64,000 bases of DNA from Pseudohongiella acticola (GTDB taxonomy: Bacteria; Pseudomonadota; Gammaproteobacteria; Pseudomonadales; Pseudohongiellaceae), in contig NZ_MASR01000001.1 in the NCBI RefSeq assembly GCF_001758195.1, forward strand, positions 2,728,001-2,792,000. The letters are read 5' to 3'. A program made the position numbers and the translations under genes. Position 1 is the stretch's first letter. Each line of letters starts with the position of its first letter. The notes below the pieces were generated by a model. It saw nothing but the letters and a program-made list of their open reading frames with translations. It ran no database searches and had not been told where the DNA came from. Below, in pieces: positions 1-64,000 of the stretch.

Positions 1-615
1 GGTGCCAATGGCTTCACGGAAGCGTTTTCGCAATTGTCCCTGCTTCGCGACGACAGGGCGTTTCGTCGGTTTGTGGTGGCAAGGGCACTGGCCATGGGGT
101 CAGGGTTGGTGGCACCTTTTTATATAGCGCTGGCGCAGGAAGATCTTGGCAACGCAGCGTCGCTGCTGGGTATTTTTATCGCTGTCGAAGGTCTGGCCGG
201 CCTGCTGAGTTCACCTGTCTGGGGACGATGGGCGGATCGCTCGAGTCGACAGGTTTTTGCGATCGCGTGCACACTTGCCTCCATGACCTCACTGGGCGTT
301 GCCGTCTGGGCACTGGTGGGGGCGTCAACGACGGTGTCGCAATGGTTCTATCCGATCGCGTTTTTTGTCCTGGGTGTCTCCCACGCCGGGGTAAGGCTGG
401 GGCGAAAAACCTATCTGGTTGACATGGCCGGGGGCAATAAACGCACTGACTACGTGGCGGTGAGTAATACCGTCATCGGCTTGCTACTGCTGTTGTCCGG
501 GGTGCTGGGTGCCTTGGCGGCGATGGTGTCCGTGCCGCTGGTAATTACCTTACTGGGGCTGGCGGGATTGCTGGGCGCCGGCCTGAGTCTGCGCTGGCCT
601 GAGGTGTCGGGTTAG
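1..615 (+). CDS. MFS transporter, C-terminal half (cut by window edge)
   Basis: The reading frame is open from base 1 to a TAG at 613-615, so this is the last 204 codons of a gene that starts outside the window; the TTG at 34 is internal. About six hydrophobic segments are visible, followed by a short polar tail. Between the second and third lies a loop reading GRWADRSSRQ, which resembles the conserved major facilitator loop motif GxxxDRxxRR found between helices 2-3 and 8-9. This fits helices 7-12 of a 12-helix inner-membrane secondary transporter. The substrate cannot be inferred from this half. Confidence 0.8.
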   Translation, partial: GANGFTEAFSQLSLLRDDRAFRRFVVARALAMGSGLVAPFYIALAQEDLGNAASLLGIFIAVEGLAGLLSSPVWGRWADRSSRQVFAIACTLASMTSLGVAVWALVGASTTVSQWFYPIAFFVLGVSHAGVRLGRKTYLVDMAGGNKRTDYVAVSNTVIGLLLLLSGVLGALAAMVSVPLVITLLGLAGLLGAGLSLRWPEVSG

Positions 616-655
616 TAGCTGTCGGGCCAGGACGTGTCGGATTAGGAGGCGTCGA
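601..655. repeat. Imperfect 25-bp direct repeat, 30-bp period
   Basis: The 25 bases at 601-625 recur at 631-655 with about 19 of 25 identities; both copies carry the core GTGTCGG. The first copy covers the end and stop codon of the MFS gene, the second lies just downstream. It looks like a small tandem duplication of the gene's 3' end. No function is evident. Confidence 0.35.
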
Positions 656-670
656 GCCCGGTGGGCGGGA

Positions 671-1138
671 TCAGTTCGGGTCCGGTTGTGGCGTCACCGC
701 GAGTGATGAATTGAAATACCGTGGATCACCTGACACTTCTTCGCCTACCCAGTCCGGTACTTCAAAGCGGGTATCCTCGGCGGGCAACTCGATTTCGGCC
801 AGTACCAGGCCCCGATTATCGCCGTTGAATACGTCGACTTCCCAGATATGACCGGCATATTCGACGCGATATCGAATTTTTTCAATCAGCGGTTTGGGGC
901 ACAGTTCAGTCAACATTTCTTCTGCGTCAGACACGGGCACCGGGTATTCGTATTCAGCGCGGGCATAACCACGGGTCGGGCCTTTGACGGTAATAAATGC
1001 CTGCGCACCGGCAATGCGAACCCGCACCGTGCGGCCGTCGCCAGAACAAAGATAACCTTGACGGTAGTCGACACCGGTATCGTTGGGCTGCCAGCGACTC
1101 TTGATGACGCGGTATTTACGCTCGATTTCAACGGCCAA
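671..1138 (-). CDS. CYTH domain protein (triphosphate tunnel metalloenzyme)
   Basis: A 155-residue protein that is essentially one CYTH domain. The signature ExExK is at residues 4-8 (EIERK), followed by strands carrying RVRI, ITVKG and a run of acidic and basic residues typical of the metal and triphosphate-binding tunnel. Small bacterial members of this size usually hydrolyse inorganic triphosphate; class IV adenylate cyclases share the fold. The start is a TTG at 1138, chosen because it sits 8 nt after GGAG and because the ExExK motif must be at the extreme N-terminus. It lies 15 nt downstream of the thioredoxin-like gene on the same strand and is probably co-transcribed with it. Confidence 0.85.
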   Translation of the reverse strand: MAVEIERKYRVIKSRWQPNDTGVDYRQGYLCSGDGRTVRVRIAGAQAFITVKGPTRGYARAEYEYPVPVSDAEEMLTELCPKPLIEKIRYRVEYAGHIWEVDVFNGDNRGLVLAEIELPAEDTRFEVPDWVGEEVSGDPRYFNSSLAVTPQPDPN

Positions 1139-1153
1139 AAGAAACTCCGGAAA

Positions 1154-1588
1154 TTACGAGTTCAGGTTCAGGTGTTGCAAAATAAAGCGACGCAGATCGT
1201 CGGCGCTGTCAGGGCGGCCCATCGTGGCAACGGCATCGCCACGGCCATTGAGCAGGACCAGCGAACCGTCACTGAGACTATGGGTTTCAGCAAAGGCAAC
1301 GCCGTCAGGGTGGCCCGTGTGTATCAGCAGGAACACCACCTGGTCCTGGAACTCCGGATACAGTGCCTGCATTTGCTCGATGGTACGCTCGCCACCCATG
1401 ACGTGAATCTCACGCAGCATCACCAAAGCAGGTTTACCTTGGCCAACCTGACTCAGATCACTGGAAAAAGTGGCCTTAGGCAATAGTTGCCACAACACCA
1501 GGCTGACAACTGCCAGACAGCCCAGAATCACCAAGAATCTGACAATTTTTGAGGACGCCGACCTGGAAACGGGGCTGCTTTGGTTCAT
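1154..1588 (-). CDS. Membrane-anchored thioredoxin-fold-like protein without CxxC
   Basis: A 144-residue protein with a single N-terminal transmembrane helix (about residues 16-36) and a C-terminal domain of about 100 residues that would lie in the periplasm. Its pattern (KPALVML strand, a helix, VVFLLIH strand, GSLVLLNGRGDAV hairpin, final helix) resembles a thioredoxin fold, but there is no Cys-x-x-Cys; the only cysteine is in the membrane helix. Disulfide chemistry is therefore unlikely. ATG at 1588 is preceded by GGAG. Probably the first gene of a two-gene unit with the CYTH gene. The assignment rests on overall pattern only. Confidence 0.6.
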   Translation of the reverse strand: MNQSSPVSRSASSKIVRFLVILGCLAVVSLVLWQLLPKATFSSDLSQVGQGKPALVMLREIHVMGGERTIEQMQALYPEFQDQVVFLLIHTGHPDGVAFAETHSLSDGSLVLLNGRGDAVATMGRPDSADDLRRFILQHLNLNS

Positions 1589-1776
1589 GATCTAAAACTC
1601 CAGTCTGATGGGCGTAGGCCGCTGTGTGTGCTGCATTGCATTCAGGCAAGGGCAGAGAATACCATGGCTGACACATGTCCCACTATAGACTGTACGTTGG
1701 CAGTTGTCTGGGCGACACAGGGGTGGGGCAATCTGACAAGTCTGCGTTATACTGCCATCCGCGACAAAGGGGATGT

Positions 1777-3711
1777 ATGTTTAGTTTGCCCAACTGGCTC
1801 AGACAGCGCTCACAGAAAAAGAATGGCATATCGCTTGGCCGCGAGGAAAATGAGCGGCTGAATCAATTTGCCCGCAGTGTCCGGCGCGTGCGTATGTCGC
1901 GCAGCCTGCTGGGTCTGGCATGGACGGCGGGGCCGGTCACCGCCATCGGTCTGTATGGTGGTTATTACATCGGTTTTGGCCAGGCACCTTCCAGTCAGCA
2001 ACTCGTCTACTTTGTCAGCTTTACTGTTCTCAGTGGTCTGATCGCCCTGATCGCCAAAATTGTCTATGACAGTACCCTGGGTTACGCGACCGAGCGTGCT
2101 CAACTTTATGTCGTTGAGGTCACTGACAAATTGGGCGATCTGATACTGGCTGCGCGCAACCTGATGATCAGCAATCTTGAAGGTGACATTCGTCAACGTG
2201 AGGCCGCCACGCAACTGCTGCAGAGAGCCGACTTGCCCCCTGACGGCGTTGCCATGGCCTGCGAGCAGCTGACCGGTGATGCTGAGATGGGTCGAATACT
2301 GGCAAGTATCGATAATTTCCGTCGGGCGGGCCTGCACTCCCGAATCGCTGACATACACGAGGCGCACAATGAACATTTCGCCAGCGTCATTGCCGAACTG
2401 CATCAGGTTGCACCGCAGTCGGCTGACGTATTGCGGCAGCGATACCTCGGCGAGATCGGCAATCTGCGCCACGGTACACCACGCACGGAACACTTTATTG
2501 CCCGGGTTCTGGCTGCGATTGAGCAGGACAATCTGTTGCTCATTACCATGCAGGACGTTGAGTCCATGCTGGTATTGTGTTTTGAGCTGATCAATGGCCG
2601 CGAAATACCGATGCTGATGTTTGACTATCGGGGTCGTTGGCGTCTCGCGGCCGCTCTGGATCGAATGGAGCGCAAACGCAGCCGTTATCGTATCGCGCAG
2701 GCAGCGGGCAGTAACCGGATACGGGGGCTGGCGTCATGGCTGGTTGAAGTCGATGTCATGAGTTATGACGACGTGCCGGAAGGGCTGTCGTCGGGGTTGT
2801 TGGTCGAACGTGTCGGCAATGCGCTGGACGCGCTGGCGCTGCGTATAAGAAAGGATGTTGATGCCATCAGAAAGGGGAATTCCGGTCTGCGTACAAGGCT
2901 GCGCAGCGATGCTGAAATTATGGCCAGTGCCCTGCGCCTGTACCGCATTTCCCATGAATCGTTCAAACGCATCGGTGAGTTGCATGTCGAATTCCTGGTC
3001 ACGGTGGAAGACTGGAACCGTATGATGGCTGATGCCCATCTGGATGATGAGGAGTTGCAGATAGGGCCCCGTGGCCGCGGTGTCCGGATCCGTGAACAAG
3101 TTGTGGGACTTGACGAGGAGGAGCGCAAGGAGGTCTGCCGAACTCTGGCGAGATATCTGCGTGAACAGTATCTGGAGGCACACGAGACCAAAGGTCTGTT
3201 TGAACGCCGCAGTGACAAGGACAACCCGCTTACACTGGACAGTGCCCGACAGCTGGTCATTGAAGTTGCGCTGGCGCTGGAGCCTCATATACATCTGTCC
3301 TATCCGGATGTGCAACGCGGCATCGGATCAACGCTGGAAACATATCTGGGAGACCTGGAACCGGGAATGAGTGCCCAGGAAAAGAAATTGCTCGCTGAAT
3401 CGATGGCGCAGGATGTGGTAGAAGACATGAGTCATGCGGCAGAACATCTGGCGGTGGCACTGGTTCGGCACTACCGGGTTAATCTGACCGACGATGCCAG
3501 TCAGTTTCTGCACGAGACCTATGGCGCACGTCAGTCGGTTCTGGACATATTAAGCCAGCATCGCGGTAGCGACGAGATCTCGCAAAGCCTGCTCGCGGGC
3601 AGGCCTGCGATAGTGCCGCCAGCGCAGCGAAGCTGGTATCGGGCACTGGTGCATGCCAAGCGGCTGGTGGGCAGTGAACGCTTCATACCGCCCTGGTCGG
3701 AGCGTCTGTAA
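1777..3711 (+). CDS. Large two-helix membrane protein of unknown function
   Basis: I do not recognise this 644-residue protein. The ATG at 1777 is chosen because it follows AAAGGGG at a good distance; an in-frame ATG at 1675 would add 34 unlikely residues. Two transmembrane helices lie near the N-terminus (about residues 40-60 and 75-97), after a basic stretch. The remaining 530 or so residues are soluble, charged and mostly helical, with Arg-rich segments but no catalytic motif I can name, so they most likely face the cytoplasm. It ends 2 bp before the stop codon of the convergent glutathione transferase gene. Confidence 0.8.
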   Translation: MFSLPNWLRQRSQKKNGISLGREENERLNQFARSVRRVRMSRSLLGLAWTAGPVTAIGLYGGYYIGFGQAPSSQQLVYFVSFTVLSGLIALIAKIVYDSTLGYATERAQLYVVEVTDKLGDLILAARNLMISNLEGDIRQREAATQLLQRADLPPDGVAMACEQLTGDAEMGRILASIDNFRRAGLHSRIADIHEAHNEHFASVIAELHQVAPQSADVLRQRYLGEIGNLRHGTPRTEHFIARVLAAIEQDNLLLITMQDVESMLVLCFELINGREIPMLMFDYRGRWRLAAALDRMERKRSRYRIAQAAGSNRIRGLASWLVEVDVMSYDDVPEGLSSGLLVERVGNALDALALRIRKDVDAIRKGNSGLRTRLRSDAEIMASALRLYRISHESFKRIGELHVEFLVTVEDWNRMMADAHLDDEELQIGPRGRGVRIREQVVGLDEEERKEVCRTLARYLREQYLEAHETKGLFERRSDKDNPLTLDSARQLVIEVALALEPHIHLSYPDVQRGIGSTLETYLGDLEPGMSAQEKKLLAESMAQDVVEDMSHAAEHLAVALVRHYRVNLTDDASQFLHETYGARQSVLDILSQHRGSDEISQSLLAGRPAIVPPAQRSWYRALVHAKRLVGSERFIPPWSERL

Positions 3712-3713
3712 TA

Positions 3714-4331
3714 TCAGGCTTTTGCTGAGGGGCGCTGCGAAACCCGGTCATACCATGCCTGCAGATGGGTCTGGTCCGGCTGAATGCGCTGTGAAATAAC
3801 ACGATTAAAATCTACGGTGCACAAGGCGTTAACGTCAGCCGCAGTAAACTGATCGCCGCAGATGAATTCACGATCGGCGAGCTGTTTGTTCAGAAAATGC
3901 AGGAACTTTGATGCCTGTACCTTGCACTCTTCACCCCATTCCGGAAACGGTTTCATGCGGTCTTTGAAATATCCGGTGGTATGCTGAAAGGCCATGCCAG
4001 TCGGGGTCATGAAGTAGAAATCAATCCAGCGCAGCCACTGGTCAACCTGTGCTTTTTCCAACGGCGTACGGCCCAGCAACGGTGGCGAATCCGGGAATGC
4101 TTCTTCGAAGTAGCGGCAGATTGCCATGGTTTCGGCGATGCAGGCACCGTTGTCGAGTTCCAGCACAGGCACTTTTTTCATGGGGTTACGCGCGACAAAT
4201 TCCGGTGTCAGGTTTTCGCCTTTCTGCAGGTCCAGCTGAATGATCTCGACGTCGTCCAGCAGGCCTTTTTCCGCGAGGAAAACGCGAACACGTCTGGGGT
4301 TGGGTGCTGTGCGGGTTTCAAACAATTTCAT
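3714..4331 (-). CDS. Glutathione S-transferase family protein
   Basis: A 205-residue cytosolic protein with the two-domain GST layout. The N-terminal thioredoxin-like domain has the cis-proline strand KVPVLEL (about residue 53) followed by the glutathione-binding helix start AETMAICRYFEE. The helical C-terminal domain includes the conserved N-capping region FTAADVNAL. The family conjugates glutathione to electrophiles or uses it in detoxifying reactions; the substrate cannot be read from the sequence. It is convergent with and almost touching the upstream membrane protein gene. Confidence 0.9.
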   Translation of the reverse strand: MKLFETRTAPNPRRVRVFLAEKGLLDDVEIIQLDLQKGENLTPEFVARNPMKKVPVLELDNGACIAETMAICRYFEEAFPDSPPLLGRTPLEKAQVDQWLRWIDFYFMTPTGMAFQHTTGYFKDRMKPFPEWGEECKVQASKFLHFLNKQLADREFICGDQFTAADVNALCTVDFNRVISQRIQPDQTHLQAWYDRVSQRPSAKA

Positions 4332-4384
4332 GATCTACTCACTTGTTTTGGGTTTTGTTTATGATAACGCGGGTTTATAGCAGG

Positions 4385-5065
4385 TCAACTGCGCGGGCAT
4401 GATCCATCGCTGTTTCTGGCCGTGAAGCGCAGGTCTGCGTAGTCGGCGCTGAGTGTGCTGTTGCTGTCATCGCCATCTGTCATCACAGCAATGCCATCCA
4501 GATGATCGATGTCTTCAGAGAATGCATGATTCCAGTCCTGCTGAATGTCGCGGCTGTGGCTTGTCCATTGCCCGGCGTTGCTGTTGCCACTGCTTACAGC
4601 CCACATTGTGGCGTTGTCACCGGCATAGGCATTGGGCCAGCGCTGACCAACGGCCTGCGATGCCGACCACACATAATTGATGGTTTTGGTGCGCCAGAAC
4701 GCCAGTCCACCGCGCTTTACAACGTAAACGCGAGCAGCAAAATCATCGCCACTTTTGGCGCGTTCGTTAAGACTGGCGGGTGCGGTTGCCTTGATGCGCC
4801 AGCGCCAGCGCCAGCTAAGGCAGGGAGTGACACTGAGATCAATGTGGCTCTGGCGATAAAAAGCACTGGCGTTTCCCTCGGTCTCGGCGCTCAGTATTGT
4901 GATCTGCCTGGCATCAGTGGTGACGGTGTATTGCGTGTTGGCGTTGAAGCTGCGTTCGTCCCAGTTGCTGAAATCGCTGACATTCAGTTCGTTGCCAGCA
5001 GCAGGGATGCTGACAACGAGCGCCGCGCTCAGGCTCGCGACAGCACAGCTGAGTTTTGCTCCCAT
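4385..5065 (-). CDS. DUF3047 family exported protein
   Basis: A 226-residue protein with an N-terminal signal peptide (about residues 1-24, ending near PAAG). The family pattern is clear: LSWRWR, GDDFAARVYVV, TKTINYVWS, WPNAYAG and a final DGDDSNSTLSADYADLRF strand. DUF3047 proteins are beta-rich and periplasmic or outer-membrane associated, with no established activity. The gene starts 3 bp after the stop of the REC-EAL-GAF-GGDEF gene, so it is probably the last gene of that signalling operon, which could make it part of the same response. Confidence 0.85.
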   Translation of the reverse strand: MGAKLSCAVASLSAALVVSIPAAGNELNVSDFSNWDERSFNANTQYTVTTDARQITILSAETEGNASAFYRQSHIDLSVTPCLSWRWRWRIKATAPASLNERAKSGDDFAARVYVVKRGGLAFWRTKTINYVWSASQAVGQRWPNAYAGDNATMWAVSSGNSNAGQWTSHSRDIQQDWNHAFSEDIDHLDGIAVMTDGDDSNSTLSADYADLRFTARNSDGSCPRS

Positions 5066-5068
5066 GGC

Positions 5069-7222
5069 TTACGGTTCCTCGGTATGCATTCGGTCACTGG
5101 CGCGCAGGACCATTTGCTGCAGGCTGTCTTTTGGATGTTCGAGAAGCGCCCAGCCCGCATTGTAGCTGATCGGCAACGGTTGCTTGATCGCCTTTGCGAT
5201 GGTCCGGAATCGTTTAAGTGCCGCGTCCGGACCCAGCGCCTCAATATCGATCATCAGGACGACAAAATCATCATCACCGTAGCGTGCAATCAGGTCCGAG
5301 CCGCGAAATGTCTCGCGTAGCAGGCTGCTGAATTCCATCAATGCCTTGTCACCTGCAGCCGGGCCGTGGCGTTCATTAAAGGACTTAAAGTCTACCAGGT
5401 CGAACAGAAACAGGCATGCCTGCAGTTCAGCATCATGACACAGGGCAAGTGCTTCGTGTGCTCTGGAATCAAAACCTCGTCGATTAAGCATGTCTGTCAA
5501 CGGATCGGCATGTGCCAGAAAATCAGCCGTCAGTTCGTTCTCGATCATCTGGGCTGTATGACGTAGCACCGATTTGTCGTGTTTGGAAAAATCACGCGGT
5601 TCCCTGTCTATCAGGCACAGGGTTCCTAGCCGACTGCCGGTGTCGGCATGCACCGGGCAGCCGGCGTAGAACCGGATGTTGGGCTCCTGCAGAACCAATG
5701 GATTATTTTCGAAAATCGGATCAAGTGTCGCATCCGGCACGACCATGACGTCTTCCTGTTCAATTGCGTATGTGCAGAATGAAATGTCGCGAGCCGTTTC
5801 CTTCGCATTCAGGCCCAGATTGGATTTAAACCACTGCCGATTGGTATCGACCAGAGTAAACAGGGCGATTGGGACGCGAAACAGGCGAGCTGCCAGCCGT
5901 GTAATGCGGTCAAAGCGTTCATCCGGGCGCGTGTCCAGTATGTTAAGCGAGCGCAGTACCTTCATGCGGCTGGATTCGTCAGACAGGCGACCGCCGCTCA
6001 ACCATTGCAACACGGCTTCGGGAGCCATCGGGCGGGCGATTGCATAACCTTGTGCCAGGTCACACCCAATACTGCGGAGGTACTCCAGGGTTTCGTCGCT
6101 TTCGATTCCTTCGGCTGAGGTATACAGGCCCAGGCCATGGCCGAGCTCAATAATGGTTTTGATAACCGTGCGCGATTCTTTTGAGGCAGCAGCCGTCATG
6201 ACAAACGATTTATCGATCTTGATTTCCGAGAATGGCAATCGCGCCAGCTGCAGCATGGAAGAGTAACCCGTGCCAAAATCATCAATGGACAAATGGAAAC
6301 CTTTCATTCGCAGTCGGGTCAGAATGTCCAGCGAGCTGGTCGGGTCTTCCATGGCACAGGACTCGGTCAGCTCAAAGATCAGTCGTTCAGGGTGAATGCC
6401 CATGCTCTGGCAGTACTCGGCCATGCGCTCGAACAGGTCGGTGTTGTTCAGTGAGCTGGCGGAAATATTGATCGACAGTGTGATTTCCCGCAACCGACGG
6501 CGCAGGTAGTCGTATTCAACGGATTCATCCAGTGACCGGGGCAGGTGAGCCAGCCAGCGCAGGGCCTGTATCATGACGGATTCGGTCAACTGGTCGATCA
6601 GACCGTAATGTTCGGCCAAAGGAATAAAACGGTCCGGGCCGACCGGGCCCAGTGCCGGATGATTCCAGCGGGCGAGCGCTTCAAATCCTGCCAGCAGGCT
6701 GGTGCGGCAATTTATTTTAGGTTGATAGGCCAGCGTGATCTGTTGCTGTTCAATTGCCTGTAGCAGATCTTCCCGGCTTATCTTGTCTTGCGGAATTGGC
6801 TCTGCAGACATCGCACCGGCCATAGCCGGGGCGGTACCTTCCGAATTGGTCTCATGATTCAATAGCGCCCGCAAACGTGCAGGTGAGAACGGTTTTGCCA
6901 GCACGCCAATGATATTAAGCCCGTGCTCTGCTGCGGACCTTGCCGCGGCGTCAAGCACGCGGCCGCCGACGCCGCTGGAAATGATGATTTCGGCATGACA
7001 TTCCAGACGGGCGAGCTCGGCCATCACCTGAACGCCGTCCATTCCAGGCATGATCAGGTCCAGCGCAATAAAATGTGGTTGCCAGTCCCGTATCTGATTG
7101 AAAAACAGTGCCGGATCATCGACATATTTCGCGTCGACACCAGCCGTTGCAGCGATATTGGCAATCGTCTGCCCGGTAAGCGGATCATCATCGAGAATCA
7201 GTAAACGTGTCATTTCCAACAT
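5069..7222 (-). CDS. Response regulator with EAL, GAF and degenerate GGDEF domains
   Basis: A 717-residue cytoplasmic protein. Residues 5-120 are a receiver domain with acidic pocket D11-D13, phospho-acceptor D55 and the conserved Lys in LAKPF. An EAL phosphodiesterase domain follows (about 150-400) with EAL at 181-183, FELTES, IDDFGTGYSS, IKIDKSF and AEGIES, so c-di-GMP hydrolysis is likely intact. A GAF domain (about 430-570) and a GGDEF domain (about 575-717) complete it. The cyclase signature reads GDDDF instead of GGDEF, so synthesis of c-di-GMP is doubtful. The gene starts 18 bp after the hybrid kinase gene, its likely phosphate donor. Start could be Met1 or Met4. Confidence 0.9.
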   Translation of the reverse strand: MLEMTRLLILDDDPLTGQTIANIAATAGVDAKYVDDPALFFNQIRDWQPHFIALDLIMPGMDGVQVMAELARLECHAEIIISSGVGGRVLDAAARSAAEHGLNIIGVLAKPFSPARLRALLNHETNSEGTAPAMAGAMSAEPIPQDKISREDLLQAIEQQQITLAYQPKINCRTSLLAGFEALARWNHPALGPVGPDRFIPLAEHYGLIDQLTESVMIQALRWLAHLPRSLDESVEYDYLRRRLREITLSINISASSLNNTDLFERMAEYCQSMGIHPERLIFELTESCAMEDPTSSLDILTRLRMKGFHLSIDDFGTGYSSMLQLARLPFSEIKIDKSFVMTAAASKESRTVIKTIIELGHGLGLYTSAEGIESDETLEYLRSIGCDLAQGYAIARPMAPEAVLQWLSGGRLSDESSRMKVLRSLNILDTRPDERFDRITRLAARLFRVPIALFTLVDTNRQWFKSNLGLNAKETARDISFCTYAIEQEDVMVVPDATLDPIFENNPLVLQEPNIRFYAGCPVHADTGSRLGTLCLIDREPRDFSKHDKSVLRHTAQMIENELTADFLAHADPLTDMLNRRGFDSRAHEALALCHDAELQACLFLFDLVDFKSFNERHGPAAGDKALMEFSSLLRETFRGSDLIARYGDDDFVVLMIDIEALGPDAALKRFRTIAKAIKQPLPISYNAGWALLEHPKDSLQQMVLRASDRMHTEEP

Positions 7223-7240
7223 CTCTCGAGTCGCACGGTG

Positions 7241-9547
7241 TCAGGAGCCGGCCGAGTCTTGCTGCATGGCTTTGAGCTTCTCCAACAGGTCGTCGCGTCG
7301 CCATGGTTTGCTCAGCAGGTGCGTGTCAGGCTGCAGGCGACCCTGGCGCAGCATGGCGTTTCTGGTGTAACCGGAAGTGAACAGGACATGAAGGTCAGGC
7401 TGCAGCTTTTTAGCCGCTTTGGCCAGCTCGGGCCCGTTCATGCCGTCACCCATCATGACGTCGGTGAACAGTAGGTCAACATGATCAGTTTGCTGCATCA
7501 AGGTCAATGCATCGCTGCCATTGGCGGCACTCAAGGTCTCGAACCCGAGCGCCTTAAATTGCTTCTCTGCATAATGCCTGACCAAGGGCTCGTCTTCAAC
7601 CAGCAGAACCTTGCCAGTACCCAGAACGACATCGTTGCCCGATAGATGATCTTGCCGGCTACTCAGACCCGATAGGGTTGTTGGATCAGAGCCGACAGGA
7701 AGATACATGCGAACGGTGGTGCCATTATCGGGTTCTGAATAGAGAGAAACATGCCCTCCGGATTGCCTGATGAACCCGTATGCCATGCTTAAACCGAGCC
7801 CTGAGCCCTGGCCATAGGTTTTGGTAGTAAAAAATGGGTCAAAGGCCCTGGCTTGAACGTCTGCGCTCATTCCCGTGCCAGTGTCACTGACTGAGATCGT
7901 AACATAGTGACCAGCCCTTGCTTCAGCATGCAGCTCTGTATTGTCGGAGTCCAGTTCGCAGTGGCCAACTTCCAGCAGCAATTTGCCCTGGCCGGGCATG
8001 GCGTCCCGGGCATTGAGACAAAGGTTCAAAACAGCGCTCTCAAATTGCGGCGGATCGATTGTCACCATTGGCAATTCGGGTTCGGTAATCAGGTTTATAG
8101 TGATACGTTCCGGAACTGCCTGTCGGACCAGTGGCTGAATATCACGGATGAGAGAGGCGATGTCGGTTGCCTTTGGTGTTAACGGCTGCTTTCGAGCGAA
8201 AGCAAGCAAGCGCTGCACCAGATCAGCGGCACGCTGACTGGCATCGTTGATCATGTCGACCAGAGGCTGTTGGTCGGCATTCAGCGTCGAGTCTTCCTTT
8301 AGTAGTTCGGCGTTGCCCTGAATCACGGTAAGCAGATTGTTGAAATCATGGGCAACGCCACCGGTCAGTTCTCCCACTGTCTGCAGGCGTTGTGCATGGC
8401 TGAGCTGTTCCTCCAGTTGGCGTTTCTGGGTGATGTCGGTCATGCCAGCGATCAACCTGATGGCGACGCCCTCTTTATCCCGTATGACAAAGCCATGTTC
8501 TTGCACGATAGCAATGGAGCCGTCCTTGCGGACAAAGCGGTACTGATAGTGGTGCCGCTCTCGCCCGGAGTTCAGGGTCTGGTAGATCGTGGCCAGTGCC
8601 TGTTCCCTGTCCTCAGGGTGCAGGCGCTCAGTCCAGCTGCTCGGTTTTGCCATCATCTCTTCTCGCGAGTAGCCGAATAAATTGGTCACGCCCTGGTTCC
8701 ACCAGATCTGATCGGCCTGAATGTCCCAATCCGAGATAGCGTCGACAGTGGCTTTGGTTACATGTTCAAAACGCTCGGCGTAAACCCGAATATCATGGAT
8801 ATCGATGGCTGAGCCTGACCATTTAACAATATTGCCGTCTCCATCCCTAACGGGGGCACCCTGCAGCAAATGCCAGCGCCAGGCGCCATCATGGCGGCGC
8901 ACTCTGCACTCAAGGTCATAACTGTCCTTGTGCTGCACGGCGTCAAGCCATCGTGCCCGCAGCTGGCTCAGGTCGTCAGGGTGAATAAGCGTCGACAGCA
9001 ATTGGCCTGCAATCAACGTTTCCCGGGACTGTCCTGTGAACTGATCCAGTGCCCGGTTGATATAGTCAATACGGCCGTCGCTGGTTGCCGTCCAGATGAT
9101 CTGCGGTATGGCATCGGCGAACAGTTGAAACTGTTGTGGGTGCTGAAATGGCGCAAGCGGATCGTCAGGTGTCGGAATCAGGTTCTGCAGGGTTTGGCGA
9201 CTAACTGCCAGCGCGTTGATATCGTCGCGCAGACCATGTATGCGTCGCATGATATAGGCGCACAGACCTGCAATGAGACATATTTCCAGGATGGATATGG
9301 TGCGATTGCTGGCCCAATAGGCGAATGGCAGCCCCGCCGATGATATGAACGAGCCCGCGATGATGAAAACAATGCTCGCCAACGTCATGGCAATCAGGAA
9401 ACGACGATTTCCGGACAGCGCTGCCAGAATGATGCTCAGCAAATACAGATCGCCATGAGTGAATCCCAGGGGAGTAGCTGCATCCAGCAACAGTATCAGC
9501 AACGCGCCGAAAATACTGCCGACCTTAAAAACACGTCTATGTTGCAT
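7241..9547 (-). CDS. Membrane-bound hybrid histidine kinase (PAS-PAS-HisKA-HATPase-REC)
   Basis: A 768-residue sensor. Residues about 10-100 hold four or five hydrophobic helices, then come two PAS domains (about 140-255 and 265-380). HisKA has the phospho-accepting H400 in GGVAHDFNNLL. The ATPase domain shows an N-box with LNARDAM, SDTGTGM and GSGLGLS. The C-terminal receiver (about 645-765) has phospho-acceptor D696. The VAHDFNNLL and VLFTSGYT style is that of hybrid kinases that relay phosphate to separate regulators. The following REC-EAL-GAF-GGDEF gene is the obvious partner. A paralogous kinase is encoded at 26337-28622. Confidence 0.93.
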   Translation of the reverse strand: MQHRRVFKVGSIFGALLILLLDAATPLGFTHGDLYLLSIILAALSGNRRFLIAMTLASIVFIIAGSFISSAGLPFAYWASNRTISILEICLIAGLCAYIMRRIHGLRDDINALAVSRQTLQNLIPTPDDPLAPFQHPQQFQLFADAIPQIIWTATSDGRIDYINRALDQFTGQSRETLIAGQLLSTLIHPDDLSQLRARWLDAVQHKDSYDLECRVRRHDGAWRWHLLQGAPVRDGDGNIVKWSGSAIDIHDIRVYAERFEHVTKATVDAISDWDIQADQIWWNQGVTNLFGYSREEMMAKPSSWTERLHPEDREQALATIYQTLNSGRERHHYQYRFVRKDGSIAIVQEHGFVIRDKEGVAIRLIAGMTDITQKRQLEEQLSHAQRLQTVGELTGGVAHDFNNLLTVIQGNAELLKEDSTLNADQQPLVDMINDASQRAADLVQRLLAFARKQPLTPKATDIASLIRDIQPLVRQAVPERITINLITEPELPMVTIDPPQFESAVLNLCLNARDAMPGQGKLLLEVGHCELDSDNTELHAEARAGHYVTISVSDTGTGMSADVQARAFDPFFTTKTYGQGSGLGLSMAYGFIRQSGGHVSLYSEPDNGTTVRMYLPVGSDPTTLSGLSSRQDHLSGNDVVLGTGKVLLVEDEPLVRHYAEKQFKALGFETLSAANGSDALTLMQQTDHVDLLFTDVMMGDGMNGPELAKAAKKLQPDLHVLFTSGYTRNAMLRQGRLQPDTHLLSKPWRRDDLLEKLKAMQQDSAGS

Positions 9548-9749
9548 ATGGTGTAACCTGTTGCGCCTGCCGCTGGCTGCAGATGCCCGTCAGCGGCTCG
9601 TTGATAAACCAGTGTAGCAAACTTGAAAGTGAGCAGTCTGTACTGCCTTACGCAAAGATGCAGGCGGTTGTCGGTCGAGCTATGATACCCCTGATATTGA
9701 TCAATACCCGTCACTGGACATTAAACGGGTTTAAACTATGGAGAGTCTT

Positions 9750-11021
9750 ATGTCGGATACCCTGCAAGGTGCATTGAGCCAGCTGAAAATGGCAGCCCGC
9801 CATACCGAGGTGCCAGAGGAAGTGCTGGAGGCCCTGAATTTCCCCAAGGAAGTGCTGACTGCGCGCATCAGCGTGCGCATGGACAATGGTAAACGGCGCT
9901 CCTTCGAGGCCTGGCGTTGTCGCTACGACGATACCCGGGGGCCAACCAAGGGCGGTATCCGCTTTCATCCAGAGGCAAATCTGGAGGAGGTGGTGACACT
10001 GGCGTTCTGGATGACGTTCAAGTGTGCCGTTGTCAACCTCCCTTACGGTGGTGGCAAGGGTGCGATTCGCGTCGATCCACGCGAGCTGTCGAGGCGAGAA
10101 CTGGAACGCTTGTCTCGCGCCTATGTGCATGCCTTTTCCAGCATGATTGGGCCGGACCGCGACATTCCGGCGCCTGATGTGTATACCAATGCCAGGATCA
10201 TGGGCTGGATGGCTGATGAGTACTCAAGCCTTGTGGGTTATCCCTGTCCGGCAGTGATCACCGGCAAACCGATTCCATTAGGCGGGTCTCTGGGGCGAGA
10301 CGATGCGACTGCAAAAGGTGGTTTTTATGTATTGAAAAACCTGTTGTCCGAAATTGGCCTGGAGAACTGCGAAAAGCGTGCAATTGTCCAGGGCTTTGGC
10401 AATGCAGGGGCAACAATAGCCAGCCTGCTGCACCAAGATGGCTGGAAAGTTATTGCGGTGTCGGATACGGGTGGTTGTGTATACGATAAAACCGGTCTGG
10501 ACCTGCAGAAACTGGCGAACATCAAGAAAGAGCGCGGTTCGGTGACTGATTATGCCAAGCAGATCTCCGGTAGTGACATAAAAACCCTGACGCAGGATGA
10601 GATGTTTGCGCTGGAGTGTGACCTGTTGGTGCCTGCCGCGCTGGAAGATCAGATTACCCGCGACAATGCCGGCAGCATCAAGGCATCGGTCATTATGGAG
10701 CTCGCCAATGGACCAGTGACGGCGGAGGCAGACAGTGTGCTGGAAAAAAACGGCGTGACCGTGATTCCGGATATTCTGGCAAACGCCGGGGGCGTCACGG
10801 TGTCTTATTTCGAATGGGTTCAGAACAGGCAGGGTTTCTACTGGACGGAAGATGAAGTGCAACAAAAACTGCGGCCGATCATGGAGCAAGGCAGCAGTGC
10901 GGTCTGGAGTCTTGCGCAGAAAAAGGACATCAGCCTGCGGACCGCAGCCTATGTGTTAGGACTGGAGCGCATCGCCGATGCGATAAAAGCACACGGCACG
11001 CAGGATTATTTCTGTCCGTGA
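9750..11021 (+). CDS. Glu/Leu/Phe/Val dehydrogenase, NAD-type glutamate dehydrogenase
   Basis: Interconverts glutamate and 2-oxoglutarate plus ammonia in the cytoplasm. The protein has about 423 residues, usual for the short hexameric enzymes. The N-terminal domain has GGIRFHP, the catalytic lysine segment LPYGGGKG and the DIPAPDVYT loop; the C-terminal Rossmann domain has VQGFGNAG and VSDTGG, compatible with NAD binding. I place the start at ATG 9750 because GGAG ends 6 nt upstream; ATG 9738 in frame would include that Shine-Dalgarno sequence in the coding region. It is monocistronic and convergent with the RNA helicase gene. Confidence 0.93.
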   Translation: MSDTLQGALSQLKMAARHTEVPEEVLEALNFPKEVLTARISVRMDNGKRRSFEAWRCRYDDTRGPTKGGIRFHPEANLEEVVTLAFWMTFKCAVVNLPYGGGKGAIRVDPRELSRRELERLSRAYVHAFSSMIGPDRDIPAPDVYTNARIMGWMADEYSSLVGYPCPAVITGKPIPLGGSLGRDDATAKGGFYVLKNLLSEIGLENCEKRAIVQGFGNAGATIASLLHQDGWKVIAVSDTGGCVYDKTGLDLQKLANIKKERGSVTDYAKQISGSDIKTLTQDEMFALECDLLVPAALEDQITRDNAGSIKASVIMELANGPVTAEADSVLEKNGVTVIPDILANAGGVTVSYFEWVQNRQGFYWTEDEVQQKLRPIMEQGSSAVWSLAQKKDISLRTAAYVLGLERIADAIKAHGTQDYFCP

Positions 11022-11038
11022 TTGTGGCGCCCAGCGGG

Positions 11039-11079
11039 CATGGGATCGTTGCCGTGCTTTGCGCGGCGACGATCCCATG
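11039..11079. terminator. Bidirectional hairpin between convergent genes
   Basis: Sixteen-base arms (11039-11054 and 11064-11079, beginning CATGGGATCGT) pair with one G-U and enclose a 9-nt loop. It lies between the ends of the dehydrogenase and helicase genes, where a terminator serving both is expected. There is no long T-tract on either side, so efficiency is uncertain. Confidence 0.65.
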
Positions 11080-11091
11080 GACCTTATGCTG

Positions 11092-12594
11092 TTACCAGGT
11101 AGACACCAGCTTGGCGCCTTCGCTGCGACGCGACCTGGTGTTCTGATTGTTGCCGTTGCTCCGCGCGGGTCGCTGCCCCCGCGGTTTGGCAGCGACCGGG
11201 CGGTCACCATCAAACGTGGTATTGCCATTACGCTGCAGGCGTTCTTCCTCGCGATAATCGCTACTGCCACTGTTCTGCATAGGCGCTTGCTGCTGGCGAT
11301 TATTCGAAGACCGTGGTGAGCTGTTGCGGGCGGACGCTGAACGTCCCGAACCCGGGCGACCCGCGTTTTGCCCCTGGCGGGCACTTCCTGGTCGGCCGTT
11401 GCCCTGGCCGCGACGTTGCTGCGGTCGACGGGTTTCGGTGTCCTTGACATCTTCCAGGCGTTCCCGCAACTCAAAGCCAGGCACCACTTCGCGTTTCATG
11501 GTGGTCTTCAACACTCGCTCAATCTGCTTCAACTGCTTCAGCTGATCACCGCTGAGCAACGAAATGGCCGTGCCTTCGGCGCCCGCACGTGCAGTACGGC
11601 CGATGCGATGGACATAGTCTTCCGGTACATCAGGCAAATCGTAGTTGATGACGTGAGGCAGCTGATCTATGTCGATGCCGCGTGCCGCGATGTCCGTGGC
11701 TACCAGCACCTGCAGTTCTCCGTTTTTGAACTGGTGCAGAACCTTGGTCCGTTGAGCCTGGCTTTTGTTGCCATGAATGGCGCCGGCGTTGATGCCATCA
11801 CGTTCCAGCATCTGTACCAGTTTGTTGGCACCATGTTTAGTACGACTGAAAACCAGGACCTGGTACCAGCTGTTAGTGCGGATCAGGTGGCTGAGCAGTT
11901 CTGTCTTGCGCGACTTGTCGACCGGATGCAGGGTCTGGGTAACCCGATCTGCTGTTGTATTGAGCGGTGCAACATTGATCTGTACCGGGTTGTGAAGCAG
12001 GCCCTTGGCCAGTTCCCGGATCTCACCGGAGAACGTCGCCGAGAACAGCAGATTCTGTCGTTTCGGTGGCAGCAGCGCGAGAATTTTTTTGATATCACGG
12101 ATGAAACCCATGTCCAGCATGCGGTCAGCTTCATCCAGTACCAGCACTTCAAGTTGGTCAAAACGGACTGCATTCTGCTGATAAAGGTCCATCAGGCGCC
12201 CGGGGGTCGCCACCAGAACGTCGAGTCCGCCGCGCAGAATCATCATTTGCGGGTTGATTTTGACGCCACCAAAGATCACGGCTGAGCGTACCTTCTGGTA
12301 TTTGCCATATGTTTTCAGGCTGTCATGAACCTGCGCCGCCAGTTCGCGCGTAGGCGTCAGTATCAGGGCGCGAATCTGTCCGCCGCGGGTGCGTTCGCCG
12401 CCATCCAGTTTCTGCAGCAGGGGCAGGGTGAAGCCTGCGGTTTTACCGGTGCCAGTCTGCGCTGATGCCATGACATCGGCGCCGTTCAAAATGGCGGGGA
12501 TGGCCTGAGCCTGGATGGGAGTCGGGGTAGTATATTGCTGATCAGCCAATGCTTTCAGCAGGCCTTCGGAAAGGCCCAGATTATCAAAACTCAT
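11092..12594 (-). CDS. rhlE: DEAD-box ATP-dependent RNA helicase, RhlE-like
   Basis: A 500-residue RNA helicase. The core has all motifs in order: Q-motif region [26 protein letters not shown] in [28 protein letters not shown] and [10 protein letters not shown]. After the core, about 110 residues are low-complexity and rich in Arg, Gln, Gly, Asn and Ser, which in this family binds RNA non-specifically. The start at 12594 follows AGGA; an in-frame ATG at 12690 would add 32 residues without family similarity. RhlE proteins act in RNA remodelling, ribosome assembly and mRNA decay. Possible upstream control elements are listed separately. Confidence 0.9.
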
Positions 12595-13009
12595 TGAATT
12601 CCTATTGGTCTCTAAGAAGAGCGACGTTGGTTGTGTTGTCGGCTCTTGATACACCTGTAATGTGAACACTTGAAAATCTATTGTGAACACGTTCTGAACC
12701 GCGGCTGAAATGAGATTTCAGTGAGATCCTGAGGTGAGCACGCCAGTGTGGATGGTTGTCCGTTGACGCCGACATGACGTTAGGACCAGTCCACATAAGT
12801 GACAGGTACCCGACAGGGCGGGTACGTGTAATGCAGAATTGCAGAACCGGGATTGTAGCGCGTTTCCAGCCAAATAGATACTTTGTCACAATTAGCGGCA
12901 ATAAATTCATTGCCTGATGCAGCAATATTGCTTACCGTACCGCCCCTAATATGCATATTAATATCACCCGGTTGTACCAAAACCAATAAAAAGCAAGAGC
13001 ATTTGTCTA
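12595..13009. other. 415-bp divergent intergenic region
   Basis: This spacer separates the helicase and TonB-receptor genes and must hold both promoters. Besides the two 9-bp direct repeats listed separately, it has a 17-bp inverted repeat at 12705-12721 (CTGAAAT, GAG, ATTTCAG) and a 7-bp hairpin at 12806-12825. On the minus strand a 68-codon open frame runs from a TTG at 12986 to 12780. It has no convincing ribosome site and no recognisable similarity, so I do not call it a gene. Confidence 0.5.
12661..12690. promoter_or_regulatory. Direct repeats TGTGAACAC upstream of rhlE
   Basis: TGTGAACAC occurs at 12661-12669 and again at 12682-12690, exactly 21 bp apart, which places both on the same face of the helix two turns apart. 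They lie 67-96 bp upstream of the helicase start codon. The arrangement suggests a regulator binding site, but no factor can be named. Confidence 0.45.
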
Positions 13010-15196
13010 ATGAAATCAGTCGTTTTCCCTAAGATCGGTCGTGCCGGGGGTGTTCCCCGCGCGTTTTCGCGCACGCTATCCGCGTCTGTCCTCAGCCTGG
13101 GCCTGTTTGTTGCTGCGCCAGTGAGTCTGGCCCAGAACGCCGAAGGCACCGAAGATTCAACGGTTACCTATCCGGCTACCTACTTTCAACAATGGGCGCC
13201 CGTTACTGCGCAGGACATGATTAATCGCATTCCTGGTGTGGGTTCAGCCACGGGCAGTAACTTTGGCCGCTCCAGTGGCGGCCGCGGGCTGGGTGGCGGC
13301 GGTGGCAACCAGATCCTGATTGACGGCAAACGTGTGGCTGGCAAGAGTAACGAAGCGAGCAGCCAATTGGCTCGCATTCCCGCTGACAAGGTCAGTCACA
13401 TTGAGTTGATTCGGGGTACATCCGCTGAGCTTGACGTGCGTGCGGATCAGATCGTCAATATTATACTGACTGAAGCCATGTCCAGCCGGTCATTCTCGTA
13501 CGAGGTTAACACTGACCGCTATATGGACGGACATGTGCAGCCGGGTGGCAAAATCGCGATGAACGGCCAGCAGGGTGGTTTCACCTATCTACTCAGTGTT
13601 GAAGCTGAACCCCGTCATGACTATCGGCCCAGCACCGAGAGTAGTGTGTTGGGGGATTTTTCGCCGAATGACAGCATCAGCGAAGAACGTACACGGGATC
13701 AGTACACCTATGGCTACGCCGCCAATCTGGCATACGAAATCAGCGCCGATAGTAGTGTTCGACTGAACATGTTGTATTCGGATTATGACAATACCGTGGA
13801 TGTCGAGCGGCGCATTACCGACCTCACGGTCAGCCCGCCAGAAACAGTCTTTGAACGCGAAGTCATTCCGGGAGTTAATGACAACTGGGAGATTGGTGGT
13901 GATTACGAACGTGTGTTCAGTAACAACCATCGCTTCAAGATACTTTTTATCGCTAACGAAAAAAATGAAGAATTTACGCGTGAGCGTTTTGCCCGCGAAG
14001 GCAATGGCAATGAGGAAAAGGATTTGTTCCTCAATTCTGATGCCACCACCACCGAACGTATTGTCCGTACCTCCTATTCTCTGGGCTTGACCGACGGCCA
14101 GGACCTGGAGCTGGGTGTGGAGCGGGCACAAACCACGCTGGATTCAATGTTGCGACTGGGTCAGCCGGGCGCTGGTCCCGGTAATGACAACTTTGGCGGA
14201 TTGACGCCTGTTGCTGTCAGCAATGCCAATTCTACGGTTGAGGAAATCCGTTATGAGCCGTTTGCGGTGCACAACTGGCAAATTAATGCACGCATGACGC
14301 TGGAGAGCTCGCTGATCTACGAAGCGTCTGAAATTACCCAGACCGGTGATGTCTACAATCAGCGTGATTTTGGCTTTTTCAAACCAAAACTTGATTTGCG
14401 TTATGACCTGGGTAATGGCAAACAACTGCGTGCGACTGCGACCAAAGCGGTGCGCCAGTTAAGCTTCTCGGATTTTGTTGCTTCCAGCGATATGCGTGAT
14501 GATGATGCCGAAACCATGGCGGGGAATACCAACCTGCGACAGGAGCAGGTGTGGAATTTTGATTTGGGTGCTGAATACCGCCTGCCCAATGACCTCGGTG
14601 TGATCGACGGCAGCGTATTCTATATGCAGCATATCGATGTCATTGAGCGCATTGACGTATCGGCAACAGCCGGTGATCCGGTTTCCGCCAATGGCAATAT
14701 CGGCGATGGCGACATGTATGGTTTGCGATTGAACGGCAGCGTTCGCATGAACATGATCAATTTGCCTGACCTGATGATCATATCGAGTCTTGAGGTTAAA
14801 GACTCTGAGATCACCGACCCGTTCCTGGGTATTGATCGTCGTTTTGAAGGATTTGAGCGTGGGCGTTTCCAGCTCGGTTTCCGTCATGACCTGCCGTCAC
14901 TCAGAATCAATTACGGCATGAACTGGAATAACCGTTTTGATGGCAACATGAAGCGTTATGATATCGATAATATCGAGCGCAGCTCCGGTGACCCGAATGT
15001 CAGTGCGTTTCTGGAATACGTGACACCTGGCAATATCCGGATACGCTTTGATGCGCGTAACGCCACTAACAATATCCAGTGTCGTGAGCGCACGCGCTTT
15101 GATGGTCGTATCAGCGGTGGTGTGATCTCGGAGATCGAAAATTATTGCACTGATGCTGCGCGAGTGGTGTCCATCAAGATCAACGGCACGTTCTGA
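13010..15196 (+). CDS. TonB-dependent outer-membrane receptor
   Basis: A 728-residue protein with a long, Arg-containing signal peptide (cleavage likely after Ala41, in SLAQ). A plug domain follows with the typical PGVGSATGSNFGR, QILIDGKRV and HIELIRG segments. The rest is a beta-barrel with alternating aromatic strands and a terminal Phe (IKINGTF). A short DSTVTYP stretch near the mature N-terminus may be the TonB box. Such receptors import siderophores, cobalamin or carbohydrates using the proton-motive force; the substrate is not evident. The gene stands alone and ends at a perfect palindrome shared with the convergent NosR-like gene. Confidence 0.9.
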   Translation: MKSVVFPKIGRAGGVPRAFSRTLSASVLSLGLFVAAPVSLAQNAEGTEDSTVTYPATYFQQWAPVTAQDMINRIPGVGSATGSNFGRSSGGRGLGGGGGNQILIDGKRVAGKSNEASSQLARIPADKVSHIELIRGTSAELDVRADQIVNIILTEAMSSRSFSYEVNTDRYMDGHVQPGGKIAMNGQQGGFTYLLSVEAEPRHDYRPSTESSVLGDFSPNDSISEERTRDQYTYGYAANLAYEISADSSVRLNMLYSDYDNTVDVERRITDLTVSPPETVFEREVIPGVNDNWEIGGDYERVFSNNHRFKILFIANEKNEEFTRERFAREGNGNEEKDLFLNSDATTTERIVRTSYSLGLTDGQDLELGVERAQTTLDSMLRLGQPGAGPGNDNFGGLTPVAVSNANSTVEEIRYEPFAVHNWQINARMTLESSLIYEASEITQTGDVYNQRDFGFFKPKLDLRYDLGNGKQLRATATKAVRQLSFSDFVASSDMRDDDAETMAGNTNLRQEQVWNFDLGAEYRLPNDLGVIDGSVFYMQHIDVIERIDVSATAGDPVSANGNIGDGDMYGLRLNGSVRMNMINLPDLMIISSLEVKDSEITDPFLGIDRRFEGFERGRFQLGFRHDLPSLRINYGMNWNNRFDGNMKRYDIDNIERSSGDPNVSAFLEYVTPGNIRIRFDARNATNNIQCRERTRFDGRISGGVISEIENYCTDAARVVSIKINGTF

Positions 15197-15213
15197 CGCT
15201 GCCGGTCCGTTTG

Positions 15214-15250
15214 CTGTTGCCAGTCAATCAAGTTGATTGACTGGCAACAG
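15214..15250. repeat. Perfect 18-bp inverted repeat with 1-nt centre
   Basis: CTGTTGCCAGTCAATCAA (15214-15231), a single G, then its exact reverse complement (15233-15250). It lies 18 bp beyond the TonB-receptor stop and contains the last codons and stop of the convergent NosR-like gene. The likely role is transcription termination for both genes or protection of 3' ends. It has no T-tract, and a 1-nt loop must open further in RNA. Confidence 0.8.
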
Positions 15251-17185
15251 TTGTACCCCGCGTGCCGTCAACGATTCCACGCTGTGCTTACAGACCCCCG
15301 CTTTAGCAATCAACTTGCTTTCACAGATATCACAACGCACACATTCCTTGAAATCAATCTGTTCGTTACGAATGGCACCGGTCGGGCAGGCGTGTTCGCA
15401 GACTTTGCACACAGTGCATTGTGGTACGCGTCTGATCCGACGCAGGCTGATCAGGGACATTACTCCCAGCGCCGCACCCAGCGGACACATGTAACGGCAG
15501 TAGAAGCGCTTGACGACTGCCGACGCCAGCACAATTGCAATCAGAATGATCCATAACACAACCGATGTGCTGTAGAAAAACAGGGTGCCAAACGGTTCAA
15601 AGTACTGAAAAATGCTGACATCGCTTTGCACCAGCGCCATGAGGATGATCAGCGCCAGAATGATGTACTTCAAATACAGCGCCCTGTCGTGAATATAGGC
15701 TGGCACGGTGCGCTGCCAGCCTTTGGGTACAAAGCGGGAGAGTATGTCCTGCAAGGCACCGAAGGGGCATAGTGAGGAACAGAACACCCGTCCCCAGATC
15801 AGTGTGGTGATCAGCGTGAACGCCACGATCATCAACAGCGGCAGGTCGCTAAGTATCATTGACGGCCCCAGTTTGATGGTATTGGTGATGTGGGAGACTG
15901 ACAGGAAACCACCGTTGATAAAGCCCAGATAAACCAGCGTAATACTGAGCGCGAGCCAGCGCAGCCTGGCATCCTTGCGCAGGAAGGCTGTCATCACCAA
16001 CCCCAACAGTAGAGTCAACGGCAGAACCCGGGTCCAGTTGATGTCAGTTAACAGCCCGCCGGCAGACGCCTGCATCATGTCTTCAGGGGCCACGTCGCCC
16101 GGAGCCCGAATGTCACGCCCCAATGCCAGGTCCAGCGCAATGCCCTGCAAGGTGATATCGATCGAGTAAGGTAGTTCGCCGTTTTGCGGGTCGTAGTAGA
16201 CGGTAAACGGTTGCGCAAGATCCAGCTCTGGTGCGAGAATCATGGCAACGGCAAAGTTGGCCTGGCCAGCAATCCTGCCCTGATCGGCACTGCCGGCGTA
16301 GACCGTCTGCCGTCGCGGCATGGGAAAAACGACATCTCCCTGCTGGATCGAAAACCGCTCCTGACGGAAGGGTTCAGACGCATTGCCGCCGATGCCGACC
16401 AGCATCAATTTTCCATCGTCAAAGCGACCGCTGGCATCGCGCTCGGCACGGGAGTAGGCATCATTGCCAACCAGAATCTCGCCCAGCACTTCATGGCCCA
16501 TATAGGCAAATGACAAAGACAGCACAGTTTCATCGGGCAGGCGGGCATTCATGACCTGGATCTGACCCTGCGTTATCATGTCCTCCCAGCTCAACGGTGC
16601 CAGGTGTTCCCTTGCATTGCTGGTAGTATCAGCGGCCGCAGAAAAGCCACTGCTGGCGAGGTAGGATTGCGCCACGCGTCGAGCTGCATTATAGACTCCT
16701 CGTGTGGCAGCCCAGCTGCTGATGGTGGCGCGTGATACACCATCAATGTCGCGCCCTACCCGAAACGAATCTGTTAAAGGTTTGCGCCGGAACTGTTCCT
16801 GAAATGGGCGTATGGAGAGGAAGTCGCCGCGACTGGACCTGAACGATTCGTTGTAATCCAGCACCTTGATTGCAGTCACGGTGGCAGCGGTATTCAGACC
16901 CACAAGTACATCGATGGTTGAACTGAAACCAATTTCTTCAGGCGGCAAGTCAGAGGTCTGAAAAACGTAACCAATCACGGTTTCGTTGCCGGTAGCGGGG
17001 TCAGCAGCGAACGCAGTGAACACCGGCGGAGTGCCTGCTTTTGCGCTGAACCGGTCGGCCGCAGGCATGACCTGTTGCAGAAGGAGTTCGTCAACCTCTC
17101 GACTGAAAGGGGTCTGGGCAAACACGGCACTGGCGCTCACCAGCAGGGCTATAAACAGGGTCGCCAATTGCAGTTGTCGTGTCAT
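15224..17185 (-). CDS. NosR-like FMN-binding / polyferredoxin membrane protein
   Basis: A 653-residue inner-membrane electron-transfer protein. It has a signal peptide (about 1-23), then a periplasmic FMN-binding domain (about 80-190) with a possible flavinylation threonine in VSRATIS. Five or six transmembrane helices occupy about 385-600, with the paired cysteine loops FCSSLCPFG and YCRYMCPLG shared by NosR and NapH proteins. Two cysteine clusters at the end (CTVCKVCEHACP and CVRCDICESK) could hold iron-sulfur centres, though the second lacks the full ferredoxin spacing. No nitrous-oxide reductase genes are in the window, so its role here is probably another periplasmic reduction. It is coupled by a 4-nt overlap to the upstream exchanger gene. 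Confidence 0.82.
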   Translation of the reverse strand: MTRQLQLATLFIALLVSASAVFAQTPFSREVDELLLQQVMPAADRFSAKAGTPPVFTAFAADPATGNETVIGYVFQTSDLPPEEIGFSSTIDVLVGLNTAATVTAIKVLDYNESFRSSRGDFLSIRPFQEQFRRKPLTDSFRVGRDIDGVSRATISSWAATRGVYNAARRVAQSYLASSGFSAAADTTSNAREHLAPLSWEDMITQGQIQVMNARLPDETVLSLSFAYMGHEVLGEILVGNDAYSRAERDASGRFDDGKLMLVGIGGNASEPFRQERFSIQQGDVVFPMPRRQTVYAGSADQGRIAGQANFAVAMILAPELDLAQPFTVYYDPQNGELPYSIDITLQGIALDLALGRDIRAPGDVAPEDMMQASAGGLLTDINWTRVLPLTLLLGLVMTAFLRKDARLRWLALSITLVYLGFINGGFLSVSHITNTIKLGPSMILSDLPLLMIVAFTLITTLIWGRVFCSSLCPFGALQDILSRFVPKGWQRTVPAYIHDRALYLKYIILALIILMALVQSDVSIFQYFEPFGTLFFYSTSVVLWIILIAIVLASAVVKRFYCRYMCPLGAALGVMSLISLRRIRRVPQCTVCKVCEHACPTGAIRNEQIDFKECVRCDICESKLIAKAGVCKHSVESLTARGVQLLPVNQLD

Positions 17186-18183
17186 GCGGCGACAACAACG
17201 CTACGAACCAACCACGCGGTATAAGCTGCGTAAACCAGCATCAGTATCACTCCTTCCGGACGACTGATGCGCCCCTGGCTTTTGAAACCGTAACCTAATA
17301 CAAACAGTGACACAGTAAGTCCTGCCATCACTGCCATGTCCCGGGTCAGCACTTCGTGGCCGACACCCATGGGGTGGATGACGCCGGCAATGCCCACCAC
17401 TGCCAGCGTATTGAACAGATTCGAGCCGAGGATATTGCCCAGTGCCATATCGTGCTCACCTTTGCGCGCGGCGATGACGGATGAGGCAAGCTCAGGCAGC
17501 GAGGTACCGACGGCAATAACGGTCAGGCCAATAATCAGGTCACTGACGCCGACGCTCTGCGCGATGGTAACCGCGCCCCAGACCAGAATGCGTGAGCTCG
17601 CAATCAATAACACCAGCCCGATCACTGTCCACATGACCGCTTTACGAAGTGGCAACGTTCGGGTGTCGAGCTCAGCCACAACGTCGCCGCTCAGCGAGTC
17701 AGGGCAGGCAGAATTCTGGTCGCGGCGGCCCTGGACCACGGTCCACGTCATGATGGCAGCAAAAACGCCCAGCAGGACCAGGGCGTCCGTGCGACTGATG
17801 AAGTCATCAAGCAATTGCCAGGCCGCCAGCAGCGTTACCAGCGTCAGTATCGGCAGCGTCCGGCGCAGTACCTGAGAATCAACGAGAATGGGGCTGATCA
17901 GGGCAGTAATGCCCAGAATCAAGGCTATGTTGGTGATGTTGGAGCCATAGGCGTTGCCCAGGGCGATGCCGGGATTTCCCTGCCATGAGGCCAGTGCCGA
18001 CACTACCATTTCCGGCGCAGACGTGCCGAAGCCAATGATCACCATGCCAATGATCAACGGTGGGATATTAAAATGCCGTGCCGTTACTGCGGCGCCTTCA
18101 ACAAACCGGTCGGCACTCCACACCAGAATGATGAGTCCGATCGCAATTGCCAACAGCGCAAACAGCATGTGATTGTTCCACAC
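17182..18183 (-). CDS. Calcium/sodium antiporter (CaCA family, YrbG-like)
   Basis: A 333-residue inner-membrane exchanger with about ten helices. Both alpha repeats are intact: the first has GFGTSAPE and ALGNAYGSNITN, the second AVGTSLPE and ALGNILGSNLFN, which together form the ion sites. A short hydrophilic loop sits between the halves. Family members exchange Na+ or H+ for Ca2+. The stop codon overlaps the start of the NosR-like gene (ATGA at 17182-17185), so the two are translated together. The start could also be Met6 at 18168. Confidence 0.9.
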   Translation of the reverse strand: MWNNHMLFALLAIAIGLIILVWSADRFVEGAAVTARHFNIPPLIIGMVIIGFGTSAPEMVVSALASWQGNPGIALGNAYGSNITNIALILGITALISPILVDSQVLRRTLPILTLVTLLAAWQLLDDFISRTDALVLLGVFAAIMTWTVVQGRRDQNSACPDSLSGDVVAELDTRTLPLRKAVMWTVIGLVLLIASSRILVWGAVTIAQSVGVSDLIIGLTVIAVGTSLPELASSVIAARKGEHDMALGNILGSNLFNTLAVVGIAGVIHPMGVGHEVLTRDMAVMAGLTVSLFVLGYGFKSQGRISRPEGVILMLVYAAYTAWLVRSVVVAA

Positions 18184-18194
18184 AATGGTCAGTG

Positions 18195-18236
18195 AATAAT
18201 GCGGGGCGACCTGAGACAGTCGCCAACGCGCTTATT
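18195..18236 (-). terminator. Possible terminator hairpin after the gtrA-like gene
   Basis: An imperfect stem with a GGCGAC/GTCGCC core, a GCG/CGC block and AATAA/TTATT outer pairs, with an 8-nt loop. It lies just beyond the end of the arabinose-type operon and just upstream of the exchanger gene. The AT-rich foot could serve in place of a T-tract. The call is by position and structure only. Confidence 0.4.
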
Positions 18237-18246
18237 CTAGCGATTG

Positions 18247-18648
18247 TCAGCGGAAAGACCAGTACTTGTGCCCTAAAAAGCTGGTAAACACAGGAATCAC
18301 GATACCAACAGCGTGAGCAATTTCGAGTCTGAACAGCGACACACCCAAGGTGGGAAGTACGCTGTAGGCCATCAGCAGACTGACAGCCCAGGTCTGCACG
18401 ATAGCGAGCAGGTTGACCAGGGCAAACAGCAGGATTGAGCGTTGCAGGGTTTGTGTACTCACTTTGAAAACGAAGATTCGAGCCAGTACGTAAGCGGTCA
18501 CCATGCCGGTAAGGTAAGCCAGTACAACGGCAGTCGAAAATCCCACCCACATATTGTAGATGATGCGGGTCACAAAATTGACCAGCGCCGCGGTACCACC
18601 GGTCAGTAGAAAGGCGAGAAACTGTCGTGACATGAATGGCTGAATCAT
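18247..18648 (-). CDS. GtrA family membrane protein
   Basis: A 133-residue protein with four predicted transmembrane helices and the family layout: FLLTGGTAALVNF at the start, YLTGMVTAYVLARIFVF in the middle and HKYWSFR at the end. GtrA proteins handle polyprenyl-phosphate-linked sugars at the inner membrane, as flippases or recruiters. In mycobacteria the GtrA protein Rv3789 is encoded beside dprE1 and dprE2 and takes part in arabinan synthesis; the same partners occur in this operon. The start overlaps the stop of the FAD oxidoreductase gene by 4 nt. It is the last gene of the unit. Confidence 0.88.
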   Translation of the reverse strand: MIQPFMSRQFLAFLLTGGTAALVNFVTRIIYNMWVGFSTAVVLAYLTGMVTAYVLARIFVFKVSTQTLQRSILLFALVNLLAIVQTWAVSLLMAYSVLPTLGVSLFRLEIAHAVGIVIPVFTSFLGHKYWSFR

Positions 18649-19979
18649 GAGTCAGGCCCGGTGTCGGCCCGTACCTCGCGAGCCAGTTGTCGACCAAACT
18701 CCATGCTCTCGGAGATGCCCCGGTCGCTGGGATAATAGTGTGAGGTGTCAGCCACCCACAAGCCTTCAATGGGCAGCTTTGCCGGCGGCAACCGGTCGCT
18801 AAATCCGGGTTCGCAAATCGGCTGGGCATAACGATAGCGGCTGGCGTGAATGTCAATGAAATCGCTATCCTGCAGGTGCGGGTTAATCTTCTTGAGATAG
18901 CTGCGCACTTTGTGGATAAAGGTGTCATCGCTATCGGCGTACTTGGCATGTTCAGCAGGCAGATAAAACGGCACGTAAACCAGATGATGCTGCATTGGAT
19001 GCAGATTGCTGTACTCGACCAGACCAGGAATATCCATCTCCGGGTCGTTGATGTTAAGCCAGAACTTGTCTGACACCGGCTTGCTTAACTTGGCGATAAT
19101 ACAGACCACAGCTATATTGCGCAGGCTGGCGTAAGCCGCGCGGGTAGCGTCGGGCAGCCCGGGCATCAGCCTGGGCACATAAGGCAGTGGAATGGTACTG
19201 ACCACACGTGCGAACGACTGCAGGTCGCTGCTGGTCGCCACTCGCAGACCTTCAAGTTTATGGCCATTGATGACCACTTCCGTAACGGGTGTGCTTAGAT
19301 GGATTTCGCCGCCACCTGTCGTAATTTTTTCGGCCAGAGCCTGCAGGAGGGTTTCCGATCCCCCTTCCAGATAACCCAGGCATTCGTGCATCAGACTGGT
19401 ACGCGAACGTCCCACACGATGTATGCGGCTCCAGATCCACGCAGCCGACAGGTTGTCCGAATAGTGGTAAAACTTGTAATCAAACAGCGTGCGCCAGACC
19501 GCCTGCCACGCCTCATCCCCAACCCAGCGCCGTATCCAGTGGCGTGCGTCTTTGTGGTCCAGGTCCTGCCAGCCTGTGCGTTTGGTTGATACGAAGGCAT
19601 GCAGACCATAACGGATTTTGGCCGCCAGACTGAGGCCTTTAAAGCGCAGCAGTGCCAGTGGATTGCCCCAGTCCTGCAGCTGATTACGGTACCAGTAACC
19701 CATGCGGGTTTCGGTCCAGCGCATGCGATCGGCAATGCCAAGCTCGTCAAGCATCTGTAACAGACCGTGATCTGACAGGCAATGGAAGTGATAATAACGT
19801 TCAATCTGCAAGCCCCCAAAGTCGAAGCTTGCCGCCATGCCACCGAGTCGGTCGTCGGCCTCAAAGACGATGGGTTGATAACCTTCCTTTAGCAACTGAT
19901 AGGCCACCGCCAACCCCATCGGGCCAGCGCCCAGGACAGCAACACGTTTGTCGGCAGGTTTTTCTGTTGGCGCTTCCAT
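18645..19979 (-). CDS. FAD/NAD(P)-dependent oxidoreductase (amine-oxidase-like fold)
   Basis: A 444-residue flavoprotein. The N-terminal dinucleotide site reads VLGAGPMGLAVAYQLL with the acid in VFEADDRLGGM about 25 residues later, and the C-terminus has the second FAD contact near LWVADTSHYYPSDRGISESMEFGR. This is the architecture of protoporphyrinogen-oxidase and UDP-galactopyranose-mutase relatives, but the mutase signature is absent. Such proteins recur in surface-glycan clusters, where the substrate is mostly unknown. Its position between epimerase and gtrA suggests it modifies or rearranges a sugar or lipid-linked sugar; that is inference. It starts 3 bp after the epimerase stop. Confidence 0.8.
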   Translation of the reverse strand: MEAPTEKPADKRVAVLGAGPMGLAVAYQLLKEGYQPIVFEADDRLGGMAASFDFGGLQIERYYHFHCLSDHGLLQMLDELGIADRMRWTETRMGYWYRNQLQDWGNPLALLRFKGLSLAAKIRYGLHAFVSTKRTGWQDLDHKDARHWIRRWVGDEAWQAVWRTLFDYKFYHYSDNLSAAWIWSRIHRVGRSRTSLMHECLGYLEGGSETLLQALAEKITTGGGEIHLSTPVTEVVINGHKLEGLRVATSSDLQSFARVVSTIPLPYVPRLMPGLPDATRAAYASLRNIAVVCIIAKLSKPVSDKFWLNINDPEMDIPGLVEYSNLHPMQHHLVYVPFYLPAEHAKYADSDDTFIHKVRSYLKKINPHLQDSDFIDIHASRYRYAQPICEPGFSDRLPPAKLPIEGLWVADTSHYYPSDRGISESMEFGRQLAREVRADTGPDS

Positions 19980-19982
19980 GTC

Positions 19983-20936
19983 CTAAAACTCCAGGGCGAC
20001 ATCGCTATAGCGCGAGTCGTTAAAGGTTTCGTGAATCGCTTTTTTGAATGGCGTATAAGGCACATCAAAAAGGGTCGGCCAGTCAATGACCTCAAATTCG
20101 TCTTTGGCGGTCAGTGCGGCCAGCTGCTGGGTCGTGAAAGGCGGGTTCCGGTCGAACAGTGCCCACGTCCACAGCAAGGCATAAAACAGAGAGTACGGAA
20201 TGCGCAGAATCAGGGTGCGCGCGTCAACTGCGGCTTTGATGTCACGGATCATGTCAATGTAATCGATTTTCTCATGACCGGAAATGTTGTAGATACCATG
20301 GCCGCGTCGTGACTCAATGCAGCTGATGATGATGTCACAAAAATCCCCAACGTACAGTGGTTGACGCATATAGCGGCCGTGCCCGGGTATGGGGAAAACC
20401 GGCACCTTTTTCATAAAACGTGATAACCAGCCCAGGTGTTTGCGATCGAACCAGCCAAACATCAGGGTCGGTCGCAGGATCGGGCAATCAAGGCCGCTTT
20501 CCAGAACCATGGTTTCCTGTTCGCCTTTGCTGCGCGTATAAAAGTCATCGGCCACTGACTCTACGACTGATGAGCTGATGTGGACGAGGTAAGGTGTTGT
20601 CGGACACGCCTTGAGGGTGTCCAGTATCAACCGCGTTGCGTCGACATTGTTTCGCTGGAAGTCTGCGTAGTCGATGCCGCCAATCTGTGCCTGCAACATG
20701 ACCACCACATCGGCTTCACGAATATGGTTCTGCCATGCGCCAGGCTGCGCAAGGTCTGCGACTTCACAGATAATATCCGTCTGTACTGTCTGCAATACCC
20801 GCAGATTTGCCTGATGTTTATCGAGCACAACAATATTGTGGTACCCCTGATCGCGCAGCCGGGCGACCAGGTTCTGGCCAACCAGACCGGCGCCGCCGGG
20901 GAGTACGATTCTGATGTGTTTATCAATCTCTTTCAT
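19983..20936 (-). CDS. NAD-dependent epimerase/dehydratase (extended SDR)
   Basis: A 317-residue extended short-chain dehydrogenase. The coenzyme motif is GGAGLVG near residue 15, the catalytic serine region is HISSSVV and the catalytic YxxxK is YTRSK. LRPTLMFGWFDRKH and YVGDF belong to the substrate half. Such enzymes act on nucleotide sugars, or sometimes on lipid-linked sugars. Here it is embedded in the arabinose-precursor operon, overlapping the upstream membrane-protein gene by 4 nt. Its substrate is not clear. Confidence 0.85.
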   Translation of the reverse strand: MKEIDKHIRIVLPGGAGLVGQNLVARLRDQGYHNIVVLDKHQANLRVLQTVQTDIICEVADLAQPGAWQNHIREADVVVMLQAQIGGIDYADFQRNNVDATRLILDTLKACPTTPYLVHISSSVVESVADDFYTRSKGEQETMVLESGLDCPILRPTLMFGWFDRKHLGWLSRFMKKVPVFPIPGHGRYMRQPLYVGDFCDIIISCIESRRGHGIYNISGHEKIDYIDMIRDIKAAVDARTLILRIPYSLFYALLWTWALFDRNPPFTTQQLAALTAKDEFEVIDWPTLFDVPYTPFKKAIHETFNDSRYSDVALEF

Positions 20937-22645
20937 GGTAATTCCGTTGGCAGTTCACAGCGAGCGGTGTCAGCGATAAGGACGATCGCGTCTCCGGCAA
21001 ATTCGGACCTGACATAGCCCTGGAATCCGGATAACCGGGCATGTGTCCCGACCACATCGGCCACATCGTTTCTGGGCATGCCTGTCAGTGCATAGCCAGC
21101 AATCTGCCCGCCGGCGTCGGTGATGGTGATCAGCTCCGGGATCACCTGGACCTCATCGTTTAGCAGCCAGCCCTGCACGCGCAGGTAAGCCGGATCGGTG
21201 TCGATGTCAGACACAATATCCAGATGCCCGCGACAAACAGGCGATTGCGTCTGGGGCATGTGTTGGCCAAGCGTCTGCTTCAGGTCCCGCCAGGGATAGA
21301 CGCCAAAAACTGACAGGTTTTCCCGGGATGCGGTGTCGGCTATCCGCAAAAAGCCAACTGACAACTCATGCACATTACGTATCTGAGGCTCATCGCGGAC
21401 ACCCAGTTCCAGCGCCAGTGCGGCAACATTGCGTGTGGTCACCAGCGCCTGTTGACCGCGAGCGGCTTCAAACTGATGCACGAGCATCAGTGCTGGCAGC
21501 AACATCATGAGTCCGGTACTGATCACCGGGTAGCGTCGCCATGCCTGCCACAGCAACGGCAGCACCAGCATCAGGGCACAGGCCCAGGCCATCAGGGCAG
21601 GTGTTGTGTAACGAAAGCTGGTGGCCTGGTACACGCCGAAAATAAGGCGCCCGCCACCTGTACCCACTGCCGTACCTGCAAGATAAATTATACAGAACAC
21701 CAGTGCCAGTTGCAGGGCATTGTCACGCGGGTTTCGCAAGCTCCGGAACAGGCAAGTGAAGGCAATCACCGCCATCAGTGTGGTCGAAACAACCGCTGCG
21801 GCAGTGCCGCTTATTCCGGTCCCGAACAGGTGGTAAAACGGACTGCCAAGATAGAGGGCTACATACAGAGCGAGCTGCAGTGGGTGCTGCAAAACCGTTT
21901 CGGTGAGAGAGCCATGGTGGCCTGGAGAGAAGTAATCGTGAAAATACAGCCCCAGAATGACCGCAGTCAGCACTGCCAGTGTCAGCGTCTGCCACAGCCG
22001 CATGCGAGCCGCGAGGGCATAGGCTGTCATCAATGGCAACGCCAGAATGCCATTCGCCATTGTGCCGGCGGACGCGATACCAAGCAGGCAGGCAGCGGCA
22101 AATGCCAGATGCGCCCGTTTATTGCGGGCCGGTCTATGCAGTATGTACAAGGCACACAGCGGTACAAGCTGCGCCAGAAAAAACTGACTCTGGAATGCCC
22201 ATGCCAGGTTTTCATACTGCATCCATTGATACAGCCAGGCAGTGACGAAGCAGGTAGCAAAAAACACGATATGGTTGCGGGCAGACTCGTGTGCCATGCG
22301 ATCACGGCTGACATAAAAGAATAACAGCACAGCCAGCGCGACGATGACATAATTCATTGCCAGCAGGAAAACGCTGAGGCCGTCAAAGAATTGATAGTCC
22401 AGCCAGAACAGCAGGCGCGACAGCACAATGCGGTGTTCGTTGTGCTGTGCCCACCACAGCCAGCTGGCACCGTCGTTAATAGCAATATAAAAGTTGAGGG
22501 TTGCGTCCCACATATCCCAGAATGGCACGGGTGAGTACATGCGAACTGTGCCCGTGATGGCCAGCACAACAAAAATGGTGGCCACCAGTGCTGCCAGTGC
22601 GGCGGCCGTGCGCGTCAGTCCCTGCTCTGAAAAAAAGCGGTGCAT
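20933..22645 (-). CDS. Multi-spanning membrane protein, putative GT-C glycosyltransferase
   Basis: A 570-residue protein with about ten to twelve hydrophobic helices and a soluble C-terminal domain of about 150 residues. The first periplasmic loop contains FWDMWDATL and AQHNEHRIVLSR; acidic residues in this loop are the catalytic hallmark of GT-C enzymes that use polyprenyl-phosphate sugars. In an operon making what looks like polyprenyl-phosphoryl arabinose, it is the natural candidate for the transferase, comparable in place to AftA of mycobacteria or TfpW, the arabinosyltransferase acting on pilin in some Pseudomonas aeruginosa strains. I cannot show direct homology to either. Start 11 bp after the dprE2-like stop. 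Confidence 0.68.
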   Translation of the reverse strand: MHRFFSEQGLTRTAAALAALVATIFVVLAITGTVRMYSPVPFWDMWDATLNFYIAINDGASWLWWAQHNEHRIVLSRLLFWLDYQFFDGLSVFLLAMNYVIVALAVLLFFYVSRDRMAHESARNHIVFFATCFVTAWLYQWMQYENLAWAFQSQFFLAQLVPLCALYILHRPARNKRAHLAFAAACLLGIASAGTMANGILALPLMTAYALAARMRLWQTLTLAVLTAVILGLYFHDYFSPGHHGSLTETVLQHPLQLALYVALYLGSPFYHLFGTGISGTAAAVVSTTLMAVIAFTCLFRSLRNPRDNALQLALVFCIIYLAGTAVGTGGGRLIFGVYQATSFRYTTPALMAWACALMLVLPLLWQAWRRYPVISTGLMMLLPALMLVHQFEAARGQQALVTTRNVAALALELGVRDEPQIRNVHELSVGFLRIADTASRENLSVFGVYPWRDLKQTLGQHMPQTQSPVCRGHLDIVSDIDTDPAYLRVQGWLLNDEVQVIPELITITDAGGQIAGYALTGMPRNDVADVVGTHARLSGFQGYVRSEFAGDAIVLIADTARCELPTELP

Positions 22646-22656
22646 CCCTGTTAATC

Positions 22657-23430
22657 CTATATGTCCATTTTATTGAATATGAATCGGGGCAGATGACGAA
22701 TGATCATCATGATCAACCACCATTTTCCCGGCGTATAAATAACGGCGCGGCCCTTTTGTACGCCCTGCACAATATCATTGGCCACCGCCTCTACGCTGGC
22801 CAATTTGGCACCGTCCTGTTTCAGGTGCGCTGTCATGGGGGTGTCGGTTGGGCCAGGTTTGACCAGCACAACGCCAACATTGGTTCCGGCCAGGCGGTGC
22901 TGCAATCCTTGTGCGTAACGAGTGACCAGGCCTTTGGCGGCGCCATAAACATAATTGGATTTGCGACCACGGTCACCGGCCACCGAACCAACCAGAACGA
23001 TGGTACCGGCATTGGCGCGCTGCATCGGGCCGGCAAATGCTTCGGCAAATAATGCCGGGGACAGTCCGTTAATATGCATTGCCTCGGCTGCCATAGCGAG
23101 ATTCTGTTGACAGGCAGACTGTTCTGGCAGGGTTCCGTGCGCGATCAATACGATGTCGGGTGTGCCCGCCGCCACGATGTCCTTGACTGTCTGTTGAATG
23201 GAGTCTGCTGAGGAAAAATCCGGCAGCAGGATTTCACATTGAGCGGCAGGGTTGCGCACGCTCAGGTCGGCAGCAATAGCAGACAGTTTCTCCTGATCAC
23301 GACCGAGCAACACAAACTGTTGTGTTTCCGACTGCGTCTGTTGCTGATATTGCTGGGCCCATGCACGAGCGCAATGCTCGGCAATCGAGGAGGTGGCACC
23401 GACAATTACGATTCGTTTGTTCTGTGTCAT
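22657..23430 (-). CDS. dprE2: DprE2-like decaprenylphosphoryl-2-keto-ribose reductase
   Basis: A 257-residue SDR. Its partner normally oxidises polyprenyl-phosphoryl-ribofuranose at C2; this enzyme then reduces the keto sugar to the arabinose epimer. The coenzyme site is VGATSSIAEH, the active site has VLVGSVAG and YGAAK. The C-terminal hydrophobic tail with IYTPGKWWLIM and RHLPRFIF is typical of DprE2 and distinguishes it from ordinary SDRs. I start at ATG 23430 after AGGT, not at the upstream in-frame codon at 23502, which would lie inside the dprE1-like gene. It follows that gene by 22 bp. Confidence 0.88.
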   Translation of the reverse strand: MTQNKRIVIVGATSSIAEHCARAWAQQYQQQTQSETQQFVLLGRDQEKLSAIAADLSVRNPAAQCEILLPDFSSADSIQQTVKDIVAAGTPDIVLIAHGTLPEQSACQQNLAMAAEAMHINGLSPALFAEAFAGPMQRANAGTIVLVGSVAGDRGRKSNYVYGAAKGLVTRYAQGLQHRLAGTNVGVVLVKPGPTDTPMTAHLKQDGAKLASVEAVANDIVQGVQKGRAVIYTPGKWWLIMMIIRHLPRFIFNKMDI

Positions 23431-23452
23431 AACATTACCTTTTTGACCTGGG

Positions 23453-24781
23453 TCACGAGCCGAGTAAGCGGCGTGACATGGCCGAGCTGATGCCCGGGTC
23501 ACGAAATGCGGAAAACTGTGTCAGCTCCGGATAGCTGGCGGCAAACATATGCGCTGGCATGCGAGCATCCTTGGCGGGATAAAGTCGGCCGCCTGCCGAG
23601 GAGACGACATCATCGAGCCGGGCCAGCAGATCTTCGGTTGCCCCGCCTTTGTTGGGAAAATCCAGCGCCAGCGTCGCACCGGCCATCGGAAAGCTCAGCA
23701 GTCCGGCGGCAGGGCGCTCAGTAAAGGTTTTTAAGACGGCCAGGAATGAGCCTTCGCCCGCATCCGCGATTGCCGTCAGCATGCTCTCAATTGCCTGTCG
23801 CGCGTTGTCGCGTGGAACCACGCATTGATACTGATAAAAGCCGCGACGTCCATACATGCGGTTCCAGTTATTGATCTTGTCCAGTGGATAAGAGAAGCTT
23901 TCGTAGTGCGCCACACCGGCGCCCGCCTTGCGAGCGTTCATCGCGTAATACGCCGCATTAAAAGGACGCAGGCTCAGTCTGTTGACCAGTGAAACCGGCG
24001 GTGTCAGTGGCATGTCGATATTCTTGCGGCGACGAACCTTACTGATGTCAGGCAGGTAATACGGCAACGCAGCGAGTTCCTGTTTGCTGGCGTGGTTGGC
24101 GCGCATGAAAATTCCGCGTGTTTGGGGGCCTGCAAGGCAATCGATCCACGACACAGTATGTTCCCAGCTGGCTTCGGATTCGTCAGCCAGCGCAAAAAAA
24201 TCATCCAGGTTACTGAAGGGTACGGTATCAGTCAGCAGCCAGGGGCTTTCGATGCGGCGCAATTGTAATTGCACGTTGTAGATGATGCCGGTCAGGCCCA
24301 GGCCTGCAATGGTTGCCCGAAACATGTCCGGGTTTTGCTTGCGGCTGCAATCCAGCGTGGTGCCGTCCGTACGTGCCAGTTTGAAACTGACGACGTGTTC
24401 GCCAAAGGTACCCATGACATGGTGATTCTTGCCGTGAACATCGTTGGCGATTGCGCCGCCCACGGTAATCAGTTGCGTGCCAGGTGTCACTGGCAACATC
24501 CAGCCACGCGATACAAAACAATCCTGAATTTCTTTCAGGGTTACTCCTGGCTCGCAGCACAGCAGTCCGGTTTGATCGTCAAAACTGATAAACCGGTTCA
24601 GCCCCCGCGTCAGCCAAAGTGCACCGCCCGGGTTCAGGCAGACATCGCCGTAGCTGCGGCCCATGCCATAGCTGATGCCGGGCGCGCTGCGTTGAATCTG
24701 GCTGGAAAGACATCGATGGTCACTCAACGCGATTGCGTCATGGTGATCCTGGCTGAGACGACCCCAGGAAGCAATTTTCAT
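23453..24781 (-). CDS. dprE1: DprE1-like decaprenylphosphoryl-ribose 2-oxidase
   Basis: A 442-residue FAD-linked oxidase of the vanillyl-alcohol oxidase superfamily. Strong family segments are GMGRSYGD, VTPGTQLITVGGAIANDVHGKNHH, GTFGEHV, GLGLTGII and, near the end, LDFPNKGG and GGRLYPAKDARM. These match mycobacterial DprE1, which forms the 2-keto intermediate on the way to polyprenyl-phosphoryl-D-arabinofuranose at the cell envelope. At the place of the benzothiazinone-reactive cysteine (Cys387 of Mycobacterium tuberculosis) this protein appears to have alanine (TLALDFPNK). It precedes the dprE2-like gene and follows the HAD-UbiA gene by 22 bp. Confidence 0.9.
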   Translation of the reverse strand: MKIASWGRLSQDHHDAIALSDHRCLSSQIQRSAPGISYGMGRSYGDVCLNPGGALWLTRGLNRFISFDDQTGLLCCEPGVTLKEIQDCFVSRGWMLPVTPGTQLITVGGAIANDVHGKNHHVMGTFGEHVVSFKLARTDGTTLDCSRKQNPDMFRATIAGLGLTGIIYNVQLQLRRIESPWLLTDTVPFSNLDDFFALADESEASWEHTVSWIDCLAGPQTRGIFMRANHASKQELAALPYYLPDISKVRRRKNIDMPLTPPVSLVNRLSLRPFNAAYYAMNARKAGAGVAHYESFSYPLDKINNWNRMYGRRGFYQYQCVVPRDNARQAIESMLTAIADAGEGSFLAVLKTFTERPAAGLLSFPMAGATLALDFPNKGGATEDLLARLDDVVSSAGGRLYPAKDARMPAHMFAASYPELTQFSAFRDPGISSAMSRRLLGS

Positions 24782-24803
24782 GGCTGGACAATCCCCTGCA
24801 ATT

Positions 24804-26243
24804 TCATGCTACCGATCCGATCACAAGCACGGTAGCGAAGCCGAGTCCGGCCAGCAGACTGGCTTTGTCCTTGACCGCAAAAACCAGTGGGTCATCATGC
24901 ATGTTGCCACGGCTGGCCTGCATCCACATCCAGCTGACCCAGAACAGCATAAAAGGTATTGCTGCCCAGACCAGTGTCGGGTTGCTATACAGTTCAAGCA
25001 CTTCTTCGCTGTTCAGGTACAGCGCCAGAATCATGACGGCGACGTAACCGGACGTGACTCCCAGCGTCTGAATAAGCGGGGCGTCGCTGGTGTAATATCC
25101 ACGCCCGTGTGCCTTGCTCTCGCCACTGAGCGACTGCAGCGCGAGCTCGGCGTAACGTTTGACAAATGCCAGTGACAGGAACAGAAATACCGACTCCGCC
25201 AGCAGCCAGAACGACAGCTCCAGACTGGCAGCTGCGGTGCCAGCAATAATACGCAGGGTATAAAGCATCGCCAGGGTCAGGCAGTCCACCAGCATCAGTC
25301 GTTTGAGGCCAAACGAATACAAACAGGTAAGCAACAGGTAGAGGGCCAGCCATTGCAGGAAGGCAACGTTGACCCAGAGCGCAGCACTGATGCCCGCCAG
25401 CAACAGGAATGGCATCAGAACCACACCTTGCCAGGCCGGCAATAGTCCGGAGGCGAACGGGCGAAAGCGTTTGCGTGGATGCAGGCGATCACTTTCAAGG
25501 TCCAGCAGGTCGTTGGTGATGTATACCGCCGATGCACACAGGCTGAAGGCGACAAACGCCATGATCAGGGTTAGCCAGGTGTCGGTATCACTGAACTGAT
25601 GGGCCGCAATCAGGGGAATGAACAGCAGCAGGTTCTTCAGCCATTGATGCGCGCGGATAACCCGCAACCAGGCAAGCGGCCCCCGGGGGCGTAAGGGAAA
25701 CTCCTGCTCAATATCGCATACGGCGCGAGTCCGGTCACTGAGCCCGCTGGCGCCGTTAACCACAACGGCGCTGTGTGCGACACTCCAAACGGGCAGGTCT
25801 TTGTCGCAGTTGCCAACGTAAACAAAGCCGGTCTCGGCAAAGCGTGCTGTCAACGCGTCGGCCTTGTTGGCGCCGGACAGATTGGTTTTGCCATCACTGG
25901 CCATGACCTCGTCGAACAGCTGCAGGTGCTCAGCAATTCCCTGAGCGATGACCTGGTCTGCGGCGGTGCAGAGTACAAGCCTGCGCCCAGCATTCTTCTG
26001 TTGACGCAGCCAGACCAGAAGTTCTTCATTGTATGGCAGGCTGGCCGGATTGATCTGTGCCTGTTTGGCCAGGTGCTGTTTGAGGACTGCTTTTCCGCGT
26101 GCCATCCAGACTGGAATGGACAGCGTAGCCCACGGTCGCTCACGCAGCACTTTGAGTGCTGATTCGTGCAGCATATCCGTGTGGATCAGGGTGCCATCCA
26201 GGTCGACTACCAGCGGTTGATTCAAGCAATGCTCTCCCGTCAA
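24804..26243 (-). CDS. HAD phosphatase - UbiA prenyltransferase fusion (decaprenyl-phosphate phosphoribosyltransferase-like)
   Basis: A 479-residue two-domain protein. Residues about 8-190 are a HAD phosphatase with D14-L-D16-G-T, the threonine motif LCTAA and the late acidic motif VGNCDKDLP. Residues about 205-479 are a UbiA-type membrane prenyltransferase with nine or so helices, the first Mg site NDLLDLESD and the second aspartate region VDCLTLAMLYTLRI. In mycobacteria UbiA (Rv3806c) joins phosphoribosyl diphosphate to decaprenyl phosphate and a separate phosphatase removes the 5-phosphate. Here both activities would be in one chain, which is an inference from fusion and context. It is the first gene of the operon. 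Confidence 0.85.
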   Translation of the reverse strand: MTGEHCLNQPLVVDLDGTLIHTDMLHESALKVLRERPWATLSIPVWMARGKAVLKQHLAKQAQINPASLPYNEELLVWLRQQKNAGRRLVLCTAADQVIAQGIAEHLQLFDEVMASDGKTNLSGANKADALTARFAETGFVYVGNCDKDLPVWSVAHSAVVVNGASGLSDRTRAVCDIEQEFPLRPRGPLAWLRVIRAHQWLKNLLLFIPLIAAHQFSDTDTWLTLIMAFVAFSLCASAVYITNDLLDLESDRLHPRKRFRPFASGLLPAWQGVVLMPFLLLAGISAALWVNVAFLQWLALYLLLTCLYSFGLKRLMLVDCLTLAMLYTLRIIAGTAAASLELSFWLLAESVFLFLSLAFVKRYAELALQSLSGESKAHGRGYYTSDAPLIQTLGVTSGYVAVMILALYLNSEEVLELYSNPTLVWAAIPFMLFWVSWMWMQASRGNMHDDPLVFAVKDKASLLAGLGFATVLVIGSVA

Positions 26244-26336
26244 AGCCGTCAGGGTATCAGATTAAACAGCGCGTGGGAATTTTTTGCAGCTTTGTTGGGG
26301 TATTAGTGGCAGGGTGGCAATCGCGGGGCAGCAACG

Positions 26337-28622
26337 TCAGGGTTCGTCCGGGTTTTCATCAAGCACTTTGCGTACTTTGGCCGCAAGTTCCTGCCGGCGA
26401 TAGGGTTTATTCAGCAGATGCACACCGCGATCCAGGCGGCCATGATGCACAATGGCATTCTCCGTGTAACCTGACGTGAACAATACCTTGATGCCGGGGC
26501 GTAGCTTGAGGGCGAGATCGGCAAGCCGACGACCGTTCATTGAGCCAGGCATAACGATATCCGTGAACAGCAGGTCAATGTTGTTCATCAGTTTTAAGGT
26601 ATCGTGAGCCTCATCTGCGTTTGTGGCGGTATGTACTTGGTATCCCAGTGCTTCAAGTTGGGCGCTGACGTGTTCGCGCACCAGCGGATCGTCTTCAACC
26701 AGTAGTATGATTTCATTGCCGCCCTCAATGTCGGGTGCCAGGTGTCCGTCATAATTGGTATTGTCTGCAGAGTTGGCGCGTGGCAGGTACAGTTTTACTG
26801 TTGAGCCTTCATCGATTTCCGAGTAAATCTTGACGTGGCCGCCACTTTGCTTGGCAAAACCAAAGACCATGCTCAAACCGAGACCACTGCCTTTGCCCAT
26901 CTGTTTGGTAGTGAAAAATGGCTCGAAGGCTTTGCGACGTACTTCGGGCGTCATACCGGTACCGGTATCCGAGACCGACACCATGACATATTGGCCGGGC
27001 ACCACCTCGTCCTGTGTGTCGGCATAGGCCTGGTCCAGTTGTGTGTTGCCGGTTTCAATGGTCAGTTTGCCGCCACTTGGCATGGCATCACGCGCGTTAA
27101 TGGCGAGATTGAGCAGCGCACCCTCAAGTTGGCCCGGATCAACTTCCGATAACCACAGACCCCCTGCGTATACGGTTTCGATGTCAATGTGTTCCTGCAA
27201 TGTACGTCGCAACAGGTTGTCCATGTTCTGGATCAGCTTGTTGATATTGACGTTCCTTGGGTCCAATGGTTGTCGACGTGAAAAAGCAAGCAGGCGGTTG
27301 GTCAGTTCGGCGCCGCGCTCTGCAGCCGTGGCCGTCATTTCTGCAAGCATCCGCAATTGCTGCTGATCGGTAAGCTGTTCGGTCAGTAGTTCTGCATTGC
27401 CCAGAATGACGGTGAGCAGGTTATTAAAATCATGAGCAACGCCACCCGTCAGCTGTCCTACCGCTTCCAGTTTTTGAGCCTGTCGCATACGCTCATCTAG
27501 CTCAATGCGATCGGTGACATCCATCATGCTGCCAACCATGCGAATGGCCTTGCCATCTCCGTTCCGTATGACAAAGCCGCGGTCACTGACATTCCGAATG
27601 GTGCCGTTGCTGTGCATAAACCGATACTGGTCTTGCCAACCGGTAGTCGTTCCATCAATGACCTTGTTGATACTGTCGATCACACGTTCTCGGTCATTTT
27701 CATGAATGTTGCGAACCCATGCTTCCGAGCTTGTGACGGTTGACACAAGGTCATGGCCATACACCGCGAGCATGTTGTCGTTCCACCAGATAGTGTCGTG
27801 CACCAGGTCCCAGTCCCAGATAGCGTCACGGGTTGCCCGGGCGATGAGGTTGAACCGTTCATTACTGATGCGCAGCGACTCTTCATTGTTGATGCGCTCG
27901 GTGACATCGCGGAAATAGACAGCAAGGCCGTCCTGGGTAGGGTGGGCACTTACTTCGAACCAGGCATTCAAGGGGGCCGGATAGAAGTCGGTAAACCGGA
28001 CGGTATGCTGTTCGTTGACCGCCTCTTCGTAGCAGCGCCGAAAGTCGGAATCGTCTGCTGCAGGGAATTCGTCCCAGATACATTTACCCAGCAAATCTTC
28101 CCGGCGGCGCAGCAGTAGTATTTCCGCCTGAGTGTTGAGAAAACCGAAACACCAGTCGTGGTCTATTAAGAAGAATCCGTCGCTGATATTTTCCAGCGTT
28201 TGCTGTAATTGCTTTGACAAGGATTCAGAGCGTTCGCGCGCAACGATCAGTTCCGAAATATCCTGGAACGCGCCATGGACAGCGACGATTGTGCCGTTGT
28301 CATCCCTGACCGCCTCACCGATAGAGCGAGCCCACAATGTTCGGCCTTTGCCAGTGACAAACTGCACAATCTCATCGTAAGGCGTGCCGTCATTTACGCA
28401 TCGATCAAAGACAGTCTGAATCCGGTCCCGGTGTTCGGGCGCATAGAATTCAATGGCCTGTTCCACCGATGGCTGGAAATCAGGTTGTACCTCATGAATC
28501 ATCCTGGTTTCTGCCGACCAGTGCACCTCCTGCTTGACCAGGTCGACTTCCCAGCCCCCGAGCTTGGCTGCCGTTCCCGCGATACGGAGCAGTTCGCTGG
28601 TCTTATGATTTTTGCGCCTCAC
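26337..28622 (-). CDS. Cytoplasmic hybrid histidine kinase (three PAS, HisKA, HATPase, REC)
   Basis: A 761-residue kinase without transmembrane helices. Three PAS domains occupy about 10-125, 135-250 and 255-375. HisKA has H397 in GGVAHDFNNLL, the ATPase domain has LAINARDAM, SDTGTGM and GSGLGLS, and the C-terminal receiver (about 638-755) has phospho-acceptor D688 followed by VLFTSGYT. It closely resembles the kinase at 7241-9547 from the third PAS onward but lacks its membrane part, so it probably senses an internal signal. The start overlaps the end of the REC-EAL gene by 20 nt, which indicates one operon and a likely phospho-relay between the two. Confidence 0.93.
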   Translation of the reverse strand: MRRKNHKTSELLRIAGTAAKLGGWEVDLVKQEVHWSAETRMIHEVQPDFQPSVEQAIEFYAPEHRDRIQTVFDRCVNDGTPYDEIVQFVTGKGRTLWARSIGEAVRDDNGTIVAVHGAFQDISELIVARERSESLSKQLQQTLENISDGFFLIDHDWCFGFLNTQAEILLLRRREDLLGKCIWDEFPAADDSDFRRCYEEAVNEQHTVRFTDFYPAPLNAWFEVSAHPTQDGLAVYFRDVTERINNEESLRISNERFNLIARATRDAIWDWDLVHDTIWWNDNMLAVYGHDLVSTVTSSEAWVRNIHENDRERVIDSINKVIDGTTTGWQDQYRFMHSNGTIRNVSDRGFVIRNGDGKAIRMVGSMMDVTDRIELDERMRQAQKLEAVGQLTGGVAHDFNNLLTVILGNAELLTEQLTDQQQLRMLAEMTATAAERGAELTNRLLAFSRRQPLDPRNVNINKLIQNMDNLLRRTLQEHIDIETVYAGGLWLSEVDPGQLEGALLNLAINARDAMPSGGKLTIETGNTQLDQAYADTQDEVVPGQYVMVSVSDTGTGMTPEVRRKAFEPFFTTKQMGKGSGLGLSMVFGFAKQSGGHVKIYSEIDEGSTVKLYLPRANSADNTNYDGHLAPDIEGGNEIILLVEDDPLVREHVSAQLEALGYQVHTATNADEAHDTLKLMNNIDLLFTDIVMPGSMNGRRLADLALKLRPGIKVLFTSGYTENAIVHHGRLDRGVHLLNKPYRRQELAAKVRKVLDENPDEP

Positions 28623-29835
28623 TCAGGGCCTCCTGGCGACTTTTTCTGGAATGTATCCATTGCAACGCTGCGTCGGGGGGCATGGGCCGGCCGATAAAAT
28701 AGCCCTGTGCATGTATACATCCCAGATCGCACAGAAACTGTAAGGTCCAGTCATCTTCAACGCCCTCTGCCGTAACATTGAGGTCGAGCGCCCTGGCCAG
28801 GCCGATCACAGCGGCGGCGATCTTTTGTGACTCGATTGACGCTGAGGCTGACATAACAAACATTTTGTCGATTTTCATTTCGGAGAACGGCAGACGGGCA
28901 AGTTGTACCAATGACGAATATCCCACGCCAAAATCATCAATGGACAGGTGAAAACCCTTGATGCGGAACTGGGTCAGGTACTCAAGGGCGGCGACTGGGT
29001 TTTCCATGCTGCTGGTTTCGGTAATCTCCAGTGTCACCTGATTCGGCGCAACACCATAATGGTCACAGGCCTGCTGAACCCAGGCCGGAAACTGGGCATC
29101 TGCCAGCACAATCGGCGACATGTTGATTGACAGCTTCAGGTCCGTATCGAGAAAGTTGTCGGCGAACCAGGCCAGGCTGAGATCAAAGACCTGCCTTGTC
29201 AATTCGGCAATGTGGCCACTTTGCTCAGCCAGCGCGATAAACTGGTCCGGGAAAATCATGCCACGCTCGGGGTGCTGCCAGCGTACCAGGCTTTCAAAGC
29301 CCACCACCTGCTGGGTTGTACAGACTATCTTGGGCTGAAAATGCACGCTTAGCTGCTTTTGTGCGAGCGCTGTTGCCAGCATGTCGGCACTGACCGGCAA
29401 CACTTCCTGCAGCCCGGGCGAGGCCTGCTTGAACTGGCTCATTTCCTGAAACAACAGGCTGCGCAACCGGGTGGGCGTGAAGGGTTTGGGCAGAACGCCG
29501 GAAACGCGCAGGCCGTTCTCCTCGGCCGCCCGGCTCGCGGCTTCCAGTACGCGTCCACCCAGACCGCTGGTGACAATGATGGTCCCCTGGCTGCCAGATA
29601 CAGCCAGTCGGTGCAGGGTTTCGACACCATCAACATCAGGCATGACCAGATCGACAATCATGTGCGAAGGTTGCCAGCCTGCGACCAGTTGGAAAAACTC
29701 TTCAGCGTTGGTTGTTGATCGTGTTTCGAAGCCAGCCCTGCTGGCGATGGCGCAAATTGTCGCGTTGACGCTTACATCATCGTCCAGTACCAGCAGTCGG
29801 CGGGGAAGGTCTTCAAGGTAGTCTGGTGCCCCCAT
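28603..29835 (-). CDS. Response regulator with EAL c-di-GMP phosphodiesterase domain
   Basis: A 410-residue REC-EAL protein. The receiver has DDD at 18-20 and phospho-acceptor D62 in VDLVMP; the EAL domain (about 155-400) shows FESLVRW, LEITETSSMENP, IDDFGVGYSS, MKIDKMF and AEGVED, so catalysis should be intact. It matches the N-terminal half of the protein at 5069-7222 but lacks the GAF and GGDEF parts. I place the start at ATG 29835 after AGGAG; an in-frame ATG at 29859 would abut the Pho-box array. It is the first gene of the operon with the hybrid kinase and is divergent from the phosphate-type TonB receptor. Confidence 0.9.
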   Translation of the reverse strand: MGAPDYLEDLPRRLLVLDDDVSVNATICAIASRAGFETRSTTNAEEFFQLVAGWQPSHMIVDLVMPDVDGVETLHRLAVSGSQGTIIVTSGLGGRVLEAASRAAEENGLRVSGVLPKPFTPTRLRSLLFQEMSQFKQASPGLQEVLPVSADMLATALAQKQLSVHFQPKIVCTTQQVVGFESLVRWQHPERGMIFPDQFIALAEQSGHIAELTRQVFDLSLAWFADNFLDTDLKLSINMSPIVLADAQFPAWVQQACDHYGVAPNQVTLEITETSSMENPVAALEYLTQFRIKGFHLSIDDFGVGYSSLVQLARLPFSEMKIDKMFVMSASASIESQKIAAAVIGLARALDLNVTAEGVEDDWTLQFLCDLGCIHAQGYFIGRPMPPDAALQWIHSRKSRQEALSEAQKS

Positions 29836-29859
29836 GAGTTCTCCTGTCCTGGAAATCAA

Positions 29860-29923
29860 CTGTCATGTTTTTGTTATAAAACTGTTATCGAACTGTCGCT
29901 CGGTTGTTACAGACGGGTAATAA
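29860..29923 (+). promoter_or_regulatory. Array of five Pho-box half sites with -10 element
   Basis: Seven-base units CTGTCAT, TTGTTAT, CTGTTAT, CTGTCGC and TTGTTAC begin at 29860, 29871, 29882, 29893 and 29904, exactly 11 bp apart with 4-bp spacers. This is the format of PhoB binding sites (direct repeats of CTGTCAT, 11-bp period). A possible -10, TAATAA, lies at 29918-29923, and the receptor gene starts at 29962. PhoB-type activation under phosphate starvation is the natural reading. The array also lies just upstream of the divergent REC-EAL gene. Confidence 0.85.
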
Positions 29924-29961
29924 GGTACCCATCTTGAATACACTATCTGGGGTTTTACCTA

Positions 29962-32316
29962 ATGACAACCAAAAAATTATATCGCGGTATCTGTCTGGCG
30001 CTCAGCGGCCTCGCAGCGTCACCCTTGGCGCTGGCGCAGAGCACACCGGCAGTAGAAGAAATGGTGGTAACGTCGCAAATGCGCACCTTTGCCAGCAGCT
30101 CGGTGAGCGAGGAAATGCTGGACCAGGTATCGGGCGCATCCAGCGTTTTGGGTGCCATCGACTATATCCCCGGGGTTCTGGTTAACGAGGGTGATGCCTT
30201 CGGCGGTGATGACTGGTCCACAACCATCAGCATCCGCGGTTTCCAGGTCAGCCTTGACGAACAGCAACTGGGCATGACCATAGACGGTATCCCCAATGGC
30301 AACTCCAATTACGGTGGCGGCTCCAAGGCCAACCGGTTTCTGGATACAGAGAATCTGGCGGCTGTCGATGTGGTTCAGGGTACCTCTGATATCGCGTCGT
30401 GGTCACACGAGGCACTGGGCGGCAGCATGAACTTCCGCAGCGTTGATCCGACGAGTGAGGCCGGCCTGACGGCGTCAACCACGTTTGGTGACAACAATGC
30501 ACGCAAGATCTTTGCACGCTATAACACTGGCGAAATCATGGATAACACCTATGCCTGGATCAGTATATCCGGTTCCGACATTGACTCATGGATCGACGGG
30601 TCGGGTGAGTCCAACCGCGATCACATCGCAGCCAAGCTCAAGGGCTATTACGACAATTTTGAACTGACCGGCTATATCTCCTACGATGACGCGCACGAAG
30701 ACAACTATCAACGTGTCACGCCGCAGGAATTCGTGGAAGATCCGACCTGGGACCGCCTGACCGGCAACTGGACGGGCATTCCTCATGTCGATCAGTTGTA
30801 CCGTCGCGCCTGGTCTACCTTGCGCAAGAATCTGCTGGCCTATGCTAAAGCTGATTTTGAAGTGTCTGGCATCGATTTCAGCACCTCGGTTTATCACCAC
30901 GACAACAGTGGCCGCGGTGACTGGATTCCGCCCTATATTGTAGACGTACGCAATGACGGCGCTGGCAACCCGCATTCGGAGCTGAATACCGGAGCGCCGG
31001 CTCTGGGCGGCAGCCCGCTGGGCACGATTACCTTTGTTGATGCCGATGGCCGAGCGCTGCAACCACGTCCCGGCTGTGAAAGCTCGCTGGTATTCCCGTA
31101 CGGCGGCGCAGGCCCGGCTTACGACCCCGCATGTTTCCCGGCGGGCGCGCTGCCTGTCAGTTCCTACCGCCACACGGTTTATGAAAAGCAGCGTACCGGT
31201 TTTGTCGCTGACTTCTCCTGGGTTCAGGACTTCAGCCAGTTCGATAACACCTTGCGAGGCGGTTTCTGGTACGAAGACAACAACCGTAATGAATCGCGTG
31301 ACTGGTTAAAAGTTATAGATTCCAGAACAAGTTATAACTTCAATCACGTGCCTTACTGGACGCAGTACGACCGGAGCTTCCCGCAGGAGACCATGACCTG
31401 GTATCTGGAAGACACCGTTGCCGTGGGTCCGCTCACGGCGCGTCTGGGCGTGAAGCAGTACCTGGTTGATATTGACCGTGAAGACGAACACCAGGGTGGC
31501 CTGAGAACAGCATCGGTGAACTCTGACTCCGATGTGCTGTTAAGTGGTGGTCTGGTTTACGCGACACCAATAGATGGGCTGGAAGCCTTTGTTGGCTACG
31601 CCGAGAGTTTCTCATCCATCAAGGACGGTGTGCTGGAGGCCAATCAGACTGCCCTGGATTCAGTGGAGCCTGAAACCGCTGACAGCATGGATCTGGGTCT
31701 GCGTTATACCACTGGTATGTTCAACGCCAGTCTGACTTATTATGATATCGAGTTCGCCAACCGTATCACCTATATCCCGGAAGGCTCCACCGACGGTATC
31801 GATTACCTGGGTGAAAGCGACGGTGCTTACGTTAACGTAGGCGGTATCGATTCCTCGGGTGTTGAGGCAGCCGTGCAGGCCAGTGTTTCTGAAACGCTTA
31901 GCCTGTATTTCTCCTACACCAAAAATGACTCCACCTATATTGGCACGCCAGACCCGGCCGCCAACACGCTGCTCGGCGTATTTCCGGGCAATACCGTGTT
32001 CGGATCTGCCGAAGACATGTTTGTCATCTCTGCCGACTGGCGGCGTGACAGCTTTTCCGCTGGCCTGACTTACAAGAATGTGGGTGATCGCTGGCTGGAT
32101 GCTTCCAACACGACACGCATTGACGGTTACGGCGTAGCCGATCTTTATGTTGGTGTTGATCTTGCTGAGTACCTGCAAGGACTTGACGGTGCCAGCATAA
32201 AGATCAATGTCACCAATCTGACTGACAAGTCTTACATCGGTGGCGTTGCTGGCGGATGGGGCGGCTGGATAGCGCCGCCACGCACAGCGACAGCGACGCT
32301 GACTGTCGACTTCTGA
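29962..32316 (+). CDS. TonB-dependent receptor, probable phosphate-starvation regulon
   Basis: A 784-residue outer-membrane receptor. The signal peptide ends at ALA (about residue 25) and is followed by a TonB box, EEMVVTSQ, at 32-39. The plug (about 45-170) has the usual PGVLVNEGD, ISIRGF, MTIDGIP and VDVVQGTSDI; the barrel ends with the phenylalanine of LTVDF. The five Pho-box units upstream and two phosphatase genes downstream suggest that it takes up a phosphorus-containing molecule such as a phosphoester; that is inference from context. A strong terminator follows the stop codon, so the phosphatase genes may rely on read-through or a second promoter. Confidence 0.9.
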   Translation: MTTKKLYRGICLALSGLAASPLALAQSTPAVEEMVVTSQMRTFASSSVSEEMLDQVSGASSVLGAIDYIPGVLVNEGDAFGGDDWSTTISIRGFQVSLDEQQLGMTIDGIPNGNSNYGGGSKANRFLDTENLAAVDVVQGTSDIASWSHEALGGSMNFRSVDPTSEAGLTASTTFGDNNARKIFARYNTGEIMDNTYAWISISGSDIDSWIDGSGESNRDHIAAKLKGYYDNFELTGYISYDDAHEDNYQRVTPQEFVEDPTWDRLTGNWTGIPHVDQLYRRAWSTLRKNLLAYAKADFEVSGIDFSTSVYHHDNSGRGDWIPPYIVDVRNDGAGNPHSELNTGAPALGGSPLGTITFVDADGRALQPRPGCESSLVFPYGGAGPAYDPACFPAGALPVSSYRHTVYEKQRTGFVADFSWVQDFSQFDNTLRGGFWYEDNNRNESRDWLKVIDSRTSYNFNHVPYWTQYDRSFPQETMTWYLEDTVAVGPLTARLGVKQYLVDIDREDEHQGGLRTASVNSDSDVLLSGGLVYATPIDGLEAFVGYAESFSSIKDGVLEANQTALDSVEPETADSMDLGLRYTTGMFNASLTYYDIEFANRITYIPEGSTDGIDYLGESDGAYVNVGGIDSSGVEAAVQASVSETLSLYFSYTKNDSTYIGTPDPAANTLLGVFPGNTVFGSAEDMFVISADWRRDSFSAGLTYKNVGDRWLDASNTTRIDGYGVADLYVGVDLAEYLQGLDGASIKINVTNLTDKSYIGGVAGGWGGWIAPPRTATATLTVDF

Positions 32317-32340
32317 TAGTTGATCTGATGCCAGCAAGAA

Positions 32341-32372
32341 AAGCCCGCAGTGTATGCTGCGGGCTTTTTTTT
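32341..32372 (+). terminator. Rho-independent terminator
   Basis: AAGCCCGCAG (32341-32350), a 6-nt loop and CTGCGGGCTT (32357-32366) form a perfect 10-bp stem that runs straight into a T-tract ending at 32372. It lies 24 bp beyond the TonB-receptor stop codon. Confidence 0.93.
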
Positions 32373-32426
32373 CATCTGTATATTTTTTCAAAAAATGATG
32401 CCATGTGATCATGGCGGGAGAGCAGA

Positions 32427-33545
32427 ATGACCAGTCGTATTTGTATAATATTGATGTTGCTTGTGGCCCCGGTGCAGGCCAGGGCGGCCGAGAACGTGGT
32501 TCTGATCACGATCGATGGGATTCGCTGGCAGGAACTGTTCCGTGGACTGGATGCACGTCTGGCCGAGCACCCGGACTATTCAGCGCGCAGCGAGGAACTG
32601 GTGTCGGCTTTCTGGCGCGAATCAGTAACAGCGCGTCGTGGCCTGATCATGCCGTTCGTGTACGGTGTCATGACAGCGCAGGGCGTCATGGTCGGCGATC
32701 GTGATCAGGGCTCATGCGCTCGTATGAGCAATGACTGGAACTTTTCCTACCCGGGCTATAACGAAATTCTCAGTGGCGTCACCAACGACAGTATAGATTC
32801 CAACGCCAAAGTACCAAATCCGGAAAAAACCGTGCTCGAATTGCTGCAACAGAATCCGGCTTTTGCCGGCAGAGCCGCGGCCTTTGGATCATGGGATGTG
32901 TTTCCCTATATCTACCATGTCGAGCGCAGCGGCATTCCCGTTAATATCGGCCTAACGCTTGATCCCGACAGTGATTTCGAGCGTTTCCTGAACACACTGC
33001 AACAGGATATCTCACCGCATTGGCCGACGGTGCGGCATGATGCGTTTACGCACCACTATGCGCTGTCGACCCTGCGCGAGCAACAACCGCGCTTGGTGCA
33101 TATTGCCTATGGCGAACCAGACGACTTTGCTCACGATGGCAAGTATGATGAGTACGTGTTTGCGTCACGCCGGGTGGATGGGTTTATCGAAGAAGTCTGG
33201 CAGACGCTGCAGTCGCTTGAGCAATACCGGGATAACACCGCGCTGTTCGTGACAGTTGATCATGGCCGGGGCGAAATGCCGCTGGAAACCTGGCAGCATC
33301 ACGCCAGCAAACGCGCCGTGGAGCAGTATATGACCAGCCTGGCGACGTATGAAAATGGCATCGAAGGTTCTGATGCCATCTGGATGGCTGCCATGGGCCC
33401 GGGTGTGCCTGCGCACGGCGCTATCGCACCTGATGAATGTTTGAGTGCCACTGGTATTGCGGCAACCCTTATGCATTGGCTGGGCGAAGACTATCAACGC
33501 TACAATGCGCAGATGGCCCCACCCATGAAGGAGTTTTTACCATGA
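32427..33545 (+). CDS. Exported alkaline-phosphatase-superfamily phosphodiesterase
   Basis: A 372-residue protein with a signal peptide (about 1-21, ending ARA). The AP-superfamily metal sites can be followed: LITIDGIRWQEL at the start, a candidate nucleophile in NFSYPGYNE, the DDFAHDGKYDEY region and VTVDHGRGEM with a nearby HH. The order resembles nucleotide pyrophosphatase/phosphodiesterase enzymes, so it probably releases phosphate or alcohol from phosphoesters in the periplasm; arylsulfatase activity is less likely because no CxPxR motif is present. It overlaps the PhoD-like gene by 4 nt. A GGGAG ribosome site precedes the ATG. Confidence 0.82.
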   Translation: MTSRICIILMLLVAPVQARAAENVVLITIDGIRWQELFRGLDARLAEHPDYSARSEELVSAFWRESVTARRGLIMPFVYGVMTAQGVMVGDRDQGSCARMSNDWNFSYPGYNEILSGVTNDSIDSNAKVPNPEKTVLELLQQNPAFAGRAAAFGSWDVFPYIYHVERSGIPVNIGLTLDPDSDFERFLNTLQQDISPHWPTVRHDAFTHHYALSTLREQQPRLVHIAYGEPDDFAHDGKYDEYVFASRRVDGFIEEVWQTLQSLEQYRDNTALFVTVDHGRGEMPLETWQHHASKRAVEQYMTSLATYENGIEGSDAIWMAAMGPGVPAHGAIAPDECLSATGIAATLMHWLGEDYQRYNAQMAPPMKEFLP

Positions 33546-34603
33546 CGTCATTTGTGCGCAGAGCACTAAAGCCGGCAACATACCTTGGAATAAGTGGTTT
33601 GCTGATGTTGGTTATGGCGCAGGCGTCGGCACAGGGCCGCACTGTCATCGCCTTTGGTTCCTGCGTACACCAAGACCGGCCACAACCGATCTGGCAGGCA
33701 GTGCTGGCTGACGAGCCAGAGGTGTTTGTGTTTCTGGGCGACAATATCTACGGTGACAGTGAAGACCCGGCAGTGCTGCAATCAAAGTACGAACAACTGG
33801 GGGCGGTTGACGGTTTTCAGCGCCTGCGCGAACAGACCGATGTGGTTGCCATCTGGGATGACCACGATTACGGTGTCAATGACGGTGGTGCTGAGTACCC
33901 CGGTAAAGAAGCATCCCGCCAGGTGATGCTGGATTTCTGGAACGAACCTGAGGATTCCGAGCGGCGATCACGGCCGGATGGTATCTACACATCCTATGAA
34001 TACGGCGAGAGTGGTCAGAAAGTGCAGTTGATCCTGCTGGATCTGCGCTGGAATCGCACGCCCTTGGTCGCCGTCACTGATCCGGCCAAACGGGAAGCCC
34101 GTCAGGCGCTGGACATGGGCCCATATGAGGCCGACTTGTCAGCCGCGGCGACCATGCTGGGCGAAGCGCAGTGGCAGTGGTTGCAGCAGCAGCTCATGGT
34201 TGATGCCGATTTGCGTATCATCGGCTCCAGCATTCAGCTATTGGCAGATTTTACCGGCTGGGAAAGCTGGGCCAATTTTCCCGCTGACAGGCAGCGTTTT
34301 TTCGAATTGTTGCAGTCATCCCCCCATGTGCCTACAGTGCTCATCTCCGGCGATACGCACTGGTCGGAATTCAGCCGTATCGATGATGCCGGGCTGCCTT
34401 TTGCCCTGGTGGAAATGACCTCATCCGGGCTGACCGAAGAATGGCATGCCATCAGCCCCAACCGACACCGGGTCGGCGAAGCCTTTGCGGTCGCCAACTA
34501 TGGGCTGATTGACATCGACTGGTCCGCTGATGCGCCGGTGCTTGACATGTCCATCCGTGATCAACACGGCACCACGCTGCTGCAACAGACCGTGAGTTTC
34601 TGA
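33542..34603 (+). CDS. PhoD-like alkaline phosphatase (metallophosphatase)
   Basis: A 353-residue exported protein (signal peptide about 1-29, ending ASA). Metal-binding motifs of the PhoD-type metallophosphatases are present in order: FGSC, LGDNIYGD, WDDHDYG and SGDTHWSE. It should hydrolyse phosphomonoesters or diesters outside the cytoplasm. The start at 33542 is supported by AAGGAG upstream and an ATGA overlap with the preceding phosphodiesterase gene; a longer in-frame ORF from 33437 lies wholly inside that gene. With the TonB receptor it forms a coherent phosphorus-scavenging set. Confidence 0.9.
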   Translation: MTSFVRRALKPATYLGISGLLMLVMAQASAQGRTVIAFGSCVHQDRPQPIWQAVLADEPEVFVFLGDNIYGDSEDPAVLQSKYEQLGAVDGFQRLREQTDVVAIWDDHDYGVNDGGAEYPGKEASRQVMLDFWNEPEDSERRSRPDGIYTSYEYGESGQKVQLILLDLRWNRTPLVAVTDPAKREARQALDMGPYEADLSAAATMLGEAQWQWLQQQLMVDADLRIIGSSIQLLADFTGWESWANFPADRQRFFELLQSSPHVPTVLISGDTHWSEFSRIDDAGLPFALVEMTSSGLTEEWHAISPNRHRVGEAFAVANYGLIDIDWSADAPVLDMSIRDQHGTTLLQQTVSF

Positions 34604-34705
34604 CAGCAGTTAACCATCGGGTCTGTTGTGTCGGGATGAGTTCAGGGCGGAAAGGGCGTATGATGCGGTGCCTGATGCCAATGAAAACGCCCGGATCTGA
34701 ACACT

Positions 34706-35293
34706 ATGGAAACTTTTGCCGCTGCCGTCACGCTGTTCCTGATTATGGACCCGCTGGGCAATATCCCGATATTCCTCAGTGTGCTGTCAGGGGTTGCACC
34801 TGAGCGTCGTCGGCTCATTCTTATCCGTGAGCTGTTGATAGCGCTGGCCATTATGTTGTTGTTCCTGTTCACGGGGCCGACGATACTGACCGCGCTGGGT
34901 CTGTCTCGCGAAGCAATCTCCATTGGCGGTGGCCTGGTACTGATGATCATTGCCATTCGTATGATTTTTCCGTCTCGCGGCGGTGTCATGGGTGATGATG
35001 GCAGCGAGGGAGAGCCATTGATTGTGCCCCTGGCCATGCCTCTGATTGCCGGGCCATCGGTGTTGGCTACCTTGGTGTTGTTGGCGGAGACCGGTCCGGA
35101 TCGAAGCGGTGACTGGCTGCTTGCATTGATGGGCGCGTGGACGTTGTCGGCAGCCATTCTGTTACTGTCGCAGCGGCTCTACAAACTGCTGGGTGCCCGT
35201 GGCCTGAAAGCCATCGAACGGCTGATGGGCATGATTCTGGTGACCATTTCTGTGCAAATGCTGCTGGACGGATTCAAGAGTTATCTGGGCTGA
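34706..35293 (+). CDS. MarC family integral membrane protein
   Basis: A 195-residue inner-membrane protein with six helices. Family marks are the opening FLIMDPLGNIPIFLS, the central RMIFP loop and VPLAMPLIAGPSVLATLVLL. The family (MarC, YhgN, YchE) has no firmly established role; a link to antibiotic resistance was not upheld. It is monocistronic and ends in a hairpin shared with the convergent symporter gene. Confidence 0.9.
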   Translation: METFAAAVTLFLIMDPLGNIPIFLSVLSGVAPERRRLILIRELLIALAIMLLFLFTGPTILTALGLSREAISIGGGLVLMIIAIRMIFPSRGGVMGDDGSEGEPLIVPLAMPLIAGPSVLATLVLLAETGPDRSGDWLLALMGAWTLSAAILLLSQRLYKLLGARGLKAIERLMGMILVTISVQMLLDGFKSYLG

Positions 35294-35294
35294 A

Positions 35295-35321
35295 GAGGAG
35301 AGCACCCGTCGTGCTCTCCTC
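35295..35321. terminator. 11-bp hairpin between convergent genes
   Basis: GAGGAGAGCAC (35295-35305), a 5-nt loop and its exact complement (35311-35321) start 1 bp after the MarC-family stop codon and end 16 bp from the symporter stop. It probably terminates transcription in both directions, although neither side has a clear T-tract. Confidence 0.7.
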
Positions 35322-35337
35322 ACTACGGATTTGAATT

Positions 35338-36867
35338 CTAGTCCGGGGACTTTTCAGACGCTGCACCCGCGTTGCTGCTATTAGTCTGGTCATGGCGCTT
35401 TTCCCAGAACGTCGCATTTTTGATCCCCAGTTTGCGCGGGTCAAACGTGATCGGCTTGCCGCTTTTTAACTGCTCTTCATAGTCTTTCAGGCAGGTGATG
35501 GCGGGGCCCGACACAAAATAGATCGCCAGGATACCCACAATGTTGATCCAGGCCATCAGCCCAACGCCGATATCACCGATAGTCCAGATGAAGCCGGCGC
35601 TGTTGACCATGCCGTAAGCCACCATGAACATGATCATGAACTTGATCACGGCCAGCGGGATTCTGGCCTTGAAGTAGCGATTGAGGTAAGCGGTGTTGGT
35701 TTCAGCAATGTAGTAATAAGCCAGAATCGTGGTGAAGGCAAAAAAGAACAGCGAGATGCCAACAAACACCGGACCGAAGTTGCCAAAGACACTGCCCAGA
35801 GCCATCTGGGTAAATGCTGCCGAGCTTATTTCAGTGCCGGCATCCACGTTCTGAACAATGAATTGACCAGCTTCCAGTGTGCCCTGAACATTGTACTGTT
35901 GAGTAATCAGGATCATGAAAGCTGTCGCTGAACATACAAACAATGTGTCGACATAAACCGAAAACGCCTGCACCAGACCCTGTTGTGCCGGGTGTTCGAC
36001 TTCGGCCGCAGACGCTGCGTGCGGGCCAGTGCCCTGACCGGCTTCATTCGAGTAAATGCCACGGCGAACGCCCCAGCCAATGGCAGCACCGAAACCTGCC
36101 TGCGCGGTAAAGGCGTCGCTGAATATGAGACCAATCACGCCAGGCAACTGTCCGATGTTCAGGAAGATGATGATCATGGCCATGATGATGTAACCCACGG
36201 CCATAAAAGGAACCACAACCTGAGTAAAGTGAGCGATGCGCTTAATACCACCAAAAATGATGAAGGCCAGGATCATCAGAATGACCGCCAGCGCCACCAG
36301 TTTGTTGGAACCGACTTCGCCGAACTGAGTCACCACCAAGGTGCCTTCGCCAAACACCTGCGTTACCGCATTGCCAACGGCATTGGCCTGAACGCCGGGC
36401 AGGAACATGCCGCAGGCGACAATGGCGGCCAGTGCGAACAACACCGCCAGCCAGCGTTGGCCCAGGCAGCGTTCAAAATAATATGCCGGGCCGCCGCGGT
36501 ATTGACCGTCTTCCTCTACCTTGTAGAGTTGGCCCAGTGTCGATTCGGCATAGGCAGTGCTGGCGCCCAGAAACGCCACCACCCACATCCAGAACACGGC
36601 GCCCGGGCCGCCAAAACCGATGGCGGCGGCAACGCCGGCAATGTTGCCGACACCAACCCGCCCGGACAGCGACACCGCGAGCGCCTGAAAGGAGGAAATA
36701 CCCTGTTCGGATTCATTGCCTTTAAACAGCAGACGACACATTTCGCGGAAATGGCGTAGCTGTGCAAAGCGGGTAAGTACGGAGTAAAACAGGCCCGCAC
36801 CCAGACACAAAAATACCAGTGCGCTGCTCCAGATGATGTTGTTCAGCGACGTAACCAGACCTTCCAT
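35338..36867 (-). CDS. Sodium:alanine symporter (AGCS family)
   Basis: A 509-residue inner-membrane Na+-coupled amino acid carrier with about eleven helices. Family features include FQALAVSLSGRVGVGNIAGVAAAIGFGGPGAVFWMW near the N-terminus (quoted as position, about residues 60-95), the GGPAYYFE segment and RGIYSNEAGQGTGPHAAS in the middle, which form the substrate and ion sites. It should take up alanine, glycine or similar amino acids. The gene has AAGGA upstream and appears monocistronic. Confidence 0.93.
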   Translation of the reverse strand: MEGLVTSLNNIIWSSALVFLCLGAGLFYSVLTRFAQLRHFREMCRLLFKGNESEQGISSFQALAVSLSGRVGVGNIAGVAAAIGFGGPGAVFWMWVVAFLGASTAYAESTLGQLYKVEEDGQYRGGPAYYFERCLGQRWLAVLFALAAIVACGMFLPGVQANAVGNAVTQVFGEGTLVVTQFGEVGSNKLVALAVILMILAFIIFGGIKRIAHFTQVVVPFMAVGYIIMAMIIIFLNIGQLPGVIGLIFSDAFTAQAGFGAAIGWGVRRGIYSNEAGQGTGPHAASAAEVEHPAQQGLVQAFSVYVDTLFVCSATAFMILITQQYNVQGTLEAGQFIVQNVDAGTEISSAAFTQMALGSVFGNFGPVFVGISLFFFAFTTILAYYYIAETNTAYLNRYFKARIPLAVIKFMIMFMVAYGMVNSAGFIWTIGDIGVGLMAWINIVGILAIYFVSGPAITCLKDYEEQLKSGKPITFDPRKLGIKNATFWEKRHDQTNSSNAGAASEKSPD

Positions 36868-36910
36868 TTTATTATCCTTGGCGTGCGTTCTTGGGTTGCA
36901 TTAATGTGGT

Positions 36911-38617
36911 TCAGCCGGCGAACTGGGTCGCCTGACCCGCCACAATATACCAGCTGACAAACAGCGCATTGATAAATGCACCTGGCAGGTAGCTGGCCGT
37001 GCGCCGATACGTGTACGTGCTGATGATGCCGACAATCAGCAGCATCGGCACAAACTGTATCATAACAATTGTGTTCAATGGCTCAGCCGGTGTAATCAGC
37101 ACGCCGCGCGTAAACAGGCTGATGTACTGGGCAAGCAGAAATGCCAGAAACCCACCCATCAGAGCCAGAGCATTGCTGGTGTATTGTTGCAGTGGTCGGT
37201 CGCTGGCGACCGAAAGGCCGCTGTGCAATGCGCGCAAGGCCAGGACAAAGAACGCCATAAACGGTATCAGGTAGACCAGCATCATCTGAACCTGACTCAG
37301 GCTCATGGCCTTGACGCCAACAAACCAGAATCGGAAATCAACCTTGAACAGGAAGTCGACTGCCAGTACTGAAAGATACGCCATGCCAACCGTGGCAATT
37401 GCGATGCTAATGGAAGGCAGCAGCCGATGGGAATACGTCAATTTGCCCGTCCGGATGATGAAACCAAGGATAGTAAAAATCACGCCGTTAACGATGGCCC
37501 AAACTGCAATCTGGCTGGTGATGGCCTGTGGAAACCACGCGGACGCGGGCATCAGCGCAGCGCCCCAGCTCATGGCCGGATAAAAGGTGGCAACCGGGAT
37601 GACGGCGCTGACGATGGCGGCGAACCACCACTTGCCGGTGCGGCGCACGTAAGCTGTGGGGCTGTCCGGTGAATAAAGACCACTGAACCAGGGCGTCAGC
37701 AGCAGAATGTTGAAGCTGCCCAGTATCAGCATGACAAAGCCGATCAGGCCGATCAGGGTGCCAATTTCCTTGTAGAACCAGATTTGATCGGAAACAGCGT
37801 CAGGTGTACCACCCTCAAGAGTTTGTGCGAACCAGTCAGTGGCATGACCAATTGATTCATGCGACAGGTGATTGCCGGGGTGGGTGACTGGCGGTGAATG
37901 CCAGATGCGGGCACTGCCATCGGCAATGCTGCCGTAGACCTGACCTTCAACAACGGGGGCAGATGTGCCGAACAGGGTCTGGAGTTTGCTGCTGTTGCCA
38001 GCATCAGCGCCTTTGGCGACTTCCCACATCAAGGGCGCAAATTCGTCGTACTGTGCGAACACCAGGGACACATTGCGTGGCCAGTCAGGTGTGCCTGGCA
38101 ACGCCATGCCGCTGCCGGTGCTGGAGCCCTGAAGCACCATGGACTTGTAGTCATCAGGCGCCGCCGCGGCCGCCGCGAGAACGGTCCAGCCACCCATGGA
38201 GTGACCTTCAAGCCCGATATTGTTGGTGTCGACAATATCCAGACTGCGCAGGTAGTTCAGTGCCGCCGGCCCGCCAAAACCATTGGCAAACGCAGGTGCG
38301 TCTGAATAACCGTGACCGGCCTGATCCAGCGCCAGCACAACATACCCGCGGCGGGCAAACTCAATGGCAAAACCGGACTGAACTTCGCGTGAGTTAATGT
38401 AGCCGTGCACGGCCAGAATCCCGGGTGCCGGCGTATCGGCACTGGCATTGTCCGGGACATACAGCAGTGCACTCAGGGTGTTGCCATTGGCGCCGGTAAA
38501 GCGCACATCCTTGATTTCAATGTCGCCGGCAGTCTGAATCTGGTGAGCCAACACAGAGCCTGCCAGGATCAGCAGGCAGGCGATGACAAACGTGCGCCAG
38601 TTGGGTTTATTAGGCAT
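36911..38617 (-). CDS. Alpha/beta hydrolase fused to a multi-helix membrane domain
   Basis: A 568-residue protein. After a signal anchor (about 8-25) comes an alpha/beta hydrolase domain with the nucleophile elbow GHSMGG (Ser140), an oxyanion region HGYINSRE and a candidate catalytic histidine near HLSHESIGHATD (about 265). From about residue 285 to the end lie eight or so hydrophobic helices. The hydrolase part would face the periplasm. The substrate is unknown; esters or small peptides are possible. It stands 34 bp downstream of the serine hydrolase gene on the same strand and may be transcribed with it. Confidence 0.82.
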   Translation of the reverse strand: MPNKPNWRTFVIACLLILAGSVLAHQIQTAGDIEIKDVRFTGANGNTLSALLYVPDNASADTPAPGILAVHGYINSREVQSGFAIEFARRGYVVLALDQAGHGYSDAPAFANGFGGPAALNYLRSLDIVDTNNIGLEGHSMGGWTVLAAAAAAPDDYKSMVLQGSSTGSGMALPGTPDWPRNVSLVFAQYDEFAPLMWEVAKGADAGNSSKLQTLFGTSAPVVEGQVYGSIADGSARIWHSPPVTHPGNHLSHESIGHATDWFAQTLEGGTPDAVSDQIWFYKEIGTLIGLIGFVMLILGSFNILLLTPWFSGLYSPDSPTAYVRRTGKWWFAAIVSAVIPVATFYPAMSWGAALMPASAWFPQAITSQIAVWAIVNGVIFTILGFIIRTGKLTYSHRLLPSISIAIATVGMAYLSVLAVDFLFKVDFRFWFVGVKAMSLSQVQMMLVYLIPFMAFFVLALRALHSGLSVASDRPLQQYTSNALALMGGFLAFLLAQYISLFTRGVLITPAEPLNTIVMIQFVPMLLIVGIISTYTYRRTASYLPGAFINALFVSWYIVAGQATQFAG

Positions 38618-38651
38618 TATTGTTCCCCGTGCAGCTCGTCGCTTTGCTGGT

Positions 38652-39992
38652 TTAGTTATTAAGATCGTCGTAAATGATGTCGACCGCTATCTGTCGCATG
38701 TTGGCCGCGCCGGGGCGCATGCCGCCCTGACTCTGGATCATGCCGATCCAGAACATGTCATGCACCGGGTCGATCCAGAACCAGGTGCCGGCGGCGCCGC
38801 TCCAGTAGTAGGTGCCTTCACCCTGTTTGGAGCGAGCTGCCTCCGGGTCAAATATGACAGCGAAGTCGACACCAAAACCCTGGCCAGCCTGACCCGGGCG
38901 GGTATCGCCGCCGCGCAGTAACAAGCCGTCAGCAAGACTGTTGGTGCGCATGATCTCGACTGATTCGGGAGACAGAATGCGCTCACCATCGAGTTCGCCT
39001 TCATTCACCAGCATTTGCAGGAAGCGGGCATAGTCGTGTGTGCTCGATACCAGACCACCACCTCCGGATTCCAGACGGTCGGCATCAAAGTAGCTGGGGC
39101 GATCCGGCCGCTCCGCGTTGCGCATCAGTTTTCCCTGTTCACGATCCCAGCGATAAACATCCGCGAACCGGTCACGATCGGCTTCGTCGACGTAAAACGC
39201 AGTGTCGGTCATGCCCAGTGGCTGATAAAGGTGTTCTTGCAGGAATTCACCAAAAGGCTGTCCTGACAACTTCTCGACGATGTAACCCTGGATATCCACG
39301 GCAACAGAATACACCCACTGTTCGCCGGGCTGATAGAGCAACGGGATATTGGAGACTCTGCTGATCAGGGCGTTCAGATCAGGGGATGCCAGCACCTCAA
39401 GCTCACGAAAGGATTCATTGACCGGGTCATTGCCACTGAGCCCGTAACCAAAGCCGGCGGAGTGGTTCAACAGCTCGCGCATGGTAGGTTGACGCGTCAA
39501 TGGCCCCAGCTCAATGTTGCCGGCCTCGTCATATTGCAGCAGCACCTCAAGGTCGGCGAATTCCGGAATGAATTTACTGACAGGGTCGTCAAAATCCCAC
39601 AAACCCTGCTCACGCAACATCATCAGGGCAACCCCGGTGATGGGTTTGGTCATCGAGTAAATGCGGAACAGGGTATCTTTGGTCATTGGTCGCTGGTCTT
39701 CGATAGATGCATAACCGGCGTTGTCATACGTGGCGACTTGACCGTCTTTGGCCAGCATCCAGACCATGCCGGCGACATCATTGTCAGCAACAATCTTTTC
39801 CATGGCGGCGTCGAGGCGATTGATGGTATCGACTGAGAAGCCGGCGGCTGTGGCGCCATCGGCTGTTGTCGGCCAACTGGTGTCAGCATATGCGAGGCTA
39901 CCGGACAGGAACAGGCTGAACGCCAGAAGGGCGCTAATGCCGAATCTGCGGCAACGAGGGGAGCATTGGGAGTTCATGCGATTAGAAGCCAT
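38652..39992 (-). CDS. Exported serine hydrolase (class C beta-lactamase fold)
   Basis: A 446-residue protein with a signal peptide (about 15-37, ending AYA). It shows the SxxK active site (SMTK in FRIYSMTKPITG) and a tyrosine region near QWVYSVAVDIQGY, in the position of the YxN motif of class C beta-lactamase relatives, with the usual LLNHSAGFGYG strand. Proteins of this kind are mostly esterases or peptidases on cell-wall or small ester substrates, not true beta-lactamases. It probably starts a two-gene unit with the membrane-anchored alpha/beta hydrolase. Confidence 0.88.
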   Translation of the reverse strand: MASNRMNSQCSPRCRRFGISALLAFSLFLSGSLAYADTSWPTTADGATAAGFSVDTINRLDAAMEKIVADNDVAGMVWMLAKDGQVATYDNAGYASIEDQRPMTKDTLFRIYSMTKPITGVALMMLREQGLWDFDDPVSKFIPEFADLEVLLQYDEAGNIELGPLTRQPTMRELLNHSAGFGYGLSGNDPVNESFRELEVLASPDLNALISRVSNIPLLYQPGEQWVYSVAVDIQGYIVEKLSGQPFGEFLQEHLYQPLGMTDTAFYVDEADRDRFADVYRWDREQGKLMRNAERPDRPSYFDADRLESGGGGLVSSTHDYARFLQMLVNEGELDGERILSPESVEIMRTNSLADGLLLRGGDTRPGQAGQGFGVDFAVIFDPEAARSKQGEGTYYWSGAAGTWFWIDPVHDMFWIGMIQSQGGMRPGAANMRQIAVDIIYDDLNN

Positions 39993-40082
39993 GGTCGGAG
40001 TACCTCTTTGATATTGTTATTTAAGCCAAGAGTAACCGTTGCGACGGCGTTGCACAATCGTCAGACAGATTTCAGGCCTTGC

Positions 40083-40667
40083 TCAGAAGTAATCCAGCAA
40101 CGCACTCAGTCCTGCTGCACCGCCGAAGATGTAGATGGCGCAAATAATGCCTTCGCCGATGGACGCGCCCAGCAATGTTTTCCACAGCTTGATTCTCAGC
40201 ACGCTGCAGACGTAAACAATCATGTCGGTGGGCACCACAGGTATAAAGCCCCAGGCACTGATAACAAGCAATTCACGCTGCTTCAATAGCGCCGTCAGGC
40301 GTTCCACCTGGGTCGGGTAGTGTTCGTGAAAGTAGTGGTCAAAACGGAATTGGCGTGCCATGAAATAGACAATGGCTGAGGACGAGTAAACTGCCAGCTG
40401 ATTGACCAGAAACAGGGGCCAGGGCGGGAATACCAGAATGCCCGCCAATACGATGGGCGTTGATGGAACCAGCGTGAAACCGCGCAAGGTGGAAATGACA
40501 AAATAGCCCAACAGGCCCACGACCAGGTTGTCGGAAAAGAACTGTCGGATATTCTCTGGTGCAAACAGGTCAGGGTAAAAAAAGTACAGCGACAGCGAGG
40601 TTGCCACCACCGCCAGCCATGTGTACAAACCAAAAAAATTGACCGTCTCCAGCTTTTCTTTATGCAC
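40083..40667 (-). CDS. TVP38/DedA (VTT domain) family membrane protein
   Basis: A 194-residue protein with five or six hydrophobic helices. The VTT-domain pattern is visible in STLRGFTLVPSTPIVLAGILVFP, ARQFRFDHYF and the conserved second half SAWGFIPVVPTDMIVYVCSVLRI (given here by their short cores). DedA relatives are linked to lipid scrambling and membrane homeostasis. The start codon overlaps the end of the methyltransferase gene by 8 nt, and that enzyme looks phospholipid-directed, so a joint role in membrane lipids is plausible. Confidence 0.82.
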   Translation of the reverse strand: MHKEKLETVNFFGLYTWLAVVATSLSLYFFYPDLFAPENIRQFFSDNLVVGLLGYFVISTLRGFTLVPSTPIVLAGILVFPPWPLFLVNQLAVYSSSAIVYFMARQFRFDHYFHEHYPTQVERLTALLKQRELLVISAWGFIPVVPTDMIVYVCSVLRIKLWKTLLGASIGEGIICAIYIFGGAAGLSALLDYF

Positions 40668-41247
40668 GTTGTTCTGCTGCGCCTTTGGTCATGCTGTAGA
40701 CAAATGCTGGCAGGATATTCAGCGCAACAAAATTGATATTGTCCATGGGCTTGCCAAATATGGACTCAATGTCAGCCTTGTTGCTGCGGAAATACTGATA
40801 TTGCAGGTAGATACCGCCGTCGCGCAGACCAAATCTGAGGGCTTCAATTACCCTGTGCAGAAAGGCGTTGTTGTCTTTCATGCCTTCGAAGTTTTTCAGG
40901 GGTAATGAAGATAGAATCACATCATACCGGCCGGCTTCAGTCAGTAACTCGGTGACGCAGCAATTGTGCAGGCGCACCTGTTTGTCGGGGTTGCCAGTCA
41001 TGAGCTGTTCGATCCAGGGATTGTATTCGGCCTTGATTTCACACACATCGAGCTGAGACTGCGGGCACATGCGCTGAATGATTTCGCGGGTAAAAGCGCC
41101 CCGACCACTGCCAATTTCAAGGATTCGCAACGGCCGGGAAAAGTCTATTTTGCCGACCATGGATTTGACCAGAAAGCCGGAGCTACTGACGATCAGGCCA
41201 TCTTCGGTGATATTGCGTTTAATATTTCTGTAGATTTTGACGAGCAT
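40660..41247 (-). CDS. SAM-dependent methyltransferase, phospholipid N-methyltransferase-like
   Basis: A 195-residue class I methyltransferase. The SAM site is ILEIGSGRGAFTREI, followed by VCEIKAEYN and the active-site-like region DVILSSLPLKNF, which resembles PmtA-type phosphatidylethanolamine methyltransferases and also rRNA dimethylases. No RNA-binding domain is present. I start at ATG 41247, which follows GGGAG; an in-frame ATG at 41310 has its AAGGG too close. Overlap with the DedA-like gene suggests a membrane-lipid function. Confidence 0.75.
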   Translation of the reverse strand: MLVKIYRNIKRNITEDGLIVSSSGFLVKSMVGKIDFSRPLRILEIGSGRGAFTREIIQRMCPQSQLDVCEIKAEYNPWIEQLMTGNPDKQVRLHNCCVTELLTEAGRYDVILSSLPLKNFEGMKDNNAFLHRVIEALRFGLRDGGIYLQYQYFRSNKADIESIFGKPMDNINFVALNILPAFVYSMTKGAAEQRA

Positions 41248-41348
41248 CGTTCTCCCGGGCGTCAGCCTGCATGCCTGCGGTAAGGCAGCAAATTCGCTGG
41301 GAGAGATCATACCCTTAAAGTGCGGGTAGTTGTAGTCAATTCAAAGGC

Positions 41349-41723
41349 CTAGTCCCAGGCAGACACGACAGTCGCTGTCAGCAACAATGTCAGCACCCCG
41401 ATTAAAATCAATCCGGCCGAGGACTGCCACAGGCCTGACAATGGCAGTTGCAACGAGACATCGGAGACCTGATGCAGCACTTGCTCGGTCTGTCTTGTCC
41501 ACTGGTTGGTCAGTGGTTGCAGGTGATTGATCCAGAGCTTCAGCTGGGTAGAGGCGGCGATCACAACTGCGGCCATTGCCAGCGTCCAGGTGGTCAGCAG
41601 CACCTGATGGCGGCGTCGCTGTTGCGCCGCGATTCGCAACAAAACAGTCTGACTGAAGCCATCATCGGCAATAGGCGGCCTTTGCCGCAATCGGTTTTCC
41701 AGTGACTCGTTATCAAGTGTCAT
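41349..41723 (-). CDS. Small membrane protein, likely anti-sigma factor
   Basis: A 124-residue protein with a charged N-terminal 35 residues, a helix at about 40-58, a periplasmic segment and a second helix near the C-terminus. Sequence alone does not identify it. It overlaps the end of an ECF sigma factor gene by 4 nt, which is the usual place for the cognate membrane anti-sigma factor. No zinc-binding HxxxCxxC motif is present, so if it is an anti-sigma it is not of the ZAS type. Confidence 0.6.
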   Translation of the reverse strand: MTLDNESLENRLRQRPPIADDGFSQTVLLRIAAQQRRRHQVLLTTWTLAMAAVVIAASTQLKLWINHLQPLTNQWTRQTEQVLHQVSDVSLQLPLSGLWQSSAGLILIGVLTLLLTATVVSAWD

Positions 41724-42322
41724 GCTGATTGCTCCCTGTGAACAGTCGCTGGGCCCTGTTCTGTCGGGCTGGATAACTGTTGTTTCAGCTTCTCCAGACC
41801 GCGTCTGATATGCGATTTGACAGTGCCCAAAGGCAACTGCATGACTGCTGCGACTTCCTGGTGCGAATACCCCAGCGTCATGTTCAGGGTAATGGCGGCG
41901 GATTCAACAGAAGGCAGGTTCAGCAGGGCGCGCTCCAGGTCAATTTGCCCGGCATTGTCATCCGGCGCCGTGGTTGCCAGTGTTGCTGCCTGCCATGCCT
42001 GATAATCAAGCTGGACGTCCCGCTCCCGCCGCTGCTGACGATATGACTGTAAAAACTGGCGGTAGGCAATGCTGCACAACCACGCGCCAAAACGTCCCTG
42101 TCCTTTATAACTGGGCAGCTTCTGATGGGCAATAACAAATACCTCCTGCGCCAGGTCATCAGCCGAATCTACGTTGCCACACAGGCGGCGTAGCAGTGCC
42201 CGGACCCGGCTCTGATGCATGATCACCAGCTGCCCGTACGCGCTGTCGTCTCTGCCGCCGAGGGTTCTGAGAATCAGGGTTTTTTCCAGCGCCTCGCTGT
42301 CAGTCATGCCTGTGTCAGTCAA
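41720..42322 (-). CDS. ECF-type RNA polymerase sigma factor
   Basis: A 200-residue sigma-70 family protein with region 2 (about 25-95, containing DDLAQEVFVIAHQ and RFGAWLCSIAYRQF) and region 4 (about 130-185, with GYSHQEVAAVMQLPLGTVKSHIRRGLEKL given by its core TVKSHIRRG). It directs polymerase to specific promoters. The frame opens with a TTG at 42322 overlapping the DUF6249-like stop and preceded by AGGA; Met6 (42307) is the alternative. It is the second gene of a three-gene operon with the small membrane proteins on either side. Confidence 0.9.
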   Translation of the reverse strand: MTDTGMTDSEALEKTLILRTLGGRDDSAYGQLVIMHQSRVRALLRRLCGNVDSADDLAQEVFVIAHQKLPSYKGQGRFGAWLCSIAYRQFLQSYRQQRRERDVQLDYQAWQAATLATTAPDDNAGQIDLERALLNLPSVESAAITLNMTLGYSHQEVAAVMQLPLGTVKSHIRRGLEKLKQQLSSPTEQGPATVHREQSA

Positions 42323-42687
42323 TCCAGTTCCTGCCGGCCACCATCGAGTTTATTACCATATTTCATCACTGCCAGATACGCCAGCCCGGCACATAGGAGC
42401 ACGCCGCCCACAAAAATCGCCGCGTCCCGGTTGCCCTGTAACACAAAACCCAGAATCACGGGCAGGCTGATCGCCGTGAGAATCAGCCCTTTGCGCAGGT
42501 CATTCCGGGGTGTGTTGTTTTCGCCGAGCATTTGCAGCATTTTGTCTGTGACTCCACCGTTTCGCTCGGCCAGCTTCAGCACCGTGTCCATTTTGCGAAC
42601 CTGGCTGACATGGCGCAGATAGATAAATGTAATCAGGCTTGCGGCGAGACAAAAAAACATTGCTATAGGGACCCATTCGTCATTCAT
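42319..42687 (-). CDS. DUF6249-like small membrane protein
   Basis: A 122-residue protein with three hydrophobic helices: one at the N-terminus (about 5-22) and a pair at about 70-110. A charged cytoplasmic stretch between them includes GGVTDKMLQML. The layout matches DUF6249 membrane proteins commonly encoded next to ECF sigma factors. The ATG at 42687 is preferred because AGGAG lies 7 nt upstream; the ATG at 42693 is too close to it. It opens the operon and overlaps the sigma gene by a few bases. Confidence 0.72.
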   Translation of the reverse strand: MNDEWVPIAMFFCLAASLITFIYLRHVSQVRKMDTVLKLAERNGGVTDKMLQMLGENNTPRNDLRKGLILTAISLPVILGFVLQGNRDAAIFVGGVLLCAGLAYLAVMKYGNKLDGGRQELD

Positions 42688-42700
42688 GTTCATTCTCCTG

Positions 42701-42730
42701 ATAGTCGGATATTAAATAGTCGAATACTAA
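42701..42730. repeat. Tandem 15-bp direct repeat upstream of the sigma operon
   Basis: ATAGTCGGATATTAA (42701-42715) is followed at once by ATAGTCGAATACTAA (42716-42730), with 13 of 15 identities. The pair lies next to the ribosome site of the first gene in the ECF sigma operon, so it may be an operator or part of an autoregulated promoter. Confidence 0.55.
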
Positions 42731-42921
42731 TATTGTGTGGGGATTAGATGCGCCGCGAGGTCGATCTGGATGCAGGTTAATCAAAAAAAACCTGGTCGCG
42801 CCAGGCCTGAGGCGGCGTGTGAAACCGGCCTGGCGTCATATTCGGGTGTACAGCAGCGGCGTCCTGCCGCTAGACTTGCGTTTTTCCACTAAATGAATGC
42901 GTTGCTGTCAGGGAGTCCCGG

Positions 42922-43410
42922 GTGTCTGAGTTGCTGGAGTTTGAACATATCATTGAGGTTAATGACCTTAGCAATCCCGACATGCTGGCGCTGAGCCGCG
43001 AGGTTTTGTGGCAGGGGCTGGTGTATCGCGCCAGCTACCCCGATCACTTTAATCCCGCGCTGAGTTGCCGGCTCGAACCGGGGACCGAAAACCGGTTTGT
43101 GCGCTGCATTGATGTGGGGGAGTTACAGTTACGGGACGAAGTTACGCTGGTGCCGATGCAGGAAATTCATACCCTGATCGACGGCCGGACCCAGGCGATG
43201 CATGCAGAAAGTGTCACCAGTATTGATGAGCCGGAACCTGGTCGCTTATTTGTCCGGTTTCGCTACAGACGAGATGCCATTGCGGTTGAAGGGGGACTGA
43301 ATGCCAACGATTACCTCAAAGAGGCGTATCGGCAGCAGGATCTGGAAGCCATCAAAACCATCCGTGAGATGGCCGCCAATAAACAACTGTCCGGAAACAG
43401 CGGTCATTAA
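42922..43410 (+). CDS. DUF1857 (SRPBCC fold) family protein
   Basis: A 162-residue protein with the DUF1857 pattern: FEHIIEVNDL, LSREVLWQGLVYRASYP and FVRCIDVGELQLRDEV, ending in a helix with DYLKEAYRQQDLEAI. Members have a helix-grip fold that binds small hydrophobic ligands; AtaL-type relatives occur beside metabolic genes but the reaction is unknown. The GTG start at 42922 is 6 nt after GGGAG. A thioesterase gene starts 13 bp downstream, so the two may act on the same acyl or hydrophobic substrate. Confidence 0.82.
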   Translation: MSELLEFEHIIEVNDLSNPDMLALSREVLWQGLVYRASYPDHFNPALSCRLEPGTENRFVRCIDVGELQLRDEVTLVPMQEIHTLIDGRTQAMHAESVTSIDEPEPGRLFVRFRYRRDAIAVEGGLNANDYLKEAYRQQDLEAIKTIREMAANKQLSGNSGH

Positions 43411-43423
43411 CAGGGAGAAATCT

Positions 43424-44248
43424 ATGCATCCGCTGGATACCGCAATCAGCCTTGATCAACTAAGCAAGGGCAGCTACCGGGCTCACACCAGCGCGGCCTA
43501 TGCCAATATGGTGGGCCCTTTTGGTGGGGTCACCTCGGCGCTGCTGCTCAATGCCGTGATGCGGCATGAAGACAAGCTGGGCGACCCGATTTCGTTGACC
43601 GTGAATTTTGCCGCGCCGGTCGCCGATGGCGAGATTCTGGTGGAAGCGCAGCCGGTGCGAACCAATCGTTCCACGCAGCACTGGTTGATGCAGGCGACGC
43701 AGAATGATGAAGTGGTCGCGTTCGCCACCGCCGTGACAGCGGTGCGACGCGAAACCTGGTCGGCGCATGAGGCGTTGCCTCCCCGGGACGCGCCAGATCC
43801 GCTGACTCTGGCGCGCATGGACACGACCGACAAACCTGTGTGGACGCAGTGCTACGACATGCGTTACATGGACGGTGACATGCCGGCACAGCCAGGTGGG
43901 GCGGGAGAGCCAGATGGGGAGGAGCAGAACCACTCCTATTCATGTTTGTGGGTGCGCGACGAGCCGCCCAGGCCGCTGGATTTTGTGTCGCTGTCTGCCA
44001 TCTGTGACAGTTACTTTCCGCGCATTTTTATCCGGCGTCAGCGGCGCCTGCCGATTGGTACCATCAGTATGACCACGTATTTTCACGCTGACACGGCCAT
44101 GCTGTCGGCGCAGGGCGAGCAGTTTCTGCTGGCAACCGCGAAGGCGCTCAACTTTCGCAATGGCTATTTTGATCAGACCGCTGAAGTGTGGTCAGCTGAC
44201 CGGCAGTTGCTGGCCAGTACGCACCAAATGGTGTATTTCAGAGACTGA
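43424..44248 (+). CDS. Thioesterase family protein (TesB-like double hotdog)
   Basis: A 275-residue protein with the double-hotdog layout of acyl-CoA thioesterase relatives. The first half shows GPFGGVTSALLLNAV and NFAAPVADGEILVEA; the second half shows the strand SVWV-like SCLWVRDE, IGTISMTTYFHAD and a final GYFDQTAEVWSADRQLLAST strand. It should cleave acyl-CoA or related thioesters. The ATG at 43424 follows GGGAG; a longer in-frame ORF from 43301 overlaps the DUF1857 gene in another frame and is not used. Confidence 0.82.
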   Translation: MHPLDTAISLDQLSKGSYRAHTSAAYANMVGPFGGVTSALLLNAVMRHEDKLGDPISLTVNFAAPVADGEILVEAQPVRTNRSTQHWLMQATQNDEVVAFATAVTAVRRETWSAHEALPPRDAPDPLTLARMDTTDKPVWTQCYDMRYMDGDMPAQPGGAGEPDGEEQNHSYSCLWVRDEPPRPLDFVSLSAICDSYFPRIFIRRQRRLPIGTISMTTYFHADTAMLSAQGEQFLLATAKALNFRNGYFDQTAEVWSADRQLLASTHQMVYFRD

Positions 44249-44270
44249 GCAGCACTGACGGCCGGACACT

Positions 44271-44702
44271 CTAACTCGCCGGCCGGGCAATAATCGCCAT
44301 GGTCAGGCGGGAGACACACACCGTTTTTCCGGCCTCAGTTTCGATCCTGATCTCCCAGACCTGCGTCGTACCACCAATATGGACCGCTTTTGCCGTGCCG
44401 ATCACCCAGCCTGACGATACCGGGCGGATATGATTGGCGTTGATATCGAGGCCAACCGCCACCTGATCGTCCCGCCGCAGGCAGCGGTTGGCGGCGACAC
44501 TGCCCAGGGTTTCTGCGAACAGCACCGACGCACCACCATGCAGTATGCCGAATGGTTGTACGGTGCGGTGATCTACCGGCATACGCCCGCGCAGAAAGTC
44601 GTCACCGATGTCAGTGAATTCGATGCCCAGAGCAGTGACGGCCGAGTTGCTGGCGTGCTCTGCCATTTGTTCCAGCGTCGTGTCGCGGGTCCAGATTGCC
44701 AT
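44271..44702 (-). CDS. Hotdog-fold thioesterase (PaaI/YdiI type)
   Basis: A 143-residue single hotdog domain. The active-site region QPFGILHGGASVLFAETLGS carries the conserved Gly-Gly and the catalytic Glu of the PaaI/YdiI branch, followed by GLDINANHIRP. Enzymes of this branch hydrolyse 1,4-dihydroxy-2-naphthoyl-CoA (menaquinone path) or phenylacetyl-type CoA esters; no pathway genes are nearby to decide. The gene is convergent with the double-hotdog thioesterase and lies downstream of the aldo/keto reductase and a strong inverted repeat. Confidence 0.88.
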   Translation of the reverse strand: MAIWTRDTTLEQMAEHASNSAVTALGIEFTDIGDDFLRGRMPVDHRTVQPFGILHGGASVLFAETLGSVAANRCLRRDDQVAVGLDINANHIRPVSSGWVIGTAKAVHIGGTTQVWEIRIETEAGKTVCVSRLTMAIIARPAS

Positions 44703-44727
44703 AAAACGTCTCGTGTAAATTTAAGGT

Positions 44728-44757
44728 AATCACCGGTGATCGCAATGACCGGTGATT
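44728..44757. repeat. Perfect 10-bp inverted repeat between two minus-strand genes
   Basis: AATCACCGGT (44728-44737) and ACCGGTGATT (44748-44757) flank a 10-nt spacer. Each arm also contains the small palindrome ACCGGT. The repeat lies 25 bp past the aldo/keto reductase gene and 25 bp before the PaaI-type thioesterase start. An operator for a dimeric regulator of the thioesterase gene and a stem without T-tract are both possible. Confidence 0.7.
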
Positions 44758-44782
44758 GAAATGGTTGGTAATAAGAGCCGGC

Positions 44783-45802
44783 TTATCCCATCGGATACGG
44801 AATGTCCTTATGCACGACATCGCACTGTCGCATGATGTCGTCACTCAAGGTCACGTCCAGCGCTGCCAGTGACTCATCAAGCTGGTCCGCGGTGCGGGCA
44901 CCAATGATGGTAGAGGCGACAAAATCAAAATTCATGCTCCACGCAGTTGCCAGCGTTGTTGGTGACATGCCGGCCTGGCGAGCGATCTCGATATAACGAG
45001 CGGTTGAGTCCAGTGTGCCCGGATTCACAAAGCGGTCTGCCATCGCGCGCTGACGCGGATTGTCCATTTGCAGATATTCCCCGAAACGACTGTTGGGCGG
45101 TGCCTTCTGTTCATTGTATTTGCCGCTCAGTACGCCTCCGCCAATGGGAGAGTAGGGTAGCAGCGACACGTTTTCGCGCCGGCATACTGTCGCCAGTTCG
45201 TCCAGGAAGCGACGGTTGAGCAACGAGAAATTATTCTGGATGGACTGAAAACGCGCGTAACCCTCGTACTCGGCGACCGTGTTGGCCTTGGTCAGGCCAT
45301 AAGCATTTTCATTGGACGTGCCCAGGTAGCGCACTTTGCCAGATTCCACCAGCCGGTCCAGCGCGTCCATGGATTCATCAATGGGTACGACCGTGTCGGG
45401 CCAGTGCACCTGATACAGGTCGATATAATCAATACCCAGGCGCTGCAGGCTGCCCTCGACGGCGCGTTCAATGTGGTGCCGGTCAATGGCTGTCAGGCCC
45501 TGGCGAATTGGCGGCACAAACCAGCCCGAAGCTGCGCCTGCGACCTTGGTGGCAATGATCAGGGAGTCCCGGTCGCGGGTCTTGATCCATTTGCCGAAGA
45601 TGGTTTCGGTGAGTCCCACGGTTTCCTTGCGCGGTGGTACCGGGTAGACCTCCGCGGTGTCATAAAAATTGATGCCGCGCTCGTAAGCCTTGTCCAGAAT
45701 ACGGAAGGATTCCTTTTCATCACTCCAGCTGCCAAAGCTCATGGTGCCCATGCAGATGGGGCTGACGCGCAGGCCGCTGGTGCCGATATATCGATAATTC
45801 AT
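44783..45802 (-). CDS. Aldo/keto reductase
   Basis: A 339-residue NADPH-dependent carbonyl reductase of the (beta/alpha)8 type. The catalytic tetrad is visible as Asp and Tyr in FYDTAEVY, Lys in IIATKVAG and His in YQVHWPD; the coenzyme region IIGARTADQL is near the C-terminus. It belongs to the Tas/YajO-like branch, with the PPRKETVGLTETIFGKW insertion seen there (core ETIFGKW). The physiological substrate is not evident. It has its own promoter region upstream. Confidence 0.9.
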   Translation of the reverse strand: MNYRYIGTSGLRVSPICMGTMSFGSWSDEKESFRILDKAYERGINFYDTAEVYPVPPRKETVGLTETIFGKWIKTRDRDSLIIATKVAGAASGWFVPPIRQGLTAIDRHHIERAVEGSLQRLGIDYIDLYQVHWPDTVVPIDESMDALDRLVESGKVRYLGTSNENAYGLTKANTVAEYEGYARFQSIQNNFSLLNRRFLDELATVCRRENVSLLPYSPIGGGVLSGKYNEQKAPPNSRFGEYLQMDNPRQRAMADRFVNPGTLDSTARYIEIARQAGMSPTTLATAWSMNFDFVASTIIGARTADQLDESLAALDVTLSDDIMRQCDVVHKDIPYPMG

Positions 45803-45975
45803 AAGTGTGTCTCTCGGGCGGTCCGGTGTGTATTCCGGATGTCGAATCGGTGGAATGGTATTCCCCGATTATGGCATTACTTGCTTGTGGGCTGTCAAAC
45901 GGCATAAAGGTGATGCTAAGCTCTGAGCACGATCACAATAACCAGTTTTAACAAACAGAGAGTATCGGAGCTATT

Positions 45976-46470
45976 ATGCACACCACCATCAAATCGTTTT
46001 GCGTCGCCGGCCTTTTCGGGCTGGTTTCAAGTGTCAGTCTGGCTCAGGGGCCTGCCGCCACCATTGATCAACTGGACTGGATGACCGGCAACTATGCTGG
46101 CAACCTGGGCCCGAATACGCTGGAAGAGAACTGGATTGCGCCCGAGGGGGGCTCGATTGCAGCCATGGTCCGTATGACCGGTAACGGTGGCACCAGCATG
46201 TTCGAAATGATTACCATCGAAGAGGTCGACGGCTCGCTGGTGTTGAATGTTCAGCAGTTTGATGCCGGTTTCAAGCCACGCACGCCAGAACCCACCACCA
46301 TGGAGCTGGCCATGATCATGGACAACCATGTGCATTTTAATGCGGTAACGGAAGGCGGCATGCGCTCGTTGGGTTATACGCTGGACGGTGATACCTTCAC
46401 GATCCATGTGGAACAGGCCAATGGTCAGACCATGGATATCGCGCTGCAAAAACGCAGCCTTTGGGATTGA
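45976..46470 (+). CDS. DUF6265 family exported protein
   Basis: A 164-residue protein with a signal peptide (about 1-23, ending SLA). The mature part is a small beta-rich domain with the family pattern LDWMTGNYAG, LEENWIAPEGGSIAAM and GYTLDGDTFTIHVEQ. The fold resembles small lipocalin-like barrels; no activity is known. It is followed 39 bp later by an SDR gene on the same strand. Confidence 0.75.
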   Translation: MHTTIKSFCVAGLFGLVSSVSLAQGPAATIDQLDWMTGNYAGNLGPNTLEENWIAPEGGSIAAMVRMTGNGGTSMFEMITIEEVDGSLVLNVQQFDAGFKPRTPEPTTMELAMIMDNHVHFNAVTEGGMRSLGYTLDGDTFTIHVEQANGQTMDIALQKRSLWD

Positions 46471-46509
46471 CGGCTAAAACGCCAGATTAGGCATACAAAG
46501 GCGGTTCGA

Positions 46510-47388
46510 ATGACTGACTTCAGGGATAAAACCGCCGTCATCAGTGGCGGTGCGGAAGGCATTGGCTTCAGTATTGCGCAGGCACTAGGCGCGCAGGGCA
46601 TGAACATTGTGCTCGGCGATATTGACCCGGCGCAACTGGACAAGGCGGTGGCAAGTCTGACGGAGCAGGGTGTGCCGGCATTGGGTGTGGTGATGGATGT
46701 CACCCGCCCTGAGCAATGGCAACAGCTGGGCCAACGGTCCGTTGATCGTTTTGGCTCAATCCATATGCTGGTCAACAATGCCGGTGTCGGGGGTGGCACC
46801 GGAACTGTTGAACAGATTGATGAGCGCGACTGGCGCTGGGTGCTGGACGTCAACCTTATGGGTGTCATCTATGGCACGCAGACACTGATACCGTTAATCA
46901 AACAGCACGGTGAAGGTGGTTGGTTGATCAATGTCGCGTCCATGGCCGGGATGGCGGGAGTGCCCTACGCGGGCGCATACACCGCAACCAAAACGGCTGT
47001 TGTGGGCATGTCGGAGAGCTGGTTTGCGGAATTGCAACTGCACAATATCCAGGTGTCGGTGCTGTGTCCTGCCTTTGTCAAAACCCGGATCAACCTGTCC
47101 GAGCGCAATCGCCAGAGCGATTATCAGCGTCAACAGCAGGAAACCGAGCAGGATGTTGCCATGGCAGCGCGCATGCAGGCGATTGTTGATAATGGCCTGG
47201 CAGTGGACGTTGTGGGTCAGCGCGTGGTCGAAGCGGTAGGGCAGGGCGAATTGTATATTTTCACCCATCCCAACTACCGCCAGGTGGTGCAGCAGCGCTA
47301 TCAGGCGATTGATGAAGCGTTTGCGCGAGCCGCCTACAGTCCGTTGCTGGCGTCTGTGGTTGATGAAGAAATTGTCGGTTTTACCTGA
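46510..47388 (+). CDS. Short-chain dehydrogenase/reductase
   Basis: A 292-residue classical SDR. It has the coenzyme motif SGGAEGIGFS, an acidic GDIDPAQL that favours NAD, the NNAGVGGG strand and the catalytic Ser and YxxxK in INVASMAGMAG and YTATK. The C-terminal 50 residues, with ELYIFTHPNYRQVV, are typical of SDRs acting on larger hydrophobic alcohols or ketones. The exact substrate is not readable. Confidence 0.9.
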   Translation: MTDFRDKTAVISGGAEGIGFSIAQALGAQGMNIVLGDIDPAQLDKAVASLTEQGVPALGVVMDVTRPEQWQQLGQRSVDRFGSIHMLVNNAGVGGGTGTVEQIDERDWRWVLDVNLMGVIYGTQTLIPLIKQHGEGGWLINVASMAGMAGVPYAGAYTATKTAVVGMSESWFAELQLHNIQVSVLCPAFVKTRINLSERNRQSDYQRQQQETEQDVAMAARMQAIVDNGLAVDVVGQRVVEAVGQGELYIFTHPNYRQVVQQRYQAIDEAFARAAYSPLLASVVDEEIVGFT

Positions 47389-47498
47389 TTCACTCTGTAG
47401 GACTTTAACACTGGCAGGCTCACGAGAGCAGAGTCATGGCTGAACCCGACTTCATGCTACAATTCGGGACCCAGTAGTTTCTCGAAGAGACAGATTTC

Positions 47499-48875
47499 AT
47501 GAAGCACATTTTCACTCTGGTTTTATTGCTGAGCGTCAGTCTGAGAGCCAATGCCGACGTGTTCGCCGTTTTTCGCGATGCTGATGGCTCCACCAACTGG
47601 CAATACATCGCCAATACCAGCGCCAGCCTGCTGATCCTGATTCTGCTGGTGGTGTTGTTCTTTCTGGTGCGTGCCAACCTGCGTGCCGGCCGCTCAAACC
47701 GGGCGTTAAAAGAGATCAAGGCGACTCTGGAAGACCGCGTTGATCGCCGCACCCAGGTGCTGCAGGAGACCGCAGAGCAATTGCGTAATCGTGAGGCTTA
47801 CATCACCAGCATTGTAAATTCGATGCCGGTGATGCTGATAGTTGTCAATGAGCAACTACAGGTCACTCAGTGGAACAAAACCGCTGAAGACATTACTGGC
47901 CGCCCGTTTGCCGATGTCACCGGCAAAAACCTGTGGGCAGCGTATCCGGCGATTACCCTCACGGACGAACAGGTCGACAGCGTGCTGAGTTCCGGGCAGA
48001 CCCTGCGTCTGAAACACACGCAGCGTGGTCAGTACAGTTTTGATATCACCCTGTACCGGCTGCGGGACTCGGATGACACCGGTATTGTGATTCTGATCTC
48101 CGACATCACCAAACAGGTGAACGCCGAGAACAAGGTGGCCGAACGCGACAAACTGTCCGCACTGGGGGAGCTCGCGTCTGCCATGGCCTATGACATCAGT
48201 CTGCCAATTAATACCATTTTCCAGCATGTGTCGGATGCCCGTGAGAAGATCGAGGCAACGGATCTGGGGCCGGTACAATCGTTGTTGCTGCAGGAAGTCG
48301 AGATTGTCCGGCAGAGTGCTCAGCAGGCAACCGCAATTTCACAGAATCTGCTCGATTTTGCGCGTAGCCACAGCAATTCCAAACAGGTGGCTGACATCCC
48401 TGCCATCATGGACCAGAGCATAGCTCAGGCCAGTGATCTGTTCACTGACAGTGACGGGCTGGCGTTCAGGGACGTGGAAATACGCCGCAGCTATGCGGAT
48501 GAGCTGCCGCCCATGTCCTGTTTCCCGGCCGAACTGGAGCAGGCGTTTACGCGTGTACTGCGCAGTGCCTATTATGCACTCAAGGCCAAGGGGCCCGAGG
48601 CATCGTCGCCACCGCTGATTCATGTCGAGATCGGTCAGTTCTTTGATTCACTGTGGATCAAGGTATTGCACAAGGGTAAACCCTTGAGCGCGAGCGAACA
48701 GCTGGACATTTTTGAGCCCTTCTTTGTCAGCACCTCTGACACCGGTGCCTACCCGGTTGAGCACCGCCTGTCCTATCCGTACTTTATTATCACTGAACAT
48801 CACCGTGGTCATATGTCAGTGACTTCCGATGATCAGTTTGGCACCTGCTTCAACATCCAGTTGTCACTGGTCTGA
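47499..48875 (+). CDS. Histidine-kinase-like PAS protein with degenerate catalytic sites
   Basis: A 458-residue protein: signal-like N-terminus, one transmembrane helix (about 40-58), coiled coil (about 65-100), PAS domain (about 100-208), HisKA-like region and an ATPase-like C-terminal domain. The H-box reads GELASAMAYDISLPIN, with Tyr231 where the phospho-accepting His should be. The N-box asparagine is missing (RSAYYAL), and no DxGxG motif is visible (VLHKGKPLS instead). It is therefore probably a pseudokinase that binds partners or ligands. It overlaps the convergent Hen1-like gene by 12 bp. Confidence 0.78.
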   Translation: MKHIFTLVLLLSVSLRANADVFAVFRDADGSTNWQYIANTSASLLILILLVVLFFLVRANLRAGRSNRALKEIKATLEDRVDRRTQVLQETAEQLRNREAYITSIVNSMPVMLIVVNEQLQVTQWNKTAEDITGRPFADVTGKNLWAAYPAITLTDEQVDSVLSSGQTLRLKHTQRGQYSFDITLYRLRDSDDTGIVILISDITKQVNAENKVAERDKLSALGELASAMAYDISLPINTIFQHVSDAREKIEATDLGPVQSLLLQEVEIVRQSAQQATAISQNLLDFARSHSNSKQVADIPAIMDQSIAQASDLFTDSDGLAFRDVEIRRSYADELPPMSCFPAELEQAFTRVLRSAYYALKAKGPEASSPPLIHVEIGQFFDSLWIKVLHKGKPLSASEQLDIFEPFFVSTSDTGAYPVEHRLSYPYFIITEHHRGHMSVTSDDQFGTCFNIQLSLV

Positions 48876-49478
48876 TTCAAAACAGACCATCTGCGTTGAG
48901 CTGCCCAGCGTCGGGTGTGTCTCACCAATGTCTGCGTAGCGGGCAGTATAGCGGTGGCGCCCGGCAACGCCTTCGCACCACGACCTGAATTGCGCACGTG
49001 TCCATTCAAAAAAATGGCCCGGGTGACGAATTTCGTGATCGGCCATTCCATGAATCGGGTTGTATTCCTTATTGGGGGTGGTGATGATCACAAGCGGTGG
49101 TCGTAGTGCCCGAAACACGGTGTCTTCAACACGAGACAGGCGGCCAGGCTCGATATGCTCGATGGTCTCCAGCATGATTGCGGCGTCAATGCTGCCGTCA
49201 CCGCCTTTACTGTACCAATCCGTATTTTCAAAGGAGCCGCGGCACACCTTTAACTCAGCGGACGGGTTGAACATGTCAATATTCAGCGCCTGGCGCGCCT
49301 CTGCCAGAACGGTGGTGTCGATATCAATACCGATCAGGCGGGTTATCTGGTCGAGCTCGCGCAACCAGACCAGCAGTTCGCCATTGCCACAACCCAGGTC
49401 GACCACACAACGGGCCTCGCTGCCACGAATCTCGTGCAATACTGCGTCAAGTCGTTCACGGTGCAGATCGGTGCTCAT
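48864..49478 (-). CDS. Hen1-like RNA 3'-terminal 2'-O-methyltransferase domain protein
   Basis: A 204-residue class I methyltransferase. The SAM site is DLGCGNGE (27-34). The metal-binding set that defines Hen1 enzymes is present: E104, E107 and H108 in LETIEHIE, and H155 in RHPGHFFEW, with TPNKEYN between them. Bacterial Hen1 is usually a larger protein paired with the end-healing enzyme Pnkp; here only the methyltransferase half exists and no pnkp is nearby. The ATG at 49478 overlaps the stop of the GDPD-amidase gene (ATGA), indicating translational coupling; a GTG at 49511 is the alternative start. Confidence 0.8.
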   Translation of the reverse strand: MSTDLHRERLDAVLHEIRGSEARCVVDLGCGNGELLVWLRELDQITRLIGIDIDTTVLAEARQALNIDMFNPSAELKVCRGSFENTDWYSKGGDGSIDAAIMLETIEHIEPGRLSRVEDTVFRALRPPLVIITTPNKEYNPIHGMADHEIRHPGHFFEWTRAQFRSWCEGVAGRHRYTARYADIGETHPTLGSSTQMVCFESDQ

Positions 49479-51931
49479 GGTGTTGTCGCCGGCGCGCGGC
49501 GCTGTGGCCACGACTGTTCAATAGCGTACCCCAGTGCCAGAAGTTCCACGTCACTCAGATATCGACCTAGCAGTTCCAGCCCCATGGGCAGGCCGGTGTC
49601 ACTGAAACCAATGGGCAGAGACAGCGCCGGAAAACCCGAGTTCCCGCTCAGGCTGCAGTTGTTACCAGGCTGGTTTTCCCCGGTCAGCACCGGCATCGCG
49701 GAAATCGGCGGGTACGCAATCAGGTCCAGCTGCTGTGCATCCATTGCTGTGTTTATGGCCTGTTTCAGGTCATCGCGCGCCGCCATGGCGGCGTGGTAAC
49801 GTTGCGGGTCCTGCTCCGCGGCTGCGCTGCGAGTCAGTAACGGCGCTACCGCATCGTGATAGAGACCACTGTCCACAATCGCTTCCAGCGTCGGGTAGTC
49901 TGTGCTGCTGAATGTCTGCAGATACGTGTTCAGATCTGTTTCAAACTCATGGCCAATCAATCCGGAATTGCTGATTAGCGCTGCCATGTCCGGGATGGAC
50001 ATGCTGACGACCTCTGCACCCAATGTCTGTAGCTGAGTGAAGGCCTGTTCAATCAGAGCCTGTACCGCGGGCTCGGCATCCACCAGATAGGCATCCAGTC
50101 TGCCAATGCGTATGCCCTGCAGTGAGGCTGAACCCAGCGCCGGTGAGAATAACATGGGTTCACGATCCCTCATGACTTCGGTATCACCGTCTTGTGGGTC
50201 AAAGCCCGTGGTCAGGTCGAGCACGATGGCCAGGTCGGTAATGCTGCGGGCCAATGGTCCGGCAACGTCCTGCGTATGCGATAGCGGCATGATGCCATGA
50301 ATGCTGCTCAGCCCTTTGCTGGGCCGCAATCCTACCAAATTATTAAACGCAGCTGGAATACGGATGGAACCACAGGTGTCGGAGCCCATGCCTGCGGTAG
50401 CAAAGCTGGCGGCTACCGCTGCCGCGGTGCCCCCACTGGAACCACCGGGCACGTAGCGGGGGTCATACGGGTTGCGCGTCTGCCCGCCCAGAGAGCTGAT
50501 GCTGGTGATGCCGTAGGCGAATTCATGCAGATTGGTTTTGGCGAGTACGATGGCGCCGGCGTCCCGCAACAATTGCACCTGCGTGGCTTGCTGATTCGGC
50601 ACAAAGTCAGCGAGTGACCGTGACGCACCGGTGGTCGGCATGTCGGTAGTGTTGTAGTTGTCCTTGATCACCACCGGGATGCCATGCAGTAGACTGCGCG
50701 GACCACGGCGCTGACGCTCAGCGTCCAGGGCCCTGGCCTGGCTTAGGGCATTGTCATTGAGGCGCAGGATGGCGTTGAGTTGCGGGCCTTGCTGATCGTA
50801 GGCCTCGATGCGCTTGAGATACCGCTCAACCAGTTGCACAGCAGTCAGGCTGCCCTCTGTCATTTGCTGTTGCAGTGCCAGAATGCCGGTTTCAACGACA
50901 TCAATACTGTCTGTGACAGCTGGCGCTTCATGGGAAGGTGGCAGTAGCATATTCTGCGAGCCCATGACCTGACGCAGGCGGTCAGGGTAATCGGTAATGA
51001 TGCCATCAACGCCGATGCCGATCAGATGTGCCATGGTGGCGGTGTCATTGATGGTCCAGGTGATCACTTCCATGTTCAGTGCATGCGCCTGCCTGACCAT
51101 GTCGGTGGTGGTGAAAGGTTGATAGTCGTTGTCAGCAATGACGCCGTTCTGCGGCAGACCGTGCACCGGTGAGATGGCATTGGCGCCAAATGAGGCCGCA
51201 GCGGCCGGCAGATTGCAGTCAAAGTCGTCCATATCAATACCGCCGGTCCACGGCGATGCGCCCGGCTCGCCGCATTGCAGAAAGGACTGGGCATTGGACA
51301 GGGCAACAATGGGCAGCTCGGGTGCAAGCGCTTTCACTCGCATCAGCGCGCCCCAGTCGAAGCTCTGAATGCTGACCTGCCTGTGCATGCGATGGTGGTA
51401 GATCTGATCGATGACAGCGGCGACAAACTGGTCGCGTGGAGCGGTTTCGTGGGGCGCACCGGCTTCAACTTTGGTCTCGATATTCAGCATCACATCGTAG
51501 GCCTGGTGGCGTTTAACCAGGTCGAATACCTCACTGAGCAGCGCCAGTCGCGCGCCTGGCACGGTGCGCTGATCAGTATGCGGTTCAGCGCGCTGCGACC
51601 CGCAGTCCAGGGTGCGTATCTGGTCCCAATGCAGATCCTTGATGTATTTGCCGACATAGGGGAAGTCCGGGTCATCCGGAGTAGCCGGCTGTGTGTCCAG
51701 GCAGCGGTGAGGCAATACCTGTCGGTCGTGGGTGACCACCACATAACCGTCTTCGCTGACCTGAGTGTCCAGCTCCAGCGTGCTGACGCCAAGCGCCAGA
51801 GCATTGGCAAAAGCCTCCAGGGTACTTTCCGTGACCAGGCCGATGCCGCCGCGGTGGGCCTGCAGATCGAAAGGCTGGGCCTGAGTGGTCAGTGGCGCCA
51901 GGAGCAGGAGGGTGAGGCTGAGCAGTCGCAT
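49475..51931 (-). CDS. Glycerophosphodiester phosphodiesterase - amidase fusion, exported
   Basis: An 818-residue protein with a signal peptide (about 1-18). Residues 20-320 form a GDPD domain: H26-R27-G28-G29, E53 and D55, and H68 are the expected catalytic and metal residues, and ITDYPD closes the barrel. Residues about 345-810 form an amidase-signature domain with the Ser-cisSer-Lys triad placed at K423 (VIKDN), S498/S499 (GGSSGG) and S522 (GSIRIP). The two enzymes normally occur separately. The fused protein could cleave a substrate with both a phosphodiester and an amide, such as an N-acyl glycerophosphoethanolamine; that is speculation. Confidence 0.9.
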   Translation of the reverse strand: MRLLSLTLLLLAPLTTQAQPFDLQAHRGGIGLVTESTLEAFANALALGVSTLELDTQVSEDGYVVVTHDRQVLPHRCLDTQPATPDDPDFPYVGKYIKDLHWDQIRTLDCGSQRAEPHTDQRTVPGARLALLSEVFDLVKRHQAYDVMLNIETKVEAGAPHETAPRDQFVAAVIDQIYHHRMHRQVSIQSFDWGALMRVKALAPELPIVALSNAQSFLQCGEPGASPWTGGIDMDDFDCNLPAAAASFGANAISPVHGLPQNGVIADNDYQPFTTTDMVRQAHALNMEVITWTINDTATMAHLIGIGVDGIITDYPDRLRQVMGSQNMLLPPSHEAPAVTDSIDVVETGILALQQQMTEGSLTAVQLVERYLKRIEAYDQQGPQLNAILRLNDNALSQARALDAERQRRGPRSLLHGIPVVIKDNYNTTDMPTTGASRSLADFVPNQQATQVQLLRDAGAIVLAKTNLHEFAYGITSISSLGGQTRNPYDPRYVPGGSSGGTAAAVAASFATAGMGSDTCGSIRIPAAFNNLVGLRPSKGLSSIHGIMPLSHTQDVAGPLARSITDLAIVLDLTTGFDPQDGDTEVMRDREPMLFSPALGSASLQGIRIGRLDAYLVDAEPAVQALIEQAFTQLQTLGAEVVSMSIPDMAALISNSGLIGHEFETDLNTYLQTFSSTDYPTLEAIVDSGLYHDAVAPLLTRSAAAEQDPQRYHAAMAARDDLKQAINTAMDAQQLDLIAYPPISAMPVLTGENQPGNNCSLSGNSGFPALSLPIGFSDTGLPMGLELLGRYLSDVELLALGYAIEQSWPQRRAPATTP

Positions 51932-52025
51932 AGTCGGAGTCCGAGTTGTATTTATTCTGGAAATCGCTTGAGCGGTAGTCTACAACACTATTGCGAGCTT
52001 ATTTAATACACAAGGAGAGGGTGTT

Positions 52026-52217
52026 ATGAGAGAACTGAATTCGAAGGAAGTTGGGATCGTGTCGGGTGGTGGGGATGGTCCTCCGGCGACGATGGGGACC
52101 GGTTGTTTTTCAGCCATGGTATTTATTGGAATATCCCCGCTGCTCGGTCCAGCCGGTATGATCGGTGCCGCATTTAATGCCTTGGGTGCATGCGAGGGCG
52201 TAGATTTTACGTCTTGA
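52026..52217 (+). CDS. Double-glycine leader peptide, candidate class II microcin
   Basis: A 63-residue peptide with AAGGAG 5 nt upstream of the ATG. The first 15 residues (MRELNSKEVGIVSGG) follow the microcin V leader almost position for position: Met-Arg-x-Leu, Glu8, Val-Ser-Gly-Gly at 12-15. Cleavage after Gly15 would leave 48 residues, rich in Gly, Ala and Pro, with a hydrophobic stretch and two cysteines (in GTGCFS and GACEGV) able to form one disulfide. A 99-residue membrane protein follows 78 bp downstream. No C39-peptidase ABC transporter or HlyD-type protein is in the window, so export would need genes elsewhere. Confidence 0.72.
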   Translation: MRELNSKEVGIVSGGGDGPPATMGTGCFSAMVFIGISPLLGPAGMIGAAFNALGACEGVDFTS

Positions 52218-52295
52218 CGGTACTGCGATAACTTTGTCCTTGCCGTACGAAGAAGGTGATCGTATGGCTGGGGCATTCTATATTGGAGCAATGTC

Positions 52296-52595
52296 ATGAA
52301 ATCGGTGTTGAAACAGTTGCTAGATGCTGAACTAAGGTCTGCAGTAGCCAAGAGTTATAAATTGGAGCTATGGCTGGCATTTATCCTGGCGAGTATTTTT
52401 ACACTGATGTCATTTACTACGAACAACTTTAGTTGGGGGGGAATGTTGCTTGCCGTTCTGTATTTTTGGCACCGCTACGTAGTATTGAATGTGGCAAGAG
52501 CCTACAGATTTTCTGACACCGAGTCTGCATCTGCTGAGCAGAGCAAGACAGCGCCGGATGTCAGTGCCGATGATCCTCAGGTTGAACGTAAATAA
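52296..52595 (+). CDS. Small two-helix membrane protein, candidate immunity protein
   Basis: A 99-residue protein without recognisable family. Two hydrophobic helices (about 28-45 and 50-68) form a hairpin between a charged N-terminus and a polar, acidic C-terminal tail. GGAG precedes the ATG by 7 nt. An 11-codon frame from 52264 ends in an ATGA overlap with this start and might couple translation. The gene is clearly AT-richer than its neighbours. Small membrane proteins next to a double-glycine peptide are usually immunity proteins, which is the basis for the suggestion. Confidence 0.55.
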   Translation: MKSVLKQLLDAELRSAVAKSYKLELWLAFILASIFTLMSFTTNNFSWGGMLLAVLYFWHRYVVLNVARAYRFSDTESASAEQSKTAPDVSADDPQVERK

Positions 52596-52605
52596 TTTGC
52601 CTGCC

Positions 52606-52872
52606 TCAATCTGACTGGCCAATAATGCGTTTGAGTAATTCCTGATCGCTGAACAGGTTGGTCAGGGTCCAGCCAAAGCGGACCACGACCAGGTCCCGGG
52701 ACGGCACAATATAAAGGCGTTGTTTGCCCAGACCGGCCGCCATAAAAATGTCCTCCCCCAGTGCCGGCATGACGTTATCTCCCGTCGGTCGGCCATCCTC
52801 AGGTACGGCGTCCAGTGCCGGGTCATAAGAGCCCGCAACAGGCCGGTTCAGCCATCAGGTCAATCCGTAGCC
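52606..52872 (-). pseudogene. Remnant of a serine hydrolase (beta-lactamase family) C-terminus
   Basis: The minus-strand frame ending with TGA at 52606-52608 encodes about 83 residues that read like the end of a class C-type serine hydrolase: WLNRPVAG, MPALGEDIFMAAGLGKQR, LYIVPSRDLVVVRFG and a final helix. Just upstream, in the same frame, GYGLT precedes a TGA at 52855-52857 where relatives have a tryptophan, so one base change (TGG to TGA) would explain the stop. The catalytic N-terminal region is absent upstream, where the frame holds unrelated sequence. The stretch up to 53033 contains no other gene. Confidence 0.7.
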
Positions 52873-53033
52873 CTGATCAGCGCTTCGCTGATCTGTTGCA
52901 ACCTGATCTGGTAGGAGCGCCGCTCGGGATAGAGTGTGACACAGCTGTCGAGAAAACCGCTTGAGCCGGTATACTGGCCACGTGCCTGCAGCCATTGTGA
53001 AAGCCCGGTTAATGGCAGGCAAGTTCAGTCCGG

Positions 53034-53717
53034 CTACGCCTCAGGTGACGCCCGCAGGGAAACATGCGCCGCCACGTGCTCATACAAGCGGCACAACTGT
53101 TCCTGTTCCGCCCCATCAACCCCGGCCAAAAGCCCCAGCAGTGGCGTATGACCGGCGATGGCGACATCAGTCCCACCGGCGAGCCGAAGCACGCCCAGGC
53201 CTTCACCGGCCGGAAACAGGCTTGCCTGCCCATGGCGCTGACAGTCCTGCCACAGCGCAGGCGTGGTATTGATGGCATGCAATACCAGCACACCGCCAGC
53301 TCTGATCAATGGCAGCCAGCGAGATACGGTGGCTGCCGCGTCAGCTTCTTTTTGACAGTCGATATGCAGCAGATCGATGCTCTGCGGCGCAAATCGTTGT
53401 TCAGGTTGGTCCGGGGCAGCGTCCAGTTGGTAGGAAAAACCGGCATAGTGATCCCGGTTGTAACGGTTGCTGGTGTCCGGGTCGTCGGCTTTGCCAAAGG
53501 CGTAAACCAGGCTGTCCACCTGATGGTCTTTGATCGCCTGGCAGAAGGCAAAACTGGCCTGCTCGCCGTCGCCCAGGGTCAGGTCAACCACCAGGGTCGG
53601 GTGAAGGCTCGCCGCCAGGTCATAGAGCAGCGGCAGATGCGGTAGCCAACGGTCATGACGCTGTGGCCAGGGAAGTTGGTAACGTTCAAGTGATTCCGGC
53701 AGGTAAAGATCGTTCAT
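53034..53717 (-). CDS. Class I SAM-dependent methyltransferase
   Basis: A 227-residue protein with a Rossmann-type pattern: VVDLTLGDGEQASF as the SAM strand, LLHIDCQKEADA and a late GGVLVLHAIN strand. This set is seen in cluster-associated sugar methyltransferases of polysaccharide loci, which cap or decorate glycans. The methyl acceptor is not known. The ATG shares one base with the stop of the tandem glycosyltransferase gene. Beyond its TAG, the same frame continues past two stops for about 50 sensible codons, so the protein may have lost a C-terminal tail. It is the last intact gene of the export operon. Confidence 0.75.
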   Translation of the reverse strand: MNDLYLPESLERYQLPWPQRHDRWLPHLPLLYDLAASLHPTLVVDLTLGDGEQASFAFCQAIKDHQVDSLVYAFGKADDPDTSNRYNRDHYAGFSYQLDAAPDQPEQRFAPQSIDLLHIDCQKEADAAATVSRWLPLIRAGGVLVLHAINTTPALWQDCQRHGQASLFPAGEGLGVLRLAGGTDVAIAGHTPLLGLLAGVDGAEQEQLCRLYEHVAAHVSLRASPEA

Positions 53718-55696
53718 CAGCGGTTATATCCTCCATCGTCTATCCAGGGGTCACGATCTTCACCGGCAAACCGGTTAAAACGCTGACGGCCGCGACTGCA
53801 GGATTCTGCTATAAACGGCATCACCTGGCGGGGCAAGGGCCCAAAAAATTGGGGTTGTCGTCGTACCGCCTGATAGTCGTTGCCACGGATCTGGCGAAAT
53901 TCCTGCTGGAACTGCTGCAATTGGTCGGGCAGCTCGTTGCGGTAGCTGGTAGTGACACCGCCGTGATACTGGTGGAAGACACCTTCGCCCCAGAGCAGGT
54001 AGAGCGGCGACTGTTCACGGCGGACCAGCCTTTGATAAAGATCCATATTGACGCTGCCGCCGCCGGGTGAGCGGAAAGCCGTGTCGGCGCCACCACTTTC
54101 CAGAAATGCCTTGCGGCTGCAGAAAAGCAGGTGCGACTCCATCGCCGGATGCAGTAGACCGTGTGGATTGGCGCCACTGAAGCAGCCGATATTGAACAGC
54201 TCGTAGGGTGACTGCGGCCAGCCGCTGTTCTGCAACAGCTCGCGTTCCCGGGATTGATCATAACCGGCCTTGCTGCTGACTTCCTGGCGCTCGCTGCCCA
54301 GGTGGTAGCCCGGTACGCTGACCAGGCAGTCGGGATCGTTTGCATACAGCCAGGCCACCTGCTGCAGAATGCCCGGGGTGAGCATGTAAGCGCTGTCGAT
54401 AAGAATGCCAATCACATCGCCGCGGGCCATATTGACAGCTTCGTTTAGTGCATTAGCAGGAGAAGTGTCAGGTGTCTCTCGTAATTGGTGCCGGATGTCA
54501 CCTTCGAAGTCGTCAATCAAAGACAAAGGTAGTGGCGACGGTGAAGGATTCTCAATCACAATAACTTCATAGTTCAGCTCCGTGCCCAGTGTCAGGTAGC
54601 CCGGCGACAGCGAGTGCAGCGTATGACGAAATTGGTCGGGGATGTTGTGCACGACACAGACAATACTGATTTTGGGTGCAGTCCTGATGAAGCCTTGCCA
54701 ACGGGATTCATCGTGCCCGGACGGTTCATCTTCCCAGAACTCACGCTGCAGTGTTGCCAGGCGGTGGTATCTGTTCTCCGCCATGCGCACGGATTCGGCC
54801 AGATGTGGCTCAGCATGACGGCCTACCGGCCCAAAGAATATAGGCTGTCGGCGCAAGGCAAAGAACGCGTTCTGCCAGATTTCCTGCAATTGTGTCTTGA
54901 AACCCAACACACGTTGACTCTGTGCCTCGTCGGAGCGGGTAGTGACGCCACCGTGATACTGATGGAAGCTGCCTTCACCGGGTAAAACATAGACATGGCT
55001 GGCCACACACAAACCCAGCTGACGCAAAATATGCAAATTGACAGCACCGCCGCCGGAAGCGACAAAGCGGGGGTCTGCGCATTGCTGCTCAATCAGGTGG
55101 GAGGTTTTGCAAAACAGGGCACTGGCTTCCATAAACGGCTGCAAGAAGCCGCGCTTGTTGCCGGGGGAAAAACAGGCATGACGGAACAGGCGATAACCAT
55201 TCTGTTGCCAGTCTTCTTCCCGGAACATCTGCTCCTGCCAGTTCAGTAAGCCCGGCAGGTCTTCGACCAGATGCTGTTGCTTTTGTCCCAGGTGATACCC
55301 CGGCACGGCGACCAGCGCATTGTTCTCATTTTCAAGAATGCACAGCGCCTGAGCCAGGACGCCCGGAGTCAGCATCTGGGCACCGTCCAGAATCAGGCAG
55401 GCGAATGGGGCACGGCATTGCTCCAGCGCAAAGGCCATGGCGGCGACAGGTGAAACACCCGATTCGGTGCGTAGATAGTAGCGGAAGTTCCCGGGCAAAG
55501 CCTGAACACTCGCAGTCAGCATGTTATTGCCTGAGTCGTTTTCGACGACAACAATCTCGTAGTCCGCTTCGTCGATTGCATCCTGATATTCAGCGCTCAG
55601 CGTCGTTAATGTGCGTGACAGAGCCTCCGGCATGTTCCAGGCAATGACAACGACAGAGAGTCGTGGTGTTGGTTCAGTTTTCATAGCCGTATACAT
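53717..55696 (-). CDS. Tandem family 2 glycosyltransferase (two GT2 domains)
   Basis: A 659-residue protein with two homologous GT-A domains (about 10-320 and 335-640). Each opens with a nucleotide-binding strand (LSVVVIAWN; ISIVCVVHN), has an acidic site followed by A-x-M-L-T-P-G (LDGAQMLTPG; IDSAYMLTPG) and ends with a nearly identical GEG-x-FHQYHGGVTT element. It therefore probably transfers two sugars in succession or builds a repeating disaccharide on the cytoplasmic face. The single-domain enzyme at 57446-58492 is a third copy. Start is Met1 or Met5; the gene overlaps the sulfotransferase gene by about 20 nt. Confidence 0.88.
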   Translation of the reverse strand: MYTAMKTEPTPRLSVVVIAWNMPEALSRTLTTLSAEYQDAIDEADYEIVVVENDSGNNMLTASVQALPGNFRYYLRTESGVSPVAAMAFALEQCRAPFACLILDGAQMLTPGVLAQALCILENENNALVAVPGYHLGQKQQHLVEDLPGLLNWQEQMFREEDWQQNGYRLFRHACFSPGNKRGFLQPFMEASALFCKTSHLIEQQCADPRFVASGGGAVNLHILRQLGLCVASHVYVLPGEGSFHQYHGGVTTRSDEAQSQRVLGFKTQLQEIWQNAFFALRRQPIFFGPVGRHAEPHLAESVRMAENRYHRLATLQREFWEDEPSGHDESRWQGFIRTAPKISIVCVVHNIPDQFRHTLHSLSPGYLTLGTELNYEVIVIENPSPSPLPLSLIDDFEGDIRHQLRETPDTSPANALNEAVNMARGDVIGILIDSAYMLTPGILQQVAWLYANDPDCLVSVPGYHLGSERQEVSSKAGYDQSRERELLQNSGWPQSPYELFNIGCFSGANPHGLLHPAMESHLLFCSRKAFLESGGADTAFRSPGGGSVNMDLYQRLVRREQSPLYLLWGEGVFHQYHGGVTTSYRNELPDQLQQFQQEFRQIRGNDYQAVRRQPQFFGPLPRQVMPFIAESCSRGRQRFNRFAGEDRDPWIDDGGYNR

Positions 55697-56426
55697 TCAG
55701 CATGTCGCCGCAGCAGTCCCGGATGTAGGTCAACTCCTCGTCCGTCAGTATGCCACGATAGCGGTCCTGTTCGTCGCCTACAACGATATCTTCAGGAAAC
55801 TCCTCAATGGGCTTTTCGCCCAGGAAGGCTAGAATGCCATTTACCGTTTCCAGAGGAAAGTCGCACAGGTCCCGATACCTCAGTTCGTGAACGCGGTCAG
55901 GAAAGCCTTTACGGTACTCGTTAACAAGGTGTACGCTTTCCAGCCAGTAATTGATGGCGCCACGGAGTGGCTGCCGGGCTAACATGCCTCCAGCCCTGAG
56001 GCTGGCCACGACATTGTAGGGATGTCGATGTATATGTATGAAACGCGATTCAGGATACATAGCGCTTAATAGCAGCATGCCATACACATTCTGCGGTGAT
56101 TTATCGAACCAGCGCTTGCCGGAATGGTTGTTATTGTCCTTGAATATACGCGCGTAGTTATCCATCAGGTCTTTGCGATGACGTCCCTGCTGCAGGGTGT
56201 AAAAAAAGTCAAATTCGTTGAGCCCATCCAGTTCTCTGTGCTGTCGAAATACTTTGTTCTTTAGATAACTTCTTTCGAAATCTTCTGTGCCATAGGGCTC
56301 CGCCCAACGAAAAAAGTGGGTTTCTTCAGGTGCGCACAATCTGGGGTGTCTGCGCAATATGTCACGTAACAACGTCGTTCCCGAGCGCACGCTGCCAACA
56401 ATGAAAAACGGGTGCTTACTGCTCAT
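55674..56426 (-). CDS. Sulfotransferase family protein
   Basis: A 250-residue enzyme. The 5'-phosphosulfate loop of PAPS sulfotransferases is GSVRSGTTLLRDIL (about 11-24), and the 3'-phosphate region is FIHIHRHPYNVVASLR (about 128-143). LRYRDLCDFP fits the substrate half. It should transfer sulfate from PAPS to a sugar hydroxyl during polysaccharide assembly in the cytoplasm. It overlaps the PhyH gene by 11 nt and the tandem GT2 gene by 23 nt. Confidence 0.87.
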   Translation of the reverse strand: MSSKHPFFIVGSVRSGTTLLRDILRRHPRLCAPEETHFFRWAEPYGTEDFERSYLKNKVFRQHRELDGLNEFDFFYTLQQGRHRKDLMDNYARIFKDNNNHSGKRWFDKSPQNVYGMLLLSAMYPESRFIHIHRHPYNVVASLRAGGMLARQPLRGAINYWLESVHLVNEYRKGFPDRVHELRYRDLCDFPLETVNGILAFLGEKPIEEFPEDIVVGDEQDRYRGILTDEELTYIRDCCGDMLNVYGYEN

Positions 56427-57438
56427 CGGTATTTGGCTCTTGTGATCCAGTCTGTTGTTTCTGTTGCGTCTGTCGCTGCCTGCGATATTCTGATTCAGCC
56501 CGAAGCGCGTGGTTCAGGTGGGTCTCGGGCAGTCTGTGATACTCGTCACTCCAGGGTACTTCGGTGTAGTCATGCTGTTGCCAGTAATAACAAAACCGTT
56601 TGTCTTTCCAGCCCTGATAGATCGAATCCCACGACTCGCGCGCGAAATGTGGCTCCAGTACCGGAGGTGTTAACGCGTCGCCGTCGGGTAGATAGCGGTA
56701 ATCGACCGACAGTCGCAGATATTGGCTATCGTGATTGGGCAGGGCGCGGTGCACGGTTGTCGAAGAAAACAGAATCACGTCTCCCGGTCGGTAATGGGTG
56801 CTGACCCAGGGCAGGCGTTGCAGATGGTCCGGTAACACAGCCTGTCTGTTGCCCGGTCCAAGATGGAAATCCAGCGGCAGAATGGTATTGCCCTGGTTCG
56901 AGCCTTGCAGAATGGCCAGACCACCGCGTGATACTGGTACATCGGTTAATGGAATCCAGGCAGCGGTCAGGCGCAGGCTACCCTGATTATTGGGGAAATC
57001 CTGGTGCGGTGGCGTGGTGGCGGCATCATGTTCAGGCCAGCCAAAACGGCAGATCGAGAGCGGGTGAGGAAAACAGTCACTGGCCAGAACCCGTTGCATG
57101 ATCTGCAGCAACACCGGTTGATGTGCCAGCGCATAAAATGGCTCCAGGCGCATGACTTCGTCATAGACATCAAAGAAGCCTTCGGAGGCCTCACCTTCGC
57201 GCATCGGGGAGCGAATGGTAGTGATCGAGCCGGTGTCTTCGTCATTTTTTATCCAGCCATGCTTGTGCAAAATACTTGCGATGGATTGGCGCAGCCGGGT
57301 GACCGCCGTAGCTGGCAAAAGATTGCGAAACAGCAGGTAACCGTTCTTTGTCATACGGGTTTGCAGAACCTGGTCCGGTTCGGCTATCGAAGACGCCTGC
57401 ATTGGTTGTAGCGGCGGGCTGTTGGCATCAACACTCAC
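56416..57438 (-). CDS. Phytanoyl-CoA dioxygenase (PhyH) family protein
   Basis: A 340-residue Fe(II)/2-oxoglutarate dioxygenase. The iron ligands are H-x-D in PPHQDFPNNQG and a distal His in TTVHRALPNH, with the 2-oxoglutarate Arg nearby in YLRLSVDYRY. PhyH proteins in secondary-metabolite and glycan loci hydroxylate or otherwise oxidise small molecules; the substrate here may be a sugar or its substituent. I start at GTG 57438, after GGAGGAG and next to the stop of the GT2 gene; the ORF could also begin at 57522 inside that gene. Confidence 0.82.
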   Translation of the reverse strand: MSVDANSPPLQPMQASSIAEPDQVLQTRMTKNGYLLFRNLLPATAVTRLRQSIASILHKHGWIKNDEDTGSITTIRSPMREGEASEGFFDVYDEVMRLEPFYALAHQPVLLQIMQRVLASDCFPHPLSICRFGWPEHDAATTPPHQDFPNNQGSLRLTAAWIPLTDVPVSRGGLAILQGSNQGNTILPLDFHLGPGNRQAVLPDHLQRLPWVSTHYRPGDVILFSSTTVHRALPNHDSQYLRLSVDYRYLPDGDALTPPVLEPHFARESWDSIYQGWKDKRFCYYWQQHDYTEVPWSDEYHRLPETHLNHALRAESEYRRQRQTQQKQQTGSQEPNTDEQ

Positions 57439-57445
57439 GTGGTAA

Positions 57446-58492
57446 TCACTCCTCCGGCGGCACGTCTGGAAAACGTTTCGGATGCATGACACGTTTGGCC
57501 GCCTGTTCACTGTAATTCTCAATCAGTTCGCCTTCCATGGCGCGGCGACGCTTGGCTGAATGGTGAACAAATCGCATGACACTCGGGTGCAGGGCGCCCA
57601 GATAGACTGGCTCCTTTTGGGCAGGCGAATAATACTTCCCGCGCAGAGCGTGGTACTGGTCAAAATGGCGCTGCATCATGGCATCTCGCTCTTCGCTGCC
57701 ACTGGTTGTGGCGCCACCGTGGTACTGGTGGAAGGAGCCTTCGCCGGGCAAAAATACATGTCGGCTTTTTTCAAGTTCCAGCGCACGTTTATAAAAATCG
57801 AGATTGCACTGACCGCCGCCGGATTCAGTAAAACCGGTATCGAATCCGCCCAATTGGTCGAACATCTGCCGGGTTATGCCTAGGCTGTTGCTTTCCCCCA
57901 GTGGTCTGAAAAAGCCGCTGCGGCTGGTGCCGCTGAGACAGGCAATGTCGAGCAGCCTGTAGCCGTCATCGCGCCAGTTCACACTTGCCAGCAACTGTTG
58001 CTCCTGCTTTTCGTTGTAACCGTTAAGCACCGCTTTCTGTTGCAGCTCGTCACCCAGATGATAGCCGGGCACAGAGACAACGGCAGAATCATATAACCGG
58101 TTGGCCAGTAGCAGATGGTGGACCAGTCCGGGGGTGACCATGCGGGCGCCGTCAACCATCAGACACAGCTGTTCTCCGCGTGCCTGTGCAACGCCAAAAT
58201 TCACGGCATGCACCGGCGTGGGCAAATTCTCGTCGCGCAGAAAGTAGCGGATTGGCCCCCTGATCTGTTTCAACGCCTCGTTGTCTATATTGGCGTCGGA
58301 ACGATTCTCGACTGCAATAATTTCGTAGTCGTCTGCGCTGACGTGTTGCTGAAAGTCAGTGCTCAGCGTGTACAGTGTATTCAGCGCCTGACGCGGCATA
58401 CGGTAGAACACGATCACTACGGAGAGTTTTGGTGTTCTGTGCCTGCCGGTCAGATAAGTCCTGATTCTGTTCAGCATCCCGCTCCCGTTCAC
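57446..58492 (-). CDS. Family 2 glycosyltransferase
   Basis: A roughly 345-residue GT-A enzyme. It has LSVVIVFYRMP at the start, the acidic site and motif VDGARMVTPG, GGGQCNLDFYKRA and the element GEGSFHQYHGGATT shared with both domains of the tandem GT2 protein. It should add a sugar to the growing glycan in the cytoplasm. The frame opens with GTG 58492, sharing one base with the upstream stop; ATG 58477 after GGGAG is an equally good start. Confidence 0.88.
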   Translation of the reverse strand: MNGSGMLNRIRTYLTGRHRTPKLSVVIVFYRMPRQALNTLYTLSTDFQQHVSADDYEIIAVENRSDANIDNEALKQIRGPIRYFLRDENLPTPVHAVNFGVAQARGEQLCLMVDGARMVTPGLVHHLLLANRLYDSAVVSVPGYHLGDELQQKAVLNGYNEKQEQQLLASVNWRDDGYRLLDIACLSGTSRSGFFRPLGESNSLGITRQMFDQLGGFDTGFTESGGGQCNLDFYKRALELEKSRHVFLPGEGSFHQYHGGATTSGSEERDAMMQRHFDQYHALRGKYYSPAQKEPVYLGALHPSVMRFVHHSAKRRRAMEGELIENYSEQAAKRVMHPKRFPDVPPEE

Positions 58493-59235
58493 TATTCACT
58501 CTCCGGTTTCGGCAGGTCCGGAAGTGACTGCCAGTCCGTGTCAGTTGTCGCCCGTACACTTTTGTCGTCGCGGCCATTGCTGTAGTAGTACAAGGCTATC
58601 GATTTTCGCGTCACGCCAGCGGGGCATGTTAGCCGGCGCGGGTGACCGTGGAAGGATGTGTTATCCGTATTAAAAATCACACAGCGGCCGAATTCTGGCC
58701 GAATATTGCGTTCACAGCGGCTCATGTCTCTGGACCACAGCTCCAGATTGCCACCGTATTGGTCTTGCCAATCATGATTGAGAAAAAGCAGCAGATTGAG
58801 CCTGCGGTCAAGTTGGTAACGCTCCTGCCTGGTAAAATCAGCATGAACGCCCAGCACCCCGCCGGGGAGTATCTGGTGCAGGCCGCCCCCCTGCAGCGAG
58901 GGATCGGGTAGCAGATTCTCAATGCCGGTGAGGCGTTCGAGAAAGTGCAGGAAGGGGCCACTGTTCAGTGCATGGATCAACTGCCTTGCCTGCAGAGGCA
59001 TTTCCAGTTCGCTACGCAGGCCCAGTTTTGCGTACTGCATGTCCTGGTTGTTTGAGCGTACATGCATGCGGCGCCAACTGTCGGTCTGTTCCGGTGTCGG
59101 AAAGGTCTGCAGAATCTGCTCCAGAAAACCGGCTTCAACAACATCTTCCATCACGATATGCGGGAAGGGTTGAGCTGCCATGTAATTCTGATGCAGTTGA
59201 TTGGCCAGTTCATAGAGGCGGTGGTAGTCAATCAT
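58492..59235 (-). CDS. 2-oxoglutarate/Fe(II) oxygenase (prolyl 4-hydroxylase-like)
   Basis: A 247-residue dioxygenase with the H-x-D in VHADFTRQ, the distal His in TSFHGHPRRL and the co-substrate Arg in TRKSIALYYYS. LNLLLFLNHDW and GGNLELW give the double-stranded beta-helix core. Similar enzymes hydroxylate proline, sugars or lipids; in a polysaccharide operon modification of a sugar or its amino-acid substituent is likely. It overlaps the coiled-coil sulfotransferase gene by 8 nt. Confidence 0.88.
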   Translation of the reverse strand: MIDYHRLYELANQLHQNYMAAQPFPHIVMEDVVEAGFLEQILQTFPTPEQTDSWRRMHVRSNNQDMQYAKLGLRSELEMPLQARQLIHALNSGPFLHFLERLTGIENLLPDPSLQGGGLHQILPGGVLGVHADFTRQERYQLDRRLNLLLFLNHDWQDQYGGNLELWSRDMSRCERNIRPEFGRCVIFNTDNTSFHGHPRRLTCPAGVTRKSIALYYYSNGRDDKSVRATTDTDWQSLPDLPKPESE

Positions 59236-60481
59236 TGCTGTCCCTTTGAGCCGGTTGCTGCCGGTTGAGCCAATGTATTGCCAATCGACCAGGCACCGAA
59301 TGCGCGAGCGCAGTCCACCTGGCTTCCAGCTCTCTGATCCGATGCTCCAGGGTGTTTATATAGCGGGCTGCGTTGCGTCGTTCGCCGTCGGACCACTCAA
59401 GCGCTTCGGCGTGCTTCTTCAGCTCTTGCGAAACAGCGGTCAGCTGCTCAGATACCGATATCAATTGTTCATTCATTAAATTGTGTTCGTGCCGGGCAAT
59501 CTGCAGGTCTTTGTCTCGTTGCACGACAATGGATTCGGCGTGATCGTATTCGCGGTTGCGTTGCTGCAGCTGTTGATCTCTTTCGTCGATTGTCGACAGT
59601 GCGTGCTCGTGAAGTTGTCCGATCCGGAACTGTTCGCGGTGAGATGCCAGCAGCGCTTGCGTTAACGCGTCAACCACGGTCAGTGGGTCGGCTGCGTCAA
59701 GCTTATGTGCAGCAGGGCTGCGGCTTGAGGTGCCTTCAGCACTCAGGTATTGCTGGTATAGCGCCTGCGTTTTTTGCCCGATTCCGCTGACCGGCTCGCC
59801 GCCGCTATTGCGATGGTGTCGCAGGTTATTGTCGATGACTGAGCTCAGTGCTTCCGTCTGTCCGTCACATGAAAACCCGAGTTCGGTGAGGGCAGTCAAT
59901 AGCCGTGCCGGGCCATTTTCCAGCAACGCATCGTAGTCAACGAACCGGCGCGGCAGGTCGGTACTGTGCAATACGGCTTCCTGCATGTAGACAGACCACA
60001 ATAGCGCGGCCTGAGACTCCGGCAGACCATCGCGCTGTGCCAATGAGGCTGCGACAGCCTGGGGCGCCCTCAGCGCCAGCAGGCACCCTGCTGTCCAGCC
60101 GCATTGTTCGGCAGCACTGAGCCAGAAAGGCAGCAGCCGGCACAGTCGAGGATCCTTGATCACAGCAGGTAAGCGCGCGGCGTAGCTTGCCTGCAGGTGC
60201 GAGACAGCTGCGCTCATCAGCCTGGTAATGTCAGTTCGCTGCAACCAGTCTGGTGGAAGTGGTGATACCGAACTCCAGTGCAGTCCAAGTGTTTCCAGTA
60301 TCTGCTCATTCAATTCAACCACCAGGCGGTCTTCCCAGAAGCCCCGGCTATTGACCTGGCTGTCGTCCGCTACCCGGTCGTCCGCAATGCTGAAACCGGC
60401 GCGGTAGCAGGCTTCGGCCAGTGCTGACGTGCCACTGCGATGCATGCCGCAGATCAGCAGAATGTCTGGTGTGGCGCTCAC
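59228..60481 (-). CDS. Sulfotransferase-like protein with C-terminal coiled coil
   Basis: A 417-residue protein. Residues about 5-235 resemble a sulfotransferase: the phosphate loop is CGMHRSGTSALAEACYRAG and the second site includes IKDPRLCRLLPFW. Residues about 265-400 are a long Glu/Gln-rich coiled coil (HALSTIDERDQQLQQRNREY and following heptads), followed by a short basic end. The coiled coil may tether the enzyme to partners or measure chain length, as coiled coils do in some polysaccharide termination proteins; that is inference. It overlaps the ABC ATPase gene by 4 nt. Confidence 0.8.
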   Translation of the reverse strand: MSATPDILLICGMHRSGTSALAEACYRAGFSIADDRVADDSQVNSRGFWEDRLVVELNEQILETLGLHWSSVSPLPPDWLQRTDITRLMSAAVSHLQASYAARLPAVIKDPRLCRLLPFWLSAAEQCGWTAGCLLALRAPQAVAASLAQRDGLPESQAALLWSVYMQEAVLHSTDLPRRFVDYDALLENGPARLLTALTELGFSCDGQTEALSSVIDNNLRHHRNSGGEPVSGIGQKTQALYQQYLSAEGTSSRSPAAHKLDAADPLTVVDALTQALLASHREQFRIGQLHEHALSTIDERDQQLQQRNREYDHAESIVVQRDKDLQIARHEHNLMNEQLISVSEQLTAVSQELKKHAEALEWSDGERRNAARYINTLEHRIRELEARWTALAHSVPGRLAIHWLNRQQPAQRDSND

Positions 60482-61203
60482 GATGTTGCTCCTTTGTCGG
60501 CGGTCAGTTTGCGCAGGTGTTCACGATAGTTTGTCACCACCGTCTCCGGTTCGCCCTGCTCTACCGTGCGCCCGTTTTCAATCCACACAACGCGCGAGCA
60601 CAGGTTTCGGATAGCAGGTTCATTGTGAGCCACCAGTACCACGGTTCTGTTGGATAACATGCGCTCTCGCAGCACGGCGGCGGATTTTTCCCGGAAGCCG
60701 GAGTCACCAACGGCAAGCATTTCATCAATCAACATGACATCCGGGTCCGCACTCATGGCAATGGCAAAGCCGAGGCGTGCTGACATTCCCATGGAATAGG
60801 TTGCCACCGGCGCATCAGCGTAATCCTCGAGTTCGGCAAATTCCATGATTTCGGGAATTCGTGCTTCTATCTCATCCCTGCCCATGCCGAACAGCATGCC
60901 GCTCATGATGATATTGTCTCTGGCCGACAGTTGTTCCAGAAAGCCCAGTCGCAGAGACAGGATCACATAGCTGGCCGGGCGCCTGACAAGTTCACCACGA
61001 TCCGGGCGTATGATGTCGGCCAACAGTTTTAGCAGCGTGGTCTTGCCTGCACCGTTTCTGCCAATGATGCCTAAAGTCTCGCCTTTGTACAGTTGCAGGC
61101 TGACATCATCCAGTGCCCAGTAACATTCGTCATTGCCGAACAGGCGGCGACGGCGGTAGCAGACGCCAGTGTTTTTCAGGTCAAGCAGCAACTCTTCGCT
61201 CAT
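60478..61203 (-). CDS. ABC transporter ATP-binding protein (Wzt-type, no carbohydrate-binding domain)
   Basis: A 241-residue ATPase of the polysaccharide/polyol phosphate exporter branch. Walker A is GRNGAGKTT (about 47-55), the signature region is YSMGMSARLGFA, Walker B is VMLIDEMLAVGD and the switch histidine is in VLVAHNEPA. Wzt proteins that read terminal sugars carry an extra C-terminal domain of about 150-200 residues; this one stops after the ATPase, so the export is probably not coupled to recognition of a capped end. It pairs with the permease gene, overlapping it by 4 nt. Confidence 0.93.
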   Translation of the reverse strand: MSEELLLDLKNTGVCYRRRRLFGNDECYWALDDVSLQLYKGETLGIIGRNGAGKTTLLKLLADIIRPDRGELVRRPASYVILSLRLGFLEQLSARDNIIMSGMLFGMGRDEIEARIPEIMEFAELEDYADAPVATYSMGMSARLGFAIAMSADPDVMLIDEMLAVGDSGFREKSAAVLRERMLSNRTVVLVAHNEPAIRNLCSRVVWIENGRTVEQGEPETVVTNYREHLRKLTADKGATS

Positions 61204-61958
61204 TGATTCAACCTCGGGTACAGACGATCGTACCGCACCAGCATGTAATATCCCGCCAGCAGTGTTGCCAGACTGATACCCAGAATGCTCAGCAAGGAGG
61301 TCAATGAAGGGCTGTTATGGTGGACCAGAACGTCGCGGTAAGCATTGATCAGCGCGAACATGGGGTTCATGTTAAACCATGGTTGCAGGCTCTCGGGAAT
61401 GGTGCTGGTGCCGTAAAAAACACCTGAAAGGAAAAACAGCAATGTCATCATTTTGTCGAAAATCAGGCGCAGATCCGGAATGAAGGGCGTCACTGCCGCG
61501 ACCAGAAATGACGCCGATACCACCAGCAGCAACTGAAGGGGTACCAGGCCTAACAGCCAGAACCACTGGAAGGACACCCCGCTGCGCCAGGCGTGAAACA
61601 CCAGCAACAGTCCCAGTATCAGGAGAAACTTGACGGTATTGGCGGCGACGGCGATGCCGGGGAACACCAGTTTTGGCAAATATACTCGATTGATCAGGCC
61701 GTTGTTGCTGTGGATGCTGTCCATGGAGGCCCGTACGGCGCCATCAAACCATTTCCAGACCACCAGGCCGGTGATCAGTATGTCCAGGTAGTGCGGTGTG
61801 CCACGATCGAAAATCAATCCGAAGACAATATAGAACACGCCCAGATACAAAACGGGTTCCAGTATCCACCAGGCGTAACCCATGTAAGCGCGCGATGATT
61901 CAGTCTTTAACTGAGCGATAGCGCGATACAGGACAAAATCCATGTCTTTGCGGTTCAT
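61200..61958 (-). CDS. ABC transporter permease (Wzm-type)
   Basis: A 252-residue inner-membrane permease with six helices and an N-terminal amphipathic stretch. It is an ABC-2 polysaccharide exporter subunit: WILEPVLYLGVFYIVFGLIF near the start, LINRVYLPKLVFPG in the middle and the WFNMNPMFALINAYRDVLV region after the fifth helix. With the ATPase it would move a lipid-linked glycan to the periplasmic face. It is the first gene of the nine-gene minus-strand operon and lies 41 bp from the divergent sulfotransferase gene. Confidence 0.92.
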   Translation of the reverse strand: MNRKDMDFVLYRAIAQLKTESSRAYMGYAWWILEPVLYLGVFYIVFGLIFDRGTPHYLDILITGLVVWKWFDGAVRASMDSIHSNNGLINRVYLPKLVFPGIAVAANTVKFLLILGLLLVFHAWRSGVSFQWFWLLGLVPLQLLLVVSASFLVAAVTPFIPDLRLIFDKMMTLLFFLSGVFYGTSTIPESLQPWFNMNPMFALINAYRDVLVHHNSPSLTSLLSILGISLATLLAGYYMLVRYDRLYPRLNQ

Positions 61959-61999
61959 TGGCTGCTCACCTGTGGGTGCGAATGGGTTAGAATGCGTGG

Positions 62000-62758
62000 A
62001 TGATAATAGCCAAAGCCGGAGAACTGCTGCAACGTCTGATTGTCCGCCGCGCCAAGCAGCCGACAGGCATCTGTGTGCTCGGTATGCATCGAAGCGGTAC
62101 CAGTTTTGTTACCGGTTCGCTGCAGTCGGCAGGTGCTTCCCTGTATCGTTTTCATAGCCATAATCCATTCAACCTGAAAGGCAACCGGGAGAATCCCGAT
62201 GTGGTTGCGCTGAATGACGACGTGTTGCATGCCAATGGCGGAAGCTGGGATCAGCCACCGTCAAAGGTGAACTGGCACCCGGAGCATGATCAACGTGCAA
62301 TCGAGATCCTGACGGCGTTGTCGGCCTATCCGGTATGGGCATTCAAAGATCCTCGCACATTGCTGACGCTTGAAGGCTGGCAACGGCATGCGCCTGATAT
62401 TCGATATGTTGGTATTTTCCGGCATCCGGCGCGCGTAGTGCGCTCGTTGCACAGCCGGGATCAAACGCTGAGCCATGAAGACGGTGAACAGCTTTGGCTG
62501 GCGTATAACCAGCGCTTGCTGGCCCTGCGTCAACGTCAGGAATTTCCGCTGCTGTGCTTCGACGTGGCACCGGATATTCTGCTGCAGCAGCTCCAGCGGG
62601 TTTGCACCGGGCTCGGGCTGGACGGCGACAGGGCGACAGACTTTTTTGAGCATACCCTGATAAATCAGTCGGCCGGCAATGACTCCTCTGAGCAACAGGT
62701 GTCAGAGCACTCGCTGGCACTGTATGCCCAGCTGCAGGGTTACTGTAGTCTGAGCTAG
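62000..62758 (+). CDS. Sulfotransferase family protein
   Basis: A 252-residue protein with the PAPS phosphate loop LGMHRSGTSFVTGSL (about 27-41), a second site FKDPRTLLTLEGW and the 3'-phosphate helix FRHPARVVRSLHSRD. It is the third sulfotransferase-type gene of this locus and the only gene on the plus strand here, sharing a 41-bp divergent promoter region with the exporter operon. Its TAG and that of the glycosyltransferase gene share the palindrome CTAG. Confidence 0.85.
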   Translation: MIIAKAGELLQRLIVRRAKQPTGICVLGMHRSGTSFVTGSLQSAGASLYRFHSHNPFNLKGNRENPDVVALNDDVLHANGGSWDQPPSKVNWHPEHDQRAIEILTALSAYPVWAFKDPRTLLTLEGWQRHAPDIRYVGIFRHPARVVRSLHSRDQTLSHEDGEQLWLAYNQRLLALRQRQEFPLLCFDVAPDILLQQLQRVCTGLGLDGDRATDFFEHTLINQSAGNDSSEQQVSEHSLALYAQLQGYCSLS

Positions 62759-64000
62759 TCAGCATGATCATGTAGTGGCCTTTGGGTAAACCATCGTTTG
62801 ACATTGCGGCGCAGCGATAGCGGAAGCAAATTGGCAATCATGCCAATAAACCGGTGCGAGTGCAGCCAGAGCAACAAACGGAAAATTTTTCGCCGCGAGG
62901 GCTGCATGGCGGGAATTTCCGGCAACCAGTAAGCGAGCAATAATTGCAAGGGCTGGGTTATCGCCTGGTACAGGTGTGCCGGATCTGAATCAGGACGACA
63001 CTCGTCAGGGCTGGCGGCGTCGACAAAATAATCGCTGTGGTAGTCAAAGCTGCTGTTCGGTTGATCTGACCATGCTTCCAGAGAGGCTTGATCCTGCAGC
63101 GATGTACGAATACGCATCAGCGTGTCCAGGCATTGTTGTGGGCTGGCGCGCCAATCGATGGACCAGGAGCCAGGTCTACCTTGCAGACGTTCGGGAAAAG
63201 CACCCAGGTCGGGATACATCACTGGTAGCCCATCTTTCATGGCCCGGCTTAAGGTGTAGCTGTAGGTCTCCGGCCAAAGGCAGGGGAACCAGACCAGGTG
63301 TGGTTGCTCGCGCTGCAGCAGTGCGGCAAGGTCCTGATCCCGGTAACTGCCGGTTACGTTGACGGCGGCTGCAAGCCGGCGGTAAGCATAACCTATCAGC
63401 GTGAAGCGGATAGGCAGCCCTTTTTTTTCTGCCAGCAACGCTGTGCGTTCGAGCATATCGGCGCCCTTGATACGACTCAATGCCCCCAGCACCACTACAT
63501 GCATGTCCTGTTCAGGGCTTTGTGAGGGCAGGGTCACATCAGGGTAAGGTGTACTACGCTCATGATCCGGATGGAATGTAATGCAGGGAGACAGCCACGG
63601 AAAGTACTCCTGGTATATTGCGGCAGCCGCGTTCGATGGAATAAAGACGCGCCGGGCCGATCGTAGTATCGGCGCCCAGTGGTCGCGCCATGCCGCTGCC
63701 GTCATGTTGACAGGAAAAGGGGCAGGGAGGGAGCATTGTTCATCGCGCAGCCGCGGGTCACTGCAAAAGTAATCATCCCTATCGGTCAATGCCGGATTGA
63801 TATGCAGAAAATAGTAATCATGCAGTGTCACATCGACAGGCCGGTCCAGAGCCTTCAGAAGATCATGAATGCGTTGCTCCCAGCCCTTGATGTGATGCAG
63901 GTGGACGCTGGTCAGTTGCAGCTTTTGCAGTAGAGAGACCAGGTGGTCAATATCGCGCCAGGGAATCTGGAATAACCCTCCATTCGTGACCGTGGGGAAT
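62755..64000 (-). CDS. Glycosyltransferase (GT4-like), N-terminus outside the window
   Basis: The frame is open to the right edge, so the GTG at 63831 is internal and at least 414 residues are coded here. The visible N-terminal part has HLHHIKGWE and VTLHDYYFLHINPAL, typical of the acceptor domain of family 4 enzymes; the C-terminal domain has HVVVLGALSRIKGADMLER, PHLVWFPCLWPETYSYTLSRAM and YPDLGAFPERL, where the glutamate of PETYSYT corresponds to the family's donor-binding EX7E region. It should add a sugar in the cytoplasm to the glycan of this locus. Confidence 0.85.
   Translation of the reverse strand, partial: FPTVTNGGLFQIPWRDIDHLVSLLQKLQLTSVHLHHIKGWEQRIHDLLKALDRPVDVTLHDYYFLHINPALTDRDDYFCSDPRLRDEQCSLPAPFPVNMTAAAWRDHWAPILRSARRVFIPSNAAAAIYQEYFPWLSPCITFHPDHERSTPYPDVTLPSQSPEQDMHVVVLGALSRIKGADMLERTALLAEKKGLPIRFTLIGYAYRRLAAAVNVTGSYRDQDLAALLQREQPHLVWFPCLWPETYSYTLSRAMKDGLPVMYPDLGAFPERLQGRPGSWSIDWRASPQQCLDTLMRIRTSLQDQASLEAWSDQPNSSFDYHSDYFVDAASPDECRPDSDPAHLYQAITQPLQLLLAYWLPEIPAMQPSRRKIFRLLLWLHSHRFIGMIANLLPLSLRRNVKRWFTQRPLHDHAD

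Follow-up and report, generated by a model that had tools for sequence, protein, structure and literature searches.

The window, by which we mean the whole 64-kb stretch analysed (G000:C1:2728001-2792000, from the 3.6-Mb genome of Pseudohongiella acticola, here G000), contains at 52026-52217 of the plus strand an ORF with an ATG start that encodes a 63-aa peptide. A ribosome binding site, AAGGAG, was read directly at 52012-52017 (plus strand), and 78 bases after the peptide ORF a second ORF on the same strand (52296-52595), designated immA, encodes a 99-aa protein, the proposed cognate immunity protein. The peptide starts with a 15-residue double-glycine leader, MRELNSKEVGIVSGG (52026-52070, plus strand), in which M1, R2, L4, E8, V12, S13, G14 and G15 are present and which, judged by the consensus, we take to be of the microcin V type, as an earlier note on this DNA had claimed. 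The remainder, a core of 48 residues plus the stop codon (52071-52217, plus strand), carries two cysteines, Cys27 and Cys56, again in agreement with that note. About 45 bases 5' of the start lies GTCTACAACACTATTGC (51978-51994, plus strand), a promoter-like box with invariant columns across six aligned loci; boxes of this type precede the type A and type B loci of the genus (types are defined below), resemble an extended -10 promoter element and presumably act as such, and related boxes were seen by eye in seven more loci at a similar distance from the ATG. The pair had also been described as richer in AT than its surroundings, and the GC content was indeed 0.47-0.48 at 52000-52749 versus 0.53-0.63 in the remaining segments of 48000-56000. 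For the product of immA, said earlier to be a two-helix protein, a single-sequence AlphaFold2 model gave long helices at residues 2-42 and 48-82, the model being weak (mean pLDDT 71.7, pTM 0.38). A 123-aa antisense ORF over the pair (51980-52351, minus strand) clusters with an antisense ORF of G008 and was discarded as a shadow of the conserved peptide.

To the left, a minus-strand gene (49475-51931), which we place outside the system, encodes a glycerophosphodiester phosphodiesterase (GDPD) domain fused to an amidase domain; it is present in most of the genus and lies next to a type A or type B cassette in six species, forming the conserved left border of what we call an exchange site. Beyond it, a PAS-domain, sensor-like gene lies at 47499-48875. 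The earlier note had also seen a decayed gene beside the pair, a claim that found no support: to the right, the minus-strand open pieces of 82 and 54 aa at 52609-53024 match no Pfam family, the 82-aa piece matches no NCBIfam family, and a decayed serine hydrolase, considered as a candidate, was not supported either. The region 53034-63831 holds methyltransferase, glycosyltransferase and ABC-transporter genes, with others recognised by eye only, and the gene content of sister species differs on this side of the pair.

A search of 56 genomes with the peptide gave 42 rows; we examined 16 of them (the window's own and 15 that were fetched) and left out the 26 weak others. Strong homologues (E 1.1e-11 or better, 49-75% identity) were found in six members of the genus, G014, G008, G009, G006, G002 and G001, and together with the window peptide they make up type A. 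One row, from G022, showed no leader, and a 65-aa leader peptide from another genus (G021) was left out of the counts below. A homologue of the 99-aa protein adjoins the peptide in 7/7 type A loci, so that leader-bearing relatives do occur and have the same neighbour gene. In the seven aligned peptides, M1, R2, E3, L4, E8, V12, G14 and G15 of the leader and T22, M23, C27, F28, G35, S37, P38, G41, P42, C56 and F61 of the core are invariant; in immA the invariant residues centre on an FWHR signature. dN was lower than dS in all four computable pairs of sister-species peptides (0.03/0.13, 0.11/0.45, 0.04/0.90 and 0.04/0.17). Between the window and G014, for which dS was not computable, the peptide genes differ by 29 synonymous and 15 other codon changes and the immA genes by 28 synonymous and 37 other changes. 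These data bear on the suggestion that the peptide is a chance ORF or a non-functional relic, for which its shortness and the lack of a family over cut-off would speak. We rejected this suggestion as practically without chance of being right, since the conservation excludes it: besides the dN/dS values, the ribosome binding site, the conserved box and the seven paired homologues, the strict leader motif in a frame of 35-150 aa occurred once in the real window and in none of 200 simulated 64-kb sequences, generated by a first-order chain derived from the window.

The core had been called unrecognised, and no Pfam or NCBIfam family matched it above cut-off; against Pfam MccV (PF17508) the window peptide scored 13.9 bits (E 0.083), below the gathering cut-off of 27. 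PHROGs gave nothing for the peptide. immA had no match in Pfam or NCBIfam, where it resembles no tested immunity protein, and one weak match in PHROGs (E 0.024), to a family of unknown function. Three further type A peptides were searched, two of which had no family match and one of which matched Mersacidin. Among the other core types, subthreshold matches to bacteriocin models included MccV for type B (E 0.0026), Bacteriocin_IIc for types B, C, F and G, and CTB or cerein models for types B and D. All family matches were subthreshold, and some were of unrelated type, namely DUF6132, RHS, pATOM36 and PRK09628. Against solved structures, a profile search gave the peptide mostly designed repeat proteins as matches, which we attribute to chance.

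The presence of a C39-peptidase ABC exporter in the genome had been set beforehand as a test on which the microcin reading could fail. Such an exporter was found (E 5.7e-35), 2.34 Mb from the pair, with an HlyD adaptor gene 5' of it (PF13437 and PF16576 over cut-off, the NCBIfam HlyD models below theirs), and the same genome encodes a TolC-type protein (TIGR01844, 297.7 bits, cut-off 225.15). The catalytic residues C38, H111 and D127 of the exporter are intact, and their spacing of 73 and 16 is that of CvaB, with its reference residues Cys32, His105 and Asp121 (PMC9746304); the triad with this spacing is present in all 13 exporter copies of the genus. A second, weaker Peptidase_C39 match (26.9 bits) lies in a 327-aa frame at G000:C2:336061-336438 (stretch L002). 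The exporter occurs in 13/15 genomes of the genus and was not found in G012 or G002. None of the type A, type D and two partner queries matched G012; type A and type B peptides are present in G002, which is a MAG of 120 contigs; and in G004 the exporter is present and no peptide was found. An exporter near the peptide is usual in described class II microcins (PMC10233263). It is linked to the peptide for types D, F and G in some sister species and for an Acinetobacter homologue, and is unlinked in the genome studied here; we did not count linkage as required for export. Relatives of the exporter on plasmids include one of Shewanella oneidensis (43.5% identity), followed by two genes annotated as bacteriocin-like peptides, and proteins annotated CvaB (36%). 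The exporter in the genome and the paired homologues in relatives, the two points on which the earlier note had said that its reading could fail, support the microcin reading, from which we infer killing and immunity.

By scanning fetched stretches and by homology searches, we collected 27 leader-bearing peptides in 13 of the 15 genomes of the genus, with the Shewanella, Serratia and Acinetobacter peptides left out of this number. Sorted by eye, they fall into types A (7 peptides), B (6), C (1), D (7), E (2), F (2) and G (2), where types E, F and G come from the fetched stretches only, and type C from the type A search only. The genome studied here has the type A peptide and the type C peptide. 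The latter is encoded at G000:C1:2099770-2099946 (L036 3978-4247, minus strand) as an 89-aa precursor that begins with the leader MRVLNHEEVCLVSGG and whose C-terminus looks, by eye, like that of type B; a hydrophobic frame of 71 aa comes next. Small hydrophobic partner frames lie 3' of types A, B, C and D and of the F/G pair; no partner was recognised for type E, which was looked at in G001. In G014 and G001 (L101 and L104) the exporter is followed by two tandem leader-bearing peptides and then by one cysteine-containing hydrophobic protein of about 100 aa, an arrangement like that of a two-peptide bacteriocin.

Different peptide genes occupy the same few chromosomal sites in related species, which we read as exchange. 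Site 1, that of the window beside the GDPD-amidase gene, holds type A in G000, G008 and G009 and type B in G007, G011 and G013. In G003 the amidase gene is present at this site with no recognised cassette, and a tmRNA gene and a smpB-like gene (the latter by eye) are near (L080 4627-4993). In an ungapped comparison of G007 (type B) with G009 (type A), DNA identity is 100% from -75 to -1, 80-87% through the leader and 20-53% per 15-base step from codon 16, and the BLAST match (92% over 2547 bases) stops 47 bases into the peptide gene. The break at the leader/core junction indicates that the two genomes differ in the core and what follows it. The earlier idea of an acquired cassette is broadly right, with the correction that the pair occupies an exchange site, where a leader-bearing peptide is found in five sister species as well, and that the exporter is encoded far from it. 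In G008 and G009 a diverged immB, the type B partner gene, lies 3' of immA. That the immB of G009 is a leftover of the G007 cassette was considered and rejected: it is 39% identical to the immB of G007, whereas the shared flank is 92% identical, so it is not a recent leftover of that allele.

At site 2, the left flanks of G005 and G002 are 92.5% identical over 3.9 kb; G002 then has a type A peptide and G005 a type D peptide with its own 94-aa hydrophobic frame, after which identity returns (90%) at immA, which G005 has kept. G005 is a genome of 700 contigs, and this case awaits confirmation. Also at site 2, the immA genes of G002 and G006 differ by three changed codons (dS 0.02) and their peptide genes have a dS of 0.45, a pattern of near-identical immA and diverged peptide that fits exchange of the peptide gene alone. 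At site 3, G001, whose record bears no MAG mark, matches G002 on both sides minus 423 bases, comprising the promoter region and the type B peptide gene, and has kept immB. At sites 2 and 3, then, the old partner gene has outlasted a peptide gene that was replaced or deleted. In all, an immA or immB gene unaccompanied by its peptide was seen at three positions in the genus, and apparently also on a plasmid of A. soli. Orphan immunity is described in E. coli, with its origin, by loss of the toxin or gain of the immunity gene, stated as unknown and gain favoured for many plasmids (PMC12546727); Pseudohongiella offers two in-place cases of peptide loss or replacement with the partner retained. Recombination in the leader is described for pneumococcal bacteriocins (PMC4860687). 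In the literature searched, we found nothing linking a microcin with Pseudohongiella and nothing on chromosomal exchange sites or an acyl operon (see below) in this setting, and an earlier mention of the families is possible.

In some bacteria this type of leader and exporter has other roles, and the products could be secreted signals or biofilm factors rather than toxins, with the small membrane protein as a receptor or accessory. For example, double-glycine proteins act in biofilm formation in Synechococcus elongatus (PMC4997328), the PAS-domain gene of the window may encode a sensor, and killing by the pair is something that we deduce from sequence features. However, about seven unrelated cores in one genus, hydrophobic partner frames 3' of types A, B, C, D and the F/G pair (none recognised for E) and the retention of partners where the peptide is gone speak against this, and the PAS gene also stands beside the amidase gene in G010, G004, G002 and G001, where no cassette was seen; we regard this explanation as improbable. 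Even less credit is given to a contact-dependent system like Cdz of Caulobacter, in which a pair of glycine-zipper proteins stays on the cell surface and kills on contact by means of a type I exporter, with a small membrane protein conferring immunity (PMC5380434). The cores of types B and D are GxxxG-rich by eye, and the tandem peptides after the exporter in G014 and G001 would suit such a system, but the type A core has, by eye, no extended glycine zipper and does have two conserved cysteines, and the window has a single peptide and a single partner.

We therefore return to the microcin reading. The pair very likely consists of the gene for a class II microcin that resembles class IIa and the matching immunity gene, and this marine bacterium very probably uses it to make a secreted bacteria-killing peptide and a protective partner. 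In the mechanism that we propose, the distant C39 exporter would recognise the double-glycine leader and the precursor would be cut after Gly15; the resulting 48-aa peptide, probably with a Cys27-Cys56 disulfide, would be exported via the HlyD adaptor and the TolC-type channel and would act on related competitors by damaging their inner membrane or some target within it. The two-helix partner, presumably located in the inner membrane of the producer, may block this harm, to judge from its place beside the peptide gene, its size, the helices predicted for it and its persistence where the peptide is gone. Class II microcins have a leader with a GG or GA cleavage motif, GG in this case, and are accompanied by an adjacent small inner-membrane immunity protein of 51-216 aa; here the neighbour has 99 aa and two predicted helices and is linked in all seven loci. 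One exporter would serve about seven core types in the genus, and core and partner genes would be swapped at a small number of positions in the chromosome, with the promoter region and leader in front of them conserved and the partner sometimes outlasting the peptide gene.

When plasmids were searched with the window peptide, six from A. baumannii matched (41% identity across residues 1-56, E 1e-3), of which one, pMC23.1, was opened. On it, the gene for a 61-aa peptide precedes those for a cupin/JmjC_2 protein, HlyD and a C39 exporter, and just 5' of the peptide a 76-aa frame, absent from the gene table, matches the immA profile (E 1.4e-9 among 512 ORFs; L116 4712-6402). The homology with the window peptide extends beyond the leader into the core, with the common pattern C-x2-A-x2-F-x-G-[IV]-SPL-x-GP-x4-GAAF-x-A-x2-AC. 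An immA homologue on a small plasmid of A. soli (E 9.6e-17; L117 3299-3514) is likewise absent from the gene table, and no leader peptide was found among the listed plus-strand frames around it. The order peptide-cupin-HlyD-exporter is common to pMC23.1 and mcaABCD of A. baumannii ATCC 17978, a likeness that concerns gene order. The mcaABCD genes make Mcc17978, which inhibits E. coli and Acinetobacter and is active without contact, and in the tests described, which covered three genes downstream of the microcin, the cupin-like McaB alone was protective (PMC10333792). Immunity in loci of this kind may therefore depend mainly on something other than the immA homologue; should ATCC 17978 have an immA-like frame upstream, it would lie outside those tests, and the homologue on pMC23.1 may be an overlooked part of microcin-type loci. 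No cupin gene lies beside the window pair. Parts of the peptide-cupin stretch of pMC23.1 are matched at the DNA level by a plasmid of Moraxella catarrhalis (NC_011131.1 182-680) and by two plasmids of A. baumannii that bear the annotation 'bacteriocin', pointing to related loci in other Moraxellaceae. On a Serratia plasmid, HlyD and a C39 exporter have as their neighbour a hypothetical protein of 78 aa, which is a weak match to the type A profile (E 2e-4; L115 4330-4566).

In the genus, the exporter gene is the last of an operon-like row that comprises genes for a fatty-acyl-AMP ligase (FAAL), an acyl carrier protein (ACP), a divergent LpxL-like acyltransferase (PF03279, E 2e-9), HlyD and the exporter. 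In loci not cut by contig ends, FAAL is present in 11/11, the acyltransferase in 11/12 and ACP in 9/11. A gene for a ferritin-like diiron protein, with a weak match to R2-like oxidase, lies divergently beside FAAL in all nine loci in which that side is visible (own locus, L003 12695-14375; 8/8 sister loci, L118-L125), and a TIGR02466 oxygenase gene was beside the diiron gene, among the loci seen, only in G000, G003, G011 and G013, the stretches of G004 and G006 being too short. With a few candidates scored per genome, the acyltransferase was found in 5 of 293 genomes of the order (E 1e-20), all Pseudohongiella and five of the six genus genomes sampled, and in 1 of 369 genomes of the class (E 1e-12), the one studied here; a plasmid search found none on plasmids.

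Of the 27 peptides, which are not independent and were typed by eye, 21 end in serine, as compared with 21 of 307 other ORFs of at least 200 aa in the fetched stretches, and in class IIb microcins a C-terminal serine is the siderophore site (PMC10233263). The window peptide has the terminal serine only, the Gly/Ser-rich C-terminal siderophore motif of class IIb being absent, and the Shewanella and pMC23.1 peptides, near whose exporters no FAAL is listed, have no terminal serine. From the operon at the exporter, the terminal serines and the class IIb precedent we propose, at low probability, that the peptides are modified before export: the FAAL-ACP-acyltransferase trio may acylate them, perhaps on the C-terminal serine, as a siderophore is attached in class IIb. 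Besides the serines, the order of the row across the genus, the constant diiron gene and the acyltransferase found in Pseudohongiella only favour this tentative idea. Several observations oppose it. In six of the 27 the last residue is N or W, including the type A peptide of G001, although G001 has the trio; G004 lacks ACP and the acyltransferase, and no ACP was seen in G006; and the trio could serve an unrelated lipid. In addition, the aligned acyltransferases have an invariant HMGD, and the HX4(D/E) motif of LpxL-type acyltransferases is not plainly present. In its fullest form, which we consider doubtful, the proposal would make these peptides lipid-bearing microcins, whose unrelated cassette cores share one leader and whose terminal serine would be acylated before export by FAAL, the carrier protein and the genus-specific acyltransferase, the diiron enzyme perhaps altering the acyl chain. 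We found no literature joining a fatty acyl-AMP ligase with double-glycine peptides; a paper on fatty acyl-AMP ligase and microcin dealt, by its abstract, with enzyme inhibitors, and none of those on lipidated or acylated microcins or RiPPs concerned class II microcins, judged by title and abstract.

Of the known systems, microcin V (CvaC-Cvi-CvaA-CvaB-TolC, class IIa) resembles that of the window in its leader type, a small core with cysteines, a small partner next door, and a C39 exporter with the same Cys-His-Asp spacing, an HlyD adaptor and a TolC-type protein. The window core, however, is shorter and without significant similarity to it, and the window system is chromosomal, with an unlinked exporter that lies in an operon with acyl-activation genes and is only about 36% identical to proteins annotated CvaB. 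The pMC23.1 locus shares the core homologue, the immA homologue and HlyD with the C39 exporter, adjacent there; together with Mcc17978 it differs from the window in the linked exporter, the cupin/JmjC_2 gene (protective in Mcc17978), no FAAL listed nearby and no terminal serine. Class IIb microcins (H47, M and E492 type) have the same class of leader and exporter and are likewise chromosomal; they too use a single exporter for several microcins and have a terminal serine and extra genes beside the exporter, but here there is no glycine/serine-rich tail and no siderophore-attachment gene was recognised, the linked genes being those for FAAL, ACP and the LpxL-like acyltransferase. The pneumococcal blp bacteriocin-immunity region is comparable in that a single exporter handles double-glycine peptides, the set of bacteriocin and immunity genes varies, leaders recombine and immunity genes outnumber bacteriocin genes (PMC4860687), whereas it is Gram-positive and forms one clustered, quorum-controlled locus, as opposed to the several dispersed sites in Pseudohongiella. 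Cdz has a type I exporter, small hydrophobic peptides and a membrane immunity protein (PMC5380434) and differs in its two-peptide surface aggregates and linked genes, and type A has no extended glycine zipper. Judged by these features, the pair would work like a class IIa-type microcin with an unlinked exporter.

Class II microcins have long been known from enterobacteria. Beyond these, tested examples are described from Acinetobacter and Vibrio cholerae (PMC13101503). Our analysis adds a marine genus in which about seven core types appear to depend on one exporter, with natural swaps and deletions of the peptide in which the partner is kept. The acyl-gene operon on the exporter side raises, in addition, the testable idea of fatty-acylated microcins, which, if true, would be a fatty-acid counterpart of the siderophore microcins.
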